From: a virus
IMG/VR virus record: IMGVR_UViG_3300005096_000071
Location: 27,159 to 91,158 of that record
DNA: 64,000 nucleotides
Reading direction: 5' to 3' (one strand)
Shown: one piece after another, positions 1 through 64,000 of the stretch
How the letters are laid out: every line of letters begins with the position of its first letter
Numbering within the stretch: position 1 is the stretch's first letter
Notes under the pieces: generated by a model
Seen by the model: only the letters and a program-made list of their open reading frames with translations
Databases searched by the model: none
What the model was told of the DNA's origin: nothing
Translations under genes and position numbers: made by a program

Positions 1-1
1 C

Positions 2-100
2 CGCGATCCGGAGGCAATGCGAACCGAGGCTACGCAGATCGCCGCGATGGCGATCCGTTTCAAGCGGGATATCTGCGATGGTGGGAAGCACGACCGATGA
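2..100 (+). CDS. C-terminal fragment of a small phage protein
   Basis: The window opens inside a reading frame that ends with TGA at 98-100. The visible tail (32 residues) is helical and Met/Ala-rich (EATQIAAMAIRF), a pattern often seen in small phage accessory proteins of unknown role. The stop overlaps the ATG of the next gene by four bases, which supports a real translationally coupled gene. The function cannot be given. Confidence 0.55.
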   Translation, partial: RDPEAMRTEATQIAAMAIRFKRDICDGGKHDR

Positions 101-462
101 GACGCTTAGCCCTACACATCGCGGTTCGCATCGCCGCAGTTGCGATCGCGGCATGGTCGAGCGGTTGTGTTGGCGTCGTCGACGATGCCTTCACCGATGC
201 CGCGACCCTCATCGAGTCGGAGGAGGAGGCCAACCCGTGCGGCCCCGTCCTGGACTGCATGATGGGAGCGTGCACGTACCAGCACCACGCCTCCGGGTCT
301 CGGGCCCAGGGATACGTTGCCGGATGCGTCGAGGCCTGCATGGGAGTGCTCGAAGTCGCAGAGGAGGACCGGTGGGTGCGCGGAGCCGCGGGCCGAGCCT
401 TCGCATCGTGTGAGACCGACGCCGACGACTGTGGCGATCTTGTTTTGGAGTGTGTGGAATGA
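97..462 (+). CDS. small cysteine-rich lipoprotein
   Basis: A 121-residue protein with a charged start (MRR), a hydrophobic stretch and a lipobox-like SSGC ending at Cys24, so it is probably exported and lipid-anchored. The mature part holds about nine cysteines (NPCGPVLDCMMGAC, GCVEACMG, SCETDADDC, ECVE), which suggests a disulfide-bonded periplasmic fold. Its ATG overlaps the preceding stop, and its own stop overlaps the next ATG at 459. The role is unknown; superinfection exclusion or lysis-related functions are common for phage lipoproteins, but nothing here proves either. Confidence 0.7.
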   Translation: MRRLALHIAVRIAAVAIAAWSSGCVGVVDDAFTDAATLIESEEEANPCGPVLDCMMGACTYQHHASGSRAQGYVAGCVEACMGVLEVAEEDRWVRGAAGRAFASCETDADDCGDLVLECVE

Positions 463-1016
463 CTGACCGAATCGAATGGACAAAACGGGAGCGGGCGCAC
501 GGCGATCCGCATTGGGTTGCGAGTTTTGGGCCGTATGCGCTCACTGTCACCGTTGGGTGCCCTTGGATCTGGACGTGGGAGATCGACCATCCCGATCACG
601 GCGAGGAGGCGCGATCCGACGACGATTGGGACTACCAGGAGGTCGCGAAAGCGCAGCAACGTTGCGAGCTGATGGCGCGGGCGCTGCTCATCGGAGCGGA
701 CACCGACATCGGCGCGGCGGTGCCCGACGACTTCGGCGCGTCGCTCCAACTCTCACTGCTTCGCGGCGGGGTCGAGAACACGCGGGCCTCGATGGCCCTC
801 GGCGGCAAGGCGCTCCGCGCTGCTAGCGATGGCGACACCGAGAAGGCGCTCCACCACGACGTGCTGGCGGGCCCCGGGCCTGGCCGCACCTCCCCCAGCC
901 GCCGGACCTCGACACGGCGACGTGGCGCGCGCTGTGCCGCTACTTGGCGAGCGGGGTCCACGGCCGAACGCCTGATCCGGCCCACTTGCGGGCAGAGCAG
1001 AAACGCAAGCTGGTGA
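459..1016 (+). CDS. hypothetical protein, probably frame-shifted near its 3' end
   Basis: The ATG at 459 overlaps the previous stop. The first ~130 residues have ordinary composition (WIWTWEIDHPDHG, QEVAKAQQRCELMARALLIGA). After about position 880 this frame becomes Arg/Ser/Thr-rich and looks like an out-of-frame reading, while the +2 frame from about 890 becomes natural (PPDLDTATWRALCRYLAS). The change falls beside a C-rich run (acctccccc). A single indel would fuse this gene to the ORF at 944-1282. No family was recognised. Confidence 0.55.
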   Translation: MTDRIEWTKRERAHGDPHWVASFGPYALTVTVGCPWIWTWEIDHPDHGEEARSDDDWDYQEVAKAQQRCELMARALLIGADTDIGAAVPDDFGASLQLSLLRGGVENTRASMALGGKALRAASDGDTEKALHHDVLAGPGPGRTSPSRRTSTRRRGARCAATWRAGSTAERLIRPTCGQSRNASW

Positions 1017-1282
1017 GCGCTGGCTACATCAACAACGACGGCGCACTGACCGACAAGTGCATCGAGGCCCATGAGAAGGCCCCAATGAAGGAGTACACCG
1101 TGGTGGCGTCGTGCACGATTAGCCTGCATACGACCGTGAAGGCCAAGACCGAAGCGGAGGCGATAGAGATCGCGAACTGCCGCGACATCGGGGCGATCTT
1201 CGATCAGACCGATGCCGCCGAGGAGTGGGCAACATCAGGCGAGATCGACGGGACCCCTTTCGAGGTGTCGGTGGAAAAGTGA
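944..1282 (+). CDS. hypothetical protein; downstream half of a broken gene, or two small proteins
   Basis: The only start in this frame before the conserved-looking segment is TTG 944, and protein-like sequence already runs upstream of it, so the true start is doubtful. An internal ATG at 1085 would give a 65-residue protein, MKEYTVVASCTISLHTTVKA, with the beta-strand-then-EAEAIE pattern of small phage proteins. The TGA at 1280-1282 overlaps a GTG for the next gene. It may be the continuation of the 459 gene after a frame break. Confidence 0.5.
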   Translation: MASGVHGRTPDPAHLRAEQKRKLVSAGYINNDGALTDKCIEAHEKAPMKEYTVVASCTISLHTTVKAKTEAEAIEIANCRDIGAIFDQTDAAEEWATSGEIDGTPFEVSVEK

Positions 1283-1829
1283 AACGGACGCCGCACATCA
1301 TCCCCGATCGCCTATGGGTCCGCGAGTCGTTCCGGTTCCCTGCTGCCCAGGACGAGGTCTCACCGGCAGTCGTCGGAACTAGAAGCGTAAACGCGGGATA
1401 TAACGAGCCGTGGTGTCCGACTGAATACGCCGATGGGTGCACCAGGAACGACAACAGCGTTGGCCCGTTTGGTCGCAAGCGATCCGCGATGCACATGCCA
1501 CGGTGGGCGAGCCGCATCGTCTTGGAGATCACCAATGGGACCGTTCACGACTTCGCCTTTTTGAGCTGCTCCGGGCGGAGCGCCTATGGTCCATCACAGA
1601 GGCCGAGGCGGAAGCTGAGGGCGTCGGCCAGCTTGAGCTAATAGGACCGTCGCAACGGCTACCTCGTGACGACCAGGGACGAACGCAGGGTACCCACCCC
1701 TTCACGATCTCGTTCGCGTCCCGGTGGGACACCACCAACGCCTCGCGCGGCTTCCCGTGGGTGGACAACCCTTGGGTGTGGGTCGTCGGGTTTCGCAGGA
1801 CACAAGCACATGACTCAGAATCCATTTGA
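1279..1829 (+). pseudogene. ASCH-like phage protein, interrupted by a frameshift
   Basis: It starts at GTG 1279, overlapping the previous stop. Frame 1 carries DRLWVRESF and HMPRWASRIVLEIT; frame 0 then carries LWSITEAEAEAEGV and WDTTNASRGFPW-VDNPWVWVV. These blocks occur in this order within one protein in a widespread phage family related to ASCH/EVE RNA-binding folds. The frames join at a run of five T (about 1557-1562): one extra T gives ...FAFFELLRAERLW in one frame. The usual N-terminal segment before RLWVRE also seems absent. It could be an assembly indel or a decayed gene. Confidence 0.6.
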
Positions 1830-2076
1830 AACGTTTATCGAGGCGTCGACCTACAACGGCGTAACCGAGAGGGATGCCCAAACTGTACGGGACTGGGCCC
1901 TTGCAGTCGTGAACACGGCTGTAAGCAAGGATGAGGACACCGCCGACCAGGCCGCCACTAGGGCGATGATCAGCTTATTCCTGGCAGCTATCGCCCACGC
2001 TGCCCCGCAGGCTAACCACTCGAACATCGCACTAGGGCGCCGCCTCCGGGAAGCGCTTGGAGAACCGAAACCGTGA
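1810..2076 (+). CDS. hypothetical small protein
   Basis: An 88-residue protein, MTQNPFETFIEAST..., mostly alpha-helical and acidic to neutral (AVVNTAVSKDEDTADQAATRAMISLFL). The ATG at 1810 was chosen because upstream sequence in this frame is Arg/Pro-rich shadow. Its TGA overlaps the GTG of the next gene at 2073, showing an operon with translational coupling. No family recognised. Confidence 0.6.
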   Translation: MTQNPFETFIEASTYNGVTERDAQTVRDWALAVVNTAVSKDEDTADQAATRAMISLFLAAIAHAAPQANHSNIALGRRLREALGEPKP

Positions 2077-2552
2077 AGCAGTACGAGATCATCAATCCAT
2101 CCAATCCGTGCACCATCGAAGCGAACGACGACATCGTCGCAGGGGTCGCTATGATGGCGGTTGGATCCGGCCAACTCGGCCTTGCCGATGAGGCGGGCAA
2201 TTGCATAATCCCGCTGCTTATGTTCGGCGGTTTCATCCGCTGGCTCGTCGACGTCGGGATCGCGAAGCCGGAGCACGACGAGGCGGAGGCCGGCGCCGCC
2301 CTCAAGGCCTACGTGCTGGACCACAAGCTGGCGATCGCCGACGTCCTCGACACGTGCATGTACGGATCGTTCGCGGACCGCAAGGCCTACAACCGCGGCC
2401 TGGATATGATCCTCGGCACGGTCGCGAAAACGAAGTGGCGCGACGACTGGGCCACCGATCGCCGGTCGTCGGTCAATGACATCTGTGCGGCGTGCTGGGC
2501 CACCGCCAAGACGCTACGCGAGGGGATGAGCGACGATGCCGTCCCGAACTAG
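2073..2552 (+). CDS. hypothetical protein
   Basis: A 159-residue protein from GTG 2073 (GTGA overlap with the previous stop). It contains a hydrophobic patch, CIIPLLMFGGFIRWLVDVGI, that is short for a membrane helix, then an acidic helical middle and a C-terminal ICAACWATAKTLREGM segment. It belongs to the run of small overlapping accessory genes at the left of the window. No family recognised. Confidence 0.65.
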   Translation: MKQYEIINPSNPCTIEANDDIVAGVAMMAVGSGQLGLADEAGNCIIPLLMFGGFIRWLVDVGIAKPEHDEAEAGAALKAYVLDHKLAIADVLDTCMYGSFADRKAYNRGLDMILGTVAKTKWRDDWATDRRSSVNDICAACWATAKTLREGMSDDAVPN

Positions 2553-2580
2553 CGGGCAGTAGTGGGGGCTCGCGCTTCGG

Positions 2581-2760
2581 ATGTTCGCCCACTCGATCAT
2601 GCGGATGACGGACCTCGGTCGTTACGATCACGACCGCTGCGGGGTCGATCGAGTCATTCCACTCTCCGACCTGGAGTGCAACGACGGCCATCTCTTGGAG
2701 ATGACGATCGAACAGGTCGTCGACAGGCAACGCCGGCAGCTGGAGGAGGCTGGGATATGA
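2581..2760 (+). CDS. hypothetical small protein (59 aa)
   Basis: A short frame running from ATG 2581 to TGA 2758-2760: it begins MFAHSIMRMTDLGRYDHD and ends with a helical QVVDRQRRQLEEAGI. The stop overlaps the ATG of the next gene by four bases (ATGA), the coupling used throughout this region, and the frame has natural composition while the overlapping frame is Arg-rich. An in-frame stop lies just upstream, fixing the start region. Function unknown. Confidence 0.55.
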   Translation: MFAHSIMRMTDLGRYDHDRCGVDRVIPLSDLECNDGHLLEMTIEQVVDRQRRQLEEAGI

Positions 2761-2984
2761 TCCCCACGATGGGCAACCCGATCCGGCTCAAGCTCGGTGG
2801 CGATCGCGGCCCCGTGTTTCATTTCGCCGACGGATCTGCGGCCACAGGTCCCCGAGTCTACTACTCGGGGTGCCGTCTGAAGTCGATCGGGTTCGACACC
2901 TCGGGGGACGACGGTTGCGAGGCGGCGGTCTGGGCGGGTGCAACGATCGGGCTCATCGTCCGCTCGGAGATCGCCAGTGCCTGA
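2757..2984 (+). CDS. hypothetical small protein (75 aa)
   Basis: It begins MIPTMGNPIRLKLGG at ATG 2757, overlapping the previous stop. It is likely a small beta-rich fold (GPVFHFADGS, PRVYYSGCRLKSIGF) with a hydrophobic C-terminus (AAVWAGATIGLIV). The next gene probably starts at GTG 2977 inside its last codons. No family recognised. Confidence 0.55.
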   Translation: MIPTMGNPIRLKLGGDRGPVFHFADGSAATGPRVYYSGCRLKSIGFDTSGDDGCEAAVWAGATIGLIVRSEIASA

Positions 2985-3126
2985 GGTTCGACAGCCGCCG
3001 CGGTTGTCGAACCTCGACGCTATCGCGGGGGCCGGCCGTGGGTTCCTCGCGATGGGATGCGCGGCGGCGATCCTGCTCACGCTCGGCGCGTGCTACCTCG
3101 TGGCAAAGGGCGACCACGATGGGTGA
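2977..3126 (+). CDS. small membrane protein (49 aa)
   Basis: From GTG 2977: a short basic/proline N-terminus, then one clear transmembrane helix (AMGCAAAILLTLGACYLVA) and a charged tail KGDHDG. It overlaps the previous gene by eight bases. A single-helix protein of this size could be a membrane-active accessory protein, but nothing identifies it. No gene is convincing between 3127 and the minus-strand stop at 3169. Confidence 0.5.
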   Translation: MPEVRQPPRLSNLDAIAGAGRGFLAMGCAAAILLTLGACYLVAKGDHDG

Positions 3127-3168
3127 CGTGATCGACGGCAACATAAACTGGGAGCTGCGTAAGGGATC

Positions 3169-4128
3169 TCAACGCGGTGGCGCCAGACCGACATCGTCGC
3201 CGAGGGCCCTGCCGATCCGGACCAAGACCCGGCCGTCGCCATTGTTGATCGTCATCGTTCTCCCGACTTTGGACTTCACCGAAACCTCGCTCGATGTGGT
3301 GGCGCCCTCGGTCGAGGTGGCGATCGCGACCATCTGATCCTCGGCGTTGTCCCAGCAGCACCGCAGGTTCACGCCCTCGCCGAGCCGCTCCTGAGCCACC
3401 TCTGAAAGCTCGTCGCACCACCCCGGCATACTCGGGCGGGCGACCACCTCCCACGCCATGCCGGCGTAGCCTCGCACCTCGACCACGTCGCCGATGCTGA
3501 GTTGTTTGTGGTCGCCGACCGGCTCGTCGCCGAGTCGCGACACAAGGAACGGCCGCATCATGCCCTTGAAGGGGCCGTCGAGCGCCAGCATCGTCCTGGT
3601 CTCGAAGCGCCGATCGCAGTCGTTCCCGATCCCCGTCATCGCCCACCGCGACGTCAAGCCCGCGAATTGCATCGCGGTGACGTCGCCCGGCTGCATGTTC
3701 CCGAGGAGTCGATCGGATAGGTAGGTGATCTCGACCTTTGCGATCGCCATAATCGCCCCGTCCCCCGCGGCCTCGGATGCCAGTTTGAGTGCGTCCAGAT
3801 CGTGGTCCGACAGCGCGGATCTTGCTGTGACGCTGAGTCCTTTGACCGCCCGGACCAGTGCCTCCTCCGTTTTCTCCGAAGCCGCCGCGGCTGCCAACCT
3901 GTCGCGCTCGCGCATCGAAACGGTGCGCGGGTAGGCGATCTCGAACGTCGCCCCATGGGGGAGAGACTCAGGCGTCCGGTACACACCGATCCCCCCGAGG
4001 CGGACAAAACGATCGCCGGTGAGGATCACCCACAGGTCCGGGTCCAGCGTCGAATCGTTGTGCGCTACCAGGACAATGTCGCCGGGGTGGAGGTCGCGCG
4101 CGGTTACTCTGGTGTTTTCATTGCTCAC
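3169..4128 (-). CDS. hypothetical protein (319 aa)
   Basis: A minus-strand gene. GTG 4128 is preferred over upstream starts because a TACCCT -10-like hexamer lies exactly six bases before it. The N-terminal part is beta-rich (LHPGDIVLVAHNDSTL, LWVILTGDRFVRLGG), the middle is helical and Ala-rich (RDRLAAAAASEKTEEALV), and the C-terminal half is again beta-rich (QLSIGDVVEVRGYAGMAWEVV). It is divergently oriented from the gene at 4181. No family recognised. Confidence 0.6.
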   Translation of the reverse strand: MSNENTRVTARDLHPGDIVLVAHNDSTLDPDLWVILTGDRFVRLGGIGVYRTPESLPHGATFEIAYPRTVSMRERDRLAAAAASEKTEEALVRAVKGLSVTARSALSDHDLDALKLASEAAGDGAIMAIAKVEITYLSDRLLGNMQPGDVTAMQFAGLTSRWAMTGIGNDCDRRFETRTMLALDGPFKGMMRPFLVSRLGDEPVGDHKQLSIGDVVEVRGYAGMAWEVVARPSMPGWCDELSEVAQERLGEGVNLRCCWDNAEDQMVAIATSTEGATTSSEVSVKSKVGRTMTINNGDGRVLVRIGRALGDDVGLAPPR

Positions 4129-4168
4129 ACGCCGAGGGTACACCATATGCGGGCGATCCACGAGGTGG

Positions 4169-4174
4169 TAAGGT
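4169..4174 (+). promoter_or_regulatory. -10-like hexamer TAAGGT six bases before GTG 4181
   Basis: TAAGGT lies exactly six bases upstream of the start codon, the spacing repeated at many plus-strand operon heads here. No good -35 is visible 17 bp upstream (TATGCG). Translation would be leaderless or nearly so. Confidence 0.35.
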
Positions 4175-4180
4175 GGCCGT

Positions 4181-4867
4181 GTGCCGACTCTCGACCCCAG
4201 CCGCTACGGTGGCCCCGTCCGTGCCCCGCGCGACTGCGCGTGTCCTGACCCCGCCACCCCGGGGACGTCGCCGAACATGCTCCCCGTCTCCGACCCGTGC
4301 GCCGAGGGGGAGGGGAACGTCCCTGTGGTCGACACTACCTACCAGTGCAGCGTGATGGTGGGGCTCCAGCCAACTCTCGACCGCGCCCGCCGGGTTGTGC
4401 ACGAGATCGGCATGAGGCCCTACCGGGTCTTCATCGTGTGGCAGGAGCGCAACCAGAACCGCGATCTTGTGGAGGTGGCTCGAAAAGAGCTGATGCCGGT
4501 GCGGGTCGACGGCCTCGACGGGGTCGATCTCTCGCTGGGCGCCGCGGGCCTCCAGGCCGAGGGCGCGATCACCCTCCGGGAGGTGAGCCCGGCTCAGACA
4601 TCCGAGGACGAGCTGCGCGGCTACCTGAACGGCGTAGAGTGGGCGGCGCAGACCAGCAATCGCGAGTACTTCTACGAGGTACAGGCGGCGGCCAGGTGCG
4701 TCGGGGAGTCGCCACGCGTCCGGCGTTTCATCCTTGCGAGTGAGCCGTTCCTGAAGGGCGGTGCCGGAGAGTTTCGCGTCCGGCTCGTCGACCAGGAGAT
4801 CGCGCGTCGCGACGGACAGGATCGGACCGTGGTCGCTGAGACCGGCGGCCCTCGCCTGGTGACGTAG
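4181..4867 (+). CDS. hypothetical phage protein (228 aa)
   Basis: GTG 4181 start, with no upstream in-frame alternative of natural composition. After a Cys/Pro-rich opening (RAPRDCACPDPAT) the protein is well-behaved globular sequence: VGLQPTLDRARRVVHEIG, RPYRVFIVWQERN, REYFYEVQAAARCVG, RRFILASEPFLKGG. It is a single-gene unit between a divergent and a convergent neighbour. The conserved-looking motifs suggest a real protein, perhaps virion-associated, but no named family was recognised. Confidence 0.6.
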   Translation: MPTLDPSRYGGPVRAPRDCACPDPATPGTSPNMLPVSDPCAEGEGNVPVVDTTYQCSVMVGLQPTLDRARRVVHEIGMRPYRVFIVWQERNQNRDLVEVARKELMPVRVDGLDGVDLSLGAAGLQAEGAITLREVSPAQTSEDELRGYLNGVEWAAQTSNREYFYEVQAAARCVGESPRVRRFILASEPFLKGGAGEFRVRLVDQEIARRDGQDRTVVAETGGPRLVT

Positions 4868-4868
4868 G

Positions 4869-5072
4869 TCAGACCCTCGGGGGCCACTCCCATCGGCCAT
4901 TGCTGTCGCCTTGTATCGAGACGACGCTGTCGATTCGAATCGACTCACCGTCCTGCGGAAAGATCTGCAGCTTCAGGCAGCTGTCGGAGTGGACCTTGAC
5001 CACTATCGCTGCGTGTGGCCCGTCTCCCTCGGAGCCGTAGTAGTGAACGATTCGACCGATCGATGGCTTCAT
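4869..5072 (-). CDS. small conserved-type phage protein (67 aa)
   Basis: ATG 5072 gives MKPSIGRIVHYYGSEGDGPH...WEWPPRV. The layout GRIVHY - AAIVVKVHSD - LQIFPQDGE - WEWP matches a widespread family of 60-80 residue phage proteins of unknown function, likely a small beta barrel. A TACCAC hexamer lies six bases upstream of the start, divergent from the gene at 5095. It ends two bases from the convergent 4181 gene. Confidence 0.65.
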   Translation of the reverse strand: MKPSIGRIVHYYGSEGDGPHAAIVVKVHSDSCLKLQIFPQDGESIRIDSVVSIQGDSNGRWEWPPRV

Positions 5073-5082
5073 GTGCTGGTGG

Positions 5083-5088
5083 TACCAT
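5083..5088 (+). promoter_or_regulatory. -10-like hexamer TACCAT six bases before ATG 5095
   Basis: TACCAT followed by six bases and the start codon. A weak -35 (TCGATG) lies 17 bp upstream. The divergent gene at 5072 has the same arrangement (TACCAC, six bases, ATG) on the other strand. Confidence 0.4.
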
Positions 5089-5094
5089 GACGGA

Positions 5095-5598
5095 ATGACG
5101 ATCGGCACCGAGTACGAGATCAACACGCGGACGGCGATCTTCCGATCAACGTTCGAGTCCGGCACGATCGCCGAACACACCTACGACGGCTCGGTGTTGA
5201 CGATCTCCGCATTTGGAGGATCGGAGTTCGGCGAGTTTCCGATCGAGGACCTCGTTGCGGTGAACCGGAAGTACCGAGCCTGGCAGCGGCTTGTCCGCGA
5301 GAAGCTCACGCCGACCATCGAGCCGCGGCCGCTCTATGACGCGAACTGGAGCAGTGCCCGCGACCGCATCCGCCACTCGTTCGAGACGCACGGGATGCAG
5401 CTGTCTAAACTCGACTGGCGCCGAGGCCGAGGGATCCGGATCGAGGAGCGCCCGCTGGTCGCTGTGACCTGGGCGGTCGGCGAGTGCTGGACCGCAGCGC
5501 TCGCGCGGTTCTTCAACACGGCGGCCCTCGCCTGCACCGACGGCGGTGCAGGCATCGACGAGGTTGTGGTCGAAGACGTGGCCGACCTCGTGCTATAG
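5095..5598 (+). CDS. hypothetical protein (167 aa)
   Basis: ATG 5095 (MTIGTEYEINTRTAIF) is selected by the -10 hexamer six bases upstream. The protein is mixed alpha/beta, with an aromatic-rich middle (FETHGMQLSKLDW) and a Gly/Asp-rich acidic end. It is a stand-alone plus-strand gene that converges with the minus gene ending at 5618. No family recognised. Confidence 0.55.
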   Translation: MTIGTEYEINTRTAIFRSTFESGTIAEHTYDGSVLTISAFGGSEFGEFPIEDLVAVNRKYRAWQRLVREKLTPTIEPRPLYDANWSSARDRIRHSFETHGMQLSKLDWRRGRGIRIEERPLVAVTWAVGECWTAALARFFNTAALACTDGGAGIDEVVVEDVADLVL

Positions 5599-5617
5599 GC
5601 GACGCGGAGTAGAGCTT

Positions 5618-6025
5618 TTACCAGCGGGCGGCCGCTAAGCGCTGCTCCAGCTTGCGCCCGTCGAGCGTCGGTCGGACATCCGCGGGCTCCTCGGCCTCGA
5701 TCGAGAGCTTCCGCTGAAAGTGCCGGGCCGTGAACTCGGCACTTTCAGCGTTGAACATGAGACGGTCGAGGCGGGTCCACGGTTTCCGCTCACTCCGATT
5801 GGTCCGGACCATCTCGCGGTTGTAGTCCCGTATTTTCTCGGGGACGCTGGTGACGTGGAGCCGGCCGTTCATCCACGCGCGGAGCGTGTAGAGCGTGGTC
5901 ATGTAGGGCTTGTAAGTGGCAGGGGAGGGTCTCATGGGCTCCCAGAGCCCCAGGCTTTGCGCGGCCTCGCTGCGGTGGATCTCGGTTTTCAGGGCGATGA
6001 TGTCGACGTTTCGGTACCAGGACAT
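5618..6025 (-). CDS. hypothetical protein (135 aa)
   Basis: Minus-strand frame from ATG 6025, MSWYRNVDIIALKTEIHRSEAAQSLG. It is helical, with the basic segment KIRDYNREMVRTNRSERKPWTRLDR and the tail LDGRKLEQRLAAARW. It overlaps the end of the PTH2-like frame by 37 bases, so it probably belongs to the same leftward transcript as the tRNAs. No family recognised. Confidence 0.5.
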   Translation of the reverse strand: MSWYRNVDIIALKTEIHRSEAAQSLGLWEPMRPSPATYKPYMTTLYTLRAWMNGRLHVTSVPEKIRDYNREMVRTNRSERKPWTRLDRLMFNAESAEFTARHFQRKLSIEAEEPADVRPTLDGRKLEQRLAAARW

Positions 6026-6336
6026 GTTCTCTCGCTAAGCAACGGGAGCCCCGCGAGGGCCTCCCGTATCTTTGGGTGTTGGATGCGGCGAAACGGGACC
6101 ACCCCGAACGCCATCAGGGATCCGCGCCACGGCGGATCGGGTTCTTCGATCGGTACGACCGACGCGCCCGCCGCTGAGGCCAGCGACGCGACGCGATCCA
6201 GCTCGCGCTCGTCGGCTGCAGCGAGCACGACGACGCACGTGTCGGCGCCGTGGTGCTCTCCGGTGCGGGCGGCCGCGTGTGCCAGCTGGGCCGCGAGTAC
6301 GCCCAGGGGGACGTCTGTGCGGACTACGAGGTAATG
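5989..6336 (-). CDS. PTH2-type peptidyl-tRNA hydrolase-like protein without a standard start codon
   Basis: The translated segment YLVVRTDVPLGVLAAQLAHA, then HHGADTCVVVLAA, EPDPPWRGSLMAFGVVP, matches the bacterial PTH2/DUF2000-like fold that releases peptidyl-tRNA. The match begins immediately after the CCA of the upstream tRNA gene: the codon where Met is expected is CAT (6336-6334), and no ATG, GTG or TTG occurs in this frame back through both tRNA genes. It could start at a rare codon, use the internal CTG, or be a 5'-truncated remnant. The link to tRNA genes fits the function. Confidence 0.6.
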   Translation of the reverse strand, partial: HYLVVRTDVPLGVLAAQLAHAAARTGEHHGADTCVVVLAAADERELDRVASLASAAGASVVPIEEPDPPWRGSLMAFGVVPFRRIQHPKIREALAGLPLLSERTCPGTETSTSSP

Positions 6337-6417
6337 GTGGAGAGAGCAGGATTCGAACCTGCGACCAACAGCAGCACCCGAGGGCCCGCCTTGCTCTGAC
6401 CGCTGAGCTATCTCTCC
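6335..6417 (-). tRNA. tRNA-like gene with encoded CCA and aberrant anticodon arm
   Basis: Read on the minus strand: a seven-pair acceptor stem (GGAGAGA/TCTCTCC), TA, a D-arm GCTC...GAGC, a perfect T-arm GCAGG-TTCGAAT-CCTGC, discriminator A and encoded CCA. The 30 nt between D- and T-arm do not form a normal 5-pair stem with a 7-base loop; the best fold is GGCGG/CTGCT with two G-U pairs and an 11-base loop. The anticodon is therefore unassigned. It could be a real unusual tRNA, an inactive one or a sequence error. Confidence 0.7.
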
Positions 6418-6420
6418 GGG

Positions 6421-6494
6421 GGGCCGGACAGGACTCGAACCTGCGACACTCGGGGTGCTTAGCCCCGCCGCTCTGCCAACTGAGCTACCGGCCC
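6421..6494 (-). tRNA. tRNA gene, anticodon AAG by position (identity doubtful)
   Basis: Minus strand: acceptor GGGCCGG/CCGGCCC, D-arm GCTC...GAGC, anticodon stem CGGGG/CCCCG with loop CTAAGCA, and T-arm GCAGG-TTCGAGT-CCTGT. By position the anticodon is AAG (Leu), but the gene lacks the long variable arm of Leu tRNAs and A34 is unusual in bacteria, so identity is uncertain. No CCA is encoded, the discriminator is C, and only three bases separate it from the next tRNA, implying one processed transcript. Confidence 0.8.
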
Positions 6495-6647
6495 GTGAAC
6501 GCACGAAACCCGACGGCCGGGTCTCGTTTTCGGTCTCCCCGTGGGGCTGACTGTCAAGCGCGCATGCCACAAGGTTGATCATCGTCGAGGGTCTCGTCAA
6601 GGGGGGTATTGCAAAAGACACTCCGCCCGTCGCCGATCCTGACACCA
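6495..6647. other. intergenic region upstream of the tRNA pair
   Basis: This 153-bp gap contains a consensus TTGACA on the minus strand (around 6553), pointing toward the tRNAs, without a convincing -10 at 17 bp. A short hairpin ACCCG/CGGGT lies near 6508. No gene is visible. It probably holds the tRNA promoter. Confidence 0.35.
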
Positions 6648-7394
6648 TCACTCCCTTTTCTTGCACGCCGCGATAAAGGCCGCCGCGATAAAGGCCGCCG
6701 CGATAAAGGCCGCGGCGATGCCGGCCGGGTCCGACGGGTGAGCCCTGATCGGTATCGAGCTGGTGGTCGTGGTGTTGGCCACAACGGCGTCCTTTCGTTC
6801 GACGAAATCCGACCGCAGATCCTTGGCGCAGATCCACACCATTGCGGTGTTGCAGAGTGAGGCGAGATCGTTGTCGTCCCCAGGAATCCAGCACCACGCG
6901 GTGTCGGTACCGTCGGCGACACCGATGCAACTCCGGAGCGATGCGACAATGTCGCGCTGTTCCAGTTCCTGGTGGACTGCCTGCCGGCGCTCGGCCTCGA
7001 CGAGTACGAGCTGAGCCTCCAGATCGTCGACGCGCTTACGGAGCATCCTCGCGTTTAGGGCGAGCGAGCGAACCGCATCCCGCTCTGCCGAAGGGCGCGG
7101 GCTCCCGTGGGCCATCGCCTTGTGAGCGAGTAGCCCCAACTCGAAGCTATCGGCAGCGTCTAGCGACTGGATCGTGACATTGACCGCGCCAGGGGATGGA
7201 GATGAAAGGTCGGGGCGGATCATAATCTGCGACCCGCACGCCTGGCACGTCACGCGGGTAGGCATCACGACAACCTCGACCGCGGGCACACCCTTGCTCG
7301 GCTGGGGACCGTCGTGTAGGCGCATTCCGTCGCGCCACGCCCCTGTCTCAGCCTCGGTCGTTCCTCCGCAAGCGCAGTAGACGCTGCCGAACAT
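6648..7394 (-). CDS. zinc-finger and coiled-coil protein with repetitive hydrophobic tail (248 aa)
   Basis: ATG 7394 gives MFGSVYCACGG, then a CQACG motif: likely a two-part zinc ribbon (CACG...CQACG). The middle is a coiled coil (MLRKRVDDLEAQLVLVEAERRQ), followed by a Trp/Cys segment and a C-terminus AGIAAAFIAAAFIAAAFIAA ending CKKRE, encoded by three identical 15-bp repeats. The tail could be a membrane anchor. It lies three bases downstream of the esterase gene stop, so the two are probably co-transcribed. Function unknown. Confidence 0.55.
   Translation of the reverse strand: MFGSVYCACGGTTEAETGAWRDGMRLHDGPQPSKGVPAVEVVVMPTRVTCQACGSQIMIRPDLSSPSPGAVNVTIQSLDAADSFELGLLAHKAMAHGSPRPSAERDAVRSLALNARMLRKRVDDLEAQLVLVEAERRQAVHQELEQRDIVASLRSCIGVADGTDTAWCWIPGDDNDLASLCNTAMVWICAKDLRSDFVERKDAVVANTTTTSSIPIRAHPSDPAGIAAAFIAAAFIAAAFIAACKKRE
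6666..6710. repeat. three tandem 15-bp repeats
   Basis: Three exact copies of cgccgcgataaaggc, followed by a partial degenerate copy to about 6719. They encode the repeated AAFIA pentapeptide at the C-terminus of the minus-strand 248-aa protein. Copy-number change in multiples of 15 bp would keep the frame. Confidence 0.9.
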
Positions 7395-7396
7395 CG

Positions 7397-8548
7397 CTAT
7401 TGACCCCAGTCCGCGTAAGGCCCGCCCACCGTGTGACAGTAGTGATCGAGCATCCACCCCCACGGCCCCGGAGTATTTGGGAGATCGGGTCCAATGATGG
7501 CCGGATTCGTATCCCATGGGTGCCCGGCAGTGTTGGCAAGGCGGAGGAACTCCGCCCCCTCGTTTGCCATCGCGTCGGTGTGGGTGTCGCCCGGGTTGAA
7601 CGGTGGGACCGTGCGCCCTTCCCCGAAGTCGCAAAGGAACGCGAAGTTGCCAGCGGCGACCATGTCGATCGCTAGATTTGTGCTTGGGAGCAGAAAGTCA
7701 TAGCAGGTGCTCGTTCCGGGGCCGCAGTACTGGTCGGGCTCTCCGCCGTGTAGCACAATTGCGGCAACCGTTCCAAGCGGCACCATGGGATCGCCGAATG
7801 CGATCCCTCCAGACCATATCGCCGCACCCGCAAGATCGTCGCGCTCGGTCATCAGGTAGCTCGACATGATAGCGCCAGCTGACGCGCCACCAGTCGTGAT
7901 CCGAGTCGGGTCGTATTGCCCCGACATACACGAGAGGACCGCATCCATCAAAAGAAAATCGTCGGGTCGGTCGGTCTGTTCCACTGGGTTGTCGTGGTCC
8001 CCGGTGATCCACCAAGGGAACGGGTTGAGGGCGAACCCCTCTTCGGCCGAGAGTGATGGATCACGACCTCCAACGGCTTCGGGGTCGGCTTCGGGAATCA
8101 CAAAGATCCCACCCTCTGCTGCAACCATCGATCGTGTCGCGGCAGCGGACCCCCAAGGAAGCACGAGCGCAACCGTTCCATTCGTGCCGTACCAGTGGAA
8201 CGAAATCGGGCCGCCGACGCCGCTGATCTCGATAAACGCATCGCGGCAGGGAAGTCCGTCGCCGCAAAAAGTGTTCATGCCGTCGACGATCGACGCGGGG
8301 CAGTCGAACGCAAGGTCGTCACCTCCGGAGCTAGAACCTCCTTCGAGATCAAGCGGTGTCCCAGATCCGGTCGAGGGACCGCCCATAGTGTCGGAGCCCG
8401 TTGCCGGGTCCTCACAGAGACACACGCAACCCGGAGGGCAGATGTCATCGACGCGAAAGGTAGCGTCCTCGACGCGGGCGGACACGTCGATGCAAGCGGT
8501 GGGAAGGAGGCCAAAGGCGGCCATGATAATGGACTGTGCGCTGTTCAT
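7397..8548 (-). CDS. secreted lipoprotein esterase, PHB-depolymerase/LpqC-like alpha/beta hydrolase
   Basis: A 383-residue protein with a signal peptide ending in the lipobox LPTAC, then a Cys/Pro segment and a Ser/Gly/Thr-rich spacer (TGSGTP...GGSSSGGDD) typical of Myxococcota lipoproteins. The catalytic half shows the nucleophile elbow GGASAGAIMS, an oxyanion-type segment VALVLPWGS, and a late region with HTDAMANEG that could supply the acid and histidine. It resembles poly(3-hydroxybutyrate) depolymerase/feruloyl esterase-type enzymes. It has its own promoter (8559-8588). It looks like a host-derived cargo gene. Confidence 0.75.
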   Translation of the reverse strand: MNSAQSIIMAAFGLLPTACIDVSARVEDATFRVDDICPPGCVCLCEDPATGSDTMGGPSTGSGTPLDLEGGSSSGGDDLAFDCPASIVDGMNTFCGDGLPCRDAFIEISGVGGPISFHWYGTNGTVALVLPWGSAAATRSMVAAEGGIFVIPEADPEAVGGRDPSLSAEEGFALNPFPWWITGDHDNPVEQTDRPDDFLLMDAVLSCMSGQYDPTRITTGGASAGAIMSSYLMTERDDLAGAAIWSGGIAFGDPMVPLGTVAAIVLHGGEPDQYCGPGTSTCYDFLLPSTNLAIDMVAAGNFAFLCDFGEGRTVPPFNPGDTHTDAMANEGAEFLRLANTAGHPWDTNPAIIGPDLPNTPGPWGWMLDHYCHTVGGPYADWGQ

Positions 8549-8558
8549 TTCGCCTTAG

Positions 8559-8588
8559 TTGGTATCAGATTTAGCGTCGTGGCAGCAA
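8559..8588 (-). promoter_or_regulatory. promoter of the esterase gene
   Basis: Minus strand: TTGCTG (8588-8583), an 18-bp spacer, TACCAA (8564-8559), then ten bases to ATG 8548. The layout resembles the other leftward near-leaderless promoters but lacks the RTGCAC box. Confidence 0.5.
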
Positions 8589-8616
8589 GACGCCGTTCGA
8601 GCCTGCGCCTCGTCTG

Positions 8617-8922
8617 TCACTGCCATTCTGTCCCGTCCCAGTACTTGCCGTAGCTCCACCGGAGCGATTCCCCCATGTCCCAGACCTCGACCCCCCCGTA
8701 GTTATCGATCCCGGTGTTCGGGAAGTACCCGAACTCGAACAGGGCCTCCCGGAGCGCCTCGCACCACTCCTCGGGGTGGTGGTGCTGGCCGACCCGCACC
8801 TTAGCCGCGACCTCGTGGCCGTGCCAAAGGAAGGGGACGTGGAGCAGCACGTAGGGAACGCCCTGCCGCGTACAGTGCGACGTTGTTACCGGCCCGTCGG
8901 GGCGTTCGAGTTCGGTCGTCAC
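8617..8922 (-). CDS. hypothetical protein (101 aa)
   Basis: The GTG at 8922 overlaps the stop of the upstream coiled-coil gene (GTGA), giving VTTELERPDGPVTTSH. The core contains VPYVLLHVPFLWHGHEVAAKVRVGQHHHPEEWCEALREALFEFGY, a plausible small alpha/beta fold with several His residues. It is the last gene of the leftward operon from 10302. No family recognised. Confidence 0.55.
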   Translation of the reverse strand: MTTELERPDGPVTTSHCTRQGVPYVLLHVPFLWHGHEVAAKVRVGQHHHPEEWCEALREALFEFGYFPNTGIDNYGGVEVWDMGESLRWSYGKYWDGTEWQ

Positions 8923-9086
8923 AGGAACCTCTGTCGGGTTGGCGTCTCTGCAATGAAGTCGCGCCCCGCGAGCCAACGCTTTCGCATCCGCTCGCATTGC
9001 ACCGTGGCTTGCCGCCGCAGCATATCCGACCGTTCGAGCTTGCGGCGGAGTTCATCGATCACCGCTTGCTGCTGATCGATTGTCAT
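8919..9086 (-). CDS. small coiled-coil protein (55 aa)
   Basis: ATG 9086, overlapping the stop of the ASCH gene (ATGA). The sequence MTIDQQQAVIDELRRKLERS continues as a single basic amphipathic helix (MLRRQATVQCERMRKRW). Such short helical proteins are common in phage early operons; no function can be assigned. Confidence 0.5.
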   Translation of the reverse strand: MTIDQQQAVIDELRRKLERSDMLRRQATVQCERMRKRWLAGRDFIAETPTRQRFL

Positions 9087-9484
9087 TGCGCAGTGCTCGG
9101 GATGAGGGCGAGGACGACATCGGGGACGGTCCACACGCCCTGCCGTCCCTTGCAGGGAACCGGCTCGATCCTCCGTGGGGCGCGGAAGATCCACCGCCAC
9201 GACTCCGGATCTGAAAAGGGGCAGATCGTGGTGAGCTTGCACCGCGGCCCGATCGCCGCATCGAGGATCGCAGTCCCGACGATCACCCCGCGTGGCCTCA
9301 TGTAGGGCCAGGGCTCATCGTCCGGGGCGGTGAGCCCTGGAGGTGTCCACCGGGTGAGGCCGGCATGGATCGCGACCCGCTGGCCGACGAGCCCAGCGTG
9401 GGGCCGCCAACTTCGGTTCTCGCAGATCTTGCGGCCCACGATGATGAGATCCGCGAACGGTTGCCAGATTGTGATAGCTCTCAC
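9083..9484 (-). CDS. ASCH domain protein
   Basis: GTG 9484. The opening MRAITIWQPFADLIIVGRKICENRSW...VAIHAG is the signature of the ASCH/PUA-like fold (QP-W-A, K-E-R-W, I-H-A), here spanning residues 1-120. Such domains bind RNA or nucleotides, and some members are nucleases or deacylases acting on modified nucleosides. It sits mid-operon between a basic protein (stop at 9486) and a coiled-coil gene, with four-base overlap downstream. Confidence 0.8.
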   Translation of the reverse strand: MRAITIWQPFADLIIVGRKICENRSWRPHAGLVGQRVAIHAGLTRWTPPGLTAPDDEPWPYMRPRGVIVGTAILDAAIGPRCKLTTICPFSDPESWRWIFRAPRRIEPVPCKGRQGVWTVPDVVLALIPSTAQ

Positions 9485-9485
9485 G

Positions 9486-9713
9486 TTAGGTTCCTCTGGC
9501 TCGTTTCTCGACGGCCCGGTTCAGCGACTCACCCATCGCGGTGCCTAGGTGGTGGGTCCAGGCGAGGAACCGCGCCATGCTGGGGCCACGCGAGGCGTAG
9601 CGCCTGAATCCAAGCCGCTGCGCGAGTTTCTTCGCGATCCTTCGCGGCCGTTTCCTTCGTGGAGCCAGAGGGTCGCGGCTCCGCCTGTGTGCTCCAAACC
9701 GTCGTTTGGTCAC
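9486..9713 (-). CDS. small basic protein (75 aa)
   Basis: The GTG at 9713 overlaps the stop of the preceding gene (GTGA). It is very Arg-rich (MTKRRFGAHRRSRDPLAPRR) with a helical end (MARFLAWTHHLGTAMGESL). Overlaps on both sides support expression, but composition alone cannot exclude that translation begins at the internal Met. Possibly nucleic-acid binding by charge. Confidence 0.4.
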   Translation of the reverse strand: MTKRRFGAHRRSRDPLAPRRKRPRRIAKKLAQRLGFRRYASRGPSMARFLAWTHHLGTAMGESLNRAVEKRARGT

Positions 9714-10042
9714 AGCTGGACCATCCCCAGCGCGAGCCCGCGAGCGAGGAGCGCCGCCGAGACCCGATCTTGCTCGTGGTCGACAAAGTAGGGCTTCCCG
9801 GTGGCCTTGCGCAGTGTGGCGCGCTGCTTAGCGAACAGCCGATCGAGCCTGGCGATAGCCCCCGCGTCCTTCGACGCGGCGTGCTGGCGCCGGTAGGGAC
9901 ACGGCAACCGCGAGATCGTGAGCCCATGCCGCGCTACGGTCGCGCGGGTCGGCTTCAGGTTGTGGAAGCCCACGCCGGAGATCTCCTCTGGGAGTGCGGG
10001 GTTGAGGGTCCGCCCGTGGGCGGTGCGCCTGACCGCGTTCAT
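9710..10042 (-). CDS. hypothetical basic protein (110 aa)
   Basis: The ATG at 10042 overlaps the preceding stop (ATGA). It contains CPYRRQHAASKDAGAIARLDRLFAKQRATLRKATGK, a helical basic stretch, and a leucine-rich end (ALLARGLALGMVQL). It is the second gene of the leftward operon that starts at 10302. No family recognised. Confidence 0.5.
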   Translation of the reverse strand: MNAVRRTAHGRTLNPALPEEISGVGFHNLKPTRATVARHGLTISRLPCPYRRQHAASKDAGAIARLDRLFAKQRATLRKATGKPYFVDHEQDRVSAALLARGLALGMVQL

Positions 10043-10302
10043 CGGTCTCGCCCCGTCTGACCGCCGACCCCGAAGCCGTTGGGGTTGTCGTCACCGGTGG
10101 GCGGTGTGGTGCGTAGCCAGACGACGATCTGGCTACCGCCGGCGTCGAGGAACCCGCGGTGGGGCTTTGCGTCGCTGGGGACGCCGTCGGGGCGGGGGGA
10201 TCCCCACTCCTGGGCAACATCCCACTCTTGGATGTCGTGGAGCGGCCGCCCGGTGAAAACACAGCGGCCGGCGTTGGGGAGGGTGCGGGTTGGCGTCGTC
10301 AT
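10039..10302 (-). CDS. hypothetical protein (87 aa), first gene of a leftward operon
   Basis: ATG 10302 (MTTPTRTLPNAGRCVFTGRP) lies nine bases after the -10 of a composite promoter, which fixes the start. The short CVFTGRPL segment and the Trp-containing middle (EWDVAQEWG) suggest a small globular protein. At least six genes follow with four-base overlaps. Function unknown. Confidence 0.6.
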   Translation of the reverse strand: MTTPTRTLPNAGRCVFTGRPLHDIQEWDVAQEWGSPRPDGVPSDAKPHRGFLDAGGSQIVVWLRTTPPTGDDNPNGFGVGGQTGRDR

Positions 10303-10311
10303 TGCCCGAGC

Positions 10312-10354
10312 AACGTACACGCCGCGGGTGACCCGTGCAACCTGAAAAGTGCAC
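10312..10354 (-). promoter_or_regulatory. composite leftward promoter (RTGCAC box, -35, -10)
   Basis: Minus strand: GTGCAC (10354-10349), 8 bp, TTGCAC (10340-10335), 17 bp, TACGTT (10317-10312), 9 nt, ATG 10302. The layout recurs at several loci with identical spacing. The same GTGCAC box sits just upstream of the rightward promoter for 10391. Confidence 0.75.
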
Positions 10355-10355
10355 G

Positions 10356-10384
10356 ATGCCACAGTGCGCGTTCTGCGGTAGCCT
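10356..10384 (+). promoter_or_regulatory. rightward promoter of the tail operon
   Basis: ATGCCA (10356-10361), 17 bp, TAGCCT (10379-10384), then six bases to ATG 10391. It is back-to-back with the leftward composite promoter and shares its GTGCAC box. Confidence 0.5.
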
Positions 10385-10390
10385 GGGCTC

Positions 10391-11029
10391 ATGGCGACCC
10401 TTGTCCTGCGCGGCCCGCACGAACTGCAGGGCGCGATCATGGCGCTGGAGCGCGAGGCTACCAAGGCGGTGGAGCGATCCCTGGTGCGGGCGGGCCAGTA
10501 TGGCCGGACCGTCATGCAGGCGCTCACGAAGCGCCAGGACGCGCGTGGCTCCGGGGCCTACGGAGCCAGCTTCATCACCGAAAGGATCAAGGGCGGCGCG
10601 ATGATCACGAACACGGCGCGGCACTCGCTGTTCGTCGAACGGGGCCGGCGTCCGGGTCGGGCCCCTCCGCTCGATCCGATCATCGAGTGGGTGAAGGCCA
10701 AAGGGTTCGCAAAGACGGCGCTAAAGAAAGCCCGCCAGCGTCGGCGCGCGGCCTCGGGCAAGTCCAGGGTCCGGCGAAAGCCAGGCCCGAAAAAGATGAA
10801 GGGCCGGATCAAGGGCGCCCGGATCCCGCGGAAGCCGTCCGCCGCTACGGCCCGGTACCTCCGGCTGTTCAGCCATCAGATCGCGCGGCGGGTCCAGCGG
10901 AAGATCGCGAAGCGCGGCACGAAACCCCACTGGATCTTCAAGCGCTCGCTGCCGAAGATCGCGAAGAAAGCCAAGCAGCTGAGCAAGCAGGAACTGCGCA
11001 AGGTGTTCAGGTCCCCGCCGAGGAAGTAG
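10391..11029 (+). CDS. HK97 gp10-like head-tail/tail completion protein
   Basis: A 212-residue protein. Residues 1-100 (LEREATKAVERSLVRAG, GAYGASFITERIKG, ITNTARHSLFVERGRRPG) fit the HK97 gp10/tail-completion family, which caps the tail or joins it to the head. The C-terminal half carries a long Lys/Arg-rich insertion (KKARQRRRAASGKSRVRRK) and ends with HWIFKRSLPKIAKKAKQL, as in the family. It heads the rightward tail operon upstream of the sheath. The start is set by the promoter six bases away. Confidence 0.7.
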   Translation: MATLVLRGPHELQGAIMALEREATKAVERSLVRAGQYGRTVMQALTKRQDARGSGAYGASFITERIKGGAMITNTARHSLFVERGRRPGRAPPLDPIIEWVKAKGFAKTALKKARQRRRAASGKSRVRRKPGPKKMKGRIKGARIPRKPSAATARYLRLFSHQIARRVQRKIAKRGTKPHWIFKRSLPKIAKKAKQLSKQELRKVFRSPPRK

Positions 11030-11039
11030 GATTACCGCG

Positions 11040-11891
11040 ATGGCTGAGGGCTCGACATTCATCCGCCGCCCGCGTGTCGCTGTGGATGGCGCAATTGAGG
11101 AGCCCGGCCGGTTCGCTCGCGATGGCGTCCTGCGGGTCGGGCCCGCTGGCGACACGGCGATCGTGGCCCAGCGCGACGGGACAGAGAAACTTGTCCCGAA
11201 CCCGCAGGACCAAACGCAATTCGCCGCGGGGCTCACACCGGTCCAGCAAGACCGCACCCTTGACTCGTCGAGCGCGATGCAGATCGGTCTGTACTCGATG
11301 CTTCGCAACATGCGTGCGTGGCGCATTGGACTCGACGATCTCATGAGGGAGGGCGACCTTCAGGCGTCGTCCTTCGAGTTGGCCCGCGTGTTCTTCGACT
11401 GGCCGCGTCAGGAAGATGCGATCGACCCGATGCCGTCGGCCACCATCACCCTCCCAGAGGAGGAGGTGTACGGCCACCAGGGCATCGGCGGAGGCGTCAT
11501 CCTGGAGGAGACCGCCGACCAGTGGGGGCCAGGCACGATCCTAAAAAAGACAGCGCACGCGACCACCACACTCAACCTGGTGATCTGGAGCGCCCACAAA
11601 GAGGAGCGCCGCGGGTTGAAGAAAGCACTACAGCGCGTGTTCCTGACCGAGCCGCACGAGGAGATGAGCGGCCGGCGTGTCGTCGTCCCGCAGTACTTTG
11701 ACCGAGTCGCGCGGTTCGAGTTGCTTGGCATCCGCTACGATGATGGCCAAGAAAGTGCACAATCAAACGAGTGGATCCTGGTAGCTCGGTTCGCCGCCGA
11801 CATCGACGTGGTCGACCTCGTGACGCGGCCGCCGTACATGCAGCAGCCGGCGATTGCGGTCACTGCAACCTCCGCCCCCGACGACTGCTGA
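11040..11891 (+). CDS. putative tail-associated protein (tail terminator-like), 283 aa
   Basis: ATG 11040 after an AGGA-containing gap. The protein is acidic and beta-rich, with PSATITLPEEEVYGHQGIGGGVILEE and LVIWSAHKEERRGLKKALQRVFL, consistent with a neck or tail-terminator subunit. The position between the gp10-like gene and the sheath is where myoviruses encode tail terminators. Assignment is from position and general character, not from a diagnostic motif. Confidence 0.5.
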   Translation: MAEGSTFIRRPRVAVDGAIEEPGRFARDGVLRVGPAGDTAIVAQRDGTEKLVPNPQDQTQFAAGLTPVQQDRTLDSSSAMQIGLYSMLRNMRAWRIGLDDLMREGDLQASSFELARVFFDWPRQEDAIDPMPSATITLPEEEVYGHQGIGGGVILEETADQWGPGTILKKTAHATTTLNLVIWSAHKEERRGLKKALQRVFLTEPHEEMSGRRVVVPQYFDRVARFELLGIRYDDGQESAQSNEWILVARFAADIDVVDLVTRPPYMQQPAIAVTATSAPDDC

Positions 11892-11918
11892 CGCGTTCGT
11901 CCGAGGTGGTGTTATGCT
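11889..11918 (+). promoter_or_regulatory. possible promoter of the sheath-tube transcript
   Basis: TGACGC, 18 bp, TATGCT (11913-11918). The leader of about 35 nt includes GCAGGAGAG, a good ribosome binding site before ATG 11961, so this unit is leadered, unlike most others here. Confidence 0.4.
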
Positions 11919-11960
11919 CAGCGCACCACATCCACTGCACCCACTGCAGGAGAGACGAGC

Positions 11961-14495
11961 ATGGCGGGCTTCAAGCGAGTATTTCGAACCTTCCCCGGCT
12001 TCGATGTTCTGACGAACATCGAGTCCGTCAACATCATCGACATCACGCCACCCGGCCGGATCGTCGGCACCGGCACCGGCACCGTGCTGCTTGTCGCCGA
12101 GTTCGAGCGCGGAGGATTCACTCCGCGCGAGGTCTTTGGCCCGACGGACCTGCAGACCAACTACGGGTCTCTGGGGCACGCGACGGTCACGAGCCAGTAT
12201 GACGGCGCGGTAGCTCGTCGCTCGGGTGGTGATGAGGTGTGGAACGGTAACGGCTTCATCTGGCTGAGAAACAAGCGCTTCAGTCGGCTGGTGATCCAGC
12301 GCGTCGACAACTCCGGGGGCTCGGTCGCGTTCTCGCGGCTTGCTTGCCTCACCAGTGACGCAGTCGCACCGATCACGGGCGTGGTCACGGGTGACACTAT
12401 CGAGTTCACCCGCAACGGCTCAGTGGCCGTCACCGCCACTCTCGTCGGGAACCCTGGCGTGATTGCTGGCACCGGCGGCACCTTTCCGACGCTGTTCACC
12501 GGTGGTGAAACGCTGGAGCTTCGCGTCGACGCGGACTCCACTCGGGTGATCGTCTTCACCGCGGCCGATCAAACCCGCGACAACGTCCGGGACCGGATCA
12601 ACGCAACGCTGGCCCAGACCGTCGGAGTCGCCAACGCGACCGAAATCGATTTCCAGTCAGTCATCGGCGGGACCGATGGCCGCATTGAGATCGTGGGCGG
12701 CACCGGCGTGGCGACGATCGGCCATGTGGCCACCGCCGTTGCTCAGGTCTCGACCGGAACGGTCACCGCGAACGCCACGGGCGGTCCCTTCACAGTCCGC
12801 GTCAACCGGTTCACCGCTGGCGTTTCGACTGACTACGATCGCTCGTACACCGCCGGCGGTGGCGACACCACCACACAGGTGCGGGACGGTCTCCTCGCCG
12901 CGTACACGGCCGACCCGATCCCGGGGATCACGGTCACCGCTGGAGCTGGTGCCACGCTGGTATACACCGCGGCGATCAATATCCTGTTCACTCCAACGGT
13001 CACGGCTGAACCGAACGTCGGCGAGTTGACTTTCGCGGCTACGACCACCGGCGTGGTCACAGTCGACGAGGGCGACGGCAACGTCCCGAACGTGGCCGAG
13101 ATCGAGATCTCCGACGCGGTCTCGCTCCTCGACGCGCTCGCTGGCATCACCGCCGACGTCGACAACGACGGCAACATGCGGGCGTGTAACTCGGGCACCC
13201 CGGCCACCGGCACCCTGCAGGGCACTGGCGGCACCGCACTAACGGCGTTCGGGTTCGACCTCACCACGCTGGCCGACGCGGCCGACGCGGCCGACGTCAC
13301 CATCCTCGCCGGCACGCGGGTCCAGGACTCCAGCGCGACCGGGACCATATGGGTCACCATCGAGGACATCGAGACCGGCACCGCGGGGGGTTCATGGTCG
13401 GCACGTGTCCGGCCGTGGGCCGACACCGACACCGCGCTGGCAACGTCGATCGGCAACGCGACGATCGTCCTCGACACGCTCCCCGATGGGTTCAGTGTGA
13501 CGAACGCAGCGGCGATCACTCGGCTCACGCAGTCGCAGATCGAGGGCCGCTACCGCACAGCCCTGGAGTCCACACTCGACCAATCGAGCGATGCGTTCCA
13601 GGCCAACATGGTGTGCTCCGCTCGGTCGTCCGAGTCGCTCATGCGCTACGTTCGCCAGAACGCGCTCGACGCAACCCGGCAGGGCATGTTCGCCCGCAAG
13701 GCTGTGATTCGTCCGCCCCTCGGGACCTCGCGGACTGACCTCCGCGCGTCGACCGGTGTCGGCGTAGCGAACACGACGATCGGTCGCGACGAGCGCGTCC
13801 TGTACTGCGGGATCGGATTCACGACTCAGATCCCGGAGATCCAGGAGGTCGGCACCAACGGCGGAATCGGGTTCACCTCCGACGGGATCATCGAGGTCGG
13901 CAGCGATGGGTTCTATGCCTCCGTTCGCTCGATCCTCAACCCCGAGGAGAACGCGGGCCAGCGGCTGACCGACACCAACGTGGAGGGGATCAACGTACTC
14001 ACCCTGGAGGACGCGTACAACACCGCGGAGGGCGGTGTTGCGCTCACAGAGGACGACTACATCTCGTTCAAGGCGAACGGGATCATCGCGGCACGGTTCG
14101 ACCGGCAGAGCGGCGCGATCTTTCAGTCCGACGTGACCAGCGTCGATCCATTGGTGGAGAGCGTGAAGGCCGACGGCAACCGCCGGTTCTTCGCTGACTT
14201 CATCATCGACACCCTCGGTGAGACGGGGCTGAAGTACGTCAAAAAGCTCCAGACCCCCAACCGTCGCCGGGCGATGCTCAGCGAACTGAGCGGGTTCCTG
14301 CGGCTGCTCAAGTCGGAGAATCAACCCGAGACTTCGCGCTTGCTCGCATACAGCATCCGCGACGACACGACCCGAGAACAGCGCGAGATCGGGATCATGG
14401 TCGTTGTCGTGCGGGTGAAGATGCACCCCGATATCAAGGCGCTCGTTTACCGGGTCGAGGTCGGTACTACCGTCCAGATCGAAGAGGCGGCCTAA
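11961..14495 (+). CDS. contractile tail sheath protein (844 aa)
   Basis: The N-terminus (residues 1-130: PPGRIVGTGTGTVLLVAEFERG, FGPTDLQTNYG) and C-terminus (last ~250: EGINVLTLEDAYNTAEGG, KYVKKLQTPNRRRAM, LLAYSIRDDTTREQREIG, VKMHPDIKALVYRVEV) carry the conserved pattern of myovirus sheath subunits. Between them lie about 350 residues of Thr/Val/Gly-rich beta sequence, making it much longer than compact 400-500 residue sheaths. That insertion is expected on the outer surface of the sheath. It has a strong ribosome binding site (GGAGAGACGAGC). The tube gene follows. Confidence 0.9.
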   Translation: MAGFKRVFRTFPGFDVLTNIESVNIIDITPPGRIVGTGTGTVLLVAEFERGGFTPREVFGPTDLQTNYGSLGHATVTSQYDGAVARRSGGDEVWNGNGFIWLRNKRFSRLVIQRVDNSGGSVAFSRLACLTSDAVAPITGVVTGDTIEFTRNGSVAVTATLVGNPGVIAGTGGTFPTLFTGGETLELRVDADSTRVIVFTAADQTRDNVRDRINATLAQTVGVANATEIDFQSVIGGTDGRIEIVGGTGVATIGHVATAVAQVSTGTVTANATGGPFTVRVNRFTAGVSTDYDRSYTAGGGDTTTQVRDGLLAAYTADPIPGITVTAGAGATLVYTAAINILFTPTVTAEPNVGELTFAATTTGVVTVDEGDGNVPNVAEIEISDAVSLLDALAGITADVDNDGNMRACNSGTPATGTLQGTGGTALTAFGFDLTTLADAADAADVTILAGTRVQDSSATGTIWVTIEDIETGTAGGSWSARVRPWADTDTALATSIGNATIVLDTLPDGFSVTNAAAITRLTQSQIEGRYRTALESTLDQSSDAFQANMVCSARSSESLMRYVRQNALDATRQGMFARKAVIRPPLGTSRTDLRASTGVGVANTTIGRDERVLYCGIGFTTQIPEIQEVGTNGGIGFTSDGIIEVGSDGFYASVRSILNPEENAGQRLTDTNVEGINVLTLEDAYNTAEGGVALTEDDYISFKANGIIAARFDRQSGAIFQSDVTSVDPLVESVKADGNRRFFADFIIDTLGETGLKYVKKLQTPNRRRAMLSELSGFLRLLKSENQPETSRLLAYSIRDDTTREQREIGIMVVVVRVKMHPDIKALVYRVEVGTTVQIEEAA

Positions 14496-14521
14496 TCAGC
14501 CTGAAGTAGGAGGACCAACCG

Positions 14522-14956
14522 ATGCCCGAACAAAGAGTAAAAGGCCAGGAGACGATCCTGACCATCATCAAAGACGGCGAACTGCAAGCTCGGATCGACA
14601 GCATCTCCGACACGGAAACGACCTTCATGTTGGAGAGCCTGGAGGAGGACTACCTGGGGGAAACCGCCTCCCGGTACGACTCGATCTTCAAGGGCATGCG
14701 GATCCGGATCTCCGGCCACATGACGAACAAGCAGGTGATCGACTTCGCCGACACGGTGGTCGCTCGCGCGCAGCGTCGCGCCGGCGGTGCCAACCGGATC
14801 GACATGGCGACGACGTTCATCTTTCCAGGTGGCGACCTCATCACCGTCAACCTCCCGGATCTGCATTTCGCCGAGGTCCCGCTAAACACGGGCTCGCGAT
14901 CCGACTACGTCCAGTTCACGCTCGAAGGCATGACCTCCGAGTACGAGCTGCTCTAA
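14522..14956 (+). CDS. tail tube protein
   Basis: A 144-residue protein directly after the sheath with an ideal ribosome binding site (AGGAGGACCAACCG-ATG). It has the sheet-rich composition and size of myovirus tail tube subunits (LTIIKDGELQARIDSISDTE, MRIRISGHMTNKQVIDFADTVVAR, DYVQFTLEGMTSEYELL). It polymerises into the inner tube that the sheath drives through the envelope. It overlaps the convergent minus gene by four bases. Confidence 0.85.
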   Translation: MPEQRVKGQETILTIIKDGELQARIDSISDTETTFMLESLEEDYLGETASRYDSIFKGMRIRISGHMTNKQVIDFADTVVARAQRRAGGANRIDMATTFIFPGGDLITVNLPDLHFAEVPLNTGSRSDYVQFTLEGMTSEYELL

Positions 14957-15300
14957 GTCTCCCCCTCCTCCTTCAAGTCGTCGTTGCTCACGAAGCCGCT
15001 CGCATCATCCGGTGCGAGCGGCTTCTTTCCGTCGAGCGCTTCGCACAAGGTAGCGAGCGGCACGAGTATCGCGCTCTGCCTGACCCATCGGTGGGCGACG
15101 CGGCGCCACTTCGTTATCCACACACGCTCGGGCCCCCACTCCTCCCGGAAGGGCTTGCGGTCCTGGACCCCGATCGCGAGTGAGCACCACCCGCCGCTGT
15201 GGCTAAGGACGTGTCGCCACAGTTCGCGCCGCCGCACAACCCCGTCGCCCTCGACCGTTCCGACGATGTCGTCGATCGTGTCGGCCTCGCCATATTTCAC
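14953..15300 (-). CDS. hypothetical protein (115 aa)
   Basis: The GTG at 15300 overlaps the stop of the DUF1643 gene (GTGA), giving VKYGEADTIDDIVG. It is Trp-rich and basic in the middle (WITKWRRVAHRWVRQSAIL) with an acidic end. It is the last gene of the leftward accessory block and converges on the tail tube gene. No family recognised. Confidence 0.55.
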   Translation of the reverse strand: MKYGEADTIDDIVGTVEGDGVVRRRELWRHVLSHSGGWCSLAIGVQDRKPFREEWGPERVWITKWRRVAHRWVRQSAILVPLATLCEALDGKKPLAPDDASGFVSNDDLKEEGET

Positions 15301-15797
15301 GTCGGAGCCACCCACGGGGACGGCTCCAGCGTTTTCCGCAGATAGAGCGGGTGCCAGGGCTGGCCGGCTTGCGTCGTTTTGAGGCACATCAGAGGCACGC
15401 CAATAAGGAGCCCCACCACCTCGCTGACCCGCTCCGGCCTCGCGTTCCCGCCCCACCCCAGCATGACGAGCTGGGCGCTCCTGGTTGCCACGATGATGTG
15501 CTCGTCGTTCTCCGGGCCCACTGGGTCATCGACCTGCCACAACCCCTTCGGGTCGGTAGAGCGGAGCGCGTAGAGGTTGACGATCTCCATCGAGTCGTAG
15601 CCCCACGCTCGCGAGTACCCGGCGCACCGCCGGAGCGTGGGATCCAGGACATTCTCGTCGGCCGTGCTCGGGTTCAGCATCAGCCACACGACCCGCCCGC
15701 GCCCGCCGTGCCCCCACTCCCTCCAGAGCCGGTACCGGTAGACACGAGACAAGCTGAAGATCGCCCCCTGGTCGGGCCAGATTGACGCCTGGGTCAT
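15297..15797 (-). CDS. DUF1643 family protein
   Basis: A 166-residue protein with the family hallmark RVVWLMLNPSTADENVLDPTLRR near residue 38, followed by WGYDSMEIVNLYALRSTDPKGL and a C-terminal Gly-rich VMLGWGGNARPERVSEV segment. DUF1643 proteins are common on plasmids and phages and have no settled function. The ATG overlaps the thyA stop (TAATG), so the two are translated together. Confidence 0.85.
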   Translation of the reverse strand: MTQASIWPDQGAIFSLSRVYRYRLWREWGHGGRGRVVWLMLNPSTADENVLDPTLRRCAGYSRAWGYDSMEIVNLYALRSTDPKGLWQVDDPVGPENDEHIIVATRSAQLVMLGWGGNARPERVSEVVGLLIGVPLMCLKTTQAGQPWHPLYLRKTLEPSPWVAPT

Positions 15798-16645
15798 TAC
15801 GAGATCGGTGCTTCAATGAAGGGGTGGTGGCTGTACCCTTCCAGCGCGAAGTGCTTGGGCTCGAACAGTTCGAACAGGTGATCCTCCGTCGGGCACAGCT
15901 TCTCCGTGTCAACGAAGGCCGTCCGGTCGAGGGCCGCCGTCGGCATCGGCCGGGTGTCCCGGAGTAGCTGGGTCCGCGCCTGATCGACGTGATTTTTGTA
16001 CAGGTGCGCGCTGCCGAAGTTCATCACCAGCCGCCCGGGTTCGAGCCCGACCACGGCCGCGATGATGTGGGTGAGAGCCGCGTACATCACGATATTGAAC
16101 GGGACTCCGAGGAACCAGTCCGCGGACCGCTGGACCATCATCGTGTTGAGCCGCCCCCGTTGCACGTTGAATTGGTAGTACAGGTGGCACGGCGGTAGCT
16201 GCATGGCATGGATCTCCCCGGCGTTCCACGCCGACACGATGATCCGCCGGCTGTCCGGATTGGTCCGTAGCATGTGGACCGCATTGACCAGCTGGTCAAC
16301 CGTCGCCGGCCATCCACCCTCACCGGCCGCACGCCACGCTCGCCATTGCGCGCCGTAGATGGGGCCCAGTTCGCCGTCCTTCGCCCACTTGTCCCAGTAC
16401 TTCACGCCCAACCCGTGGAGACTGGCGGTGTCGGTGAACCCGTACATCATCCACGCCAGTTCTGCGATCGCCTTGGGCCACCTAACCTCCTTGGTCGTCA
16501 GGGCCGGGAACCCGTCGGCGAGGTCGCACGAGAGTTGCGGCCCCCAGACTTCAATCGTCCCCGTTCCGGTTCTGTCGTTTTGCTCGACCCCTTCGTCGAG
16601 GATTCGGGACATCACCTCCAGGTACTGCTCCTCCATCGTTGCCAT
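15797..16645 (-). CDS. thyA: thymidylate synthase (ThyA type)
   Basis: A 282-residue protein of normal length. It contains the phosphate-binding Arg segment NDRTGTGT (residues ~23-30), the catalytic cysteine in QLPPCHLYYQFNV (Cys153), RRIIVSAWN and the C-terminal folate-closing region. It converts dUMP to dTMP with methylene-tetrahydrofolate, raising thymidine supply during phage replication. The first 95 bp overlap the 3' end of the upstream gene in another frame. A HAD nucleotidase lies in the same strand block. Confidence 0.95.
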   Translation of the reverse strand: MATMEEQYLEVMSRILDEGVEQNDRTGTGTIEVWGPQLSCDLADGFPALTTKEVRWPKAIAELAWMMYGFTDTASLHGLGVKYWDKWAKDGELGPIYGAQWRAWRAAGEGGWPATVDQLVNAVHMLRTNPDSRRIIVSAWNAGEIHAMQLPPCHLYYQFNVQRGRLNTMMVQRSADWFLGVPFNIVMYAALTHIIAAVVGLEPGRLVMNFGSAHLYKNHVDQARTQLLRDTRPMPTAALDRTAFVDTEKLCPTEDHLFELFEPKHFALEGYSHHPFIEAPIS

Positions 16646-16943
16646 CGTCTGCGCTCACTCCTGCCGGCTCTGCCGGCGGCTGGGGTTTAGGCGGTGTCAA
16701 CTCGGCTTTGGGCGCGGGCTCCACCGGGGGCGCCTCTGCGGTAGGGGACGCGGTGGCCCACCCGAGAGACGCAACTGTGCCGGGAGAGCACCCAGCGGCA
16801 CGGAGCGCCAACGACATCGCTTGGCGTCCCTGTCGGGACACGGCGCGCGGGTGGACGCAGTAAGTCTCGCCGGCCTCGACCGCCGCAGTCACGGCGGCCG
16901 CTTGCTCTTTGGTGGCCGGGAGAGTGATCGGAATGTGCTTCAT
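16551..16943 (-). CDS. hypothetical protein with Pro-rich tail, overlapping thyA
   Basis: The ATG at 16943 overlaps the preceding stop (ATGA): MKHIPITLPATKEQAAAVTAAVEAGETY, then AGCSPGTVASLGWATAS and a Pro/Ala-rich region ending in basic RRRGRAKRQNRNGDD. The last 95 bp lie inside thyA in a different frame, an unusually long overlap. Either both frames are used or this ORF is truncated earlier in reality. Confidence 0.5.
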   Translation of the reverse strand: MKHIPITLPATKEQAAAVTAAVEAGETYCVHPRAVSRQGRQAMSLALRAAGCSPGTVASLGWATASPTAEAPPVEPAPKAELTPPKPQPPAEPAGVSADDGNDGGAVPGGDVPNPRRRGRAKRQNRNGDD

Positions 16944-17164
16944 GCGGCCAAGGGTACTACGCGGAACGACACGGTCGCCCGCAGGTAGCCGCGTGTCGCG
17001 GCAAAGTTCCGCCGCACCTCGGACTCCGTCGCCCACCCGCGGAAGGCTGAGCCGCGTGCGATGTTCTTCCCGTTCGGCGCGACGAGCCTCCATTGCCAGC
17101 GGCCGCTCCGCATCTGGTAGTAGACGACGGTGGCCCGCGTGGGCTTGGCCCGCCTGCGGCTCAT
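16940..17164 (-). CDS. small DUF1508/YegP-like protein (74 aa)
   Basis: The pattern YYQMRSGRWQWRLVAPNGKNIARGSAFRGWATESEVRRNF follows the DUF1508 repeat (aromatic strand, WRW-R-L-A-NG, I-A-S, GY-K...), one copy here. Such small beta domains are widespread in bacteria and archaea without known function. The overlap is four bases on both sides, so it is part of one leftward operon. Confidence 0.6.
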   Translation of the reverse strand: MSRRRAKPTRATVVYYQMRSGRWQWRLVAPNGKNIARGSAFRGWATESEVRRNFAATRGYLRATVSFRVVPLAA

Positions 17165-17430
17165 CCCCGCCCCGTCTCTTTCGAGTCCTCTACCCCCGGG
17201 AGGTCTTCCTGGCCGTACCGCTCGGCCATGAGTCCGATCAACTCCGACTCTGCGCGGAGCAAGATCCGGGTAACCGCGCGGTCGTTGGCCTTCATCGCTT
17301 TGTTTCGCGAGCGGCGGCAGCTGTTGATCGCGGTGTCGATGGGATCGACACCCTCGTCCTCGCCCTCGTCCTCGTCGGACGCGGCGGGTGTGGTGACGGG
17401 GGCGGCGTTGGTCTCGGGTGTCTGGCTCAT
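17161..17430 (-). CDS. hypothetical acidic protein (89 aa)
   Basis: ATG 17430, overlapping the preceding stop. It begins MSQTPETNAAPVTT with an acidic linker (SDEDEGEDEGVD), followed by a helical end INSCRRSRNKAMKANDRAV and a Glu/Leu-rich segment. Probably soluble and partly disordered. No family recognised. Confidence 0.5.
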   Translation of the reverse strand: MSQTPETNAAPVTTPAASDEDEGEDEGVDPIDTAINSCRRSRNKAMKANDRAVTRILLRAESELIGLMAERYGQEDLPGVEDSKETGRG

Positions 17431-18026
17431 AGGGTCGTCTCCTGTTCGATGCAATTTGGTTTGGCGCTGAGGATGCGGCCGAGGTGGCCGCTCTCGGTGA
17501 CGCGGAAGCGGATCCGGGTCCGCGGTCCGTTCCATCCCAGGAGGATGACGGAGATCCGCTTGCTCGGATCGCCGCGGGGGCGCCAGAAAGACACGGCGAC
17601 GGGGGTTACCACAATGGGCTCCACGTCCGCGACCGGTACAGGCGCAAGCTTCCGCCGTGGCCCGATCGGGGGGATCGCCCGGCGCTTACCCTTGCGTCGT
17701 CCGTTGCCGCGGTACCGCATCATCCCGCCATCCTTCAGGTGGACAGTCACCAGGGCTTTGCGGCCGTGCACCGCTACGTGGTCGCGCAGCTTGATCACCG
17801 CGTTGGCGTCCATCACCACGCGGCGCATCTCGACCTTACCGCGGCAGCGGACCGTTATGGTCGCGATGTCGTCCGGGTGGACGTCGTCCTGCCCCGCTCG
17901 GTCGTCCTCGGAAAAGTACCGCGTTTCGCGCCGAGGCTGCGCTCGGCCTCGCCAGACCGGTCCGGTGGACTGTGGGCGTCCGGGTTCCCTTATGAGCTTC
18001 CCGTCCGTCGGATTGAGGTATTGCAT
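17427..18026 (-). CDS. hypothetical protein (199 aa), first gene of a leftward operon
   Basis: ATG 18026 lies nine bases after the -10 of a composite promoter. It is basic throughout, with a beta-rich middle (DDIATITVRCRGKVEMRRV, VTVHLKDGGMMRYRG) and a Lys/Arg patch (GNGRRKGKRRAIP). The charge suggests nucleic-acid contact, but no domain was recognised. It heads the cluster that includes thyA and DUF1643. Confidence 0.55.
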   Translation of the reverse strand: MQYLNPTDGKLIREPGRPQSTGPVWRGRAQPRRETRYFSEDDRAGQDDVHPDDIATITVRCRGKVEMRRVVMDANAVIKLRDHVAVHGRKALVTVHLKDGGMMRYRGNGRRKGKRRAIPPIGPRRKLAPVPVADVEPIVVTPVAVSFWRPRGDPSKRISVILLGWNGPRTRIRFRVTESGHLGRILSAKPNCIEQETTL

Positions 18027-18035
18027 CGGATTGTG

Positions 18036-18078
18036 AATCTATACGGTCACGGCTAAGTCCGCAACGGTCAGGGTGCAT
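18036..18078 (-). promoter_or_regulatory. composite leftward promoter (thyA operon)
   Basis: Minus strand: ATGCAC (18078-18073), 8 bp, TTGCGG (18064-18059), 17 bp, TAGATT (18041-18036), 9 nt, ATG 18026. Spacing is identical to the other copies. Confidence 0.7.
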
Positions 18079-18724
18079 TTTCACCTGGATCCCAGGCGGA
18101 TGAAAAGTCACGATCGGCGAATAACTCCGCCAAACCCGTGATCTGTTTCAGACGTAGAACCTCGTCGCTACACATCCCCAGCTCTTCCTGTATTTTCTTG
18201 TCGCGCCAGCCAGCCTTGTACAACATCCGCACGACCTCGGACATCGCATCGACGCGGTGCTCCCCACGCGCCCGATTGTGCTCGACAGTCGCCGCGATTC
18301 TCGACCCGTCATCAGTCCTACTCGCGCGGATCTGGGTCACTGGTAAACGACCATGCACGCTTTCGCTGACCTCCTTGATCTCCTTTCCCACACGGCTGCG
18401 ATGGAACCCATCCACCACCACCACCACGCCATCGTCCACCTCGTGCGCGACGATCGGCATCGTGTACCCATTTGCCACGACGGAATGAGCGAGCAATTTC
18501 ATTTCTGGCGGAGCCACAGTATTCGGGTTGTAGTCGTTGCCACGCACGTCGTCAGCTCGGACCCACTGGACGAGGTCAACAGGGTGCTCCCGCAGAGGTG
18601 AAATCTCGTGGATGTGCAGCCTCGCAGTATTGATTGCATCGATCCTGTCGTCGAGATCTGAGATCTCGCCGAGGGCTGTCGCAAGTTCACGAGCTAACTC
18701 GTCCGCCTTTTTTACAGTCCCCAT
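18068..18724 (-). CDS. ParB/Srx-fold protein, IbrB-like
   Basis: A 218-residue protein with a ParB-like core: VQWVRADDVRGNDYNPNTV, EMKLLAHSVVANGYTMPIVAH, VVVVVDGFHRSRVGKEI, then VEHNRARGEHRV and a C-terminal helix-turn-helix-like segment (KKIQEELGMCSDEVLRLKQITGL). This arrangement matches IbrB, the partner of the PAPS-reductase-like IbrA. It overlaps the IbrA-like gene by 13 bases. Its stop precedes the next promoter, which lies inside its 3' end. The role in phages is not established. Confidence 0.75.
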   Translation of the reverse strand: MGTVKKADELARELATALGEISDLDDRIDAINTARLHIHEISPLREHPVDLVQWVRADDVRGNDYNPNTVAPPEMKLLAHSVVANGYTMPIVAHEVDDGVVVVVDGFHRSRVGKEIKEVSESVHGRLPVTQIRASRTDDGSRIAATVEHNRARGEHRVDAMSEVVRMLYKAGWRDKKIQEELGMCSDEVLRLKQITGLAELFADRDFSSAWDPGENAP

Positions 18725-19947
18725 TTCGCTCGTCTCTTTCTCATGATCTTCCTGTAACGCTGGTAAGCGCCATCCTTATTTGACTGCTGTGAGAACGACA
18801 GCCTCCGACACATCCTGTCGTTCAGGAGGATCTTCTTGGCGACGCGTCGCCAAGACGGGGCTTTACGCTGCGCTTCGAGCTTCGGGTCGGCCTCGTCGAC
18901 CATCTCCACTCCTTTGCCTCGCCAGTGCGCTATGAATACTGCGATCTTATCAGAGTAATGGTCTCTCTCCTCCTCAGGGAGGGTCTCAAGGAGGAACGAA
19001 ACGTAACTCTCCCACGTTGGGTGGGAGTCTGGAAGTGTGACCTTCCCGTTCCCGAGGATATTTCCTCGTTTGCCAGCATAGAGAGCACCGTAATTTGCCC
19101 CCGCGACCCTCGCTAGTACACGGTGCCACGTATTTGGCTCTACTACGTGCCACATACGTAGCCCCCTCCGCTGGTCGTCGCCGTATGGCTGACAAATACG
19201 CTGCTGATGGATCGGCAGCCCGGCGCGGTGCATTGAGTCATATAAGGTGTTGTGCGGCAACCCTGTCTTGCCGTGAAAAGTCCAAATGTCCTCAGTCTTC
19301 CAATCGTAGATTGGGTAACAGTTGACCAGTCCTTCTCCCTTCCATGTGGTCCAGTGCAGACCCTCGACTCGACTCTTTCGGATTTTCGCTATAGTGCGCC
19401 ATCGGTTCAGCGACTCGTCGGTCCTTATCCCCACGAGACAGGCACATGGCTCGCCTCCAGAATACCACTTTCCAAACTCAGGGACAAAGTCCTCGAATTC
19501 CATTGCACATTTTCGATCACCGTCAGTCCATGGTGGACGGTAGAAAGGGTACACATCGGGGTCCGTGACGGCGAAGTCAGGGGGAGTCCTGACCCATGAT
19601 TCGGTCATCGTTGGATCCCACGATGTCCAGTATGGTTGGACAACAGAGACAGCGTTCCGTAGGTGGATCGGGAGAGCAACCCAGTGTGGATCGATACAGT
19701 CTGCGTAGGACGCGAACATCTCTTTGATGTAGTCTATCGTGCATTCGAACTGGGCCTCAAGATCAACGTACAAGACGCCGATACGCCTGCCGCGCCGGCG
19801 TGCTTCGGCGCATGCTAAGTGCATCATGACCCCAGAGTCCTTGCCGGAGGGTCCAGACAAGTACACTCGTCGGAAGGAATCGAAAACCCACGAGATACGT
19901 TCCTTCGCAGCGTCGAGTACGTTTTTGTCGAGCCGTATCTTATCCAT
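18712..19947 (-). CDS. PAPS-reductase-family protein, IbrA-like (411 aa)
   Basis: ATG 19947. It has a PP-loop-like nucleotide motif YLSGPSGKDSGVMMHLA near residue 32, then RRIGVLYVDLEAQF, WVALPIHLRN and CACLVGIRTDES...NRWRTI, the pattern of phosphoadenosine phosphosulfate reductase-like enzymes and IbrA. It is adjacent to a ParB-like partner. GC content is visibly lower than its surroundings (two sampled 60-base blocks are about 47 and 52 percent, against 67 percent in a tail block), suggesting recent acquisition. Possible roles: gene regulation as for IbrAB, or a sulfur-based nucleic-acid modification. Confidence 0.8.
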   Translation of the reverse strand: MDKIRLDKNVLDAAKERISWVFDSFRRVYLSGPSGKDSGVMMHLACAEARRRGRRIGVLYVDLEAQFECTIDYIKEMFASYADCIDPHWVALPIHLRNAVSVVQPYWTSWDPTMTESWVRTPPDFAVTDPDVYPFYRPPWTDGDRKCAMEFEDFVPEFGKWYSGGEPCACLVGIRTDESLNRWRTIAKIRKSRVEGLHWTTWKGEGLVNCYPIYDWKTEDIWTFHGKTGLPHNTLYDSMHRAGLPIHQQRICQPYGDDQRRGLRMWHVVEPNTWHRVLARVAGANYGALYAGKRGNILGNGKVTLPDSHPTWESYVSFLLETLPEEERDHYSDKIAVFIAHWRGKGVEMVDEADPKLEAQRKAPSWRRVAKKILLNDRMCRRLSFSQQSNKDGAYQRYRKIMRKRRAKWGL

Positions 19948-20485
19948 GGATCCTATCGATCTGTGCCCCACGCACAACCACCATTCGCTCCGAGGATCCT
20001 TCGTAGACTCGGTATCTGTGACCGTCCCGTAAACGATAGATCCTAACTCCATCATCGAGCACGAAGCCGTTGCGCTGGGCTGCAGAAACGTCTCGAACCC
20101 ATGGGCGATCAAGGACGTTCTCAACGACCTTTAGCACTGCCGCATCGCCACCTCCATCCGCGACTCTGAGCGCCTGGAGTGGCTCGACGCTAGTGCTTTT
20201 GCCGTTTTCAAACCGGGCAAACTGTCGCTGGTGTGGGCCGCTTCGTATCTCGTACAAAACATTCTCTCGCAATAGCCATGTTGCGACAACTCCATACAGG
20301 TTCCCGCTCCATGCGGAGTGAGCGTTGCTCCAGTCGTTCATTGGAGTGATGAACGACCTGGAAAGCCCCCACTTGGGGTGAATGCCATCGATTGTCGCAA
20401 CCCATGGTTTGATGGGACTTCCTCCTTTATAGTGGGCAGGCACTTCGATCCTCAAGATCGAGAAAGGGTGTTTCTTCATAACCAT
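19940..20485 (-). CDS. hypothetical protein upstream of the IbrA-like gene (181 aa)
   Basis: ATG 20485 (MVMKKHPFSILRIEVPAHY) or the in-frame ATG 20479. The sequence is moderate-GC, mixed alpha/beta, with GNLYGVVATWLLRENVLYEIRSGPHQ and VLKVVENVLDRPWVRDV. It overlaps the IbrA-like start by eight bases and so is probably co-translated with the IbrA/IbrB pair, making a three-gene cassette. No family recognised; it could be a third component. Confidence 0.6.
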   Translation of the reverse strand: MVMKKHPFSILRIEVPAHYKGGSPIKPWVATIDGIHPKWGLSRSFITPMNDWSNAHSAWSGNLYGVVATWLLRENVLYEIRSGPHQRQFARFENGKSTSVEPLQALRVADGGGDAAVLKVVENVLDRPWVRDVSAAQRNGFVLDDGVRIYRLRDGHRYRVYEGSSERMVVVRGAQIDRIHG

Positions 20486-20490
20486 CCCGG

Positions 20491-20994
20491 TTAGCAGTCG
20501 AACTCGTCGAACGCACATGCTCCGCAGTACCCCTCCATCGCTACGTGGTGGGGTGCGTCGACGAGCGCGCCTCGGCACTCCTTACACCTGGTCTGCGGGC
20601 GACCGGCCCGTGGTGACCGTTTGCGTTGCACGACGCGACAGAGAAAACCGGTCCCACTCTCCACGACAGACTCCACCGTTTCTGTTTTCGTAGAGCCAGA
20701 TGCCTTCATAACCTCCAACTTGCTCCCTGCCGCGGGCCGGTCCCCGTAGACCATCACCGCCCACGAGCCGTCCTCCGTTTTCGTGTAGGAGGCACCAGCA
20801 ATGGCGCGTCCGGTGAATGAGCCGGCAAGCGATGCCTTGCCAGTCCACCACGCGCTTTCGTTGGGATCCCAACGAAAGCCGGCGGATCGAAGGTCGTGTC
20901 GCATCGGGTATGTGTTACCGCGCACATAATGTCGTCGTCCCTTCTTCTCGATGCTAAGCGAATCTGCGGGGCGGGTTGCGTTGGCGTCGGTCAT
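20491..20994 (-). CDS. DUF5710-like protein with C-terminal zinc ribbon
   Basis: Residues ~15-55 (KGRRHYVRGNTYPMRHDLRSAGFRWDP-NESAWWTG) match the DUF5710-type motif in which a compact domain ends in A-G-x-R-W-D-P and W-x. The C-terminus carries CKECRGALVD and GYCGACAFDEFDC, a likely zinc ribbon. ATG 20994 lies nine bases after a composite-promoter -10, so this gene heads the IbrA/IbrB cassette transcript. Confidence 0.6.
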   Translation of the reverse strand: MTDANATRPADSLSIEKKGRRHYVRGNTYPMRHDLRSAGFRWDPNESAWWTGKASLAGSFTGRAIAGASYTKTEDGSWAVMVYGDRPAAGSKLEVMKASGSTKTETVESVVESGTGFLCRVVQRKRSPRAGRPQTRCKECRGALVDAPHHVAMEGYCGACAFDEFDC

Positions 20995-21003
20995 TGCTCA
21001 GAT

Positions 21004-21046
21004 GTTGTACACGACCGATGGGCGCGGCGCAAGCTAAATCGTGCAC
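21004..21046 (-). promoter_or_regulatory. composite leftward promoter (IbrA/IbrB cassette)
   Basis: Minus strand: GTGCAC (21046-21041), 8 bp, TTGCGC (21032-21027), 17 bp, TACAAC (21009-21004), 9 nt, ATG 20994. The box sits at the very end of the HAD gene region. Confidence 0.75.
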
Positions 21047-21047
21047 T

Positions 21048-21620
21048 TTACCATCTGGGTCGCTTCGCGATTTGGTCAAGCTCGCACGTGATGGCCGTCA
21101 GCTTGGCGTGCGTGCTTGTGATCGCGTGTCGGCGGTTCCAAGGGTTCGGCCACGTGACGGCGTGGCCCTCGCGAGCCGTGAAGGCGTCCACGTTTTTGTC
21201 GTGGTCATCGATCAGGACGATTCCCGGTCGCGCCACGGCGATCTTGGAGTGCCCGATCAGGAACGTCCCGGGGCCAAAGTGCCGCATCAAAAAGTTCGTC
21301 TTTCCGTGTGCGCTCTCACCGGCCCCCGTTTTCGGCGGGGGTGCGGTGAGCCAGAACGTCGGGGCCAAGCGTGAACAGGCACCCCACAGTTGGAGCGCCC
21401 CCTCCAACAGTGGAAGCTCCTCCCACCATGCGGGTCCGATCGCTTTGATCTTCGCCCAGACCGCGCGCTCGTTTAGCTTGAGCACCTCGAAGGCGTCGTA
21501 CGTGCCTCGTGGCCACTGCTCCAGCACCTCGGCGTGGTCGAGCTTCATCAGCCGGCAGAGCCCCGCCAGCCAGTCGGCCGCCAGCCCGTCAACATCGAGA
21601 TAGATTGCGTCGATCGCCAT
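21048..21620 (-). CDS. HAD-superfamily 5'-deoxyribonucleotidase-like protein
   Basis: A 190-residue protein with the HAD nucleophile motif YLDVDGLAADW (Asp9, Asp11), motif II-like FWLTAPPPKTGAGE, a Lys/Arg region after HGKTNFLMRHFG, and the acidic motif IVLIDDHDKNVDAF. The pattern is that of phage NT5C-type nucleotidases, which dephosphorylate (d)NMPs or act in nucleotide salvage. It complements thyA in the same block. ATG 21620 follows a TAACAT hexamer by seven bases. Confidence 0.75.
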   Translation of the reverse strand: MAIDAIYLDVDGLAADWLAGLCRLMKLDHAEVLEQWPRGTYDAFEVLKLNERAVWAKIKAIGPAWWEELPLLEGALQLWGACSRLAPTFWLTAPPPKTGAGESAHGKTNFLMRHFGPGTFLIGHSKIAVARPGIVLIDDHDKNVDAFTAREGHAVTWPNPWNRRHAITSTHAKLTAITCELDQIAKRPRW

Positions 21621-21630
21621 GCCCGGGATG

Positions 21631-21861
21631 TTACCCCACAGCCGCGAGGCGGCAGGGTGGGGCCTTGACGACCCAGGCGCCGTTGACCACGACGGCGACC
21701 GCCTCGACGCCGAGGGCCCGCGCCTCGACTGCGATCAGTTGCGCCGCCTCGGGACCGTCACAGACGGACCACGCTGGATCACCACTGAACGCGGTATTAG
21801 CCACGTCTGCAGCCGCAGTTGCAATCGTTTTTTGGTTTTGGCGGTCCATCTCGATCACCAC
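21631..21861 (-). CDS. hypothetical small protein (76 aa)
   Basis: GTG 21861 is chosen because it lies nine bases after the -10 of a composite promoter; without that, the ATG four codons later would be equally likely. The sequence is Ala/Val-rich, with IATAAADVANTAFSGDPAW and a C-terminal VAVVVNGAWVVKAPP strand. It heads the transcript containing the HAD nucleotidase. No family recognised. Confidence 0.5.
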   Translation of the reverse strand: MVIEMDRQNQKTIATAAADVANTAFSGDPAWSVCDGPEAAQLIAVEARALGVEAVAVVVNGAWVVKAPPCRLAAVG

Positions 21862-21870
21862 TTGCCCGGG

Positions 21871-21913
21871 AATGTAGCCGGCCCCGGTAAAGGTGGCAAC
21901 CTATTGGGTGCAT
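21871..21913 (-). promoter_or_regulatory. composite leftward promoter (HAD nucleotidase unit)
   Basis: Minus strand: ATGCAC (21913-21908), 8 bp, TTGCCA (21899-21894), 17 bp, TACATT (21876-21871), 9 nt, GTG 21861. Confidence 0.7.
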
Positions 21914-21932
21914 GTTTTTACGCTATTCGCGC

Positions 21933-21961
21933 TTGTCCGCCGGGATGCCGCGTGAGATACC
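21933..21961 (+). promoter_or_regulatory. rightward promoter of the chaperone/tape-measure operon
   Basis: TTGTCC (21933-21938), 17 bp, GATACC (21956-21961), six bases, ATG 21968. An overlapping TACCAA gives a four-base alternative. It is divergent from the composite promoter at 21871-21913. Confidence 0.45.
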
Positions 21962-21967
21962 AAGGGC

Positions 21968-22477
21968 ATGAGCGACACACCCGAGAAAATCGTACGCGCG
22001 CCGCGTCCCGGCTCAGAGGGGTTCGGCGATCTACCACCAGCGGCGGCGCCAGCTGCCGCCCTTCCGTCCGGCATGATCTCCCCGGCCTCGTTCGAGAAAG
22101 AGCAACAGGCCCAACGGTTCGCGATCCCTATGAAGGACAAGTTCGGACTCGTGGTCGATCCGACATGGGGTGAGCGGTCGGATGGTGACCTCGTTTTCTA
22201 TATGGTTGCGTTGACACCGGAACGCGAGGAAAAAGCGGCAGCGTCCGCTGGCATGGGCCAGAACTTCCAAGCTGTTTTTGCCGAAATGGTGACGTTGTCG
22301 GTCGCAATGATCGGGGAAGTGAAGACCCGCGGGCGCCGCGACTACATCACTGACTGGCTAAAGCAGCTCGGGCCACGAGGACGCAAGTACGTCGACGCGG
22401 CCTATAACCGGATGTCGTCGGTCGCTGAGGCCGACCTGAACACGTTTCTCGACGGGGGAGCGCCCGTCACGATCTAA
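21968..22477 (+). CDS. tail assembly chaperone (G-type, upstream frame)
   Basis: A 169-residue protein just before the tape measure, where tailed phages encode the G / GT chaperones. It has a Pro/Ala-rich N-terminus, then MKDKFGLVVDPTWGERSDGDLVFYMVAL and RGRRDYITDWLKQLGPRGRKYVDAAYNRMSS. Near its end (22454-22458) is a run of five G in gac-ggg-gga-gcg. A +1 or -2 slip there enters the open frame that runs to 22760, giving a longer fusion protein. Confidence 0.7.
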   Translation: MSDTPEKIVRAPRPGSEGFGDLPPAAAPAAALPSGMISPASFEKEQQAQRFAIPMKDKFGLVVDPTWGERSDGDLVFYMVALTPEREEKAAASAGMGQNFQAVFAEMVTLSVAMIGEVKTRGRRDYITDWLKQLGPRGRKYVDAAYNRMSSVAEADLNTFLDGGAPVTI

Positions 22478-22760
22478 CTCGGTCGAGGAGCGGAAGCGGA
22501 AGGAAGCGGAGCAACTCGCGCTAACCAGCCCGACCCGTGCCCTGAACTACGGCTGGGCGTTGTGGTGGGGGATGCGTCGGGTCGACTGGTACGAGCACTG
22601 GAATCAGGTCGACACCGCGTGTGTCTACATCGCCAAGTACGGCGGCGGCGCCGTGTCGATGTACGACGAACCGATCAGCCGCTGGCCGATCACTCGCATT
22701 GCTCGGGTCGCTCGCAAGATCTCGGACATGATGGACCGAGAGCACAAGGCAGCCAAGTGA
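22458..22760 (+). CDS. downstream frame of the tail assembly chaperone (T extension, via frameshift)
   Basis: This open frame has no good start near its beginning but natural sequence from about 22485: EERKRKEAEQLALTSPTRAL, NYGWALWWGMRRVDWYEHW, WPITRIARVARKISDMMDRE. It overlaps the end of the G-type gene and stops 15 bases before the tape-measure start. The arrangement matches the programmed-frameshift pair that guides tape-measure assembly. The slip must be +1 or -2; the G5 run is the obvious site. Confidence 0.6.
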   Translation, partial: ERPSRSNSVEERKRKEAEQLALTSPTRALNYGWALWWGMRRVDWYEHWNQVDTACVYIAKYGGGAVSMYDEPISRWPITRIARVARKISDMMDREHKAAK

Positions 22761-22762
22761 TG

Positions 22763-22768
22763 TAGGAT
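22763..22768 (+). promoter_or_regulatory. -10-like hexamer TAGGAT six bases before GTG 22775
   Basis: TAGGAT, six bases, GTG of the tape-measure gene. It also resembles a weak ribosome binding site (AGGA), so the two readings cannot be separated here. No good -35. Confidence 0.3.
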
Positions 22769-22774
22769 CGGCCC

Positions 22775-24997
22775 GTGGCGGATCGCATCGAGTACGACGT
22801 CGTCGCGTGGCTCCGCATGCGCGGCGACTTCGCGCGGCAGATGGCCCGTCAAGCGAAGGCCGCGGGCCGGTTTGGGGACAAGCTCTCCCGGATCGGCCAA
22901 AAGATGCAGTCTATGGGGTCGGCCTGGACCCGCTCCGTGATGACCCAGGTCGCGGCTTGGGGTCGACTCGCCGCCGCTATCGGCGGGGTCATGGCGGTCG
23001 CCACCGGGGCGGCTGTGCTCTCCAACGGACTGAAATTCAACAAGACGATGGAGGACGCGCGCATGCAGGTCGCGGCCATGTACCAGATGTTCGATTTCAT
23101 GGGCGACTCAACCGCGGTGCAAAGCGGAGAGATTAGTCAGTGGCAAGCGAACATCCAACTAGCCGAGCACGCGATGAAATCGCTGTACGGCATCGCGAAG
23201 AAAAGCCCCGCGACATTCAAAGAGGTAGCGAGCATTTACCAAAACGCGGCCGCCGGACTCGCAACGCAGACGGAGGACGTGGTCCGCCACCTTGAGTTCA
23301 TGAAGCGGGCGAGCTTGCTCGGAGGACTGACAGGCGGTGACTACGAGGTCCTTGGCGCGCAGGTCGGCCGCATCGTCGCTGGTAGTGCCGGCGCCGAGAT
23401 GAACATTTGGAAGACGCTGCAGAAGCCGATCTCTGAGGCAGGCAAGCGCCTCGGCGTATTTAAGTCGTCAATGGGCGCCGTCGGCGACGAGGTGACGAGC
23501 GCGTTCAACAAACTGGGCGGAGACAAGCGCCTCGTCGTCATGATGGAGGCGATGAAAAAGATAGGCCCCGACGTGGCCGCGACGTTCGCGAAGTCTATGG
23601 CCGGCATCAGTTCGACCGCGAAATCCGCGCTCGAATCAATGACCGGTCGGCTCACAAAGCCGCTCTATGAGACGTGGAAAAACGCACTTGCTGGAGCGGT
23701 AGGCGACGGAGGGATCCTTGGCGACGACTCGATATCCAAGTTCGAAAAAGCGGCCGACTACTTCGGCAACGCGCTCGCAGGCGCCGCTACCCACCTGATC
23801 TTCAGGATCACGACTGTTCTCCAACTCATCAGGGATAACTGGCAGACCATCGCCGACACCACCTACAAAGCTTTCCAGATTGGGTCTGGGATGATCAAGG
23901 GTGCATTTGCGTACGGACTTACCAAAATGATGGCTGGTTCTGCTTTGGTCGCCGCGGGCGGTGCTCTGCGGGCCGCGGGCGGCGCCCAGAAGTATGGAGG
24001 GAAGCTTGTAGGGTTCATGGGGCGGCAGCGCCAGAAGGCCCATCGAGGCATCGTGCGGGGCGCTCACGGCCAGGGCCGTGGACCGCTTGGGATGATGGGG
24101 AAAATGCTCGGGTCAAAGTCAGGCGGTATGGGGGATGTGTTCCGGAACATCTCGGTGATGCTGGCCAGCTTCGGATCGCTCGCTGCCGTGATGCTCGGTG
24201 TACTCCCCATTCTCTTGATGGTTGGTGTGGCTTTCGGGGCAATCGGCGTGGCCTTCGCTGGCGTAGCCGCGTGGGTGGTGTCCAACTGGAGGGCAATCCA
24301 GAAATCAATGGTCCAGGCACTAACAGGCGGAGGGAACGTGCTCCGTCCGCTAGTTGGGGCGGCGTATGTGCTGTGGGCCCGCCTGAAGATGGTAGGGGAA
24401 GCGATGATCGGTGGGTCATCAGGCGCCGAGGTTCTCGGTGGGATGATCTCGGTACTTTCCAGGGTGGTCATGATGGCCGCCGATACCATCTCGTTTTTCA
24501 TGCGAGTGATCGCCATCTTCATCGGCACATTCGGCATCCTGAAGATGGCGTTTCAGGGAGTGATGAGGGCCGTGCTTGGGATCATAGAGGTGGCAAGTTA
24601 CCTGCCTGGCGGCCCGTCGGATGACTACGTTGAGAATGCGCGTCGTAACTACAACGAGTACAAGAACGGTGTCCAAGACACGTTCACGACAGTTGACCAG
24701 TTGCTCACGAAGGCGGACGCGCTCGAACGGATCAACCTGGACTCGCTTGACTCCGATGCGGTGGACAAGACTGCCGCCGAGCTAGAGCAGGACGTCGCGG
24801 GGTTCCTGAAGAAAATCGGATCGAAGGACAGTCCGACTGGTGGCAAGCAGCCCACCGTGAAGATCGACAAGATCGAGATGAACTGGGACCTCCGCGGCGA
24901 GGACCCTGACCGACTGATGACCGCGTTTATCGAGCCACTCGAACGCTTGGCCGACAATCGCGTCCAGGCCTTCGACACGATCGACGGGGGTAGCTGA
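22775..24997 (+). CDS. tail tape measure protein (740 aa)
   Basis: The longest helical protein of the tail module: basic helical N-terminus (MADRIEYDVVAWLRMRGDFARQMARQAK), hydrophobic helices (AAAIGGVMAVATGAAVLS; a central cluster SLAAVMLGVLPILLMVGVAF...AFAGVAAWVVS) and a coiled-coil C-terminus. It spans the tube lumen, sets tail length and may cross the host membrane. It is preceded by the chaperone pair and followed by baseplate genes with a TGATG overlap. About 2.2 kb corresponds to a tail of roughly 100 nm by the usual ruler rule. Confidence 0.9.
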   Translation: MADRIEYDVVAWLRMRGDFARQMARQAKAAGRFGDKLSRIGQKMQSMGSAWTRSVMTQVAAWGRLAAAIGGVMAVATGAAVLSNGLKFNKTMEDARMQVAAMYQMFDFMGDSTAVQSGEISQWQANIQLAEHAMKSLYGIAKKSPATFKEVASIYQNAAAGLATQTEDVVRHLEFMKRASLLGGLTGGDYEVLGAQVGRIVAGSAGAEMNIWKTLQKPISEAGKRLGVFKSSMGAVGDEVTSAFNKLGGDKRLVVMMEAMKKIGPDVAATFAKSMAGISSTAKSALESMTGRLTKPLYETWKNALAGAVGDGGILGDDSISKFEKAADYFGNALAGAATHLIFRITTVLQLIRDNWQTIADTTYKAFQIGSGMIKGAFAYGLTKMMAGSALVAAGGALRAAGGAQKYGGKLVGFMGRQRQKAHRGIVRGAHGQGRGPLGMMGKMLGSKSGGMGDVFRNISVMLASFGSLAAVMLGVLPILLMVGVAFGAIGVAFAGVAAWVVSNWRAIQKSMVQALTGGGNVLRPLVGAAYVLWARLKMVGEAMIGGSSGAEVLGGMISVLSRVVMMAADTISFFMRVIAIFIGTFGILKMAFQGVMRAVLGIIEVASYLPGGPSDDYVENARRNYNEYKNGVQDTFTTVDQLLTKADALERINLDSLDSDAVDKTAAELEQDVAGFLKKIGSKDSPTGGKQPTVKIDKIEMNWDLRGEDPDRLMTAFIEPLERLADNRVQAFDTIDGGS

Positions 24998-26127
24998 TGT
25001 CGTTTCCGTTCATTATAAGGCAGGTCAACCTCCCCGCGCGTGTCGTAATCCTGAAGGGGCGGAGCTTGCCCTACCAGACGGTCGACTGGGGGGGGGAGAT
25101 GAAGCTCGACCCCAACTGGTTCCCGGGTAACCCGGTGGCCTCGACCCAGGTGCTGGGTCCGACCTTCACGCCCACCACAATCAATGGCGAGTGGAAAGAC
25201 ATTTTTCTGTTCGATGAGGCGAACGCGGCAGTCCTATTCAACTTCCCCGCCCTCTCGGGCCCAGCGAAGCCAGGGGCGACCGAGCGAGGCGGCGAGACCT
25301 TCAAGTCGGGCACGTCGCTCCCCTCGCAGTTCGGCAAGCGCGCCCGGACGCTGCGGGACGCATTCACGCTGATGCGCCGCGAGGGCGGCCTGCTTCGTGT
25401 CGAGTGGGGATCGATCGTCCGGTATGGATTCATCAAACGCGACAACTTCCCGCATAAGCGCGAGGAGGACATCATGTTCGAGATCGAGTTCGCGTGGATC
25501 GGGGACACTGCGGCCCAACCCAGGCGGTTGCTGCCGAAGCTCGATCTGCTGAGCCTGCTTAAGGCGTTGCTCGCTGTGCTCGATGAGGTTCTGAACGCGC
25601 TCCTCGGCGTCATCCTGAAGGCTTTCCTCTTCATCACGAGGATCCAGCAGTTCATCACGGCGCTGGGGTCGTTCGTGCGGGCGCTCATCGAGGCGCTGAA
25701 GCGGCTCACGTCATTCGTGTTTGCCCCCGCGGACATCCTCAACAACATCCGCGCAAACCTCCGATCGATCATCCTGGAGGCCCGCGACCTGTTCGATGTA
25801 CTCCAGAACGATCCATCCGCCGCGTACCAGGCCGCTCTCTCGGGGTCGGTCAAAGATGTGGTCGAGGCGAACCTGTTCCTCTCGACGTTCCGCGACCAGG
25901 TCCGCCGCCTCGCTTCCGACGCTGCAGAGAAGCAGCGCCAGATCGAGGAGTTCAACGGCCCCGAGTTGATCGGGTTCTATACCGCGACCGGTGGCGAGTC
26001 GCTCCGCGACGTGGCGCGACAGTTCTACGACAACCCTGGCAACTGGCGGCTACTCGCCGACTTCAACGGGATCGATCGATCGCTGCTTGTCCGCGGCACG
26101 GTCATCCGGATCCCGAGGCTCCAGTAA
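24997..26127 (+). CDS. LysM-containing baseplate/tail protein (376 aa)
   Basis: The ATG overlaps the tape-measure stop (TGATG). The N-terminal half is beta-rich (LPARVVILKGRSLPYQTVDWGG, TLRDAFTLMRREGGLLRVEWG), the middle is helical and leucine-rich, and residues ~328-376 (FYTATGGESLRDVARQFYDN-PGNWRLLADFNGID) form a LysM domain, as in gp53/XkdP-type baseplate proteins. LysM probably helps hold the hub. A run of nine G lies near 25088 inside the WGG codons. Confidence 0.8.
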   Translation: MSFPFIIRQVNLPARVVILKGRSLPYQTVDWGGEMKLDPNWFPGNPVASTQVLGPTFTPTTINGEWKDIFLFDEANAAVLFNFPALSGPAKPGATERGGETFKSGTSLPSQFGKRARTLRDAFTLMRREGGLLRVEWGSIVRYGFIKRDNFPHKREEDIMFEIEFAWIGDTAAQPRRLLPKLDLLSLLKALLAVLDEVLNALLGVILKAFLFITRIQQFITALGSFVRALIEALKRLTSFVFAPADILNNIRANLRSIILEARDLFDVLQNDPSAAYQAALSGSVKDVVEANLFLSTFRDQVRRLASDAAEKQRQIEEFNGPELIGFYTATGGESLRDVARQFYDNPGNWRLLADFNGIDRSLLVRGTVIRIPRLQ

Positions 26128-27864
26128 ATGCCGGCCGTCTGGTATCCCGGCTGCAAGGTTCGGCTTCAGGTTCGGTTCGAGGACTACTTGGATCTGCCGC
26201 CGATCGCTTTGCCTCCGTTGCTCCCTGGACCCGAAGCGTTCGGCCTCGGGGCTGAGCACCCGTTCGGCACCGGCGCGTTTCTATCTTCTGGTTTTGACCT
26301 CGTGCCGCTCAAGTGCACCGTCGAACGCAACAGCTACCGTAAGGCGGACACGTGTCGGATTGAGATCCCTTTCGCTCGCCTCCCGTTCGACCCAAAGATC
26401 GTCCGCTCACTGACGGTCCAGGTATTCGGCGGCGTCTTTGATTCGGCCGAGTACGCCGACGCCGTCGGCCCTACCGACTCGACCGGCCTGCTCCTGACAG
26501 ACTCGATTCCGATCGGCCGTCCCCTCGCCGGCATGTCGCAGGAGTTATTCCGCGGTTTCGCTGACGACGTGAAGCTGGTCGCCAACAAGACCGGCGCGCG
26601 CGTGTCGATCCAGGCCCGTGACCTAACCTCGTTCCTCATCGACAACGAGGTCCCACCGAACGCGGTGCGCGACATCCCGGGAGATGTGCCGTTGGACCTT
26701 TTAATCCAACAGATTCTGTTTGGCGACGGCATACCTAACAGCCCGCGGCGACTCGGACTTCCCGGCGTGCGCGGGCTCGTAGTGGTCAACGAAGCAACCG
26801 ACCCGCTGTCGTTCGATCCCGTCACGGGTGAGGTGTTCCTACGCCAGCCGCTCCCACCGGTGACCGACTTCAAAGGCCCGCAATGGCTCGACTCGAAGCG
26901 CTCGACAAAGAAGGGGCGCAAGATGTCGGCCGGCTCATCGCACAAAGTAACCTACTGGGATCTGATCACGGACATCTGCGTGTCCGCGGCATTCATCTGT
27001 TACATCCGGACGCCGAAGAATCCGATCGCCCTCCCGGGCGGCGGCACCATCCTTCCGTCGGCCGAGTTGGTCATCTCCCGGCCTCGTACCTACTACGCCG
27101 GCCGAGGGCAGGTCGTCCCGAGCACGGGTAACCCGGTTCCGCAGGTCCGCAAGTACATCTACGGGGTCAACGCCAACGAGGTCTCGACGACCAAGAAGTT
27201 CGCCGGTGTGAAGACCCCGACGATCGAGGTCCGGAGTTACGACATTGTGACGGGCAAGCAACTAATCGGCCGCTTCCCTCTAATCAAGAAAAAGAACAAC
27301 CGGCCGAGCGTAACGGGCACTGCCGACCACGAGGACATCAAGGTGTTCGTCCACGACGAGTTGAACTTTGGACAGGGAACGACGACCATCATCGCTCAGA
27401 AGTTTCTGGAGGAGGCCGCGCAATCGATCTATGAGCAACTCGGTCGAGGCGAGCAAACGATCAGCGTGAAGACCGTTCACATGAGCGGAATCGCTGCGAA
27501 CCTCGACGATGGCAGCGTCGCGGATAACTTTCTCCTCGAAGCGGGCGACCCCATCGAGATCGGTTTCGCCGTAGCGGAGCCCGAGGAGGGCCAGGTAAAC
27601 GTGCTGACCCTGTTCGAGGGTCAGGCCATCGACGGCCGAACGCAGGCGTACATCCTGGCAGGCGTCCCGCCCGCGGCGGCAGCACTCGCCGCTGCCGCCT
27701 CGCTGTCGCCGAAAGCACAGAAGCAGTACCGGACGCAACGCGTTGTGTTCGACTGGGACAACAACACCGGGTGGAGCTTTGACATCGAGGCGATCAACTA
27801 CCTCGACGTGCGCGACGCGGCGGACGACGCGGCCCTCGGGGCAGACGGGATCGAGATCGTATGA
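26128..27864 (+). CDS. baseplate hub protein (gpD/gp27-like), 578 aa
   Basis: It follows the LysM gene with no gap. It has alternating beta-rich domains: FDLVPLKCTVERNSYRKADT, ELFRGFADDVKLVANKTGARVSIQARDLTSFLID (the typical hub strand-turn pattern), then a domain with VTYWDLITDICVSAAFICYI and AQSIYEQLGRGEQTISVKTVH. The order LysM - hub - spike is the standard myovirus baseplate core. The hub sits at the tube tip and carries the spike. Confidence 0.8.
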   Translation: MPAVWYPGCKVRLQVRFEDYLDLPPIALPPLLPGPEAFGLGAEHPFGTGAFLSSGFDLVPLKCTVERNSYRKADTCRIEIPFARLPFDPKIVRSLTVQVFGGVFDSAEYADAVGPTDSTGLLLTDSIPIGRPLAGMSQELFRGFADDVKLVANKTGARVSIQARDLTSFLIDNEVPPNAVRDIPGDVPLDLLIQQILFGDGIPNSPRRLGLPGVRGLVVVNEATDPLSFDPVTGEVFLRQPLPPVTDFKGPQWLDSKRSTKKGRKMSAGSSHKVTYWDLITDICVSAAFICYIRTPKNPIALPGGGTILPSAELVISRPRTYYAGRGQVVPSTGNPVPQVRKYIYGVNANEVSTTKKFAGVKTPTIEVRSYDIVTGKQLIGRFPLIKKKNNRPSVTGTADHEDIKVFVHDELNFGQGTTTIIAQKFLEEAAQSIYEQLGRGEQTISVKTVHMSGIAANLDDGSVADNFLLEAGDPIEIGFAVAEPEEGQVNVLTLFEGQAIDGRTQAYILAGVPPAAAALAAAASLSPKAQKQYRTQRVVFDWDNNTGWSFDIEAINYLDVRDAADDAALGADGIEIV

Positions 27865-28811
27865 GGCCGAAGCTGATAACCGACGGCCGGCGCATTATGT
27901 CGCCAGACCCAAACAAGATGCGCTCCGCCCTGAGCGCGCCGCCGAAGATGTCGTCATCGTTCGCGACGGTGGGGCATGTGGCCGACGAGCTGATCGGGTT
28001 GCCTGAGCCGACACCGTCGTTCGCTCGACTTGAGCAAGGCCAAGTGTTCGTCGAGGTCACGATCCAGCCGGAGGGGGATCAGGTCATCGCGCGGCTCGGC
28101 ATGCCCGCGGCTGGCGTGGGCGCGGGGTGGTACATGAACCTGTCGTTCGGGTGCCGCGTGCTCCTCGAATATCCGAGAGACAACCCGACGAACGCCACGA
28201 TCGTCGCGCGACTCCACGACCAGGAATGCTCATTTCCGACCGACGTCGCCGGAGTGCAGACGGGCGCCGCCGTCGCCGTCGCCCCAAAGGTTGGCGTCCC
28301 GGCTCCGATGTGGCAGTTCATGAAGACCGCGGCGGGCGAGTTGCTCGCGATCGAGACCGGGCCGCTCGGCGACATCCTGATCCACAGCGGAGGGAGCGTC
28401 GAGATAAAGGCGGCCCCGGCCATCGGAGCGATCCATCTCAACGGCCGCGTCGCCATGGGAGAGGGTACCTTGACCCCTCCAGTTGGCGCGACGGTCGGCC
28501 CTGCGGGCGTCACCATCCCGGGGATCCCTGCGGTGCCGTCTATCCCGATCCCCGCCGTCCCGAACATCCCAGCGCCGCCTAAGACGATCGTCCCCTACAT
28601 CGGACTGCGCGACGGCGTGGTGCGATCGAAGGATCGAATGCAGAGCCACGCGGCCGTCGATCCGGACTTCTGGCTTTGGGTCACAGCGGTGCATGCCCAC
28701 CCGGTGATCCTTGCACTGCTGAGTGCGGCAGGCATCACGCCACCGCTCGCGGTACACTCCGAGCATAGCGGGCTCGGGGGACCGGGCTCGCAGCACACCG
28801 CGAGCGACTGA
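27861..28811 (+). CDS. baseplate central spike protein (gpV/gp5-like OB-fold), 316 aa
   Basis: The ATG overlaps the hub stop (ATGA). An N-terminal OB-type domain (VFVEVTIQPEGDQVIARLGMP, YMNLSFGCRVLLEYPRDNPTNATIVARL) is followed by beta-helix-like strands (MWQFMKTAAGELLAIETGPLG, GDILIHSGGSVEIKAAPAI), Pro/Ile repeats (PGIPAVPSIPIPAVPNIP) and a Trp/His end. It fits a membrane-piercing spike. The Pro-Ile repeat between residues ~225-250 may form a rigid stalk. Confidence 0.75.
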   Translation: MRPKLITDGRRIMSPDPNKMRSALSAPPKMSSSFATVGHVADELIGLPEPTPSFARLEQGQVFVEVTIQPEGDQVIARLGMPAAGVGAGWYMNLSFGCRVLLEYPRDNPTNATIVARLHDQECSFPTDVAGVQTGAAVAVAPKVGVPAPMWQFMKTAAGELLAIETGPLGDILIHSGGSVEIKAAPAIGAIHLNGRVAMGEGTLTPPVGATVGPAGVTIPGIPAVPSIPIPAVPNIPAPPKTIVPYIGLRDGVVRSKDRMQSHAAVDPDFWLWVTAVHAHPVILALLSAAGITPPLAVHSEHSGLGGPGSQHTASD

Positions 28812-29248
28812 TGCCCACCAACACCGCGATCCTCGACGCAGGTACCCCCGCCCTCGGCAACCCTCCGGACCCGGCGGACCAGGACGCGCTTCAATACGGG
28901 AACGCCCTCGCCGGCGTGTGGGGCAGCGAAGCCACCCCCTCTGGCTACGGCAGCTACCTACGGGGCAGGATCCCCACGCTGTTCGGATCCCTCAACATCA
29001 CGGGCAACTCGATCGAGTTGGCCCAGCCCGGTGCGGTTATCGCGGTCGTCGTCACTACGGGGGGAGACCCGGGGGCGAAGATACTCCGGCCGTTCGGCAC
29101 CCCCACGACCTCCGAGGTGCTCGTGGAGTACAACAACGACGGCACCCCGACGCTAACGTTCACGGCCGCGACCCGGTGTTACGTGCACCAGATGCTGATC
29201 CCCGCCGAGTTCGTTGCCCATTTGGACGCTGAGGCGTCGCCCCCGTGA
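28811..29248 (+). CDS. virion-associated hypothetical protein (145 aa)
   Basis: It overlaps the spike gene stop by one base (TGATG). A beta-rich protein with SLNITGNSIELAQPGAVIAVVVTTGG and VEYNNDGTPTLTFTAATRCYV. It lies within the baseplate operon between spike and wedge genes, so it is probably structural. No family recognised. Confidence 0.55.
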   Translation: MPTNTAILDAGTPALGNPPDPADQDALQYGNALAGVWGSEATPSGYGSYLRGRIPTLFGSLNITGNSIELAQPGAVIAVVVTTGGDPGAKILRPFGTPTTSEVLVEYNNDGTPTLTFTAATRCYVHQMLIPAEFVAHLDAEASPP

Positions 29249-29505
29249 GCTACCGGCCGTCCCATCGCGTCTCAAAGAGGATCAGCGCGGTGCTGCTCCG
29301 GGCGATGGAGCGCGGCGTCCTCCCCGGGGCCGGCTACCTGGAGCGGTCGGCATGCGTCGAGGTCCTCACGAGCCGGGGGCTAGCCCCCGGGCAACGTGTT
29401 GTGATGGGGCGCCTATGGTGCCGATTCGGCGCGGACGTCCCTGTCGCCTTGCTCACGCCGGGCCGCACCGAGGACGACGATATGGTCCAAGCGCTCGCCG
29501 GGTAG
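29245..29505 (+). CDS. hypothetical protein (86 aa)
   Basis: The GTG overlaps the previous stop. Basic helical N-terminus (HRVSKRISAVLLRAMERGVLPG), then short strands (QRVVMGRLWCRFGADVPVALL). It is in the baseplate operon; no family recognised. Confidence 0.5.
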   Translation: MSYRPSHRVSKRISAVLLRAMERGVLPGAGYLERSACVEVLTSRGLAPGQRVVMGRLWCRFGADVPVALLTPGRTEDDDMVQALAG

Positions 29506-29509
29506 TACT

Positions 29510-30676
29510 ATGGCTGGCATGGCCGCGGCTCTGATCAGGATCGACCAAGCTGCGCACCCCACTGTCCCGGTAGGTACGGCGGGCCGGGCGCGCGACGACA
29601 TCTTGGTGAGCCAGACGGTGACGCTGGTCAACAACAACAACACCGGCGTACGGAGCTGGCGGTGGGAGATCGTCGATCAGCCAGACATCGCCGCCCCGGT
29701 GGCGCTGAGCAACCCGACGGCAGCGAGCCCGACGTTTGTCCCATCCGCAACCCCGGGGACCTACCTGATCCAGTTGACGGTGAACGAGGGCCGCACCGGA
29801 GAGAAGATCCGGACTGTCGCGGCGATCCGGGACTCGAACGGCCTACGGATCCCGGCGGCCGGAGAACAGAGTGAGGCCAACTGGGACGACGCTAGCGGGA
29901 GTCCAAACCCGCGAGGGTGGCAGCCCGAGATGCGCCTGACGCTGGAGGCCGCCTCTGCTTCCGGTCCCGCCGCTGAGTACGTGCTTGACTTCTCTACTCT
30001 CGCGAGCGAGACGTTGGCGGACGCGCAGGTGACGGCACAGAACGGCCTGGCCTGGACGGTGCAACTGGCCGCCGCGGACGATCTTTCGTTCGTCAGCGGC
30101 ATTGGGTTACGGGCGCAGATCACCGACACGAACACAACGTACGACGGCAACAGCGCGACCTGCTCGTATCTACAGGCTTCCTTTGCGGACATCTATGCGA
30201 GGCTCTCTGCGATCGCTGGAAGCGTGATCGACGTCCGCAACCGGATCGAAATCTATCTACAGTACGCAAGTCCGCCCACAGACGACAACAACCAGATCGT
30301 CGGCATCGGAGCGCGCGGGATTAGCGGCACCCCAGCGTCATCGAGCGGGCGACTGCGTGGCTCAGGTTTCGAGCACGACGGGACCCGTCAAAACGTCGTG
30401 ACATTCTCCGACACACTACGCGATCTCATGCGCACCTACGACACGCACGACACCGCAGGGCTTATCCTTGGGCCCGGCGTCGCGCAAAGTGTCTGGGGCA
30501 TATGGGCAGGGACGCTTGACGGGACCAATTTTGATGTTGAGATGGCGCACGCCCCCCCCCAGACGACCGAGCCGATCAAGATTCCGGACAACCTTCTGGG
30601 CATCTTTTTTCGCGGCACGGCGTCGTCGTCGTACGTATCTGACGTCGAGAGCGTGACGATTAGGGCCTACCTATGA
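29510..30676 (+). CDS. Ig/PKD-like domain virion protein (388 aa)
   Basis: Residues ~30-115 (ILVSQTVTLVNNNNTGVRSW-RWEIVDQP, ATPGTYLIQLTVNEGRTGEKIRTVAAIRD) form an Ig/PKD-type sandwich; this 'W-R-W-E-I-x-D-x-P ... Y-I-L' pattern is frequent in phage tail-tip and decoration proteins. The rest is Ser/Thr/Ala-rich beta sequence with FEHDGTRQNVVTF and a hydrophobic end. It probably decorates the baseplate or a fibre and may bind carbohydrate. A run of about ten C lies near 30550. Confidence 0.65.
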   Translation: MAGMAAALIRIDQAAHPTVPVGTAGRARDDILVSQTVTLVNNNNTGVRSWRWEIVDQPDIAAPVALSNPTAASPTFVPSATPGTYLIQLTVNEGRTGEKIRTVAAIRDSNGLRIPAAGEQSEANWDDASGSPNPRGWQPEMRLTLEAASASGPAAEYVLDFSTLASETLADAQVTAQNGLAWTVQLAAADDLSFVSGIGLRAQITDTNTTYDGNSATCSYLQASFADIYARLSAIAGSVIDVRNRIEIYLQYASPPTDDNNQIVGIGARGISGTPASSSGRLRGSGFEHDGTRQNVVTFSDTLRDLMRTYDTHDTAGLILGPGVAQSVWGIWAGTLDGTNFDVEMAHAPPQTTEPIKIPDNLLGIFFRGTASSSYVSDVESVTIRAYL

Positions 30677-31059
30677 ACTGCGGAGCAAGCGAGATCAATG
30701 GGCCTGGCTCTGGCTCATCGGCCGACCCGTACATCGTGTGGGTCGGCCGAAACTGGGGGATCCGCGCTCGCCTTCGCGACCGCCGGACGGGCAACAGCGA
30801 AAACCTCACCGGCTACACGGGAACGGCGACGTTGCGGCGCTCCTCGGCCGACGAGGGCGTCCCCCCTGCGACCGCGACCGTCACAGTCATCACCGCCGCC
30901 TCTGGACGCTATGAGGTCACTCTAGCCGCTGACGACCTCGTGGGCATCGCCCCAGGTCGCTATGTTATGGACGCCGTGTTCGAGAACGACGTCGATGACA
31001 CCGATCGGCATTTCGCCGGGTTCTTTCACCTCCTGCTCATCCGGAGCGTGACCACATGA
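30673..31059 (+). CDS. small baseplate-associated protein (128 aa), BppU-like character
   Basis: The ATG overlaps the previous stop (ATGA). The pattern RNWGIRARLRDRRTGNSENLTGYTGTATLRRSSADEG ... GRYEVTLAADDLVGIAPGRYVMDAVFENDVDD matches the beta-sandwich module found at the N-terminus of BppU-type baseplate proteins. It may act as an adaptor for fibres. Assignment is by sequence character only. Confidence 0.5.
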   Translation: MNCGASEINGPGSGSSADPYIVWVGRNWGIRARLRDRRTGNSENLTGYTGTATLRRSSADEGVPPATATVTVITAASGRYEVTLAADDLVGIAPGRYVMDAVFENDVDDTDRHFAGFFHLLLIRSVTT

Positions 31060-31151
31060 ACGCCGAGGTGGAAGTGGAGGCCGTCCTCGGGACTTACGTC
31101 GAGGTGGAGGCCGTGTTGGGCACCGAGGTGGAGGTGGAGGCGGTTCTGTGA
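31056..31151 (+). CDS. 31-residue protein made of three VEVEAVLGT repeats
   Basis: ATG 31056 overlaps the previous stop and its TGA at 31149-31151 overlaps the next GTG (31148), the same coupling as its neighbours, so it is probably translated. The product is three tandem copies of a 10-residue unit (VEVEAVLGTx) from 30-bp DNA repeats; the codons differ between copies, which suggests selection on the peptide. Alternating Val/Glu would form an amphipathic strand. Confidence 0.5.
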   Translation: MNAEVEVEAVLGTYVEVEAVLGTEVEVEAVL

Positions 31152-32032
31152 GCGTGTTCGGAGCCACGCCGTTCGGCCCAACCCCGGGCCCATTTGGAGG
31201 CCCAGGCACCATCACGCTGATTGGGATCCTCCCCGCGGGGATCAATGAGGTGATCGCGGTGTTTGACGTCGCCCCGTTGGCTGATGATCCGGAGGGGTTC
31301 GATAGCGCGACCAATCCGAAAAACTGGACCATGGGAGCGGTGGACCCGTCGATCGTGAGCACGGCGGATCCGAGCGTGCTCTACATCCCGACCTCGGAGA
31401 TCGTCCCGACCTACACACCGGACGTCGGCGAGGCGGTCCAGGACGACGAGACCCCAGAACAGATCCATCTGTACATGGAGGGCCCCATGGAGGCGCTCGT
31501 CCGCTACCTCGTGACAGCGGAGCCGGCTCTATCGGGCGCGTCGTGCGAGACGCTTGTGGGTACAACAACCCGTGGATTCCGCGCGCCAGACCGTGGCCCC
31601 CGCCGGCGCTCGCGGCTCGTCCAGGAGGACCGGTATCGCGATTGGGCTTTCGAGTTCTTCCCGAAGGACCCGAAGCAACCCGAGGCAACGTGGCGCCATG
31701 AAGCAAGTGGGGACATCGCGCTACACGACGGCGATGCCTCGCTAAAGAAGCGCATTCTACGCCGCATGATGACGGACCGCGGCGCGTTCTCGCATATGCC
31801 GGACTATGGGCTCCAGGTCCACATCAAACGGCTAGCCCGCAACGGCAACATGCAGGCGATGGTCAACGACATCTCTGAGCAGGTCCGGCAGGAGCCTGAC
31901 GTCCAGATGGTAGGCGTCACCGCAACCATTCAGAATGTCCCCGGCCGCCACTCCGCCGAGGTCCAGATCTTCATCCGGCGGCGGGAACGATTTGACTCTC
32001 GGTTCACGTTTGAGGTTCCGCTGGGGCCCTAG
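31148..32032 (+). CDS. gp25/W-like baseplate wedge protein (294 aa)
   Basis: GTG 31148 (GTGA overlap). The first ~150 residues are beta-rich and Pro-rich. The last ~110 residues (GDASLKKRILRRMMTDRGAF, SHMPDYGLQVHIKRLARNG, VNDISEQVRQEPDVQMVGVTATI) have the layout of the GPW/gp25 family, in which a helix pair precedes strands and a P-D-Y-G loop. It is followed by the J-like wedge, the normal partner. Family members were once called lysozymes but serve as wedge scaffold. Confidence 0.65.
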   Translation: MSVFGATPFGPTPGPFGGPGTITLIGILPAGINEVIAVFDVAPLADDPEGFDSATNPKNWTMGAVDPSIVSTADPSVLYIPTSEIVPTYTPDVGEAVQDDETPEQIHLYMEGPMEALVRYLVTAEPALSGASCETLVGTTTRGFRAPDRGPRRRSRLVQEDRYRDWAFEFFPKDPKQPEATWRHEASGDIALHDGDASLKKRILRRMMTDRGAFSHMPDYGLQVHIKRLARNGNMQAMVNDISEQVRQEPDVQMVGVTATIQNVPGRHSAEVQIFIRRRERFDSRFTFEVPLGP

Positions 32033-32035
32033 TGG

Positions 32036-32041
32036 TACACT
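32036..32041 (+). promoter_or_regulatory. -10-like hexamer TACACT six bases before GTG 32048
   Basis: TACACT, six bases, GTG of the J-like gene. It is identical in sequence and spacing to the element before the endolysin gene (37024-37029). No -35 is seen. Confidence 0.4.
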
Positions 32042-32047
32042 GCGGCC

Positions 32048-33163
32048 GTGCCGGCACCCACGTACGAGGATCTGTTCGAGACCGGCGTGCGCGAGTTGTT
32101 GATCGCGCCGACCCGGTACAACCCTTTGATCGCACGCGACGAGGGTAGCGACGTCAACGTCGCACTCGCGTGGGCAGCGGCGATGGCGGATGAGTGCAGC
32201 CGGTTCCTCCAGACTGCCTTCGCTGAGACGCACCTGGGGACCGCTGCGGCGGTCTCGACGGAGTCGCTGCAGCGGTGGGCCTACGATCGTTACCGGCTCA
32301 CGAAGCGGGACGAGCAGGCCGCTGTGGTGACGCTACGGCTGCAGCGCACCGACACGTCCTTCGGCTTCACGGTCGGCACCGATTCGCAATTCTCAACCCC
32401 CGCCGGGATCACGTTCCGGACGGTCAACGACGTGGTGTTCCCTGACGGGCAGGTCGGCCCGTTCGACGTGGTGGCGGTCGCGGAATCGACTGGCACCATC
32501 GGGCGCGTCGCAGCCGCCGGGATCACCGTCGTGGTGAGCCAGCTCGAAGACGCGACCCTCTCGGTCACGAACCCCGAGCCCTCGGCCGGTGGCACCGATG
32601 AGGAGACCGACGCCGAGTTCGAGAGTCGCGTCCGTGACTTTTTCCTGACCGGCCGACGCGGCACGATCACGGCCATCCGCGAAGGCGCCCGCGATACCCC
32701 CGGGGTGACGCAGGTCCAGGTCCAGGAGTTCCTCGATCCCGAGGGGGACCCGGCCTACCGCGGACAGGTGATCATCTCGGACGACTCCGGCCAGGCAAAC
32801 TCAGCCCTAGCCGATCGCGTCGTCCTCAACCTCGCCGAGTTCCGCGGTATGGGGGTGCCGGCTATCGTCATCGCAGGCACCCCGCTGTTCGTCGAGGTCG
32901 TCGTGGTCGGTGTGCAGTTCGTCGCTGAGTCCAACACGACCACGGTGATCCAGGAGGCGCGCAACGCCATCTTCGCGGCGATCAACGCGCTGGCGCCATC
33001 GCAGACGCTGGAGTCGGCGCTGATCATCGCGGCGCTCAAGTCGGTTTCGAACCTGATCGTCCCTCTTGGATCTGTCACGGCACCGGCCGGCGACCTCGTG
33101 CCCGATATTGGCCGAGTCATCCGGACCACCCTTGATCGCATCTCGATCAACGGGGTTACATGA
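32048..33163 (+). CDS. baseplate J-like wedge protein (371 aa)
   Basis: It has the hallmarks of the baseplate J family: EATHLGTAAA..ESLQRWAYDRYRLTKR, a beta-sandwich FGFTVGTDSQFSTPAGITFRTVNDVVF, GRVAAAGITVVV, and the SAGGTDEETDAEFESRVRDFFLTGRRGTITAIREGA segment. It assembles with the gp25-like protein and the 33475 product into wedges around the hub. It is preceded by TACACT with six-base spacing. Confidence 0.9.
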   Translation: MPAPTYEDLFETGVRELLIAPTRYNPLIARDEGSDVNVALAWAAAMADECSRFLQTAFAETHLGTAAAVSTESLQRWAYDRYRLTKRDEQAAVVTLRLQRTDTSFGFTVGTDSQFSTPAGITFRTVNDVVFPDGQVGPFDVVAVAESTGTIGRVAAAGITVVVSQLEDATLSVTNPEPSAGGTDEETDAEFESRVRDFFLTGRRGTITAIREGARDTPGVTQVQVQEFLDPEGDPAYRGQVIISDDSGQANSALADRVVLNLAEFRGMGVPAIVIAGTPLFVEVVVVGVQFVAESNTTTVIQEARNAIFAAINALAPSQTLESALIIAALKSVSNLIVPLGSVTAPAGDLVPDIGRVIRTTLDRISINGVT

Positions 33164-33474
33164 GCGGCGGGTACACCAGTTTCGGGCGATACTTTTGCCC
33201 GCGGTGTGTGTGTCGTCGCGAGTTCATCAGCGACGATCCGCAGCAAGCAGACGCCAACCTCGGTGAGTGCGTCGAGTGCGGCTACCAGCACGGGTACGTG
33301 TCGGATGAGATCACCGGGGAGCGCCGGCCTCGCCTCACCCCGGAGATGGTCGCAAAGGCTCGCGCCAGGTTCACCGAGGAGTGGCGGGCCACGATGGTCT
33401 CGTCCGGCGTCCGCTTGGAGGCGTTCACAGGTCAAGCGATGCCGCACCGACTACACGAGGGAGGGGAGCACTAG
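33160..33474 (+). CDS. zinc-ribbon protein in the baseplate operon (104 aa)
   Basis: The ATG overlaps the J gene stop (ATGA). CPRCVCRREF and CVECGYQHGY give a four-cysteine zinc ribbon in the first 45 residues. The rest is helical (LTPEMVAKARARFTEEWRATM). A metal-binding mini-protein between two wedge genes is unusual; it may be structural or regulatory. Confidence 0.55.
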   Translation: MSGGYTSFGRYFCPRCVCRREFISDDPQQADANLGECVECGYQHGYVSDEITGERRPRLTPEMVAKARARFTEEWRATMVSSGVRLEAFTGQAMPHRLHEGGEH

Positions 33475-35361
33475 ATGCCGCAAGTACGCAGCGCGTTGTC
33501 GGTCGAGGACTTCATGGAGGTGTTCCGCAAGGTCACCCCGATCGAGTACTCGCAAGCGATCGAGACTGATCCCGCCGGCTCGGTCGCCCTCATCCGTTCG
33601 ATCGCCAAGATCTTCGCCGAGGTTGCGAACCGCGGGCTCTCATCGGCCCAGAGTTGTTTCTTCATCCCCTACCAGACGCAAGCGGGCGAGCCGGCATCCT
33701 CGGCCACGTTCGCGGAGTTCACCGCTGTGGTGCAGAGGACCGAGGACAGGTTCCGTCATTTGGTAATGATCCCGGGCGCCCTGACCCTGGAGGGCTCGCA
33801 GCGCAGGATCTACCGCAACGTAGAGCTGATCGAGTGGGAGCCGTTCGACACGACCGAGCGCACCATCACGTTCCGGTGCGAGGCGATCGGCGAGGTCGGG
33901 AACCTCGACCATATCGCCGATCCAAACGGGCGGATCACGAAGCAGGACGAGACGACACCCGACACCGACGCAGTGTTCATCGCTAATCAGTCGTACGACC
34001 GCACGAGTATCAACGCGAGTATCGAGCCGGGGACCGCCGCTATACCCCGCACCCGGCTCGTCGATTCGGGCCTGCCGGATCAGTTCGTCGCCACCGACGT
34101 TGGGCTCTACGTCCGTCTGCCGGTGGCGAACGCGAACAACATCGGGCGAGTGATGCGGATCATCGGATACGCAGAGGCTTCGGCCCCCGAGGCTGACGGG
34201 AGGCTGCGCCGCTCGGTCGAGGTCGACGACGGCCCCCAACGCTTCCGCCTGATGTCGGCAGTCCTGGAGGACAACAGCGCGGTGTTTTTTTCGGGCCAAA
34301 CCGCGGTCGCGAACGGCGACGTCGTGGGGACCGTCCAGCTACTCCCCGACCCTTTGGGGACCGACGACGCTTTCTACGTCGGCGGTGTGTCTGGGGACGG
34401 CCCACCATCATCGGTGGTGTTCAACATCTCGGTGGCCGGCGTCGGCTCGTGGGCGCTTGCCTGGGAATACTGGGACGGAGCCGCCTGGCAGCCGCTCCCC
34501 GACCTCAACGATCGGACCGCGGCCTTCACCCTGCCGGGCGAGGCTGAGGTCTCGTGGACCGTCCCAGTGGGCTGGGCGACCAACACGATCGACGGGGTCA
34601 CCGCGTACCATGCCCGGGCTCGGGTCACGAGCGTGGCGCCGACGCTGACGACGCAGCCGCGCGCCTCATCCGGTGGGGTCTACCTACTCCACCCTGACCC
34701 GTTGACGGCTGAGGTCGGCGTGGTGACGTGGCAGGTCCTCGACTGGCGAGACCTCGGCCTATCCCTGACCTCGATCAATGCGGCGACCGGCGGCAAGGAC
34801 AACGTCCTGGGGCTCGTCGGGGAGGAGCGCGGGATGCACCAACAGACAGACGAGACAGACGACACGTTCCGTGCGCGCATCTCGAAGCTGCCGGACACCA
34901 TAAGCCCGAACGCGATCGCCCGGGCGGTCAACCGGATCCTCCAGCCGTTCGGGTTCAGGGGGCGTTCCATCGACCTCGCGGCAAACGGAGCCGGCGACCT
35001 ATTCGAGGGGTTCTACTGCGACATCGACGCGTGCGACTACTACGAGCCCGGCGACGCCTTCCCACTCAACACCACCAAGCTGATGCTTTCGCGCGGCGAG
35101 TCGAAGGGTTGGTTCTTCGTTTACGTACCATACCTTGGGTTCGGAGACTTTGGGATCGGCGTCGACGAGGGGCCGGTCTTACAACTCGACTCTGGCGAGT
35201 TCATCGGAAGTGCGGCAGACTCGGGATTCCTCGACGGCTATCCGGTTGATGGCAACGCGGCCTACCGGGCAATCCACGAGGTCCTCACGAAGATCAAGCT
35301 GTGGCGGGTGGGGTTCACCATCATCCGGGATCCAACATTGAACGCCGCGCCATGCCCATAG
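33475..35361 (+). CDS. baseplate/tail protein, gpI-like plus beta-sandwich insertion (628 aa)
   Basis: It starts one base after the TAG of the zinc-ribbon gene. Residues ~1-130 are gpI-like helices, and the middle has NISVAGVGSWALAWEYWDGAAWQPL and TVPVGWATNTIDGVTAYHARARV, a carbohydrate-binding-type sandwich often found in tail-fibre adaptors. The C-terminal part has IAKLPDTISPNAI-like ISKLPDTISPNAIARAVNRIL and an aromatic end. It likely connects wedge to fibre. Confidence 0.65.
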   Translation: MPQVRSALSVEDFMEVFRKVTPIEYSQAIETDPAGSVALIRSIAKIFAEVANRGLSSAQSCFFIPYQTQAGEPASSATFAEFTAVVQRTEDRFRHLVMIPGALTLEGSQRRIYRNVELIEWEPFDTTERTITFRCEAIGEVGNLDHIADPNGRITKQDETTPDTDAVFIANQSYDRTSINASIEPGTAAIPRTRLVDSGLPDQFVATDVGLYVRLPVANANNIGRVMRIIGYAEASAPEADGRLRRSVEVDDGPQRFRLMSAVLEDNSAVFFSGQTAVANGDVVGTVQLLPDPLGTDDAFYVGGVSGDGPPSSVVFNISVAGVGSWALAWEYWDGAAWQPLPDLNDRTAAFTLPGEAEVSWTVPVGWATNTIDGVTAYHARARVTSVAPTLTTQPRASSGGVYLLHPDPLTAEVGVVTWQVLDWRDLGLSLTSINAATGGKDNVLGLVGEERGMHQQTDETDDTFRARISKLPDTISPNAIARAVNRILQPFGFRGRSIDLAANGAGDLFEGFYCDIDACDYYEPGDAFPLNTTKLMLSRGESKGWFFVYVPYLGFGDFGIGVDEGPVLQLDSGEFIGSAADSGFLDGYPVDGNAAYRAIHEVLTKIKLWRVGFTIIRDPTLNAAPCP

Positions 35362-35370
35362 GAGCACACC

Positions 35371-37023
35371 ATGTCGTCCCAAGTCCGTAGACTCATCGAG
35401 AATACCCGCGAGCGCCTCATTTCCTCGGATATCAACGATATCCAGGCGCTCGCGCACCGTGCCATGATCGAGATGGGGGCCGCGCTGCTGATCGGCGATC
35501 TGTTCGGTGCGGCGACGCCGGCGAGCGGCGTGCTCGGCGGTTTCTTGGTCGACACCAACAACCCCGTCTCGATGCTCCTCTCGGTAAGTCCCGGGATCGC
35601 GCTGCTCTACCAGTCGCCAACCCCGTCGACGCTCGACAGCGAGTTTGTGTGGCTGGAGATGATCGCGGCGGCATCGCTGGACCTGACGGCCGACGTGCCA
35701 GGCGGTGCCGGAGAGACGGCGTGGATCGTCGTCGAGGTCGCCCCCGCCGACGTCCTCGAACTGTCGGACCTGCGCGACATCTGGAACCCAGCGCTCAGCA
35801 CGTTCTCGCCGGTCAATGTATCGAAGCTACGAGGCAGCGCTCCGTTACTCCGGACACGTTCTGGGACAGCGACGACGGGCACGGCACTTCTGCCCGCTGG
35901 CGTGACGGGGTACATACCTCTCGCGTACGTCCTCCTCGCATTCGGAGACACGACGATCGTCGACGCTGCCGTGGTTCGCTGCCGTCCCCTTCTAGACGCC
36001 CAAAAACACGCCACGCAACAGACTGTGATCGAGGCTGGGCAATCTAGCTTCGTGACGGGTGGTGGACTATCAACATCCGACCCGTTCGCCACCGGCAATG
36101 CGGTTGAGATCCACGACTGCCGCGCGATCCTAAACGGGATCCCCGCGCGATGCAGCGGCGGACTCAATCTAGACTCCAGGACCTATGAGACCGGTCAGAC
36201 CTTTGGGGCCGACGTCGATAGCGTCTCAACGCCGGTCTACGTCTATATGATCGCGCCACCATTCCCTACGGGTTACGACCCGCTGGCGCCGCGTGAGCTG
36301 GCGTTTTTGCTGTGGGAGAAAAACATCCTGAGCACGGGCGGCGGCGGCGGCAATGCGATGTCCGCCCTCGGGGTCGAGGACGGTTATGCGCGCAACTGCC
36401 TCACAATGATCTCGACGACGGGACCGGAGGGTATTGTCGGCGACCACAGGAACACGCGCGGGCCTCACCCTGACACCGACACCGGGTTAGTGATCGCGAC
36501 GGGAACCCCATGGGGAGCAGCAGCGACGACGGTCGACAGCGTCTATGTGGGTGCATGCTCTCACTCAACCGCGAGCCCGAACGCGTCGCTTGGCCAGGAG
36601 TACCTCGGCGCTGGTATCTGCAAGTGGGCGTCACAGACTCAGGCCGAGCGCCCACTTGTCGACTACACCGCGAACCAGGGCGCCAGTGATCACGCCCCGT
36701 TTGAGTACCCCGATCCGTCTGCCGGGACCGACCCGGACATCGCCCCCTCGACTGCCGACATGGCGTGGATGCAGCTCGGGAGCACTGACGGGGCTTCAGC
36801 GGTTGCAGGTGTAGAAGTCGCCGAACAGTCTGCAACTGGTACACACGGGGACTCGGGTGATAACGGACTGCGTGCCGCTATCGGTTTCAGCTACACGTCC
36901 CAGGCGTGGATGCGTGTCAACCCGGCGAACCGATCGCTGACGGTGACGGTGACGGGATACACGACCGGCGATCACTACCTCGCGACGCTGGGGTATCGCG
37001 ATCGCATCCTCGCGGGTCGGTAG
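35371..37023 (+). CDS. putative tail fibre or receptor-associated protein (550 aa)
   Basis: It has a good ribosome binding site (AGGAGCACACC-ATG). The N-terminus is helical (RRLIENTRERLISSDINDIQALAHRAMIEMGAALL), then long beta-rich stretches with Gly/Thr/Asp and many Ala, ending VNPANRSLTVTVTGYTTGDHY. The position, after the last wedge gene and before the endolysin, and the composition fit a receptor-contact protein. No enzymatic motif seen. Confidence 0.55.
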   Translation: MSSQVRRLIENTRERLISSDINDIQALAHRAMIEMGAALLIGDLFGAATPASGVLGGFLVDTNNPVSMLLSVSPGIALLYQSPTPSTLDSEFVWLEMIAAASLDLTADVPGGAGETAWIVVEVAPADVLELSDLRDIWNPALSTFSPVNVSKLRGSAPLLRTRSGTATTGTALLPAGVTGYIPLAYVLLAFGDTTIVDAAVVRCRPLLDAQKHATQQTVIEAGQSSFVTGGGLSTSDPFATGNAVEIHDCRAILNGIPARCSGGLNLDSRTYETGQTFGADVDSVSTPVYVYMIAPPFPTGYDPLAPRELAFLLWEKNILSTGGGGGNAMSALGVEDGYARNCLTMISTTGPEGIVGDHRNTRGPHPDTDTGLVIATGTPWGAAATTVDSVYVGACSHSTASPNASLGQEYLGAGICKWASQTQAERPLVDYTANQGASDHAPFEYPDPSAGTDPDIAPSTADMAWMQLGSTDGASAVAGVEVAEQSATGTHGDSGDNGLRAAIGFSYTSQAWMRVNPANRSLTVTVTGYTTGDHYLATLGYRDRILAGR

Positions 37024-37029
37024 TACACT
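37024..37029 (+). promoter_or_regulatory. -10-like hexamer TACACT six bases before GTG 37036
   Basis: TACACT, six bases, GTG of the endolysin gene. The -35 position holds ATCGCA (weak). Same hexamer and spacing as before the J-like gene. Confidence 0.4.
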
Positions 37030-37035
37030 CCCACG

Positions 37036-37968
37036 GTGAGCATCATCAAAACGACAGAGTGGGAGGGCGAGACTGTTCGACTGGTCAAACTGGCCGGCCT
37101 AGCGCGCCACGCCAACTTCCCCCGGGGGCTAGGCCGTAGCGCATACATGCACAGGCCGGGACGCCCTGTGGTGGGCCTCGTGGCGCACACCACGGCCGGA
37201 TCCCGTAAGAACGGGCTCGACGCTCCAATCGCTTTGGCCAAGTGGATCATTCGGCCCCCAGTCTACAAGCGCGACGCGGCTGGAAACGTCGTCTACCGCA
37301 CCCTCCGGAGCGGGAAGAAAAAGCCGAAGATAATCGGCGGTGGACGCGGTTGGCCCGGCGCCCCGTACACGTTCCTGGTGCCCCACATCCCCGAGACCGT
37401 CGACGGCCTTCTGGAGGTTTACCGGCTGTGGGACGACGAATGGCACACGTGGCACACAAGCAAGGCGACGAACAGGGACCACGTCGCCGTCGGGTTCGCA
37501 GGGAGCTTCAAGACCCGCCACGCGCCCAACTTCAGCGATCGAGACCCGCACCCACTAGCGCTCGCCGCCGGCACCTCGCTGATCGTCGACTACCTCCTGC
37601 CACGGTACAACCTCACCGCTGATGAGATCTACGGTCACTTCGACCATGGCAAGCCGACGTGCCCTGGCGACACATTGGAGCGGTGGGTTAGAGAGACGCG
37701 AGGCGAGTTCGTTGAGGAGCTGGACGAGTCGCTCGTAGACACCGCCCCGGTGCACGTCGGACCGCTCAACACGTGGAAGGAACGGCAAGTCGCGCTCGAC
37801 CTGCTCGGCTACGACCTCGGGCCCGCCGGCGTCGACGGTCACTTCGGTCTTCGGACTCGCCGATCGGTGGAATCGCTCCAAGCAAACACCGGCCTGATCA
37901 TCGATGGCATCTGGGGACCCCGCACTGAGCGAGCGGTGCGAGTCGCACTTGCCGGACTACCGTCATGA
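37036..37968 (+). CDS. endolysin: amidase_2 domain plus peptidoglycan-binding domain
   Basis: A 310-residue protein. Residues ~45-215 form an N-acetylmuramoyl-L-alanine amidase (PGRP/amidase_2) fold with the zinc-ligand signatures LVAHTTAG (His51) and GHFDHGKPTCPGD (His and Cys). Residues ~245-308 (KERQVALDLLGYDLGPAGVDGHFG-LRTRRSVESLQ...GIWGPRTERAV) are a PG_binding_1 repeat. It cuts the amide bond between muramic acid and the stem peptide at lysis. No signal peptide is seen, so a holin should release it. Confidence 0.9.
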   Translation: MSIIKTTEWEGETVRLVKLAGLARHANFPRGLGRSAYMHRPGRPVVGLVAHTTAGSRKNGLDAPIALAKWIIRPPVYKRDAAGNVVYRTLRSGKKKPKIIGGGRGWPGAPYTFLVPHIPETVDGLLEVYRLWDDEWHTWHTSKATNRDHVAVGFAGSFKTRHAPNFSDRDPHPLALAAGTSLIVDYLLPRYNLTADEIYGHFDHGKPTCPGDTLERWVRETRGEFVEELDESLVDTAPVHVGPLNTWKERQVALDLLGYDLGPAGVDGHFGLRTRRSVESLQANTGLIIDGIWGPRTERAVRVALAGLPS

Positions 37969-38046
37969 TTCTGGCGCCAAAGCGCCAGCGATCATGATCT
38001 GGTTGCCATGCCGACCCGCGTGGTGCGACGCTACAGCATGGCAACC
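37963..38046. repeat. two inverted repeats after the endolysin gene
   Basis: First, TCATGAT-t-CTGGCGC-CAAA-GCGCCAG-cg-ATCATGA (37963-37997): a hairpin of 14 pairs with small bulges. Second, GGTTGCCATGC (38001-38011) and GCATGGCAACC (38036-38046): an exact 11-bp inverted repeat with a 24-base loop. Neither has a U-run. They may act in transcription termination, or mark an origin or protein-binding site. Confidence 0.8.
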
Positions 38047-38049
38047 ATG

Positions 38050-38078
38050 TTGACCGCCCCTGCAGCTCGTGTGAAAAT
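38050..38078 (+). promoter_or_regulatory. possible promoter for the holin-like gene
   Basis: TTGACC (38050-38055), 16-17 bp, TGAAAAT, then 11 bases to ATG 38090. It has a close-to-consensus -35. Confidence 0.4.
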
Positions 38079-38089
38079 TGATCGGCCCC

Positions 38090-38398
38090 ATGGACATCTC
38101 CGACAGCTCGACAGTCACGATCAGCCTCGCGGCGCTGGCGTCCACGGTGGCCACTCTCATATCGCTTGTGACGGCATGGGTAACCTTACGAATGACTGTC
38201 AAACACCAGGCGTCGGCGATCGAAAAGCTCGCCCGGGAGACGGACGAGAATCACAAGGAAGCCGACGAGAGGATCCGGAAGATCGAGCGATGGCGCGATC
38301 GTGCTGCGGGAGCAGCACAGGCGTCGAAGCGCGAGGACACCGACCGGATCATGATCCGGACGGCGGAAGCGAAATCAGATCTCTATCCCAAGGGGTAG
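38090..38398 (+). CDS. membrane protein with one TM helix and coiled coil, holin/spanin candidate
   Basis: ATG 38090: MDISDSSTVTISLAALASTVATLIS starts a hydrophobic segment extending through VTAWVTLRMTV, followed by a charged coiled coil (SAIEKLARETDENHKEADERIRKIERWRDR) and a polar end. The arrangement (short N-terminus, one TM helix, long cytoplasmic or periplasmic helix) and the place right after the endolysin fit a lysis-accessory protein. Another hydrophobic run (LLPLFAFALAFATVIASAAAVV) lies downstream in a different frame to 38502 but has no start codon nearby. Confidence 0.5.
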   Translation: MDISDSSTVTISLAALASTVATLISLVTAWVTLRMTVKHQASAIEKLARETDENHKEADERIRKIERWRDRAAGAAQASKREDTDRIMIRTAEAKSDLYPKG

Positions 38399-38495
38399 CG
38401 CTGGCCGGCGGTCTCAGGGCTTGGGACCTCCTCCCGCTGTTTGCGTTCGCGCTCGCGTTTGCGACCGTCATCGCCTCGGCTGCCGCAGTCGTCGG

Positions 38496-39776
38496 TCAGT
38501 AGGTGTAGCCCTCGGTGGGGAGCGTCGGTGGCGTCCGCGTGAAGCAATTGCGGACCGTCGACCACCCCATCATGATCTCGACCGGCGCGCTATCCTTCGA
38601 CTTGTCGAGGATCCACGATGCCTCCTCGACCGCGACGTCATCCCCGCGGTTCGGCCGCCAGATGAAAGCGACATATTCGGCGATGTTCTCGATGTCGCCG
38701 CTCTCTTTGAGCATGAACATATTCGGCCGCGAGTCTTTCCGATCGCGACTCTGGGGGCGAACGATCTGGCTGACGAGGATCAGGTGCATCCCGACCTCGG
38801 CCGCCGCGGTCTTCAGTGTTGCCGCCGCGTCCCCGAGGGCCACACGCCGGTCGCCCTTGGACCGGAAACACTGGAGGTAGTCGACCATCCCCACGCGGCA
38901 CCCGTAGTTGCGTGCGGCGTCCTGGAGGGCGTAGCCGACTCGCTCGGGGCTCCAGCCTGGGCCGTACTCCAGCACAAACGGCAGGTCCTTGAAATAGGAC
39001 TGGTTGGTCTCGTGCCGGAGCTTGTCCAGGTGTGGCCCCCGGAGGTCGTCGTTCGAGATGACAGCGGCGAGGCTCTCGCTCTCGATCAGCTGTTGGATCT
39101 GCCGCTTCACTGGGATCTGTTTGCGGTCCTCCAGGCTGATTAGGCATGTCGGCGTCCCTCGCATCGCCATCCCGGTGAGCAGCTGCACGGCCGCGGTGCT
39201 CTTGCCGTCGTTCGTGTAGCCGCCGAGGACCGTCATGCACTGGGGTTGGTAGCCGCGGAGGGCCTTGTCCATCTCGTCGAACCCCGAGGTGATGGCGGGC
39301 GGCCCCTCGCCGTCGAGGAGCCTTTGCTGTTCCTCGATCCACTCCTGGGAGACCTCGTAGGAGGTCGTCCACCGGACGGACCCACCGAAGGCCAGGAGCT
39401 TACGGCGGCGCTCGGACAGCCACGCCTCGGACTGCTCTCGCCCTTCCTCGGCGCAGATCTCGGCGGCGCCGCGGTACGCGATCCCCATCTCTTTGTTGAC
39501 CCACTGATCGATCAGCGATCGCTCCGCCTCTTTGATCGTCTCGGTCGCGGCGACGATCTCGTATCGTCGCCCGATCGTCCGCAGCTCTTGCGGGGTGAGT
39601 TCGAGCTGCTCAGGGGTGACCTGGGGCCACCCCTCGGAGATGAACCCCCGGACCTTCCCGACGATCTTGCGGCCGCGTGGTGACAGCTGTTCGTCGCCCA
39701 CGAGCGAGTGGACTAGGTACGTCGGGGCTTGGAGGAGGCAGGCCAGCCACAGATCTTCGGCGTCGTCGAGTGTCAT
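38496..39776 (-). CDS. DnaB-like replicative helicase (426 aa)
   Basis: A RecA-type helicase with Walker A GGYTNDGKSTAA near residue 195, ISLEDRK, Walker B VGMVDYLQCF and the sensor-like HLILVSQIVRPQ. It hydrolyses ATP to unwind DNA at the replication fork. The N-terminal part is divergent from bacterial DnaB, as is usual in phages. The stop codon region converges with the lysis genes. It is co-transcribed with 39776 and 40569 genes from the promoter at 40796-40838. Confidence 0.85.
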   Translation of the reverse strand: MTLDDAEDLWLACLLQAPTYLVHSLVGDEQLSPRGRKIVGKVRGFISEGWPQVTPEQLELTPQELRTIGRRYEIVAATETIKEAERSLIDQWVNKEMGIAYRGAAEICAEEGREQSEAWLSERRRKLLAFGGSVRWTTSYEVSQEWIEEQQRLLDGEGPPAITSGFDEMDKALRGYQPQCMTVLGGYTNDGKSTAAVQLLTGMAMRGTPTCLISLEDRKQIPVKRQIQQLIESESLAAVISNDDLRGPHLDKLRHETNQSYFKDLPFVLEYGPGWSPERVGYALQDAARNYGCRVGMVDYLQCFRSKGDRRVALGDAAATLKTAAAEVGMHLILVSQIVRPQSRDRKDSRPNMFMLKESGDIENIAEYVAFIWRPNRGDDVAVEEASWILDKSKDSAPVEIMMGWSTVRNCFTRTPPTLPTEGYTY

Positions 39777-40585
39777 CAGAAAATGAAGTCGGGGATCGGC
39801 TCGGGGACCGGTTCGGGTTTAGGTTCGGCCCGCGGGTCGGGCCTTCGCTCGGGAGGTGGAGTGGGAGGGGGCCCGTCTGGGCCTACGTCGTCGTCTGAGC
39901 TGCAGCCCCAGGTGTCCCGCTCTCTTGGCACGGGGACAACGAAGGGCGGCCCCTCGTCGCCGGTGTAGCCCTCCACGAAGTAGACAGCGGTCCCCGCAGC
40001 AGCGCGGGCGGCAGCGATGGCAGCGTCGGCCCCGTCGCCGAGGTCGTCACGGACGTTCAGCTGTGCGCGCGTCCAGTCCAGCCGGTCGCGCTCGAAGAGT
40101 CCCACCTTCGCGTACGCCGCCATCCAGGGGTGAAAAGCGTCAAGCTTGAGGAGCTTCACGTCCAGGCGGACGATCTCCGCGAGCTGGCGGTCCGTGTCTC
40201 GCTCGGGCTGGAGCATCGGCGGCGCGGCGCGCTCCTCGGGTAGCTCGGCGTGGTCGTCGCACATCAGCGCCACGGCGACACCGCGCCGCCGGGCGCGCCA
40301 CAACCGCCACGCGTCAACCGGGACACTGCGGCGGCAGTCGGGCGCGGAGCAAGGCTTGAGCGCCATCGATCCCAGTGTGGGCTCGGAAAGGTCGCGGCCG
40401 TCGTAGAGCGCCGACCATTCAAGGATCAGGATCCGCCCCATCGAGGCGTAGTACTCCCGCCACCATGCTTCATTGGTCGGCGGGATGACGTAGGGGCTCT
40501 TGCTCTTGGCAGCCGCGAGCATGTTCTGGGCGAACCGGATCATTCTGCGGCTTTGCTCGCCGGTGGTCTTAGCGCGCCGCGTCAC
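39776..40585 (-). CDS. replication-associated hypothetical protein (269 aa)
   Basis: The GTG/ATG at 40585 follows the small first gene. The protein has a zinc-like pair (KPCSAPDCRRSV ... LMCDDHAELPEE), helical segments and a Pro/Asp/Glu-rich C-terminal tail (PEPKPEPVPEPIPDFIF), a style seen in single-strand DNA-binding or helicase-loader proteins whose acidic tip contacts partners. Overlap with the helicase gene supports a replication role (inference). No family recognised. Confidence 0.5.
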   Translation of the reverse strand: MTRRAKTTGEQSRRMIRFAQNMLAAAKSKSPYVIPPTNEAWWREYYASMGRILILEWSALYDGRDLSEPTLGSMALKPCSAPDCRRSVPVDAWRLWRARRRGVAVALMCDDHAELPEERAAPPMLQPERDTDRQLAEIVRLDVKLLKLDAFHPWMAAYAKVGLFERDRLDWTRAQLNVRDDLGDGADAAIAAARAAAGTAVYFVEGYTGDEGPPFVVPVPRERDTWGCSSDDDVGPDGPPPTPPPERRPDPRAEPKPEPVPEPIPDFIF

Positions 40586-40784
40586 GCTTGATCATCTCCA
40601 GAAAGGTGGTGCGCACGAGCGCGTCGACCTCGTCGTGTGTGGTGTCGATGCGGGCCCGGGTCCCGGGGGTCTGGACTACGGCGTAGGCTTTGTTGCCAGG
40701 GTGGCGATCGATCCGGAAGGTGCAGGACGCTTTCCCGAGGTGTAGCGTACCGGTCAGGATCTCAACGGTCGGCGGGTTTGTCAT
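40569..40784 (-). CDS. small hypothetical protein heading the helicase operon (71 aa)
   Basis: ATG 40784 (MTNPPTVEILTGTLHLGKASCTF) lies 11 bases after a TATTCA -10 of a composite promoter. The protein is beta-rich with a helical end (EVDALVRTTFLEMIKRDAAR). It overlaps the next gene by 17 bases. No family recognised. Confidence 0.55.
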   Translation of the reverse strand: MTNPPTVEILTGTLHLGKASCTFRIDRHPGNKAYAVVQTPGTRARIDTTHDEVDALVRTTFLEMIKRDAAR

Positions 40785-40795
40785 TGCGTGCTGAC

Positions 40796-40838
40796 TGAAT
40801 AGCCCAGCTTTTGCGAAAGCGCAACCGTGGGGGTGCAC
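40796..40838 (-). promoter_or_regulatory. composite leftward promoter (helicase operon)
   Basis: Minus strand: GTGCAC (40838-40833), 8 bp, TTGCGC (40824-40819), 17 bp, TATTCA (40801-40796), 11 nt, ATG 40784. Confidence 0.75.
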
Positions 40839-40845
40839 TTTTAGG

Positions 40846-40874
40846 ATGACAACGCTGGCCGTGCGCGCTAGCAT
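40846..40874 (+). promoter_or_regulatory. rightward promoter of the SF2 helicase operon
   Basis: ATGACA (40846-40851), 17 bp, TAGCAT (40869-40874), ten bases to ATG 40885. It is back-to-back with the composite promoter and shares its GTGCAC box, as at 10.3 kb. Confidence 0.55.
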
Positions 40875-40884
40875 GTGCGGACTC

Positions 40885-42564
40885 ATGGAGCCCCGCCCCT
40901 ACCAAGTAGAATGCAAGGCCAAGGTCTACGAGTCGCTGCGCAAGGTCGATCGGACCCTCGCCGTGCTCGCGACCGGTCTTGGAAAGACTATCATTTTCTC
41001 CACCGTAGCAGAGGAGGCGGCCCGCAAGGGTAAGCGCGTCCTGATCCTCGCACACCGCGAGGAGCTGATCGCGCAGGCCTCCGATAAGTTCCACCGCGTC
41101 TCCGGGATGACGGCGGCGATCGAGATGGCGAACCGTCGCGAGGGAATGCAGCCCGTCGGGATGGAGCTGTTCGGCGACGCGCAAGCGCCGGTAGGCTCCA
41201 ACTATCCACCCGTTGTGGTGTCGTCGGTGCAGACGATGGTCCGGCGCCTCGACAAGTTCCCGGCGGACCACTTCGATCTCGTGGTCGTCGACGAGGCGCA
41301 CCACGCGGCCGCAAAAACGTACACGACGATCCTCGACCACTACAACGCGAAGGTGCTCGGGGTGACGGCGACGCCGGACCGCGGCGACAAAAAAGCGCTA
41401 GGCCAGGTGTTCGAGGACGTGGCGTTCCGGTACGACATCCGCGACGCCATCGACGATGGCTGGCTCGTCCCGATTCGGCAGCAGTTCGTCCAAGCGAAGG
41501 ATCTCAACCTCACGCGCTGCCGCACCACCGCCGGCGATCTAAACGCCGGCGATCTGGAGGCGGCAATGACTGAGATGAAGGTGCTCGAACAGGTCGCCGG
41601 CCCGACGGTCGACCTCGCAGGCGAGCGTCCGGTGCTGCTGTTCACCGTCACTGTTGCGCATGCCCACGCGCTCGCCGAAGTCATCCGCGGCCATACGAAG
41701 CAGGAGGTGCGAGCCCTCGACGGCACCACGCACCGCGACGAACGGCGCGAGACCGTCGAGGCATTCCGCAACGGCGAGGTCCGCTACCTGATCAACTGTG
41801 CGCTGTTCACCGAGGGGTTCGACGCGCCTGCGACCGCCGTCGTCGGGATGGCTCGGCCCACCAAGTCCCGAGGTCTCTACGAACAGATGATCGGACGCGG
41901 CACCCGTACCCTCGACGGCACACTGGACGGGCTCAACGGTGCGTCCGGTGAGGTACGCCGCGCGGCGATCGAAAAGAGCGCGAAGTCGAATCTGCTCGTC
42001 CTCGACTTCGTTGGCAACTCCGGCAAGCACTCGCTGGTGTCTATGCTCGATGTGCTTGGCGGTGAGGCGTCCGCACCAGAGAAGTCGATCGCAAAGGGGA
42101 TGCTGGAGAGCGGTGAGGTTGAGGACGTGGCGGAAGCCATTCGTCGAGCCCGCGCGCAGATCGATGCGATGGAGCTGGCCAGCGTCCGGAAGAAAGCGCG
42201 ACGGAACTACCAGACCGTGCAGGTCGACCCGTTCACTGCGCTGGGCATCGGTCCTCGTGGCGAGGACATGTTGGGCCGCGACGCGAGCGACAAACAGCGC
42301 CAGATGTTGGAGCGTGCTGGCATCAACCCGGCGGGTCTCGATTCTGCGCAAGCGTCGAAGCTGATCGCGTCTCTCATCTCCAGGCGCAGCGCAAACCTAG
42401 CGACGTACAAACAGGTCAACCGGCTGATCAAGGGTGGACTAGAACGCGACCAGGCCTCGGGGTTGACGTTCACAAACGCGTCGGCCCTCATCACGAAACT
42501 GGCCGCGAATCGTTGGAAGGCGCCGTCTAGTTGGGATAGCTGGGTCGCAGAGGTGAGCCGGTGA
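40885..42564 (+). CDS. SF2 DEAD/DEAH-box helicase (559 aa)
   Basis: ATG 40885 (MEPRPYQVECKAKVYESL) is favoured by the promoter position. Motif I is ATGLGKT (residues 29-35), then RVLILAHREEL (Ia), VVVDEAHHAA (II, DEAH), GVTATPDRGD (III), LLFTVTVAHAHAL (IV), INCALFTEGFDAP (V) and YEQMIGRGTR (VI). This is a complete UvsW/SSL2-like helicase acting on branched DNA or RNA. The C-terminal ~150 residues are helical and Ala/Arg-rich. It probably supports replication or recombination. Confidence 0.9.
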   Translation: MEPRPYQVECKAKVYESLRKVDRTLAVLATGLGKTIIFSTVAEEAARKGKRVLILAHREELIAQASDKFHRVSGMTAAIEMANRREGMQPVGMELFGDAQAPVGSNYPPVVVSSVQTMVRRLDKFPADHFDLVVVDEAHHAAAKTYTTILDHYNAKVLGVTATPDRGDKKALGQVFEDVAFRYDIRDAIDDGWLVPIRQQFVQAKDLNLTRCRTTAGDLNAGDLEAAMTEMKVLEQVAGPTVDLAGERPVLLFTVTVAHAHALAEVIRGHTKQEVRALDGTTHRDERRETVEAFRNGEVRYLINCALFTEGFDAPATAVVGMARPTKSRGLYEQMIGRGTRTLDGTLDGLNGASGEVRRAAIEKSAKSNLLVLDFVGNSGKHSLVSMLDVLGGEASAPEKSIAKGMLESGEVEDVAEAIRRARAQIDAMELASVRKKARRNYQTVQVDPFTALGIGPRGEDMLGRDASDKQRQMLERAGINPAGLDSAQASKLIASLISRRSANLATYKQVNRLIKGGLERDQASGLTFTNASALITKLAANRWKAPSSWDSWVAEVSR

Positions 42565-43334
42565 AGAGAGTCCGCGGCTTCGAGGTCGCGAACGACATCC
42601 CCGAGACTGAGAGAGCCGCGCGACGTCTCGGGGATCGGGGGTTCGGGAAGATGGTCGAACAGCTCCGCCGCGATCACGGCAAGTCCAGAATCGTTTTTTC
42701 CGCGCTCGCCCACTGTGACGCGGCCGCCCTCGCTGCGATTGAGGACGGCAGGCAACGAGCAACGGTCGAGTGGCCCCGCATTGTGGCCGCGGTCACCGGC
42801 GCCGACTACCTGCAGGTGTGGGACGTTTGGTCGCGCGGTGCGCCAAACGGCGAGGTGCGGATGTCGGTCGAGGAGGCACGGGCGCAGATCCAGCGTTTGC
42901 TCGGCGAGGGCGTCGATTGCCCTTGCTGTGGCCGGCTGTGCAAAGAGGCGCGGCGGTCAGTCTCGAAGCCGATGGTGCGGTTCGCCCGCTGGCTCGTGCG
43001 CAGTTATTCGGGGGCCCCAGTCGACGCGCGTGCGTTCGTGAAACAGACAAATCAGCACGGCGGCGACTACGCCAAGATCGTCTATTGGGGACTTGGCCGT
43101 CGCGAGCCCGGCGGCGATCCGATGTGGTCCCCGACCACCCTTGGATACAAGTGGGTCCGCGGCGAGGCGAAGGTCCAGCGGGTCGCGGTCGTCTGGAGAA
43201 ACGACGTGCTACGACACGAGGGGAAGCTGGTCACACCAGACGACATCGAACCAGAGACCCGTCCCGAGCGGACGGGCGTACGCCAATCTCTCCCAGGCAT
43301 ATCGTGCAACGCCGGCGAGGTGTCTGATGTGTGA
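42561..43334 (+). CDS. hypothetical protein with Cys cluster (257 aa)
   Basis: The GTG overlaps the helicase stop (GTGA). It contains CPCCGRLCKEARR near residue 120, a possible zinc site, and PMVRFARWLVRSYSGAP and WGLGRREPGGDPMWSPTTLGYKWV. It is coupled to the helicase, so a replication or regulation role is likely. No family recognised. Confidence 0.55.
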   Translation: MKRVRGFEVANDIPETERAARRLGDRGFGKMVEQLRRDHGKSRIVFSALAHCDAAALAAIEDGRQRATVEWPRIVAAVTGADYLQVWDVWSRGAPNGEVRMSVEEARAQIQRLLGEGVDCPCCGRLCKEARRSVSKPMVRFARWLVRSYSGAPVDARAFVKQTNQHGGDYAKIVYWGLGRREPGGDPMWSPTTLGYKWVRGEAKVQRVAVVWRNDVLRHEGKLVTPDDIEPETRPERTGVRQSLPGISCNAGEVSDV

Positions 43335-43346
43335 TGACGGCAGTGG

Positions 43347-43550
43347 TTGCGAGCGTGTGGCCGTGTGGCCGGGGCCTGGAAGCACTGTCTTCGGTGCGCG
43401 CACGTCATCTCGCTGCTACAGGAACGGATGGAATCCTACACCACAGACATACTAGACCTCGACTGTGGGGAGACTTGGCACAACGCGCCGCCCGGCGTGG
43501 CCGCCCGGCGTGGCCGCCCTGGCGTTCTGGATCCCATCCGACGAGATTGA
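43347..43550 (+). pseudogene. short Cys-rich phage protein, start or frame doubtful
   Basis: From TTG 43347 the frame reads CGRVAGAWKHCLRCAHVI, then LLQERMESYTTDILDLD-CGETWHNAPPG, a pattern of small phage zinc proteins. A second frame from ATG 43327 (MCDDGSGCERVAVW) runs out at 43455. The two look like halves of one gene separated by an indel in the GT-rich region 43345-43370. The true product cannot be fixed. Confidence 0.35.
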
Positions 43551-43586
43551 TCCGGCCGTTGCTGGACGCGCTATCATGGCCGACGA

Positions 43587-43841
43587 ATGAATAACACGAT
43601 CTTGATCGCGGCGTTGGCCGCACTGTCCTGCGGATGCTTGGCGAAGCGCCTGCAGATTCCCGCAGAGGACCACTACGTCCAAACGAGAGTCATCGCCGAG
43701 AAGTGCCGCACGCAGGGCTACGACGACTCGCCCTGCAGCGGGCAGCTCCAGGAAGACCTCGACGCGATGGTGAAAGGTGCCCAGGCAATCGACGCCGTCG
43801 CCAAGGGAAAAAAGCCCGAGTCGGAGGTGAGCGATGGATGA
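43587..43841 (+). CDS. small lipoprotein, o-spanin-like
   Basis: ATG 43587 (MNNTILIAALAALSCGCLAK) gives a typical signal peptide with a cysteine lipobox at Cys15 or Cys17, followed by ~65 polar residues with a helical end. A TATCAT hexamer lies nine bases upstream. Small lipoproteins of this size can be outer-membrane spanins, though it is far from the endolysin. The next gene overlaps it by eight bases. Confidence 0.55.
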   Translation: MNNTILIAALAALSCGCLAKRLQIPAEDHYVQTRVIAEKCRTQGYDDSPCSGQLQEDLDAMVKGAQAIDAVAKGKKPESEVSDG

Positions 43842-44190
43842 GGCGTTCGGCCGCGAACGCGTCCTCGACGTCCTCGCCAACCTAGGCGGAGGCCTCCGCC
43901 GCACCGGTCATGGGTGGCTGACCGAACACGGCGACGATCTTGCCGAACTCGGCAAGATCGAGGCGGAGGCGATCCTATCTGCGCTGAAGCGCGGCGACAC
44001 TGCCGGCGCCAAGTTCCAGTTGGCGCTCCATATGAAGCCCGAGGAGTGGCGAGCCTACCGGGACGGTACCGTGGAGCAACTCCGAGGAATCGCGATCCAG
44101 CGCGCGCAACTCCTGGAGGCTCTCGAAGATCTCGGCCGTCGGAGCGCCGAGGCAATCGGCAAGGCCGCCGGGGCCGCACTCGGTCTCTGA
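43834..44190 (+). CDS. hypothetical helical protein (118 aa)
   Basis: ATG 43834. It is almost all helix: MDEAFGRERVLDVLANLGGG, GDDLAELGKIEAEAILSALK, AQLLEALEDLGRRSAEAIG, with Ala-rich end. Probably soluble. It is followed by a 330-bp non-coding region. No family recognised. Confidence 0.55.
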   Translation: MDEAFGRERVLDVLANLGGGLRRTGHGWLTEHGDDLAELGKIEAEAILSALKRGDTAGAKFQLALHMKPEEWRAYRDGTVEQLRGIAIQRAQLLEALEDLGRRSAEAIGKAAGAALGL

Positions 44191-44231
44191 CTTGACCTGG
44201 GGGCTCTGATCCCCCACTGTGACGACCGCAC

Positions 44232-44270
44232 CAAAAACGAAGAGGCCCAGGGGAGTGAACCCTGGGCCTC
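44232..44270 (-). terminator. leftward rho-independent terminator T2
   Basis: Minus strand: GAGGCCCAGGG, loop of seven, CCCTGGGCCTC (11 exact pairs), followed by TTCGTTTTTGG. It ends the candidate RNA2. Confidence 0.75.
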
Positions 44271-44307
44271 CGATGCAATGACCACGAACCTCCCGCCAAG
44301 AAGGCTC
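44233..44307 (-). ncRNA. candidate small RNA 2
   Basis: A leftward unit: promoter TTGCTT (44342-44337), 17 bp, TACTTT (44319-44314), predicted 5' end near 44307, a hairpin GAGCCTTC-TTGGCG-GGAGGTTC, a short linker, and the 11-pair terminator with a U-run. About 75 nt. No ribosome binding site or credible ORF on this strand. It lies between two rightward genes, so it is not a leader of either. Confidence 0.55.
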
Positions 44308-44313
44308 AATGCC

Positions 44314-44342
44314 AAAGTACACGATCGCGCGAAGCGAAGCAA
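44314..44342 (-). promoter_or_regulatory. promoter of candidate small RNA 2
   Basis: TTGCTT, 17 bp, TACTTT on the minus strand. Confidence 0.55.
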
Positions 44343-44404
44343 TCGACAACCTCAACATGTTGTGGCCGGAGCCCGACATGACCCCAACGGTGGTGGTCCG
44401 GCAT

Positions 44405-44436
44405 AAAAAAAGCCGACCCCCGGGAGGGGGCCGACT
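44405..44436 (-). terminator. leftward rho-independent terminator T1
   Basis: Minus strand: AGTCGGCCCCC, loop TCCC, GGGGGTCGGCT (11 pairs with two G-U or mismatch-tolerant pairs), followed by seven T. It is the strongest terminator in the window. Confidence 0.85.
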
Positions 44437-44500
44437 GAATCCGTTGTGCTCGGCAAGAGCCCAAACGACCAGGCCCACAGTTCGCGAGCCCTGCTTGCTC
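44405..44500 (-). ncRNA. candidate small RNA 1
   Basis: A leftward unit: promoter TTGTCG (44535-44530), 17 bp, TACAGT (44512-44507), predicted 5' end near 44500, an early hairpin GCGAGC-AAGCAGG-GCTCGC, a ~45-nt single-stranded middle, then the GC-rich terminator and T7. About 96 nt. It is antisense to nothing clearly coding. Together with RNA2 it forms a tandem pair of similar architecture. Confidence 0.6.
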
Positions 44501-44506
44501 GCAGAC

Positions 44507-44535
44507 ACTGTAGCGAAAAGCGTGCCAGTCGACAA
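44507..44535 (-). promoter_or_regulatory. promoter of candidate small RNA 1
   Basis: TTGTCG, 17 bp, TACAGT on the minus strand. It overlaps the start region of the rightward gene at 44522, so the two transcription starts may interfere. Confidence 0.6.
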
Positions 44536-46108
44536 GCTACTGCGCCGGATCGCCCCGGTGGAGATGGCACTCGGCGGTCCGATCGCATGGCAAGCGGTGC
44601 CGCTGCAGTGGCGCGCCGACGCTGACGTGGCGGGCCCAGACTGCGGCACCGTGGCCGACTTGCTCACCAGGTTGTCCGGCCGGTGGTGGCGCTGGGAATG
44701 GAGCAGCACGCCGCGCAGGCTCTGGGAGGATGTGATCCGAGCGAAGTGGCCGGGCCGCATCGGGCGGGCTCGGTTCCTCGCAGCATGGAAGCACCTAGAC
44801 CGCCTCGGGCTCATCGCCCGGAAGGCCACGGCGTGGGTGATCGAGGCATGCCGACCGGAGGACAAAGCAGCCCGGCTCGCCGAAGAGTCCCAAGGTCTCG
44901 CGGCGTTGCCCACCCCTGGGCAGAGCCCTAGTAAGGAACGCGCACGCGAGATCGGTAAACCTCTAATCTACGCAACGCCACATACAGGGCACCCGAGCAG
45001 TTTCCTGCGTTCTGTAGGTTACGTAAGCACTGTCAGTAATCCCAACTTCCTCACTGCGAACCAAGATCGCGCACACGCACACGCGTTGCAGACACTATGC
45101 CAGGAGAACGATATGGGCGGAAATAACCCGACACCTCAGACGAACGACGCGGCATCAGGAGCCCCCGAGACCTCCGACGGCCAGACGCCCAGCCCGATCC
45201 CTCCGTGGGAGTCTGGGAAGACGGGAGCCGGCCCCCACGCAAAAATGTGGCCCTACCGTTGGAATGTCCTCCGGCAGCGGCTCGAAAAGGAATGGGCGCC
45301 GCAATCGATGCGGTACGGTCGCGGCCGGCGCCAAGCTCAGCGCGCCCAACGATTCGGCACGGCGCTCTATATGGCGCTGCTACCAAAGGGCGCGGACAAG
45401 CTGCAGAGCGCGAGCGACTACGCGAGCGACGAGGTCTGGGCGAAGGCGCTCCGATCGGTGTTCAACCGAGAGCACCCGCCCAACAGTCCGCTGGAGTTCA
45501 TGGCGGCGGTTATCTCCGACTCCCTAGACGACACCGACCAGGCAAAGAAGCGCGAGAAGGCGAACGCCAAGCGCTACAAGCGGGTGGTGGGCGGCTCGAT
45601 GGGGGTTGCGTCCGCAGATCAAAAAGTGCAACCTCGCGGAGGCATAAATGCCAGAGTCCCGCACAAATCGACGCAACCGCGCCAAGGGGTACACGCAGAA
45701 CAAGCGGGTGCCGGACCTGGGGGACAGCATGCCCAGCCAGACCTGTTTGACGGGGATCGTCGGGACCGTTCCGAAGCTGTACGACCTGATAGACGCGAGC
45801 CTTCAACAGCTCGACTGGAATTGGGTAACCCTCGCCAAGGAGATCCCGTGCAGTCGCCAGCACCTGGAGCGACTAGTGAAGCGGCCGACCATCCCGTCGG
45901 ATATATTCCTGCGCATCTGCGCGGTCCTGGGGATCAACCCCGAGGACGTGATCACAGCAACAAAGCTCGTCGAGTAGGACCATCCCATGACCGAACCCCA
46001 GCCCAACGAAGATCAGAACATCACCAGCGACCAGCGGCTGACGGCGATCCGTCTGCTGACGATGCGAATCGAGCGCAGGAACCAAGCGAAGAAAGCCGCG
46101 ACCGCTGA
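44522..46108 (+). CDS. winged-helix-like hypothetical protein; 3' end uncertain
   Basis: GTG 44522 avoids the upstream stretch that encodes the small-RNA region. Residues ~15-110 look like a DNA-binding wing (TVADLLTRLSGRWWRWEW, LWEDVIRAKWPGRIGRARFLAAWKHLDRLGLIARK). A long Ser/Pro/Asn-rich middle precedes a helical basic domain (WPYRWNVLRQRLEKEWAPQ). From about 45650 the frame becomes Arg/Pro-rich while two other genes (45648, 45987) overlap it in other frames, so the real end is likely near 45650. A role in replication initiation is possible. Confidence 0.5.
   Translation: MPVDKLLRRIAPVEMALGGPIAWQAVPLQWRADADVAGPDCGTVADLLTRLSGRWWRWEWSSTPRRLWEDVIRAKWPGRIGRARFLAAWKHLDRLGLIARKATAWVIEACRPEDKAARLAEESQGLAALPTPGQSPSKERAREIGKPLIYATPHTGHPSSFLRSVGYVSTVSNPNFLTANQDRAHAHALQTLCQENDMGGNNPTPQTNDAASGAPETSDGQTPSPIPPWESGKTGAGPHAKMWPYRWNVLRQRLEKEWAPQSMRYGRGRRQAQRAQRFGTALYMALLPKGADKLQSASDYASDEVWAKALRSVFNREHPPNSPLEFMAAVISDSLDDTDQAKKREKANAKRYKRVVGGSMGVASADQKVQPRGGINARVPHKSTQPRQGVHAEQAGAGPGGQHAQPDLFDGDRRDRSEAVRPDRREPSTARLELGNPRQGDPVQSPAPGATSEAADHPVGYIPAHLRGPGDQPRGRDHSNKARRVGPSHDRTPAQRRSEHHQRPAADGDPSADDANRAQEPSEESRDR
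45648..45977 (+). CDS. XRE-family helix-turn-helix regulator (109 aa)
   Basis: ATG 45648 after GCGGAGGCATAA, a good ribosome binding site. Residues ~50-108 (LDASLQQLDWNWVTLAKEIPCSRQHLERLVKRPTIPSDIFLRICAVLGINPEDV) form an XRE/Cro-type HTH in which CSRQHLERLVKRP is the recognition region. The first ~35 residues are basic and may be unstructured, or the true start may be ATG 45730. It is a candidate repressor or activator for the recurring promoter boxes (inference). Confidence 0.7.
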   Translation: MPESRTNRRNRAKGYTQNKRVPDLGDSMPSQTCLTGIVGTVPKLYDLIDASLQQLDWNWVTLAKEIPCSRQHLERLVKRPTIPSDIFLRICAVLGINPEDVITATKLVE

Positions 46109-46595
46109 GTGGCGCGAAGTACTCGACACCAAAACGCGAGCGCTGAACGAGCTGATCGAAGAGGAGACTCCGATCGACGACGAGGAGGCTTGCGTCGCGC
46201 GCCTCGATGAGATCCGCCTCGCGCTCAAAAACCGCAGGCAGGCCGAGACCGATAAGAAGTCAGCGATCGGAAAGATCAACGCGGAGATCGAGCAAGCCGA
46301 GAGCGCGCGCTACGAGATGATCATGACGGAGGGGGCGACCCAGTCCCACCTCAACTTCGCCGAGGATGGAGCGGCCGAGCCATGGCTGACGAGCGAGGCC
46401 GCCCGCGAGGTAGGGCTGGCGCTCAACGATGTCGCGAAGGATTCGGGCGGAGACCTCGCGCCCGAGATGGACGCACTCCGGCGCCGAGTCGAATCGATGG
46501 GGCTGGGAAAAATCCGGCTCGTCGACGAGGACGATGGCGAGGAGGATGACGAGGAAGAGAGCGAGGACAAGAGCGAGGCCGGACCCGACTTCTGA
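45987..46595 (+). CDS. coiled-coil protein before the recombination genes (202 aa)
   Basis: ATG 45987. A TAGGAC hexamer lies six bases upstream and also resembles a ribosome binding site. Long helical coiled coil (LLTMRIERRNQAKKAATAEW, LDEIRLALKNRRQAETDKKSAIG) and an acidic tail (EDDGEEDDEEESEDKSEAG). Its position before the exonuclease and RecT fits host-nuclease inhibitors or similar helper proteins, but no signature proves it. A strong terminator follows. Confidence 0.55.
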   Translation: MTEPQPNEDQNITSDQRLTAIRLLTMRIERRNQAKKAATAEWREVLDTKTRALNELIEEETPIDDEEACVARLDEIRLALKNRRQAETDKKSAIGKINAEIEQAESARYEMIMTEGATQSHLNFAEDGAAEPWLTSEAAREVGLALNDVAKDSGGDLAPEMDALRRRVESMGLGKIRLVDEDDGEEDDEEESEDKSEAGPDF

Positions 46596-46618
46596 ACGAA
46601 GCCCCCAGGGTTCACGGG

Positions 46619-46646
46619 AGGGGGACCATGCGGTCCCCCTCTTTTT
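46619..46646 (+). terminator. rho-independent terminator
   Basis: AGGGGGACC, loop ATGC, GGTCCCCCT (nine exact pairs), then CTTTTTG. It closes the transcript ending at 46595 and isolates the recombination operon. Confidence 0.85.
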
Positions 46647-46647
46647 G

Positions 46648-46690
46648 TTGCACCTGCGGGGTTGCACTTTCGAAAAGTGCACGGTAGCTT
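46648..46690 (+). promoter_or_regulatory. composite rightward promoter (recombination operon)
   Basis: TTGCAC (46648-46653), 8 bp, TTGCAC (46662-46667), 17 bp, TAGCTT (46685-46690). The spacing matches the leftward copies. Here a ~45-nt leader with AAGGAACGAG precedes GTG 46744, so the mRNA is leadered. Confidence 0.7.
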
Positions 46691-46743
46691 GTGCGTGGCG
46701 CCTCGGCGTCCCTTCCCCTTCACCTCCAAGGAACGAGACCAAC

Positions 46744-47736
46744 GTGCAAGAACACGACCCCTACGGGGGCATGACCCGGAACGAGTGGATCGAATCGCGC
46801 AAGCGAGGGATCGGCGGTTCTGAAGCGGCGGCGCTGTTCGGCGTCCATCCCTGGACGTCTCCGTTCGCGCTGTACCAAGAGAAGATCGGCGCGGTCAACG
46901 ACGACCGGGACTCGCCGGCGATGCGCTGGGGCCGACGGCTGGAGCCTGTGGTCCGCGACGCATACGCCGAGGAGGTTGGCCGAGTCGTCACCGTCGGCGT
47001 GACCAATCGGGCCCACCCGCGGATCCCGTTCATGCTCGCCAACACGGACGGAACGATCGGGCCGATCCCGGACTTCGATGGGCCCGGCGTGTACGAGGGG
47101 AAGATGACCCTCTCTCCCCACAATAAGGCGCAGTGGGACGTGGGCGTGCCGCTGTTCTACCAGGTCCAAACCCAACACTATATGGCGGTGCTCGGCCTGG
47201 AGTGGGCGGGCGTGGCGTGCTTCATCCCTGGCGTGTACGACCCGCTGCTGTACTGCGACATCCCGCGGAATCAGAGATTCATCGACGCACTAGAGGAGCG
47301 CGAGCACCGGTTCTGGCACGACCACATCCTCGCGGGCGTGGCTCCCGATCCTGATGGGTCGATGGCAACGACGAACGCGCTGAAGCTACTCCACCCGAAA
47401 GACAACGGCGAGATCATCACGCTCCCCGAGGAGTCGGCGATGTGGGCCCGACGGGTCGAGAGATCGAACGCCGCGATGAAACGCCTCAAGGGCGTGAAGG
47501 ATGAGTTCTCGAACAAGCTCCGCGCCGCCATGGGGCCGGCGACTTACGGCATCCTCCCGGACTCAACCGGGTACAGCTACAAGCACCAGAGCCGCGCCGC
47601 CTTCTCAGTGAAGGCCAACGAGACGCGAGTGCTCCGACGGTCGAGCGCGAAGGCGATCGTCAAGGCACAGAAGGCACTCAACGAAGCGGCAGACGCAGCC
47701 CTCGCAGACGCGGGCCTCGATACGATTGGACTCTGA
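46744..47736 (+). CDS. YqaJ-type (lambda exonuclease-like) recombination nuclease (330 aa)
   Basis: GTG 46744. The motif SRKRGIGGSEAAALFGVHPWTSPFALYQEK near residues 17-48, RWGRRLEPVVRDAYAEE, LANTDGTIG-PIPDFDGPGVYEGKM (the D-x-E-x-K catalytic cluster: D, E and K) and FYQVQTQHYMAVLGLEW mark the YqaJ viral recombinase family. It resects dsDNA ends 5'-3' to expose a 3' strand for the RecT protein next door. Confidence 0.9.
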   Translation: MQEHDPYGGMTRNEWIESRKRGIGGSEAAALFGVHPWTSPFALYQEKIGAVNDDRDSPAMRWGRRLEPVVRDAYAEEVGRVVTVGVTNRAHPRIPFMLANTDGTIGPIPDFDGPGVYEGKMTLSPHNKAQWDVGVPLFYQVQTQHYMAVLGLEWAGVACFIPGVYDPLLYCDIPRNQRFIDALEEREHRFWHDHILAGVAPDPDGSMATTNALKLLHPKDNGEIITLPEESAMWARRVERSNAAMKRLKGVKDEFSNKLRAAMGPATYGILPDSTGYSYKHQSRAAFSVKANETRVLRRSSAKAIVKAQKALNEAADAALADAGLDTIGL

Positions 47737-47740
47737 GACG

Positions 47741-48685
47741 ATGGCAAGTAAATCCAAAAGCAGCACCACCGAACTACCACCCATGCCCCAGGAGGATGTA
47801 GTGTTGGAAAACTCAGAGGACCGGACCAAGATCGTCGTCGTCAAAACGATGCTGGAGCGTTCGAAGGATGAGGTCTCGCGCGCGCTCTCGGGACAGATGG
47901 ACCCGGAGCGGTTCCTCCGCGTCGCGCTGACGACCTACCAGACGGGCGAGGGGCTCACGGAAACCGACCCGATCACGTTCATCGGGTGCATCGTCCAGGC
48001 GGCCCAGCTCGGGCTCAGCACGGACCCGTTGCTCGGCGAGTGCTACCTGTTGCCCCGCTGGAACAAACACCTCAAGCGCAAGGTCTGCACCCTGCAGATC
48101 GGCTACCAGGGGCTGATGAAGCGGTGCCGGCGGTCGCCGTTGCTGGACAACATCGACGCCGACGTAGTCCACGCGAACGACGAGTTCGAGGTGATCAAGG
48201 GGGTCCCCGACTCCATCATCCGGCACAAGCCATGCCTCCGGGGTGACCCGGGGCCCATCGTGGCGAGCTACGCGATCGCTCGATTCAAAACCGGGTCCTA
48301 CGTGTTCCGGGTTTGCATGGTGTGGGAGATCGAGAAGGCCCGACTCCGAAGCGACGCCGGCAAGAAAGGGTGGGGGCCGTGGAAAACCGACTATGACGCC
48401 ATGGCCATGAAGACGGCGATCCGCCGGCTGACCAAGGTCCTCCCGACGGACGACGTCACTCGCGCGCAGATCACGAACGAGGAGCGCGACGAATCAGTGA
48501 TCGACGCGGCGTTCGCTGAGCGCATAATCCAGGCCGGGCCGCCGCGCTCGGACAACCCGCCGCAACAGTCAGTACCGGCGACCACCGACGACCTCGCGAC
48601 CCAGCACGAAAACGAAAGGAGAGACGAAGATGTCCCACCCCCGACAGATCCACCGAACGAAGATCGATCCGAGGACCCGACCTGA
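47741..48685 (+). CDS. recT: RecT-family single-strand annealing protein (314 aa)
   Basis: ATG 47741, five bases after the exonuclease stop. It contains RFLRVALTTYQTGEGLTETDPITFIGCIVQAAQLGLSTDPLLGECYLLPRWN, LQIGYQGLMKRCRRSPL and KKGWGPWKTDYDAMAMKTAIRRLTKVLP, the RecT core, with a charged Pro-rich tail. It pairs with the YqaJ nuclease for annealing-type recombination and repair. The next gene starts inside its 3' end. Confidence 0.95.
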   Translation: MASKSKSSTTELPPMPQEDVVLENSEDRTKIVVVKTMLERSKDEVSRALSGQMDPERFLRVALTTYQTGEGLTETDPITFIGCIVQAAQLGLSTDPLLGECYLLPRWNKHLKRKVCTLQIGYQGLMKRCRRSPLLDNIDADVVHANDEFEVIKGVPDSIIRHKPCLRGDPGPIVASYAIARFKTGSYVFRVCMVWEIEKARLRSDAGKKGWGPWKTDYDAMAMKTAIRRLTKVLPTDDVTRAQITNEERDESVIDAAFAERIIQAGPPRSDNPPQQSVPATTDDLATQHENERRDEDVPPPTDPPNEDRSEDPT

Positions 48686-49130
48686 TCTGTGGCTGAGGCG
48701 CCCAGGCCGGTACGTGTTCGAGGTCCGCGATTTCTTCCGCCGCCCAGTGTCTTCAGGCCTCAACGCCATCCACGCGAGCTGCTACGTCCTCGGGGAGATG
48801 GACGGGCCAGACATCACGTCGAGCCCGTCGCGCGGCCTAAAGGTGTGCCGCCCGTTCGTCATCGAAGGCAAGGGGCTGTCGTGGACGGTCCGGTTCCTGG
48901 CGGTATGCGGGAACGCCGAGGCCTTGGTCGATCTCGAATCGGACAACGAAGTGAGCGGGGCGATCGCGTTCCACCCGTTCGTCGGGATGGTGGTCGAGCC
49001 GGACCAAACCGCGGGCAAGCCACACCGCGCGATTCAGATCGCATCGTTCGAACACCTAGATCCTGCGTTCGAGGTCGGGTCGGGCCCGTGGAACGGCGAG
49101 AGCATCTGCAGGGATGACCCACGGGTTTGA
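48630..49130 (+). CDS. hypothetical protein next to recT (166 aa)
   Basis: ATG 48630 with AAGGAGAGACGAAG (excellent ribosome binding site), overlapping the recT end by 56 bases. A beta-rich protein: RPGRYVFEVRDFFRRPVSS, LSWTVRFLAVCGNAEALVDLE, GAIAFHPFVGMVVEPDQ. Single-strand DNA-binding proteins usually occupy this position; sequence alone does not show an OB-fold. Confidence 0.55.
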   Translation: MSHPRQIHRTKIDPRTRPDLWLRRPGRYVFEVRDFFRRPVSSGLNAIHASCYVLGEMDGPDITSSPSRGLKVCRPFVIEGKGLSWTVRFLAVCGNAEALVDLESDNEVSGAIAFHPFVGMVVEPDQTAGKPHRAIQIASFEHLDPAFEVGSGPWNGESICRDDPRV

Positions 49131-49147
49131 TAGCGGACGATTTCACG

Positions 49148-50344
49148 ATGGCAGAACGACTCCACATCGACGACAGATGGCTAGCGCAGACCTGGGACTA
49201 CGGAGACATGGCAAAGGGATACAAAATCATGACCGCGGGCGCGCTGACGTCGATTCAGTTTGACGACGGGTATCGGGTGGAGGTCGACAGCCGCCACCCC
49301 GACCAACTCGCGGACGCGCTGGGCAGCATCTCACGCCACATTGTGGAGAAAACAAACGCTCTGGCACACGTCAAGGAAGAATTGAAGCGAGAGTGCGCCG
49401 CCCGCTCGGAGTTGAACGTCGTGTCGCACAAACTAAAGCGCGAGCACTGCAGCGAGAAGGCAGTACTGGAGGCGGGGCAGGCGCAACTCCGCAACGAGCT
49501 GGGCGAGGGCCAGCGCCGACTCGGTGAGGCGGAGGGGAAACTCCGCGCGCTCGACGAGATGCAGAACCTGCACCTGACGATGAGCGGACGGATGATCCGC
49601 ACGACTCTCATTGAGCACGGTTGGACGCTCATCGGCGGCTCCGACCGTTTCCGTGCACCGATGGAGTTGTGCCCCGCGGATCGTCCGCGAACCGACTACG
49701 ACGTGAAGGATGCGATCAACATCCACATGACCGCGCTCGGATCCAAACTCGCGCCACACGTCCAAATCCTACCTTTAGCACGACAGATCTACAGCGACCG
49801 GAGTCCCGCGGCACAGCTGCGAGTAATCAAAGAGAGCAGAGCAATGAACGACACACCTGACGACACCGACACACCTGACGACACCGAATATACACGAGGC
49901 CTCCCTACAGCCAAAGCACCCGCGCCAACACTAGAGCCGCCTGGCACGATGAAACAGATAGGGAACAACTTCGCAGCCGGCGCATTGTTGGCCGCGCAGC
50001 TCGGGGCGAGCCGGACAATGACCGCGCTTACAATCGAGGCGCTCGAAAGTGCCGGCATGCCTCGGGAGATGCTGGAGCACCCGCTGGTCAAAGCGTTGAT
50101 CCAGCTCGGCACACCGGCCTTGCTCCGCGTCGCGGCGCCACACCTCCCTGGAGTGGGCGACTCGATGTCGAAGGTCCTGGACCACGTCCAGATCGGGGCG
50201 ACGGCCAGCGTTGGCGGCGAGGTGATCGGGGTTGTCGGTGAGAAGATCCTCCCGATCCTGAAGGCCTTGAAAGAGCAGGGGGCCAAGTTCTCTATGCTCG
50301 AAGGCAAGGCCAGCGGGAACGTCGAACAGCTCGATCCAAAGTGA
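49148..50344 (+). CDS. hypothetical protein, coiled-coil N-half and helical C-half (398 aa)
   Basis: ATG 49148 (MAERLHIDDRWLAQTW). Residues ~65-140 form a coiled coil (SRHIVEKTNALAHVKEELKRE, EAGQAQLRNELGEGQRRLGEAEG). After a duplicated DTPDDTDTPDDTE linker comes a hydrophobic helical region (NNFAAGALLAAQLGASRTMTALTIEAL). The linker begins right after an internal MND (49844) that could be a second start. No family recognised. Confidence 0.5.
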   Translation: MAERLHIDDRWLAQTWDYGDMAKGYKIMTAGALTSIQFDDGYRVEVDSRHPDQLADALGSISRHIVEKTNALAHVKEELKRECAARSELNVVSHKLKREHCSEKAVLEAGQAQLRNELGEGQRRLGEAEGKLRALDEMQNLHLTMSGRMIRTTLIEHGWTLIGGSDRFRAPMELCPADRPRTDYDVKDAINIHMTALGSKLAPHVQILPLARQIYSDRSPAAQLRVIKESRAMNDTPDDTDTPDDTEYTRGLPTAKAPAPTLEPPGTMKQIGNNFAAGALLAAQLGASRTMTALTIEALESAGMPREMLEHPLVKALIQLGTPALLRVAAPHLPGVGDSMSKVLDHVQIGATASVGGEVIGVVGEKILPILKALKEQGAKFSMLEGKASGNVEQLDPK

Positions 50345-50868
50345 CCGAGTATCTCATCTGCTCTGTCGACCCGGGCAAACTCTGCGGCGTCGCCGTACGG
50401 GTCCCGGGTCGACCACCCACGCTTCACCGCGTGAGGGGTAACCGCCTTGCGGATGTCGCCCGGATCGTCATGTCGCTGCGGGCGTTGGCGGATGAGAAGG
50501 GCGTGAGGCCGGTCGTCGTGATCGAGAATCAGTTTGGCGCGATGCGGAGCGGCAGGGACGGCAAGCCGTCGATCAATCTGAAGGGCCTCGCGACGTTATA
50601 CCGCCGCCGCCACGAGTGGGAGATCCTGTGCCAGCTGTACGGCATCGAGGTCGAGACGGTCTGGCCCTCGACGTGGCAGACGCAACTGAAGCAAGTCCCG
50701 CCGCACAACCCGGACGGGAGCAAACGATCGACCAAGGCGAAGTCGCTCCACCTCGCGGCTCGGAAGTGGCCGACGATCTTCGACTGGACAGAAGACACCG
50801 CGGACGCGGCGCTTATCGGGGAGTGGTATCGAATGGAGCTGATGCGAAAAGGCGAGCTACTGTTTTGA
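50341..50868 (+). CDS. RuvC-like Holliday junction resolvase
   Basis: GTG 50341 (GTGA overlap). RNase H-fold resolvase pattern: LICSVDPGKLCGVAV (Asp10), VRPVVVIENQFGA (Glu), LATLYRRRHEWEILCQLYGIEVETVWPSTWQ, and the C-terminal acidic pair EDTADAALIGEWYRME. It resolves branched DNA for packaging and recombination. It is coupled to the preceding and following genes by short overlaps. Confidence 0.8.
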   Translation: MTEYLICSVDPGKLCGVAVRVPGRPPTLHRVRGNRLADVARIVMSLRALADEKGVRPVVVIENQFGAMRSGRDGKPSINLKGLATLYRRRHEWEILCQLYGIEVETVWPSTWQTQLKQVPPHNPDGSKRSTKAKSLHLAARKWPTIFDWTEDTADAALIGEWYRMELMRKGELLF

Positions 50869-51161
50869 CGTTGCACGATCCGACCATCGGCCCGGCCCAG
50901 GTCAGCAAGCCCGTACACAAAGGGCTGAAGCTGCAGGCGGGTGCGTCGCTCGAAATACGGATCACGCAACCGTGCGACTTCACGGTCGAGATACGCGCGA
51001 TCGTTCCGATCCGAAAGGACGGGAGGATCCGGCTATACCCGCAGGTGCTGGACACCCGCACGGGGCTCAAAGATGAGACCGAGCTATGGGTGACAATCGC
51101 GGAGCTGGCACAGTCGCGGCTGTGCGACGCGGCCGACCGCGCGGAGATCGAAGGCGGATGA
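50865..51161 (+). CDS. hypothetical protein (98 aa), TTG start
   Basis: TTG 50865 overlaps the resolvase stop (TTGA), the same coupling used by neighbours with ATG/GTG. It starts LTLHDPTIGPAQVSKP and contains beta strands FTVEIRAIVPIRKDGRIRLYP. The C-terminus is helical. No family recognised; likely part of the recombination operon. Confidence 0.5.
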   Translation: MTLHDPTIGPAQVSKPVHKGLKLQAGASLEIRITQPCDFTVEIRAIVPIRKDGRIRLYPQVLDTRTGLKDETELWVTIAELAQSRLCDAADRAEIEGG

Positions 51162-51604
51162 AACGAGACCTCGAAAAGCAAAGAGCCTGGCAACGCCGAT
51201 CCAAACCGCTGAAGCGGTCAGGGTTTAGGGGCGGGCGCAAGCCGATCAAAAAGTCAAACCCCGAGCGACGGCGCCGCGCGTACGATCGCAACTTCGGAGA
51301 GCGAGCCGACCACATCCGCGCCATGCCATGCCTGGTCGCCGCCGCCTGGTCGCCGCCGCAGTGGACCGAGGCCGGGGCGCCCCGATGTTTCGGAGACGTC
51401 CAGGCGTGCCACGCTCGCGCTCGCGGCATGGGCGGAGTCAAGGGTGACCGGCGAACACTCGTGCCGCTCTGCGCAGCGCACCACCGAGAGTCCGGCGAGC
51501 TGAACACGACGGAGCGCGCCGAGTTCGAGGCCCGATATCAGATCGACCTCACCGCGAAGGCGGCGGCGCTGGCGATCGTGTTCGACGGTCTGGGTGTCCC
51601 ATGA
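51158..51604 (+). CDS. HNH-type endonuclease-like phage protein (148 aa)
   Basis: ATG 51158 (ATGA overlap). RSKPLKRSGFRGGRKPIKKS, then DHIRAMPCLVAAA, DVQACHARARGMGGVKGDRRTLVPLCAAHHRESGE follow the order of a common phage HNH family (basic N-terminus, Cys, then H-A-x(n)-G-M-G, and C-A-A-H-H). Only part of the usual Cys pairs is present. It may be a nuclease for packaging or recombination. Confidence 0.7.
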   Translation: MKRDLEKQRAWQRRSKPLKRSGFRGGRKPIKKSNPERRRRAYDRNFGERADHIRAMPCLVAAAWSPPQWTEAGAPRCFGDVQACHARARGMGGVKGDRRTLVPLCAAHHRESGELNTTERAEFEARYQIDLTAKAAALAIVFDGLGVP

Positions 51605-52008
51605 GGTCGCTGTATCGCTACGTCGACCAGGGCGGCGTACTCATCCCCACCCTGGTGTCCGACGCGGCGAACGACGGCCGGGATAACGTCGTGCGGTTCA
51701 TCGACCACCTCCCAGGGTGGTGGTGGTCGGGGTGGGTCGCGTGTGAGCACTGCGGCGGCCTGTACGTGGGTGTTCTCAAGCGGGACAGCAAGGGCGAGCG
51801 GCCCCCGGCGACGCTGCCGTGCGCGCTCTGCCCCCTCGCTGCGGTCCCTGAAGCTCACTGGACGGCGGCGGCAGCGGTCAAGTGCACCGAGTGCGGCCAC
51901 GACTGGATCGAGGTGATCATTCGCACCATGGAGATCTTGCCAACGAAGCTCCAGTGCCCTGCGTGCCAGAGCCCCACAGATCAGCTAGAACCCTGGCCCC
52001 CGGACTAG
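51601..52008 (+). CDS. zinc-ribbon protein (135 aa)
   Basis: ATG 51601 (ATGA overlap). Four CxxC pairs: CEHCGG, CALCPL, CTECGH, CPACQS: two zinc ribbons. Trp-rich between them (DHLPGWWWSGWVA). It is probably a small nucleic-acid or protein-binding factor; no family recognised. Confidence 0.6.
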   Translation: MRSLYRYVDQGGVLIPTLVSDAANDGRDNVVRFIDHLPGWWWSGWVACEHCGGLYVGVLKRDSKGERPPATLPCALCPLAAVPEAHWTAAAAVKCTECGHDWIEVIIRTMEILPTKLQCPACQSPTDQLEPWPPD

Positions 52009-52015
52009 ACTCAGG

Positions 52016-52780
52016 ATGGACGACCGCAAAGCCTTACGATTCGCCCTCGTGCTCGTCGCTGTGATCGGCGCGTTTCAGTTCTACGCTAGCTTCCTGCAGG
52101 CGGCGAGCCCCGAGGGGTTCCCGCGCATGGGGTTCCCGCGCGAGCCCATCGCTCGCACCGCCGCGCTTGAGCGCGTCGACGAGGTCTACCGCGCGATCGA
52201 TGCGGCGACCGATGACCCGGCCCTGCGCGACGAGCTGCGCCGCCGCTGCCGGACTGAGTCGTGGTGCAACTGGTACGGCGTGACGGACGTCCACGCCGGA
52301 GACGCAAGCCTCGGGCGCAAACGATGGAGGAAAGCCGTCGCGCGGGGGTTGCTCGATCCCGAAGCGTGCGAGGTGCACGAGTTGGGCGAGACTCGCGAGG
52401 AGTGGGTGTGGTGGTCCACCGTCGGAGCGTTTGGGACAGTCTCGTCCTACGTCATCCGCCACCGTGGGGAGTGCGCGGACCCGCACGACATGGTCGACCC
52501 GTTCGTCGCGGCCGACCTCGCGGTCGCACACGCTGGCGTCCTCTGCCGCCGCTACAAGGCCTGCACCTGTCCGAAGCGCGCCCGGTGGTGGGCCGGCCCC
52601 GGACTCTGGGACAGGCGCTCACCGCTCGACAGGATGACCCGCACCGTTCGCCAGTGCGGCGAACAGCCAGAGAGCGACGTGGCCGTAGCATACGTCATGA
52701 CGCCGTGGTGGTACTTCAACGAAGGCCTAAAAGGATGCACCCGTTTGGTTGCAATGATTCGGGAGATCGCGTTAGCCTGA
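52016..52780 (+). CDS. signal-anchored protein with possible transglycosylase-like region (254 aa)
   Basis: ATG 52016. The first 30 residues form an uncleaved or cleaved hydrophobic leader (RFALVLVAVIGAFQFYASFLQAA). The region AVARGLLDPEACEVHELGETREE-WVWWSTVGAFGTVSSYVIRHR and a distal VAADLAVAHAGVLCRRYKACTC faintly recall phage transglycosylases, but the catalytic Glu pattern is not certain. Several paired Cys residues suggest an exported fold. Tentative. Confidence 0.45.
   Translation: MDDRKALRFALVLVAVIGAFQFYASFLQAASPEGFPRMGFPREPIARTAALERVDEVYRAIDAATDDPALRDELRRRCRTESWCNWYGVTDVHAGDASLGRKRWRKAVARGLLDPEACEVHELGETREEWVWWSTVGAFGTVSSYVIRHRGECADPHDMVDPFVAADLAVAHAGVLCRRYKACTCPKRARWWAGPGLWDRRSPLDRMTRTVRQCGEQPESDVAVAYVMTPWWYFNEGLKGCTRLVAMIREIALA
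52735..52778 (+). promoter_or_regulatory. composite rightward promoter before GTG 52785
   Basis: ATGCAC (52735-52740), 8 bp, TTGCAA (52749-52754), 18 bp, T-AGCCT (52773-52778), six bases, GTG 52785. This copy combines the box/-35 spacing of the composite set with the six-base start spacing of the second set. Confidence 0.6.
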
Positions 52781-52784
52781 CCGG

Positions 52785-53336
52785 GTGAAGGCGGAGATCA
52801 CGATCTTTCCCTACGGCGACTTCGAGGGCGCCCCGGTCCTCGCGCTCGACATCGGGACGACCATCACCCCCGAGGAGCTGATCAAGTACGTCCTCGGCGG
52901 CATGCGGACCGGCATCCAAGGGCTTTGGATCCGCGACGCCCCATGGGGGGATCACAACGTGGATCAGGCCCTGATGTACGTGATGGCCGACCCTAGGTGG
53001 TCAACGCTGCCGGTGCTCGGGGTTCGGAAGGTGGCCGTCGAGAAGTGGCTCACCACCGAGATCGGGTGGATCGCCGACTGTTCGGACCTGATGGCGGCAC
53101 CGATCTCGCTGACCGGGATCCGCGAGTCGCTGCTGACTATGGCGTACCGCCCGCAGATCGCGGAGATCGTAGTCCGCAACCCGAGCCGCGCGAACGTCAA
53201 GCCCGCGGTCCTCGACGCGCTCTACGAGGACCTCGCACCCGCCGGGCGTGGCTGGCTCTACACGACCGGCGACCCCATCGAGGTGATGCCCGCGATCCTC
53301 GGCGCCGCGACCCCGTGGTGCGTCCGGAAGGTCTAG
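52785..53336 (+). CDS. hypothetical protein (183 aa)
   Basis: GTG 52785 is fixed by the promoter. A mixed alpha/beta protein: ITIFPYGDFEGAPVLALDIGTTITPEELIKYVLGG, ALMYVMADPRWSTLPVLGV, IAEIVVRNPSRANVKPAVLDALYE. It shows no catalytic motif I can name; the folds of radical-SAM-like or nucleotide-binding enzymes were considered and not supported. It heads the packaging operon. Confidence 0.5.
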   Translation: MKAEITIFPYGDFEGAPVLALDIGTTITPEELIKYVLGGMRTGIQGLWIRDAPWGDHNVDQALMYVMADPRWSTLPVLGVRKVAVEKWLTTEIGWIADCSDLMAAPISLTGIRESLLTMAYRPQIAEIVVRNPSRANVKPAVLDALYEDLAPAGRGWLYTTGDPIEVMPAILGAATPWCVRKV

Positions 53337-53337
53337 C

Positions 53338-53787
53338 GTGTTCGAGCTGCGTCTGCTGGAGGCGTTGAAGATCGCGGATCGCCTGGGGACCTGGGTGCTC
53401 TACGAGGCACGAGACGCGCGGACGATCGACTACCTGGTAGGGCACTTGCTCTACCGGGTCGACGACCTCGACCGGCTGCGATCGCGCACAAAGAGCGAGG
53501 ACAAGCGCCGACGCTACGCGGAGCTGGTTGGGTACTGGCGGCGCGCGGCGCGGTGGGTGGCGAGCCTCGACCGCCAGCATGGGGCGGAGATGGTCGATCG
53601 GATCCTCCACCACATGGAGGAGAACCCGAAGTACCGCGCGATCCCGTACGTGGTGGCCAATAGCGGGCACCCTACGCTCCGATCCAGTGACGTGGCCCCG
53701 AGGCGGGTCGGCCGGCCGCGAACGCGACTCAACGTCAAAGAGCGGCCCTTGCCACGCTGTGGGGACTGCGGACGGGCCACACTATAG
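53338..53787 (+). CDS. hypothetical basic protein with C-terminal Cys pair (149 aa)
   Basis: GTG 53338 one base after the previous stop. Helical (LLEALKIADRLGTWVLYEARDARTIDYLV, KRRRYAELVGYWRRAARWVASLD) with a short CGDCGR end, which could be half of a zinc site. No family recognised. Confidence 0.5.
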   Translation: MFELRLLEALKIADRLGTWVLYEARDARTIDYLVGHLLYRVDDLDRLRSRTKSEDKRRRYAELVGYWRRAARWVASLDRQHGAEMVDRILHHMEENPKYRAIPYVVANSGHPTLRSSDVAPRRVGRPRTRLNVKERPLPRCGDCGRATL

Positions 53788-53789
53788 CG

Positions 53790-54536
53790 ATGACGGTCCG
53801 AAGAAAAACGAAGCGGCCCCGTCAACGAGCGCTTGCAAATACCGGGACAAACGAGATCACGATCGAACAGCACGGCCGCGCCTACCGGATGTGGATCCTC
53901 GGGGTTGACCCTCGGGACATCCAACGCGAGTGCCGGCTGACCGCGAAACAGTGGGCGTGGATGTTCAGGACGGGCGACGCGTCGGCGGAGCTTCCGAGCT
54001 TCGAATCGATGTGGATCGAGGAGGTCGTGGTGATTCGCGGCTCGGCGATCGAGGCGGCCAAAGAGGTGAGCACGCGCGCACCGTCGATCATTCGGCGCCG
54101 CATGATCAACGCCGAGGTTGCCGGCATGGTCCTCAATCGAATGCTTGGGGCCTGGTACGACGACCTCGCTAAGAAGGTCGACGCAGGAGAGAACGTCGAG
54201 CTGTCGGTCCCCTCGCGTAACACCCTACGAGCGCTGAAGGTCCTCACCGATATCTCGAACGGAAAGGCCGCCGCCGACATGTTCAAGTCGATCTACACCG
54301 ACACGGCCGGCGCGCGTGCAGTGATGCCCGCCGCAAACTTCACCGCCAAAGGTGAGGCTGATCCGCTCGGCCGTCTCGTCGACAAAGCCGACACCGAGAA
54401 CGCACCGACCGAGATCACTGACGGGTTCTGGACCGAGTGGCAGCGCCTGAGTCCAGAACAAAAAGCCGCCTACGCGAACGACGGCACCGACCCCGACCCG
54501 AAGGACATCCTAGATGCCGAAGCAAGCGAAACCTGA
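53790..54536 (+). CDS. putative terminase small subunit / DNA-binding protein (248 aa)
   Basis: ATG 53790. Basic N-terminus (MTVRRKTKRPRQRALANTGT), then a predicted helix-turn-helix (YRMWILGVDPRDIQRECRLTAKQWAWMF) near residues 32-60, helical middle, and an acidic tail. The place two genes before the large terminase and the HTH-plus-oligomerisation layout match small terminases that recognise the packaging site. The next gene overlaps it by 23 bases. Confidence 0.6.
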   Translation: MTVRRKTKRPRQRALANTGTNEITIEQHGRAYRMWILGVDPRDIQRECRLTAKQWAWMFRTGDASAELPSFESMWIEEVVVIRGSAIEAAKEVSTRAPSIIRRRMINAEVAGMVLNRMLGAWYDDLAKKVDAGENVELSVPSRNTLRALKVLTDISNGKAAADMFKSIYTDTAGARAVMPAANFTAKGEADPLGRLVDKADTENAPTEITDGFWTEWQRLSPEQKAAYANDGTDPDPKDILDAEASET

Positions 54537-55833
54537 CCTCTCCCGGATCAGCCCAGACCTACGGCCGCTCGCGGTCCCCATCTCGACGCTGACGATGGAC
54601 ACCGCGAACCCAAAGGGGCACGGATCCGATCAAGTCCAGACGTTGGTCTACTCGCTGAAGGAGTTCGGCATGAGGCGGCCGCTCGTGGTGAACCGGAACG
54701 GGATGGTGATCGAGGCGGGCAACGGGGTCCTGGAGGCCGCGATTCAACTCGGGATGACGCACGTCCCCGTGGTGCACGAGGACGACAGTCACGAGAAGGC
54801 GCGCGCGTACAGCATCATGGACAACCGCTCCAGCGAGCTATCGGACTGGACGCCGGAGCACGCCAAACTAATCAAGGAGCTGAAGGGGACAGAGCACGAC
54901 GTGATCCGGATGGGGCTCTACGCGCCCGGCGAGGTGCGACAGATCCTCGACGACTACGAGCCCGACGACGCCGAGCCTAGGGCAGAGTTCCCGAAGATGG
55001 GCACGATCCAAGAGATCGACAAACCGGAGGCACCGACGCAACCGATCACGCAACCGGGGTGGGTCTGGCGCCTCGACGATCACCGGGTAGGGTGCGGTGA
55101 CTCGAAGGACGAGACATTCGTCCGGAGCCTGTTCGGAACGAAGCGGCCACAGGTTGCACTGTTTGATCCGCCGTACTGTTCGGGTGGATTTCAGGAGTCC
55201 GGCAAGAGCCGCGGATCGTTCCCAGAGTCCGGCGAAGGCAACGTCGCGGCCGACGTCATCGCCTCCGACAACCTCAGCACGCGCGGCTACCAGGCGCTGA
55301 TCTCCAACGTCCTCAGTGCGTGCAAGGTCCCGACGGTCTACATATGCACCGACTGGCGAATGTGGATCCCGCTGTTCGACACGGTCGAGGGGAACGCCCT
55401 GGCGATCCGGGCGATGATCGTCTGGGACAAGGGGCACCCCGGGCTCGGCGGAATGTGGCGCGGTCAGCACGAGCTGATCATGTTCGCGACGCGCCACAGC
55501 AAGAGCCGGCAGCCAGGCGCCCCGACCGGCGGCAACGTGATCCAGTGCAAGCGCACCGGGAACAAGCACCACTACACCGAGAAACCCGTGGAGCTGTTCG
55601 CGAAGATCCTCCACGAGGACGCGATGAGCGGCCGCAAGGGCCCGGTATTCGACCCGTTCATGGGGTCAGGCACCACGATCCTCGCGTGCGAACAGATGGA
55701 CCGCAAGGGCATCGGGTGCGAGATCGATCCGAAGCACGTCGACGTCGCGGTTAGAAGGTGGGTGGAGCTGACACGAAGGACGGCGACCGCCTACATCGGG
55801 ACCAAAAAGGTCGGGGAGCTCGCCCCTAAATGA
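54514..55833 (+). CDS. ParB-like domain fused to DNA methyltransferase (439 aa)
   Basis: Residues ~15-130: ParB core (LAVPISTLTMDTANPKGHG, LVYSLKEFGMRRPLVVNRNG, VIEAGNGVLEAAIQLG). Residues ~215-430: amino-methyltransferase with DPPY in VALFDPPYCSGGF, a target-recognition middle, and the SAM motif FDPFMGSGTTILACE. N4-cytosine or N6-adenine methylation is expected. It sits between the likely small and the large terminase. It may protect phage DNA or mark it for packaging. Confidence 0.85.
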   Translation: MPKQAKPDLSRISPDLRPLAVPISTLTMDTANPKGHGSDQVQTLVYSLKEFGMRRPLVVNRNGMVIEAGNGVLEAAIQLGMTHVPVVHEDDSHEKARAYSIMDNRSSELSDWTPEHAKLIKELKGTEHDVIRMGLYAPGEVRQILDDYEPDDAEPRAEFPKMGTIQEIDKPEAPTQPITQPGWVWRLDDHRVGCGDSKDETFVRSLFGTKRPQVALFDPPYCSGGFQESGKSRGSFPESGEGNVAADVIASDNLSTRGYQALISNVLSACKVPTVYICTDWRMWIPLFDTVEGNALAIRAMIVWDKGHPGLGGMWRGQHELIMFATRHSKSRQPGAPTGGNVIQCKRTGNKHHYTEKPVELFAKILHEDAMSGRKGPVFDPFMGSGTTILACEQMDRKGIGCEIDPKHVDVAVRRWVELTRRTATAYIGTKKVGELAPK

Positions 55834-55839
55834 AGGTGG

Positions 55840-55845
55840 TACGCT
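55840..55845 (+). promoter_or_regulatory. -10-like hexamer TACGCT six bases before ATG 55852
   Basis: TACGCT, six bases, ATG 55852. No -35 of note. Confidence 0.35.
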
Positions 55846-55851
55846 GCCCCC

Positions 55852-56058
55852 ATGAAGATGCCACAAGGTGTTTCGTCATGGGAGATCGCCGGCATATCCG
55901 CGTTCCCGCTCGTGGAGGCCATGCTGTCGCTCGACATCCCCGCGAAGCTCGGGTGGTCACCCGAGCAATTTTTCTCCGTCCTGGCGGGCCTCATGACCCT
56001 CATGGCGATGGGGCGAGCCCTCCAGTCCAACCGCACCGCGAAGAAACCGGCCGAGTAG
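55852..56058 (+). CDS. small membrane protein (68 aa), possible holin-like
   Basis: MKMPQGVSSWEIAGISAFPLV followed by EAMLSLDIPAKLGW and a hydrophobic helix FFSVLAGLMTLMAMGRAL, ending in basic residues. One or two TM helices. It lies directly before the large terminase gene, so either a lysis or a virion-associated membrane role is possible. It has its own leaderless start signal. Confidence 0.45.
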   Translation: MKMPQGVSSWEIAGISAFPLVEAMLSLDIPAKLGWSPEQFFSVLAGLMTLMAMGRALQSNRTAKKPAE

Positions 56059-56065
56059 GAGGCCC

Positions 56066-57637
56066 GTGAGCGCGTGGACGGCAGAACGGGTCACCGAAGA
56101 CCCGGACGGGGCCGCCCGCCGGGGATTCGCGCGCCGCCTCCAGAGGATCGAGGAGGCGCGCGCTAACCCGGACGCGTTCGTCGAGTTTTGCGCCGAGGTT
56201 GTCGGCGGCACGCTGGCGAAACAGGATCCGGTCCACTCGGAGTGGCAAAGGATCTGGACGATGTTCGATCGGGCGATCATCCTCGCGCCCGTTGGCCATG
56301 GCAAGTCGACCCAACTCGTGTGGCGTCTACTCTGGGAGCTGGGCCACAACCCGGACCTGAAGATCGCGATCATCTCCGCGACCCAGGGGCACCCGAAAAA
56401 CCTGCTCGGGATGATGAAGCAGGAGATCGAGGAGAACCCGCGCGTGCGCGAGGTGTTCCCGAAACTCCAGAAGGCTCGTGGCGCTCGCGAGTTGTGGACG
56501 TCGACCGAGATCCTACTGGAGCGGGAAAGTCGGGACCCGAACCCGTCCGTTCGATGCTTCGGTCTTCACGGCAAGATCCTCGGGGCGCGCGCGGACATCA
56601 TCGTTCTCGACGATATCTGCAACATGGAGAACACGCTCTCCGATATGCAGCGCGAGAAGGCGGTCGAGTGGATCTCGTCGGAGGTCCTGTCGCGGCTCAA
56701 GCCGGGCGCTCGCGTCTGGGCGATCGGCCATATCTGGCACGAGACGGACGCGCTCCAGATGCTGCGCAAGAAGCCAGCGTGGGCATACTTCCGCTACGAG
56801 GACATGGTCCCCAAGGGGACCGGAGCCCGCGCGGTTCAGATCAACGAAGGCGCGACGATCGCCGATGCGATCGCCGACATGGTCGCGAAGGGGATGGAGG
56901 GCGAGGAGCCGCTGTCCCCCGGGGTGATGCCCGAGGAGGAGATCGAAAAGAAGGCCGAGGAGCTTGGCCCGATCTACTCGATGATGATGCTTAAGAACCG
57001 ACTGCCATCGCGGTCGGCCGGTCGGTTTCGTCAGGAGTGGTTCCAAGAATGCATGGCGCTCGGTGCCGGGCTTAGCTTCCTGCCCAACTGGCCGCGCGGC
57101 GCGGCGCCGACGTACACCGGCGTCGACCTCGGACACCGGAAAAAGGCGGGCGCCGATCTCACCGTGCTGTTTACGGTGGCGGTGCTGCCCACCGGCATCC
57201 GGCAGGTGATCGACATCCGCTCGGGGCGCTGGACTGGCCCCGAGATCCTCGATCAGATCCGGTACGTTCATCACCATTTCCACTCAATCATCGCGGTCGA
57301 GAACAACGCCGCGCAAAACTACCTCCTGGAGTTCGCGGCGGAGCTGGACACGCTCCCGATGCGTCCGCACCACACCGGGATCAATAAGTACGACGCCGCC
57401 CACGGTATCGAGTCCCTCGGCCACGAGCTGCGCCAGGGGCGGTGGATGCTCCCGTGCTCCCGCGACATGATGCCGCCGGCCGAACTGACAGCGGCGATCA
57501 ACGGCGCGCTGTCCTACGACCCGACCCGCCACCCATCCGATCACCTCATGGCGTGGTGGATCTGCCGCGAAGCGATTAGGCTCAGCCCAGCGACGCAGGG
57601 GTTCGAAGTCCCCGACATCGACCACATGATCAGATAG
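56066..57637 (+). CDS. terL: terminase large subunit (523 aa)
   Basis: GTG 56066 with AGGAGG ribosome binding site. Walker A APVGHGKST (residues 74-82), Walker B DIIVLDDIC near 180, motor motif RVWAIGHIWHETDAL, and an RNase H-type nuclease: TGVDLGHRKKAGADLT, IIAVENNAAQNYL, HPSDHLMAWW. It pumps DNA into the prohead and makes the packaging cut. The family is the TerL group with a full C-terminal nuclease, of normal length. Confidence 0.95.
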   Translation: MSAWTAERVTEDPDGAARRGFARRLQRIEEARANPDAFVEFCAEVVGGTLAKQDPVHSEWQRIWTMFDRAIILAPVGHGKSTQLVWRLLWELGHNPDLKIAIISATQGHPKNLLGMMKQEIEENPRVREVFPKLQKARGARELWTSTEILLERESRDPNPSVRCFGLHGKILGARADIIVLDDICNMENTLSDMQREKAVEWISSEVLSRLKPGARVWAIGHIWHETDALQMLRKKPAWAYFRYEDMVPKGTGARAVQINEGATIADAIADMVAKGMEGEEPLSPGVMPEEEIEKKAEELGPIYSMMMLKNRLPSRSAGRFRQEWFQECMALGAGLSFLPNWPRGAAPTYTGVDLGHRKKAGADLTVLFTVAVLPTGIRQVIDIRSGRWTGPEILDQIRYVHHHFHSIIAVENNAAQNYLLEFAAELDTLPMRPHHTGINKYDAAHGIESLGHELRQGRWMLPCSRDMMPPAELTAAINGALSYDPTRHPSDHLMAWWICREAIRLSPATQGFEVPDIDHMIR

Positions 57638-57641
57638 CGGG

Positions 57642-57647
57642 TACCAT
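57642..57647 (+). promoter_or_regulatory. -10-like hexamer TACCAT seven bases before ATG 57655
   Basis: TACCAT overlaps the first ATG (57646), so ATG 57655 seven bases downstream is the more likely start of the portal. A TCGACC -35-like hexamer lies 18 bp upstream. Confidence 0.35.
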
Positions 57648-57654
57648 GGCAGAC

Positions 57655-59442
57655 ATGTCCGACGACGAGACCGACGACGACCTCCCCGCAATCCCGGAGG
57701 TGTACGTGATGCGGATCCAGGAGACCCGCCGCTCGATAGATCTGCGGGCGAAACAATCCTACCTCCGGCAAACCCAGCACGACCACCGCAATCTGACGTG
57801 GGACGGCGGGCCGCGAGACCCCGGGATCGGCTACATGCGCGAGCGTCTCGAACCCTACGGGTTCACCGTGACGAACGGCGCCCCATACGGAAACCGTCGA
57901 CCCTCGTGCCCGTATCCCATCGGTCGCCAGGTGATCCGGGCGTTCACCGACATGGTGTTCGGCTCCTCGGAGCCCGACCTGTCGGTTCCGGCCGATCAAC
58001 GGACGGGGCGATACCTCGCGGCCATCATGCGGGAGTCCAACGCCTGGGACACGCTCTCGGAGTCACGCGACTTCAGTGGTGCATGTGGCGAGACTGCGAT
58101 CCTCGCTGAGGTGATCGAGGGGGAGCCGTCGACCGAGCGACTCAACACCGCCGACCTGAAAGTGATCGAGTGGGAGGACCGCAAGGGCTGGGTTCCCGCC
58201 GTCGTGATCGAACAGCGACTGGTCGAGACGACAGAGGAGGACGAGAAAACGAAGAAACTCGAAACCGTGAAAAAGTGGAGGACCCGCTACTGGGACCGGA
58301 CCCACACGCTTGCGTTCGAGGATGTCCCCGAGGACTACGGCAAGGATGAGATCTCGAAGGGTGAAGCCCCGCCGCCGATCCTGCCCGAGGGCGAGCCCGT
58401 CGAACACCACGCCGGACGGTGCCCGGTGGTGTGGCTGCAGAACACCAGGTCGAGCAAGAGTCCCGCGGGAGAGTCGGACCTCGACGGCGTGCACGAGACG
58501 GCCGACCAGCTGGACAAGCTCCAGTCGATGACGATTCGAGCGAGCAACGCCAATGCCGACCCCACGCTGGTCTACAAAGATGAGCGAGCGGAGCGCCGCC
58601 GCAACCCCCAACTAAAGAAGGGGTACGGCGCGCGGATCGACGTTGGGCCGAACGGTGACGTGAAGCTGCTAGAGACCACCGGGTCGTCGATCGAGACAGC
58701 CTGGATCGGGATCGAGAAACTCCGTTTCGAGATCCTGCAGACCACGGGCGCCGTGATCGTCACGCCGGAGTCGGCGAGTAACTACAAGTCCGGCAAGGCG
58801 ATCCAGATGCTGTGGCGAACGATGGAGAGTCGATGCAGCATGCGGCTACGCGTGCCTCTGGAGACTGGGATCCGACAGCTGTGCGCGATCTGGATCGCAG
58901 TTGGCACCGCGATCAAAGTCGCGTCCGTCGAGGACGAGGATCCCAAGGGCGTGATCCTCCCCCCGCGAGTCATCGAGCCGAAGGCCGAGGACAAGACTAA
59001 AGCGCGCGAGGCCGGGAAAGACGTAAAGCCAAAGCTTGAGCCTCACCAGGTGGGCGACGGTAGCTACGTCGAGGTCCGGTGGTCGCCGTACCACGAGCCG
59101 ACGGCCGAGGACCTCTTGGCGTACGCCAGCGCGCTCGCCAACGCGAACGGTCAGAAGCCGCTGATCTCGAAAGAGACCGCGACCCGCGAGTTCATCAACG
59201 TGATCGGCAACGTCGACCCCGACGAGGAGCTGGACAAGATCGCCGAGGAGCACGAGGAGGGGATGGAGGAGTTCGGCGCCGCTATCGGTGGCGCGGGTGG
59301 TGTTCCATTCGGGAAACCTGGTGAAGGCGCCAAGGACGACGACGCCAAAAAGAAAGACGGCGACAAGGACGACGGCGCAGGGGACGACAAGGGCGAAGCC
59401 AACGACAAGGACGACGGGAAGGCCAAGGCTGATCAGGAGTGA
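57655..59442 (+). CDS. portal protein (595 aa)
   Basis: It follows terL. It starts MSDDETDDDLPAIPEVYVMRIQETRRSI, then RLEPYGFTVTNGAPYGNRR, AFTDMVFGSSEPDLSV, QLDKLQSMTIRASNANADPTLVYKDERA, a portal-like order (N-terminal clip, wing, stem) of the DUF4055/Mu-like portal type. The C-terminal ~80 residues are low-complexity Asp/Lys/Gly (DDDAKKKDGDKDDGAGDDKG). It forms the 12-subunit DNA gate. The Mu F-like gene overlaps its end by four bases. Confidence 0.8.
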   Translation: MSDDETDDDLPAIPEVYVMRIQETRRSIDLRAKQSYLRQTQHDHRNLTWDGGPRDPGIGYMRERLEPYGFTVTNGAPYGNRRPSCPYPIGRQVIRAFTDMVFGSSEPDLSVPADQRTGRYLAAIMRESNAWDTLSESRDFSGACGETAILAEVIEGEPSTERLNTADLKVIEWEDRKGWVPAVVIEQRLVETTEEDEKTKKLETVKKWRTRYWDRTHTLAFEDVPEDYGKDEISKGEAPPPILPEGEPVEHHAGRCPVVWLQNTRSSKSPAGESDLDGVHETADQLDKLQSMTIRASNANADPTLVYKDERAERRRNPQLKKGYGARIDVGPNGDVKLLETTGSSIETAWIGIEKLRFEILQTTGAVIVTPESASNYKSGKAIQMLWRTMESRCSMRLRVPLETGIRQLCAIWIAVGTAIKVASVEDEDPKGVILPPRVIEPKAEDKTKAREAGKDVKPKLEPHQVGDGSYVEVRWSPYHEPTAEDLLAYASALANANGQKPLISKETATREFINVIGNVDPDEELDKIAEEHEEGMEEFGAAIGGAGGVPFGKPGEGAKDDDAKKKDGDKDDGAGDDKGEANDKDDGKAKADQE

Positions 59443-60545
59443 GCGCCGACCGCATCGCGGTGCTGCTTGAAGTCCAGCACCGGTGGATCAAGGGCAAGCT
59501 GCGGAGGATGTCGCGGCGGCAGTTCGAGATCGTGAGGGCGGCAATGCTCCACGTCGAGGCCGAGCTACGCACGGTGCGCTGGGGGAGTTGGGGGGAGGCC
59601 GAGCGCCGGGGGACCTTGATCATGCTGGCGCGCGCGGTGTCGGCGATGACGGCCTACCAGGTGGCCGAGCTTGCGGCCGAGCTACCCAACATCGTGCGCA
59701 TGAGCCAAAAGCATTCGGCGAAGTGGCTCCGCACCCTCGACAAGCAATTCCATGGTTCAGTGCGCCCGCTTCGGTTCGACACGCTCGCGTGGTGGGAGTC
59801 GAAACATCCCGAGTTCGGCGAGGTCCGGCTCCGAGAGTTCCGCAAGTCGCTCAACCGCTACGGTGCGGCCGCCGTCAAGGCCACCGAGGACGCTCTGGCT
59901 CGCAACGTCCTGCTAGGCCAGCCGTGGTGGGATGCCCGCGACGACGTCCGCAGGGCGGTGCGTGGGGCCGTCAGTAGCCAGGACTGGAGAGTTGATCGGA
60001 TCCTCCGGACCGAGACCTCCGCGGTCTACAACGGGACGATGCTCGCGACGCTTCAATCGGAAGACTCCGCGGATGACCCGATGAACAAGCGCCTCGCGGC
60101 GACGTTCGACGCGGCGACGGCCTTAGATTCGGTCTTGCTCGATGGCCAGATCCAGCCCGTCGGAAAGCCGTTCTACGACTCCTACCACGGGTTCGAGTAC
60201 ATGGCGCCGCCCAACCGACCGAACGATCGCGAGATCGTGATCGGCTGGCGTTCGAGCTATGGCGACATTGATCTGAAGCACGCCACGAGGAGCCAGCGCC
60301 AGGCGGCCGAGAGAGCGGCCGACAAGGCGGCCCGGGGGAGAATGGGGCGCACGGGTGCCGCGGCCGAAGTCGGCGCCCTGGAGCGACAGCAGGCAGCCCT
60401 GGAGATCCAGGCACGCCAGTTCACGGACCCCGAGGTCCGCGCGTCTGTCAAGGGGCAGCTGGGATCGGTTCGTCGCCGCTTGCGAGCGCTAAGTACTTCC
60501 GGACGCGGCGGCGCTGGTACAGGCCGGCGTTCGATCCCCGCGTGA
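59439..60545 (+). CDS. Mu F-like head morphogenesis protein (368 aa)
   Basis: The GTG overlaps the portal stop. Residues ~150-290 show the SPP1 gp7/Mu F domain: VDRILRTETSAVYNGTMLATL, KRLAATFDAATALDSVLLDGQ, GKPFYDSYHGFEYMAPPNRPNDREIVIGWR. The N-terminal half is helical and basic. It is a minor capsid protein made with the portal. Its last ~100 bp overlap the Dam-family gene on the opposite strand. Confidence 0.8.
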   Translation: MSADRIAVLLEVQHRWIKGKLRRMSRRQFEIVRAAMLHVEAELRTVRWGSWGEAERRGTLIMLARAVSAMTAYQVAELAAELPNIVRMSQKHSAKWLRTLDKQFHGSVRPLRFDTLAWWESKHPEFGEVRLREFRKSLNRYGAAAVKATEDALARNVLLGQPWWDARDDVRRAVRGAVSSQDWRVDRILRTETSAVYNGTMLATLQSEDSADDPMNKRLAATFDAATALDSVLLDGQIQPVGKPFYDSYHGFEYMAPPNRPNDREIVIGWRSSYGDIDLKHATRSQRQAAERAADKAARGRMGRTGAAAEVGALERQQAALEIQARQFTDPEVRASVKGQLGSVRRRLRALSTSGRGGAGTGRRSIPA

Positions 60546-61095
60546 TCGTGATCGTCCCGTAGTCGAGGAACACGTCCGCGAACTCCATCGGGAGCGGGCC
60601 CCAGTAGGGGAGGACCGAGGGGAACGGCGCCCCGGCCGGCGCCCCTTTGAACGGGATTCGGCCCGACCAGTGGCACAGTACGTCAGCCGTTACGATGTCG
60701 CGGCCGTACCAGACGGTGTCGGTGCGGGAAGGCCAGAGCCCGATCACCACGCACGAGCCAACCCCTCCCGCGTTGGCGCCCGCTCCGAAGTAGCGGGCCC
60801 GCGAGGTCCAGAGCTGCAGGGCGGTCCCGTACTCGGAGTTGCAGAACACACGGGTGCCGCGCCCGTAGACGGGCCAGGGCGTCACCAGGCCGTCGTCCTC
60901 CTCGGTGAGGGAGCGCGAGGCCCCGACCACATCCCCGGCCCCTCCGCACGGGTCCAGATCGATCACAGGGTCGTCCGCGCTGCGCTCCACGGGGGGCGGG
61001 TGTCGGCCCATGACTATATCGACAGGGTCGAGGACGAGCCGCGGCGTCTGCCACATTTGGTCCTCGCTTGACATCATCACATCCAGCTTGCTCAT
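60448..61095 (-). CDS. Dam-family (phage N6-adenine) methyltransferase-like protein, variant motif
   Basis: ATG 61095, with GGGGGAAAGG upstream as ribosome binding site. WQTPRLVLDPVDIV, then PVIDLDPCGGAGDVVGASRSLTEEDDGL, VFCNSEYGTALQLWTSRAR, VVIGLWPSRTDTVWYGR, and APAGAPFPSVLPYWGP match the phage Dam family (PF05869-type order W-Q-T-P..DLDPC..N-x-x-Y..PSRTDT..APFPS). The catalytic N/D-PP-Y is N-S-E-Y, so activity is doubtful. Confidence 0.75.
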   Translation of the reverse strand: MSKLDVMMSSEDQMWQTPRLVLDPVDIVMGRHPPPVERSADDPVIDLDPCGGAGDVVGASRSLTEEDDGLVTPWPVYGRGTRVFCNSEYGTALQLWTSRARYFGAGANAGGVGSCVVIGLWPSRTDTVWYGRDIVTADVLCHWSGRIPFKGAPAGAPFPSVLPYWGPLPMEFADVFLDYGTITITRGSNAGLYQRRRVRKYLALASGDEPIPAAP

Positions 61096-61163
61096 GGTTC
61101 TAGGCCTTTCCCCCGACTCCGCATTGCGGACACCGGGCCACATGGCCGCATCGGAAGCACCTC

Positions 61164-61210
61164 CCGGTTGCAACCGGCCGGCAAAGAACGCGTGCACCTA
61201 AACAGGTGCA
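61164..61210. repeat. two palindromes upstream of the Dam-family gene
   Basis: CCGGTTGCAACCGG (61164-61177) is a perfect 14-bp palindrome; TGCACCT-AAAC-AGGTGCA (61193-61210) is an exact 7-bp inverted repeat. Both contain the TTGCA/TGCAC words found in the composite promoters, in symmetric form, so they may be operator sites. Confidence 0.7.
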
Positions 61211-61330
61211 TCATTTACGCACGGCCCTAAGCAGGAACGATGCGGAGACGATCACGCCGGCGACAAAACAGGACGCACCCAAAACGACGCCATAAAAAAG
61301 CGCCTCGCTGAGGGGGATGGCCTGCTCCAT
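61211..61330 (-). CDS. 39-residue membrane protein
   Basis: ATG 61330 is nine bases after a composite-promoter -10. MEQAIPLSEALFYGVVLGAS is followed by CFVAGVIVSASFLL and RAVRK: one transmembrane helix with a positive end (inside). It is a tiny phage membrane protein, expressed from a strong-looking promoter. The function is unknown; host-membrane takeover or exclusion roles are possible. Confidence 0.65.
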   Translation of the reverse strand: MEQAIPLSEALFYGVVLGASCFVAGVIVSASFLLRAVRK

Positions 61331-61339
61331 TGCTCTGTC

Positions 61340-61382
61340 GTTGTAGACTACGATCGGGCGATGTGCAACCCGAAAGGTGCAC
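61340..61382 (-). promoter_or_regulatory. composite leftward promoter (39-aa membrane protein)
   Basis: Minus strand: GTGCAC (61382-61377), 8 bp, TTGCAC (61368-61363), 17 bp, TACAAC (61345-61340), 9 nt, ATG 61330. It is identical at the -10 to the copy at 21004. Confidence 0.8.
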
Positions 61383-61389
61383 ATCTGAC

Positions 61390-61418
61390 TTGAAGGTCGC
61401 CGCAAGGCACGTCACACT
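61390..61418 (+). promoter_or_regulatory. rightward promoter before GTG 61425
   Basis: TTGAAG (61390-61395), 17 bp, CACACT (61413-61418), six bases, GTG 61425. It is divergent from the composite promoter. Confidence 0.4.
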
Positions 61419-61424
61419 CCTACC

Positions 61425-61622
61425 GTGTACATCAGTGAGCAGATGATCGCGACGCTTGCCCGGGTCAGAGCGCGGCGCGTCAAGGTCGACGACCTGCGCG
61501 AGCAAGATCTGAACCGGCTCGTAGCGAAGGGGCTCGTGCGCGTTCGGTTCAGCGACATAGGATTGACGTCGATCGGAGATGTAGCCCTGGCGTCTTTCAA
61601 GCTAGGGAAGGCGTGCGCGTGA
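61425..61622 (+). CDS. small winged-helix-like protein (65 aa)
   Basis: GTG 61425 (MYISEQMIATLARVRARRVK). The layout helix-helix-turn-strand (LREQDLNRLVAKGLVRVRFS-DIGLTSIGDVALASF) resembles a minimal winged helix, common in phage regulators. It is the first gene of a short rightward unit. Unproven. Confidence 0.45.
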   Translation: MYISEQMIATLARVRARRVKVDDLREQDLNRLVAKGLVRVRFSDIGLTSIGDVALASFKLGKACA

Positions 61623-62065
61623 CCTCCGAGGTCCTGGACAAGCGGCAGAGCGAGGACGGCCGCACGCTGGTGACGTGGCACGCGGACGGGATGCTGCGGG
61701 CGTGGGAACGCGGGACGGCAGAGACCCACCACGAAGTCCGCGCGTCTGGCTGGGCGCGCGTCGACACTCACCGGCCGCCCGCACCGCCAGACCCCGAGGA
61801 CATCGGGGCGGTGGTCGGTGCGGCGTTCGACCATGAAGTGGTCCACCGGGTGCGCGCTGTGTCGCTCATCTACGGGCTCTACCCCGAGGTGTACAGCCGA
61901 TCGATCGAGTCGCGCGGGTTCGTCCGGGCGCACACCGATCCAGCCTCGACGCTGAGGCACTACGAGGCAGACGTCCGGGCGAAGCGCAGCGGGGTGAAGC
62001 CGCCGCCAGAGGCCAGGAGTGGGGCCGGCGTTGGTCCGGGCGGACTTGGAGCCGTGAGGGAATGA
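61613..62065 (+). CDS. hypothetical protein (150 aa)
   Basis: GTG 61613 or 61619, overlapping the previous gene. Beta-rich opening (RTLVTWHADGMLRAWERG), helical middle (VVGAAFDHEVVHRVRAVSLIYGLYPEVYS) and basic Pro/Gly-rich end. No family recognised. Confidence 0.45.
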   Translation: MRVTSEVLDKRQSEDGRTLVTWHADGMLRAWERGTAETHHEVRASGWARVDTHRPPAPPDPEDIGAVVGAAFDHEVVHRVRAVSLIYGLYPEVYSRSIESRGFVRAHTDPASTLRHYEADVRAKRSGVKPPPEARSGAGVGPGGLGAVRE

Positions 62066-62187
62066 GATTCACCGTGTCGATCCTGGACCTCGCGATGGTG
62101 GCGCTACTCGGCGGGCTCATCGCGAGCGCTCCGACCGTGGCCCATTCAGCCCTGCACCTTCTGGCACTCGCCGAGGGGGGAGTGTAG
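62062..62187 (+). CDS. 41-residue membrane protein
   Basis: ATG 62062, overlapping the previous stop (ATGA). MRFTVSILDLAMVALLGGLI and ASAPTVAHSALHLLALAEGGV: one hydrophobic helix. It is the second tiny membrane protein in this corner. Role unknown. Confidence 0.45.
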   Translation: MRFTVSILDLAMVALLGGLIASAPTVAHSALHLLALAEGGV

Positions 62188-62219
62188 TTCCTGATACTGA
62201 CGCGCCGCCGGGTTCGCGA

Positions 62220-63065
62220 ATGATGCGGGAGGTGAGTGCGGCCAAGATGCTCGGCCGCAAACGGGGCTCCGCCGCCGGGCGCCTTGCGATCTACCGCTGG
62301 GGGATCGAGTTGTCGTGCGGCCACACGTTCGAACGGGAACGAAGGCAAGGCGACGAGATATGGGCGGGTGAGATGCTCGCGTGCCCGCGGTGCCTCGTGG
62401 GGGAGCGCTCAGCGAAGCAGGCAGCCGCGAGGGCGAACGCGTCGGGCGAGTCGACGAACCGGACGAGCGCGTCGGCCGGGTGGGTCAACCCCTCGAAGCT
62501 CGGCGGCAAGTGTCGGTGGTGTGACGGCGAGGTGGCCAAGCCGCGGCGCACGTTCTGCAGCGACACTTGCGTCCACGAGCACCGGATCAGATCGGACTCA
62601 GGCTACGCGAGGATCCAGGTCTGGCGTCGCGATCTTGGCGTTTGCGCAGGTTGCGGTATGGACACGAAGCGAATGGTGCGGGCGATCGTCCGGCACCGGG
62701 CCCGGACATGGCGCAGCCACAGTGGACCGGGCCGAGCCTTCGCGGCGTGGGTCAAGTACGACAAGGGGAAGCTGTCGCCCGATTGTGAGTTGGCCCGGTT
62801 CTGCCGGCTGCTCAAACTGCCGCCGCCGCCGGTCCACCGGATCGACACCCTCTGGGACTGCGACCACACGACGCCGGTGGCCGAGGGCGGGGGCGAGTGC
62901 GGGATGGACAACCTCCGGACCCTCTGCGTCTGGTGCCACCGCGACGAGACCACGAAGCTCCAGCGGCGACTCGCGCGAGCCAAGGCCCGCGAGAAGCAGC
63001 CGGAGCTATTCAGCGACGCGGTTACGGATATCGTCCTCGACGAGGATGGGACAGGGCTTGGATAG
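62220..63065 (+). CDS. HNH endonuclease with zinc clusters (281 aa)
   Basis: ATG 62220 (in-frame ATG 62223 also possible). Zinc pairs CGHTFERE/CPRC, CRWCDG/CSDTC and CAGC, then the HNH core WDCDHTTPVAEGGGECGMDNLRTLCVWCHRDETTKLQRR at residues ~220-260 (H-x, N, H). It is a free-standing homing-type or packaging-associated nuclease. It converges on the minus zinc gene with a 60-bp overlap. Confidence 0.8.
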   Translation: MMREVSAAKMLGRKRGSAAGRLAIYRWGIELSCGHTFERERRQGDEIWAGEMLACPRCLVGERSAKQAAARANASGESTNRTSASAGWVNPSKLGGKCRWCDGEVAKPRRTFCSDTCVHEHRIRSDSGYARIQVWRRDLGVCAGCGMDTKRMVRAIVRHRARTWRSHSGPGRAFAAWVKYDKGKLSPDCELARFCRLLKLPPPPVHRIDTLWDCDHTTPVAEGGGECGMDNLRTLCVWCHRDETTKLQRRLARAKAREKQPELFSDAVTDIVLDEDGTGLG

Positions 63066-63212
63066 ATCGCAGGTCGCGGAGCCGCAGCACTCGCAAACGT
63101 GAGTCGCGAGCGCGGCACCGCAGAGCGGGCACCCCTCGGCGGGCCAGGCGACCATCGCCCCACACCCGCCGCACTTCCGCTCAGTGGGATCGGTTTGCTT
63201 CAGTTTCGTCAC
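63006..63212 (-). CDS. zinc-ribbon protein (68 aa)
   Basis: The GTG or ATG at 63212 follows the membrane gene. Three CxxC-type pairs (CGGCGAMV, CPLCGA, CECCGSATC): two zinc sites. The last 60 bp lie antisense to the HNH gene. Function unknown; small zinc proteins are typical of phage host-takeover operons. Confidence 0.5.
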   Translation of the reverse strand: MTKLKQTDPTERKCGGCGAMVAWPAEGCPLCGAALATHVCECCGSATCDLSKPCPILVEDDIRNRVAE

Positions 63213-63409
63213 TGGGCCCAGGACACACCGGCGAGGTTCGCCATCAGAAAAAAGGCCCCGGCGAGCGCGAGCGCTGGGTAGAGCGTAAGGGTGGCCGCTC
63301 GATGCCAGGACATATCACCCCGGGTGACGATGTCGGATTGCGCGGCCGCCCCGATGATGGCCAGGACAATCCAGGCGAGAAAAGTCGCGATAAAAGTAAC
63401 GACCGCCAT
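63209..63409 (-). CDS. small membrane protein with two TM helices (66 aa)
   Basis: ATG 63409 overlaps the preceding stop. MAVVTFIATFLAWIVLAIIG (TM1), a polar AAQSDIVTRGDMSWHRA loop, then TLTLYPALALAGAFFLMANL (TM2). A holin-like topology, but no lysis gene is near. It is in the leftward operon from 63735. Confidence 0.55.
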   Translation of the reverse strand: MAVVTFIATFLAWIVLAIIGAAAQSDIVTRGDMSWHRAATLTLYPALALAGAFFLMANLAGVSWAQ

Positions 63410-63735
63410 CACGACATCGATCCGCGGAACGCGACCGCTGTGGCGTGAGCGACTGCCCGGGATTGTTCGATCGACTTGCACGAGCCCTCCGCGTAGCAGT
63501 ACGAGCCACCGTCGTCCCGGTTATCGAACGACACCCACCAAGTATGTTGCCCGGCCGAGGCCCCGGTTTTGTCCGGCTCGCGACAGACGGCGATCGCGGG
63601 GCTCCACTCCTCGGCGCCGCCAAGGGTCCCGCCCTCCTCATCCTCCCACCCCGCGGGGGTTTCGTACTGGGGCGCACGCTCGGTGGCGATCCAGGTGGTT
63701 GACTCGGCGGAGATCTTCAACTCGGGGAGGTCCAT
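63409..63735 (-). CDS. hypothetical protein (108 aa)
   Basis: ATG 63735 (MDLPELKISAESTTWIATER) is nine bases after the -10 at 63745-63750. Acidic, with Trp/Tyr-rich core (HTWWVSFDNRDDGGSYCYAEG). The stop overlaps the next start (ATGA). No family recognised. Confidence 0.55.
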   Translation of the reverse strand: MDLPELKISAESTTWIATERAPQYETPAGWEDEEGGTLGGAEEWSPAIAVCREPDKTGASAGQHTWWVSFDNRDDGGSYCYAEGSCKSIEQSRAVAHATAVAFRGSMS

Positions 63736-63744
63736 TGCTCGGCC

Positions 63745-63800
63745 AATGTACACCACAGCGGAGCGGATGGCAATGGGAAAGTGCGCACGAAAGGGTGCAC
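63745..63800 (-). promoter_or_regulatory. composite leftward promoter, box displaced
   Basis: TTGCCA (63773-63768), 17 bp, TACATT (63750-63745), 9 nt, ATG 63735 on the minus strand. The twin box GTGCAC-N8-GCGCAC lies at 63800-63781, shifted about one helical turn from its usual place. Confidence 0.55.
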
Positions 63801-63807
63801 GAGTATC

Positions 63808-63836
63808 TAGGCAGATGCGCGGGGGTCAGCTACCCT
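63808..63836 (+). promoter_or_regulatory. rightward promoter before ATG 63845
   Basis: TAGGCA (63808-63813), 17 bp, TACCCT (63831-63836), eight bases, ATG 63845. It is divergent from the leftward promoter. Confidence 0.4.
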
Positions 63837-63844
63837 CGCACACG

Positions 63845-64000
63845 ATGGCCGAGATCCAGATCACACTCTCCGCTAACCTGGTGATCAAGCCAGCGGCGCA
63901 AACGGCACCCGCGTCCGCGTCACCGGGGACCGCGATCCCGCTGAAGCTGCGCGACAACAATCTGTCGGCGAGTGGGGAGATCTCCCAGATCTGCCAGACC
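63845..64000 (+). CDS. start of a gene cut by the window end
   Basis: ATG 63845, MAEIQITLSANLVIKPAAQT, then SASPGTAIPLKLRDNNLSASG; 52 residues visible. Position after the portal/Mu F region suggests a head gene, but the sequence seen does not identify it. Confidence 0.5.
   Translation, partial: MAEIQITLSANLVIKPAAQTAPASASPGTAIPLKLRDNNLSASGEISQICQT

Follow-up and report, generated by a model that had tools for sequence, protein, structure and literature searches.

A short interval between rightward genes of an uncultivated phage holds two leftward intrinsic terminators, T1 and T2, each preceded by about one small-RNA length by a promoter-like site (P1 and P2, respectively). We judge the chances to be roughly even that this locus produces one or perhaps two short antisense RNAs running leftward within a rightward operon, as its sequence features suggest, the RNA running from P1 to T1 (RNA1) being likelier than that running from P2 to T2 (RNA2). 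In the case of RNA1 at least, a short leftward RNA is the simplest interpretation, because the terminators exceed chance expectation and a promoter-like site lies ∼95 nt before the end of T1.

The window analyzed here is the 64-kb stretch of DNA spanning positions 27159–91158 of a 91,158-base virus record. The phage is tailed and has baseplate wedge proteins, and its baseplate is of the contractile-tail type; tail, baseplate, terminase, portal, and endolysin families are all present in the record. The locus is surrounded by an early-type block of rightward genes, which includes the following family matches:

40846, rightward: helicase
46729, rightward: RecE-like exonuclease
47726, rightward: RecT-like protein

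A temperate phage and a role of the locus in lysogeny are not favored, because tyrosine integrase and resolvase families have no match in the record, which may be incomplete. Two further observations concern other parts of the window. The G+C content drops to 55.8% at 18001–20000, over leftward ParB-like and PAPS-reductase-like genes, and this stretch is possibly a recent acquisition. Rfam places a second tRNA on the minus strand at 6338–6417, beside tRNA-Leu(aag), that is absent from the ARAGORN list.

Leftward terminators and promoter-like sites

Hairpin scans and folding identified both terminators:

44405–44436, minus strand: T1, a leftward intrinsic terminator with an 11-pair stem (44436–44411) and a T-run
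44234–44271, minus strand: T2, a leftward intrinsic terminator with a 12-pair stem (44271–44241) and TCGTTTTT

Under a strict rule that requires 8 or more stem pairs and no fewer than 6 T in 8 bases, the 64-kb window contains four terminators, compared to 0.17 per window in dinucleotide shuffles. T1 and T2 are leftward, and the remaining two are rightward and located at gene ends. T1 and T2 thus oppose the rightward early operon (ORFs at 43834, 44309, and 44522), and no other strong terminators opposed to the surrounding genes were seen in the window. T1 is clearly built to fold on the minus strand, with a folding energy of −21.6 kcal/mol there versus −14.0 kcal/mol on the plus strand, where two of its G-U pairs become A-C mismatches; its T-run is a T7 when the last stem base is included. 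T2 folds about equally well on both strands (−26.1 kcal/mol on the plus strand; z = −6.0). The T-runs of both terminators are on the minus side only. The preliminary description, which proposed two minus-strand hairpins of 11 pairs with a T-run, was thus accurate for their place and strand and for the stem of T1, while T2 has one pair more. Because T1 and T2 exceed chance, T1 is optimized for the minus strand, and the T-runs are confined to that side, leftward transcription is stopped here or formerly was.

The two promoter-like sites consist of the following elements:

44530–44535, minus strand: −35-like element of P1, TTGTCG, read from the sequence; 17-bp spacer, P1 ranking 15 of 64,000 by weighted score
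44507–44512, minus strand: −10-like element of P1, TACAGT (weighted score; local shuffle P = 0.013)
44337–44342, minus strand: −35-like element of P2, TTGCTT, read from the sequence; P2 has 6/12 consensus matches overall
44314–44319, minus strand: −10-like element of P2, TACTTT (weighted score; local shuffle P = 0.207)

The 17-bp spacers noted previously are real for both sites. P1 carries 8 of 12 consensus bases and P2 carries 6, with ranks of 15 and 30, respectively, among 64,000 minus-strand positions under a weighted sigma-70 matrix whose frequencies come from general knowledge, are unfitted to the phage, and may not represent the host's sigma factor. With the same matrix applied window-wide, a random 110-nt zone equals P1 with P = 0.025 and P2 with P = 0.047, and shuffles of the local sequence give P = 0.013 for P1 and P = 0.207 for P2. 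On the basis of these ranks and probabilities, P1 is supported as a fair promoter candidate and P2 appears to be a weak one. Of the two "good promoters" claimed at the outset, the description is fair for P1 only (8/12, P = 0.013–0.025 over both tests); P2 (6/12, P = 0.047–0.21 over both tests) does not reach significance in local shuffles.

A promoter scan requiring at least 9 of 12 consensus matches returned none in 42–47 kb. The 64-kb window has nine minus-strand occurrences of the core pattern TTG-N20-TANNNT (TTGN3-17-TAN3T), and two of these are P1 and P2, each just upstream of a leftward terminator. The plus strand has a single match to this pattern at 17-bp spacing in 64 kb, and because this sole match sits in the interval that separates a rightward terminator from the RecE gene, the motif appears to be informative in this phage. 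The stretch at 46616–46690 (plus strand) holds a strong rightward terminator followed directly by TTGCAC-17-TAGCTT, ahead of the RecE-RecT genes. The figures for P1 and P2 are somewhat flattering, because the pattern was picked after the sites had been seen and is partly post hoc.

Rightward frames and the putative RNAs

The rightward frames around the hairpins are as follows:

43834–44190, plus strand: 118-aa gene with no assigned function, upstream of T2; coding score of 0.433 per codon, GGAGGT before its ATG
44309–44407, plus strand: small coding stretch of 33 codons, MPKYTIARSEAIDNLNMLWPEPDMTPTVVVRHK; 0.452 log-odds per codon, AGAAGG just before its ATG
44522–45640, plus strand: gene with no assigned function, its leader under putative RNA1; coding score from ∼44500–44530 to ∼45640

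A codon log-odds score trained on 22 of the window's genes, followed along the 44309 frame, reveals a short coding stretch between the hairpins, in a frame that stays open past T1 into the following gene. The score of 44309–44407 is gene-like, since none of 10,000 out-of-frame gene windows reaches 0.45. Past the A7 run and T1 (44438–44521), the same frame scores −0.336, a value reached by no in-frame window; the coding signal thus ends at the A7-hairpin and resumes at ∼44500–44530. The A7 run (44405–44411, plus strand) directly precedes the GC-rich hairpin, and with one A fewer the frame would stop at TGA 44436–44438; it may be a homopolymer error of the assembly, a slippage site, or simple chance. 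The interval originally described as a gap between rightward genes is therefore non-coding only in part, as 44309–44407 codes on the plus strand and has a Shine-Dalgarno-like site. As a result, P2 falls within the opening codons of the small ORF, and P1 lies about where the 44522 gene begins.

The possible start of the 44522 gene, a GTG, has no clear Shine-Dalgarno sequence. Its protein has no homologue in phages or plasmids and no family match, and the structure model of its N-terminal part (pLDDT 50.9) is too poor for a fold search. The 44309/44522 frame is open to 46108 and its coding signal stops near 45640; an HTH_26 gene (∼45729–45977, plus strand) runs in another frame within the 45640–46108 open stretch, possibly reflecting a frameshift or a long overlap.

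The positions of the promoter-like sites and terminators predict two transcripts:

44404–44500, minus strand: putative RNA1, ∼97 nt (P1 and T1), antisense to the leader of the 44522 gene and to where the small coding stretch ends
44234–44308, minus strand: putative RNA2, ∼75 nt (P2 and T2), antisense to the 44309 ORF at its leader and Shine-Dalgarno-like site

RNA1 would start near 44500 from P1, ∼22 bases before GTG 44522, and stop at T1. RNA2 would start near 44308 from P2, one base before ATG 44309, cover the ribosome site, and stop at T2, although T2 may alternatively serve mainly to catch read-through from T1. The implied sizes of ∼97 and 75 nt agree with the ∼96 and 75 nt first proposed. 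Each RNA would be a perfect complement of the next rightward frame's leader (RNA2 to that of 44309 and RNA1 to that of 44522), and pairing with the leader could block translation or lead to double-strand cleavage, lowering the output of the short ORF and the following gene. The sequence shows the terminators with their strand and the intervening coding stretch, and it supports P1; we infer P2, the RNAs, their pairing with the leaders, and its effect.

The structure of the putative RNAs resides largely in their terminators. RNA1 folds with z = −1.97, which is owed to the terminator (z = −0.18 for the 5′ part without it), and RNA2 with z = −3.35, again mostly from the terminator, its 5′ part (z = −1.43) being barely beyond shuffles. 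The 5′ hairpins attributed to both RNAs are thus no better than chance. Because the 5′ parts fold near shuffle level, the architecture said to be common to the two units comes down to a promoter-like site plus a terminator and does not extend to a structured RNA. All five minus-strand ORFs tested have coding scores below zero, and a leftward peptide gene was rejected on this basis. The claim that the minus strand lacks an ORF thus holds, although RNA2 contains GGGAGG.

Only tRNAs in the window reach the Rfam gathering threshold, with no small-RNA family at the locus. A permissive search returned suhB/mmgR (RF00519; 20.6 bits) and Hrs13 (RF02631; 16.4 bits) around T1; these matches are centered on the terminator and fall well short of the respective gathering scores (41 and 52), and the resemblance is probably due to chance. 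The locus occurs in one place only in the record, and the words it has in common with the rest of the window are at most 12 nt long. When the 5′ parts of RNA1 and RNA2 were tested against other gene-start regions of the phage, pairing was no better than that of shuffled RNA, and hence nothing points to a trans target in the phage itself; the suggestion that the single-stranded part of RNA1 might find such targets gains no support from off-locus pairing. A cis-antisense role is more natural, because the RNAs would perfectly complement the rightward transcript.

Relatives of the locus and alternative readings

No relative with the locus was found across phage, plasmid, viral, and bacterial-genome collections. 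The DNA of the locus has no match in phage records, and the T1 hairpin pattern has none in viral contigs. Searches of viral contigs with the 44309 ORF, the 43834 ORF, RecE, and the 42561 protein yielded no related loci; in bacterial genomes the 44309 ORF found no related locus and RecE two distant loci only. RecT and helicase searches led to nine loci, all without the flanking genes or similar hairpins. A TerL search identified three relatives, the nearest found by terminase and ∼43% identical in that protein, that have the structural genes in common with this phage and lack the early module (38–52.8 kb) at the corresponding place. In relative G001 (L008), the homologues of the endolysin (L008:5911–6828) and of the 52785 gene (L008:4763–5338) are ∼570 bases apart, and the ∼15-kb early block (37970–52785) is therefore an insertion or a relocated module.

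These data bear on three other accounts of the hairpins. T1 and T2 may be insulator terminators only, halting spurious or antisense leftward transcription from further right before it collides with the rightward operon, with no dedicated small-RNA promoter. The solid terminators, the weakness of P2, and the tandem arrangement, which suits a fail-safe, agree with this account, but P1 beats chance, and the lack of any other strong gene-opposed terminator in the window indicates that this genome does not generally insulate its genes in this way; we give it an appreciable but minority probability. It is quite unlikely, in our estimate, that the hairpins act in the rightward mRNA instead, as leader structures, as processing sites, or, for T1 with the A7 run, as a signal for slippage or frameshifting where the small ORF ends. 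T2 does fold equally well on the plus strand (−26.1 kcal/mol), and the 44309 coding signal ends at the A7-hairpin, where one A less would bring the stop at 44436–44438 into frame. However, T1 is a third less stable on the plus strand (−14.0 versus −21.6 kcal/mol), and both T-runs are on the minus side, where a plus-strand role would have no need of them.

The pair could also be terminators left behind by a leftward gene or moron that was later lost or replaced by the small rightward ORF. The region has been shuffled, as indicated by the absence of the 38–52.8 kb module at this place in the relatives found, yet there is no leftward coding remnant and T1 is still strand-optimized (G-U and not A-C), leaving this history very unlikely. 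The reading we prefer remains that of one, perhaps two, leftward antisense RNAs. If they exist, a phage lineage without close cultured relatives would gain a candidate for cis-antisense control. They would be acting at an early-operon gene without a known homologue, and would extend leader-targeted antisense control beyond lambda-like phages and plasmids. If only the terminators are real, the locus would be a modest case of a phage operon insulated against antisense transcription. Its compact size would suit reporter testing.

Comparison with known antisense systems

A 2025 review covers phage antisense RNAs from lambda, P22, phiR1-37, PAK_P4, BTP1, and cyanophages (PMC12197685), and the initial statement that such RNAs are rarely described outside a few models was overstated given the several phages listed there. 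In P22, the sar RNA blocks translation initiation of the neighboring antirepressor gene ant (PMC12197685). The putative RNAs would likewise be phage antisense RNAs that might act against translation initiation of a neighboring gene, but an ant-like gene was not recognized at the locus.

In plasmid R1, the leader covered by CopA contains the tap frame upstream of repA, with RepA synthesis being coupled to Tap (PMC5717011). The likeness lies in an antisense RNA over an intergenic leader that contains a short ORF before the main gene; in our phage, the short leader ORF ahead of the 44522 gene has a coding signal and an AGAAGG site, and its own leader lies under putative RNA2. In R1 there is a single antisense RNA and the main gene encodes a known replication initiator, whereas here there are two putative RNAs and a downstream gene without a family match. 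That two stacked antisense RNAs, one per frame, control both the leader peptide and the early gene in a dosage control of the R1 CopA type is unlikely.

In lambda, the short antisense RNA OOP runs leftward, is ended by tO, and overlaps cII (PMC5869508). Like the putative RNAs, OOP (pO to tO) is a short leftward RNA in a rightward early operon, ends at an intrinsic terminator, and is antisense to the operon mRNA (PMC5869508; PMC12197685). The two cases differ in that OOP overlaps the 3′ end of cII, whereas the RNAs proposed here would cover leaders and start regions, and in that lambda has one unit and our locus two, with no sequence relation found; the neighbors of the locus have no match to cII-like activator or O-like initiator families, and their proteins yielded no informative relatives. 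By analogy, then, the layout resembles that of lambda OOP or R1 CopA, a known kind of phage control.
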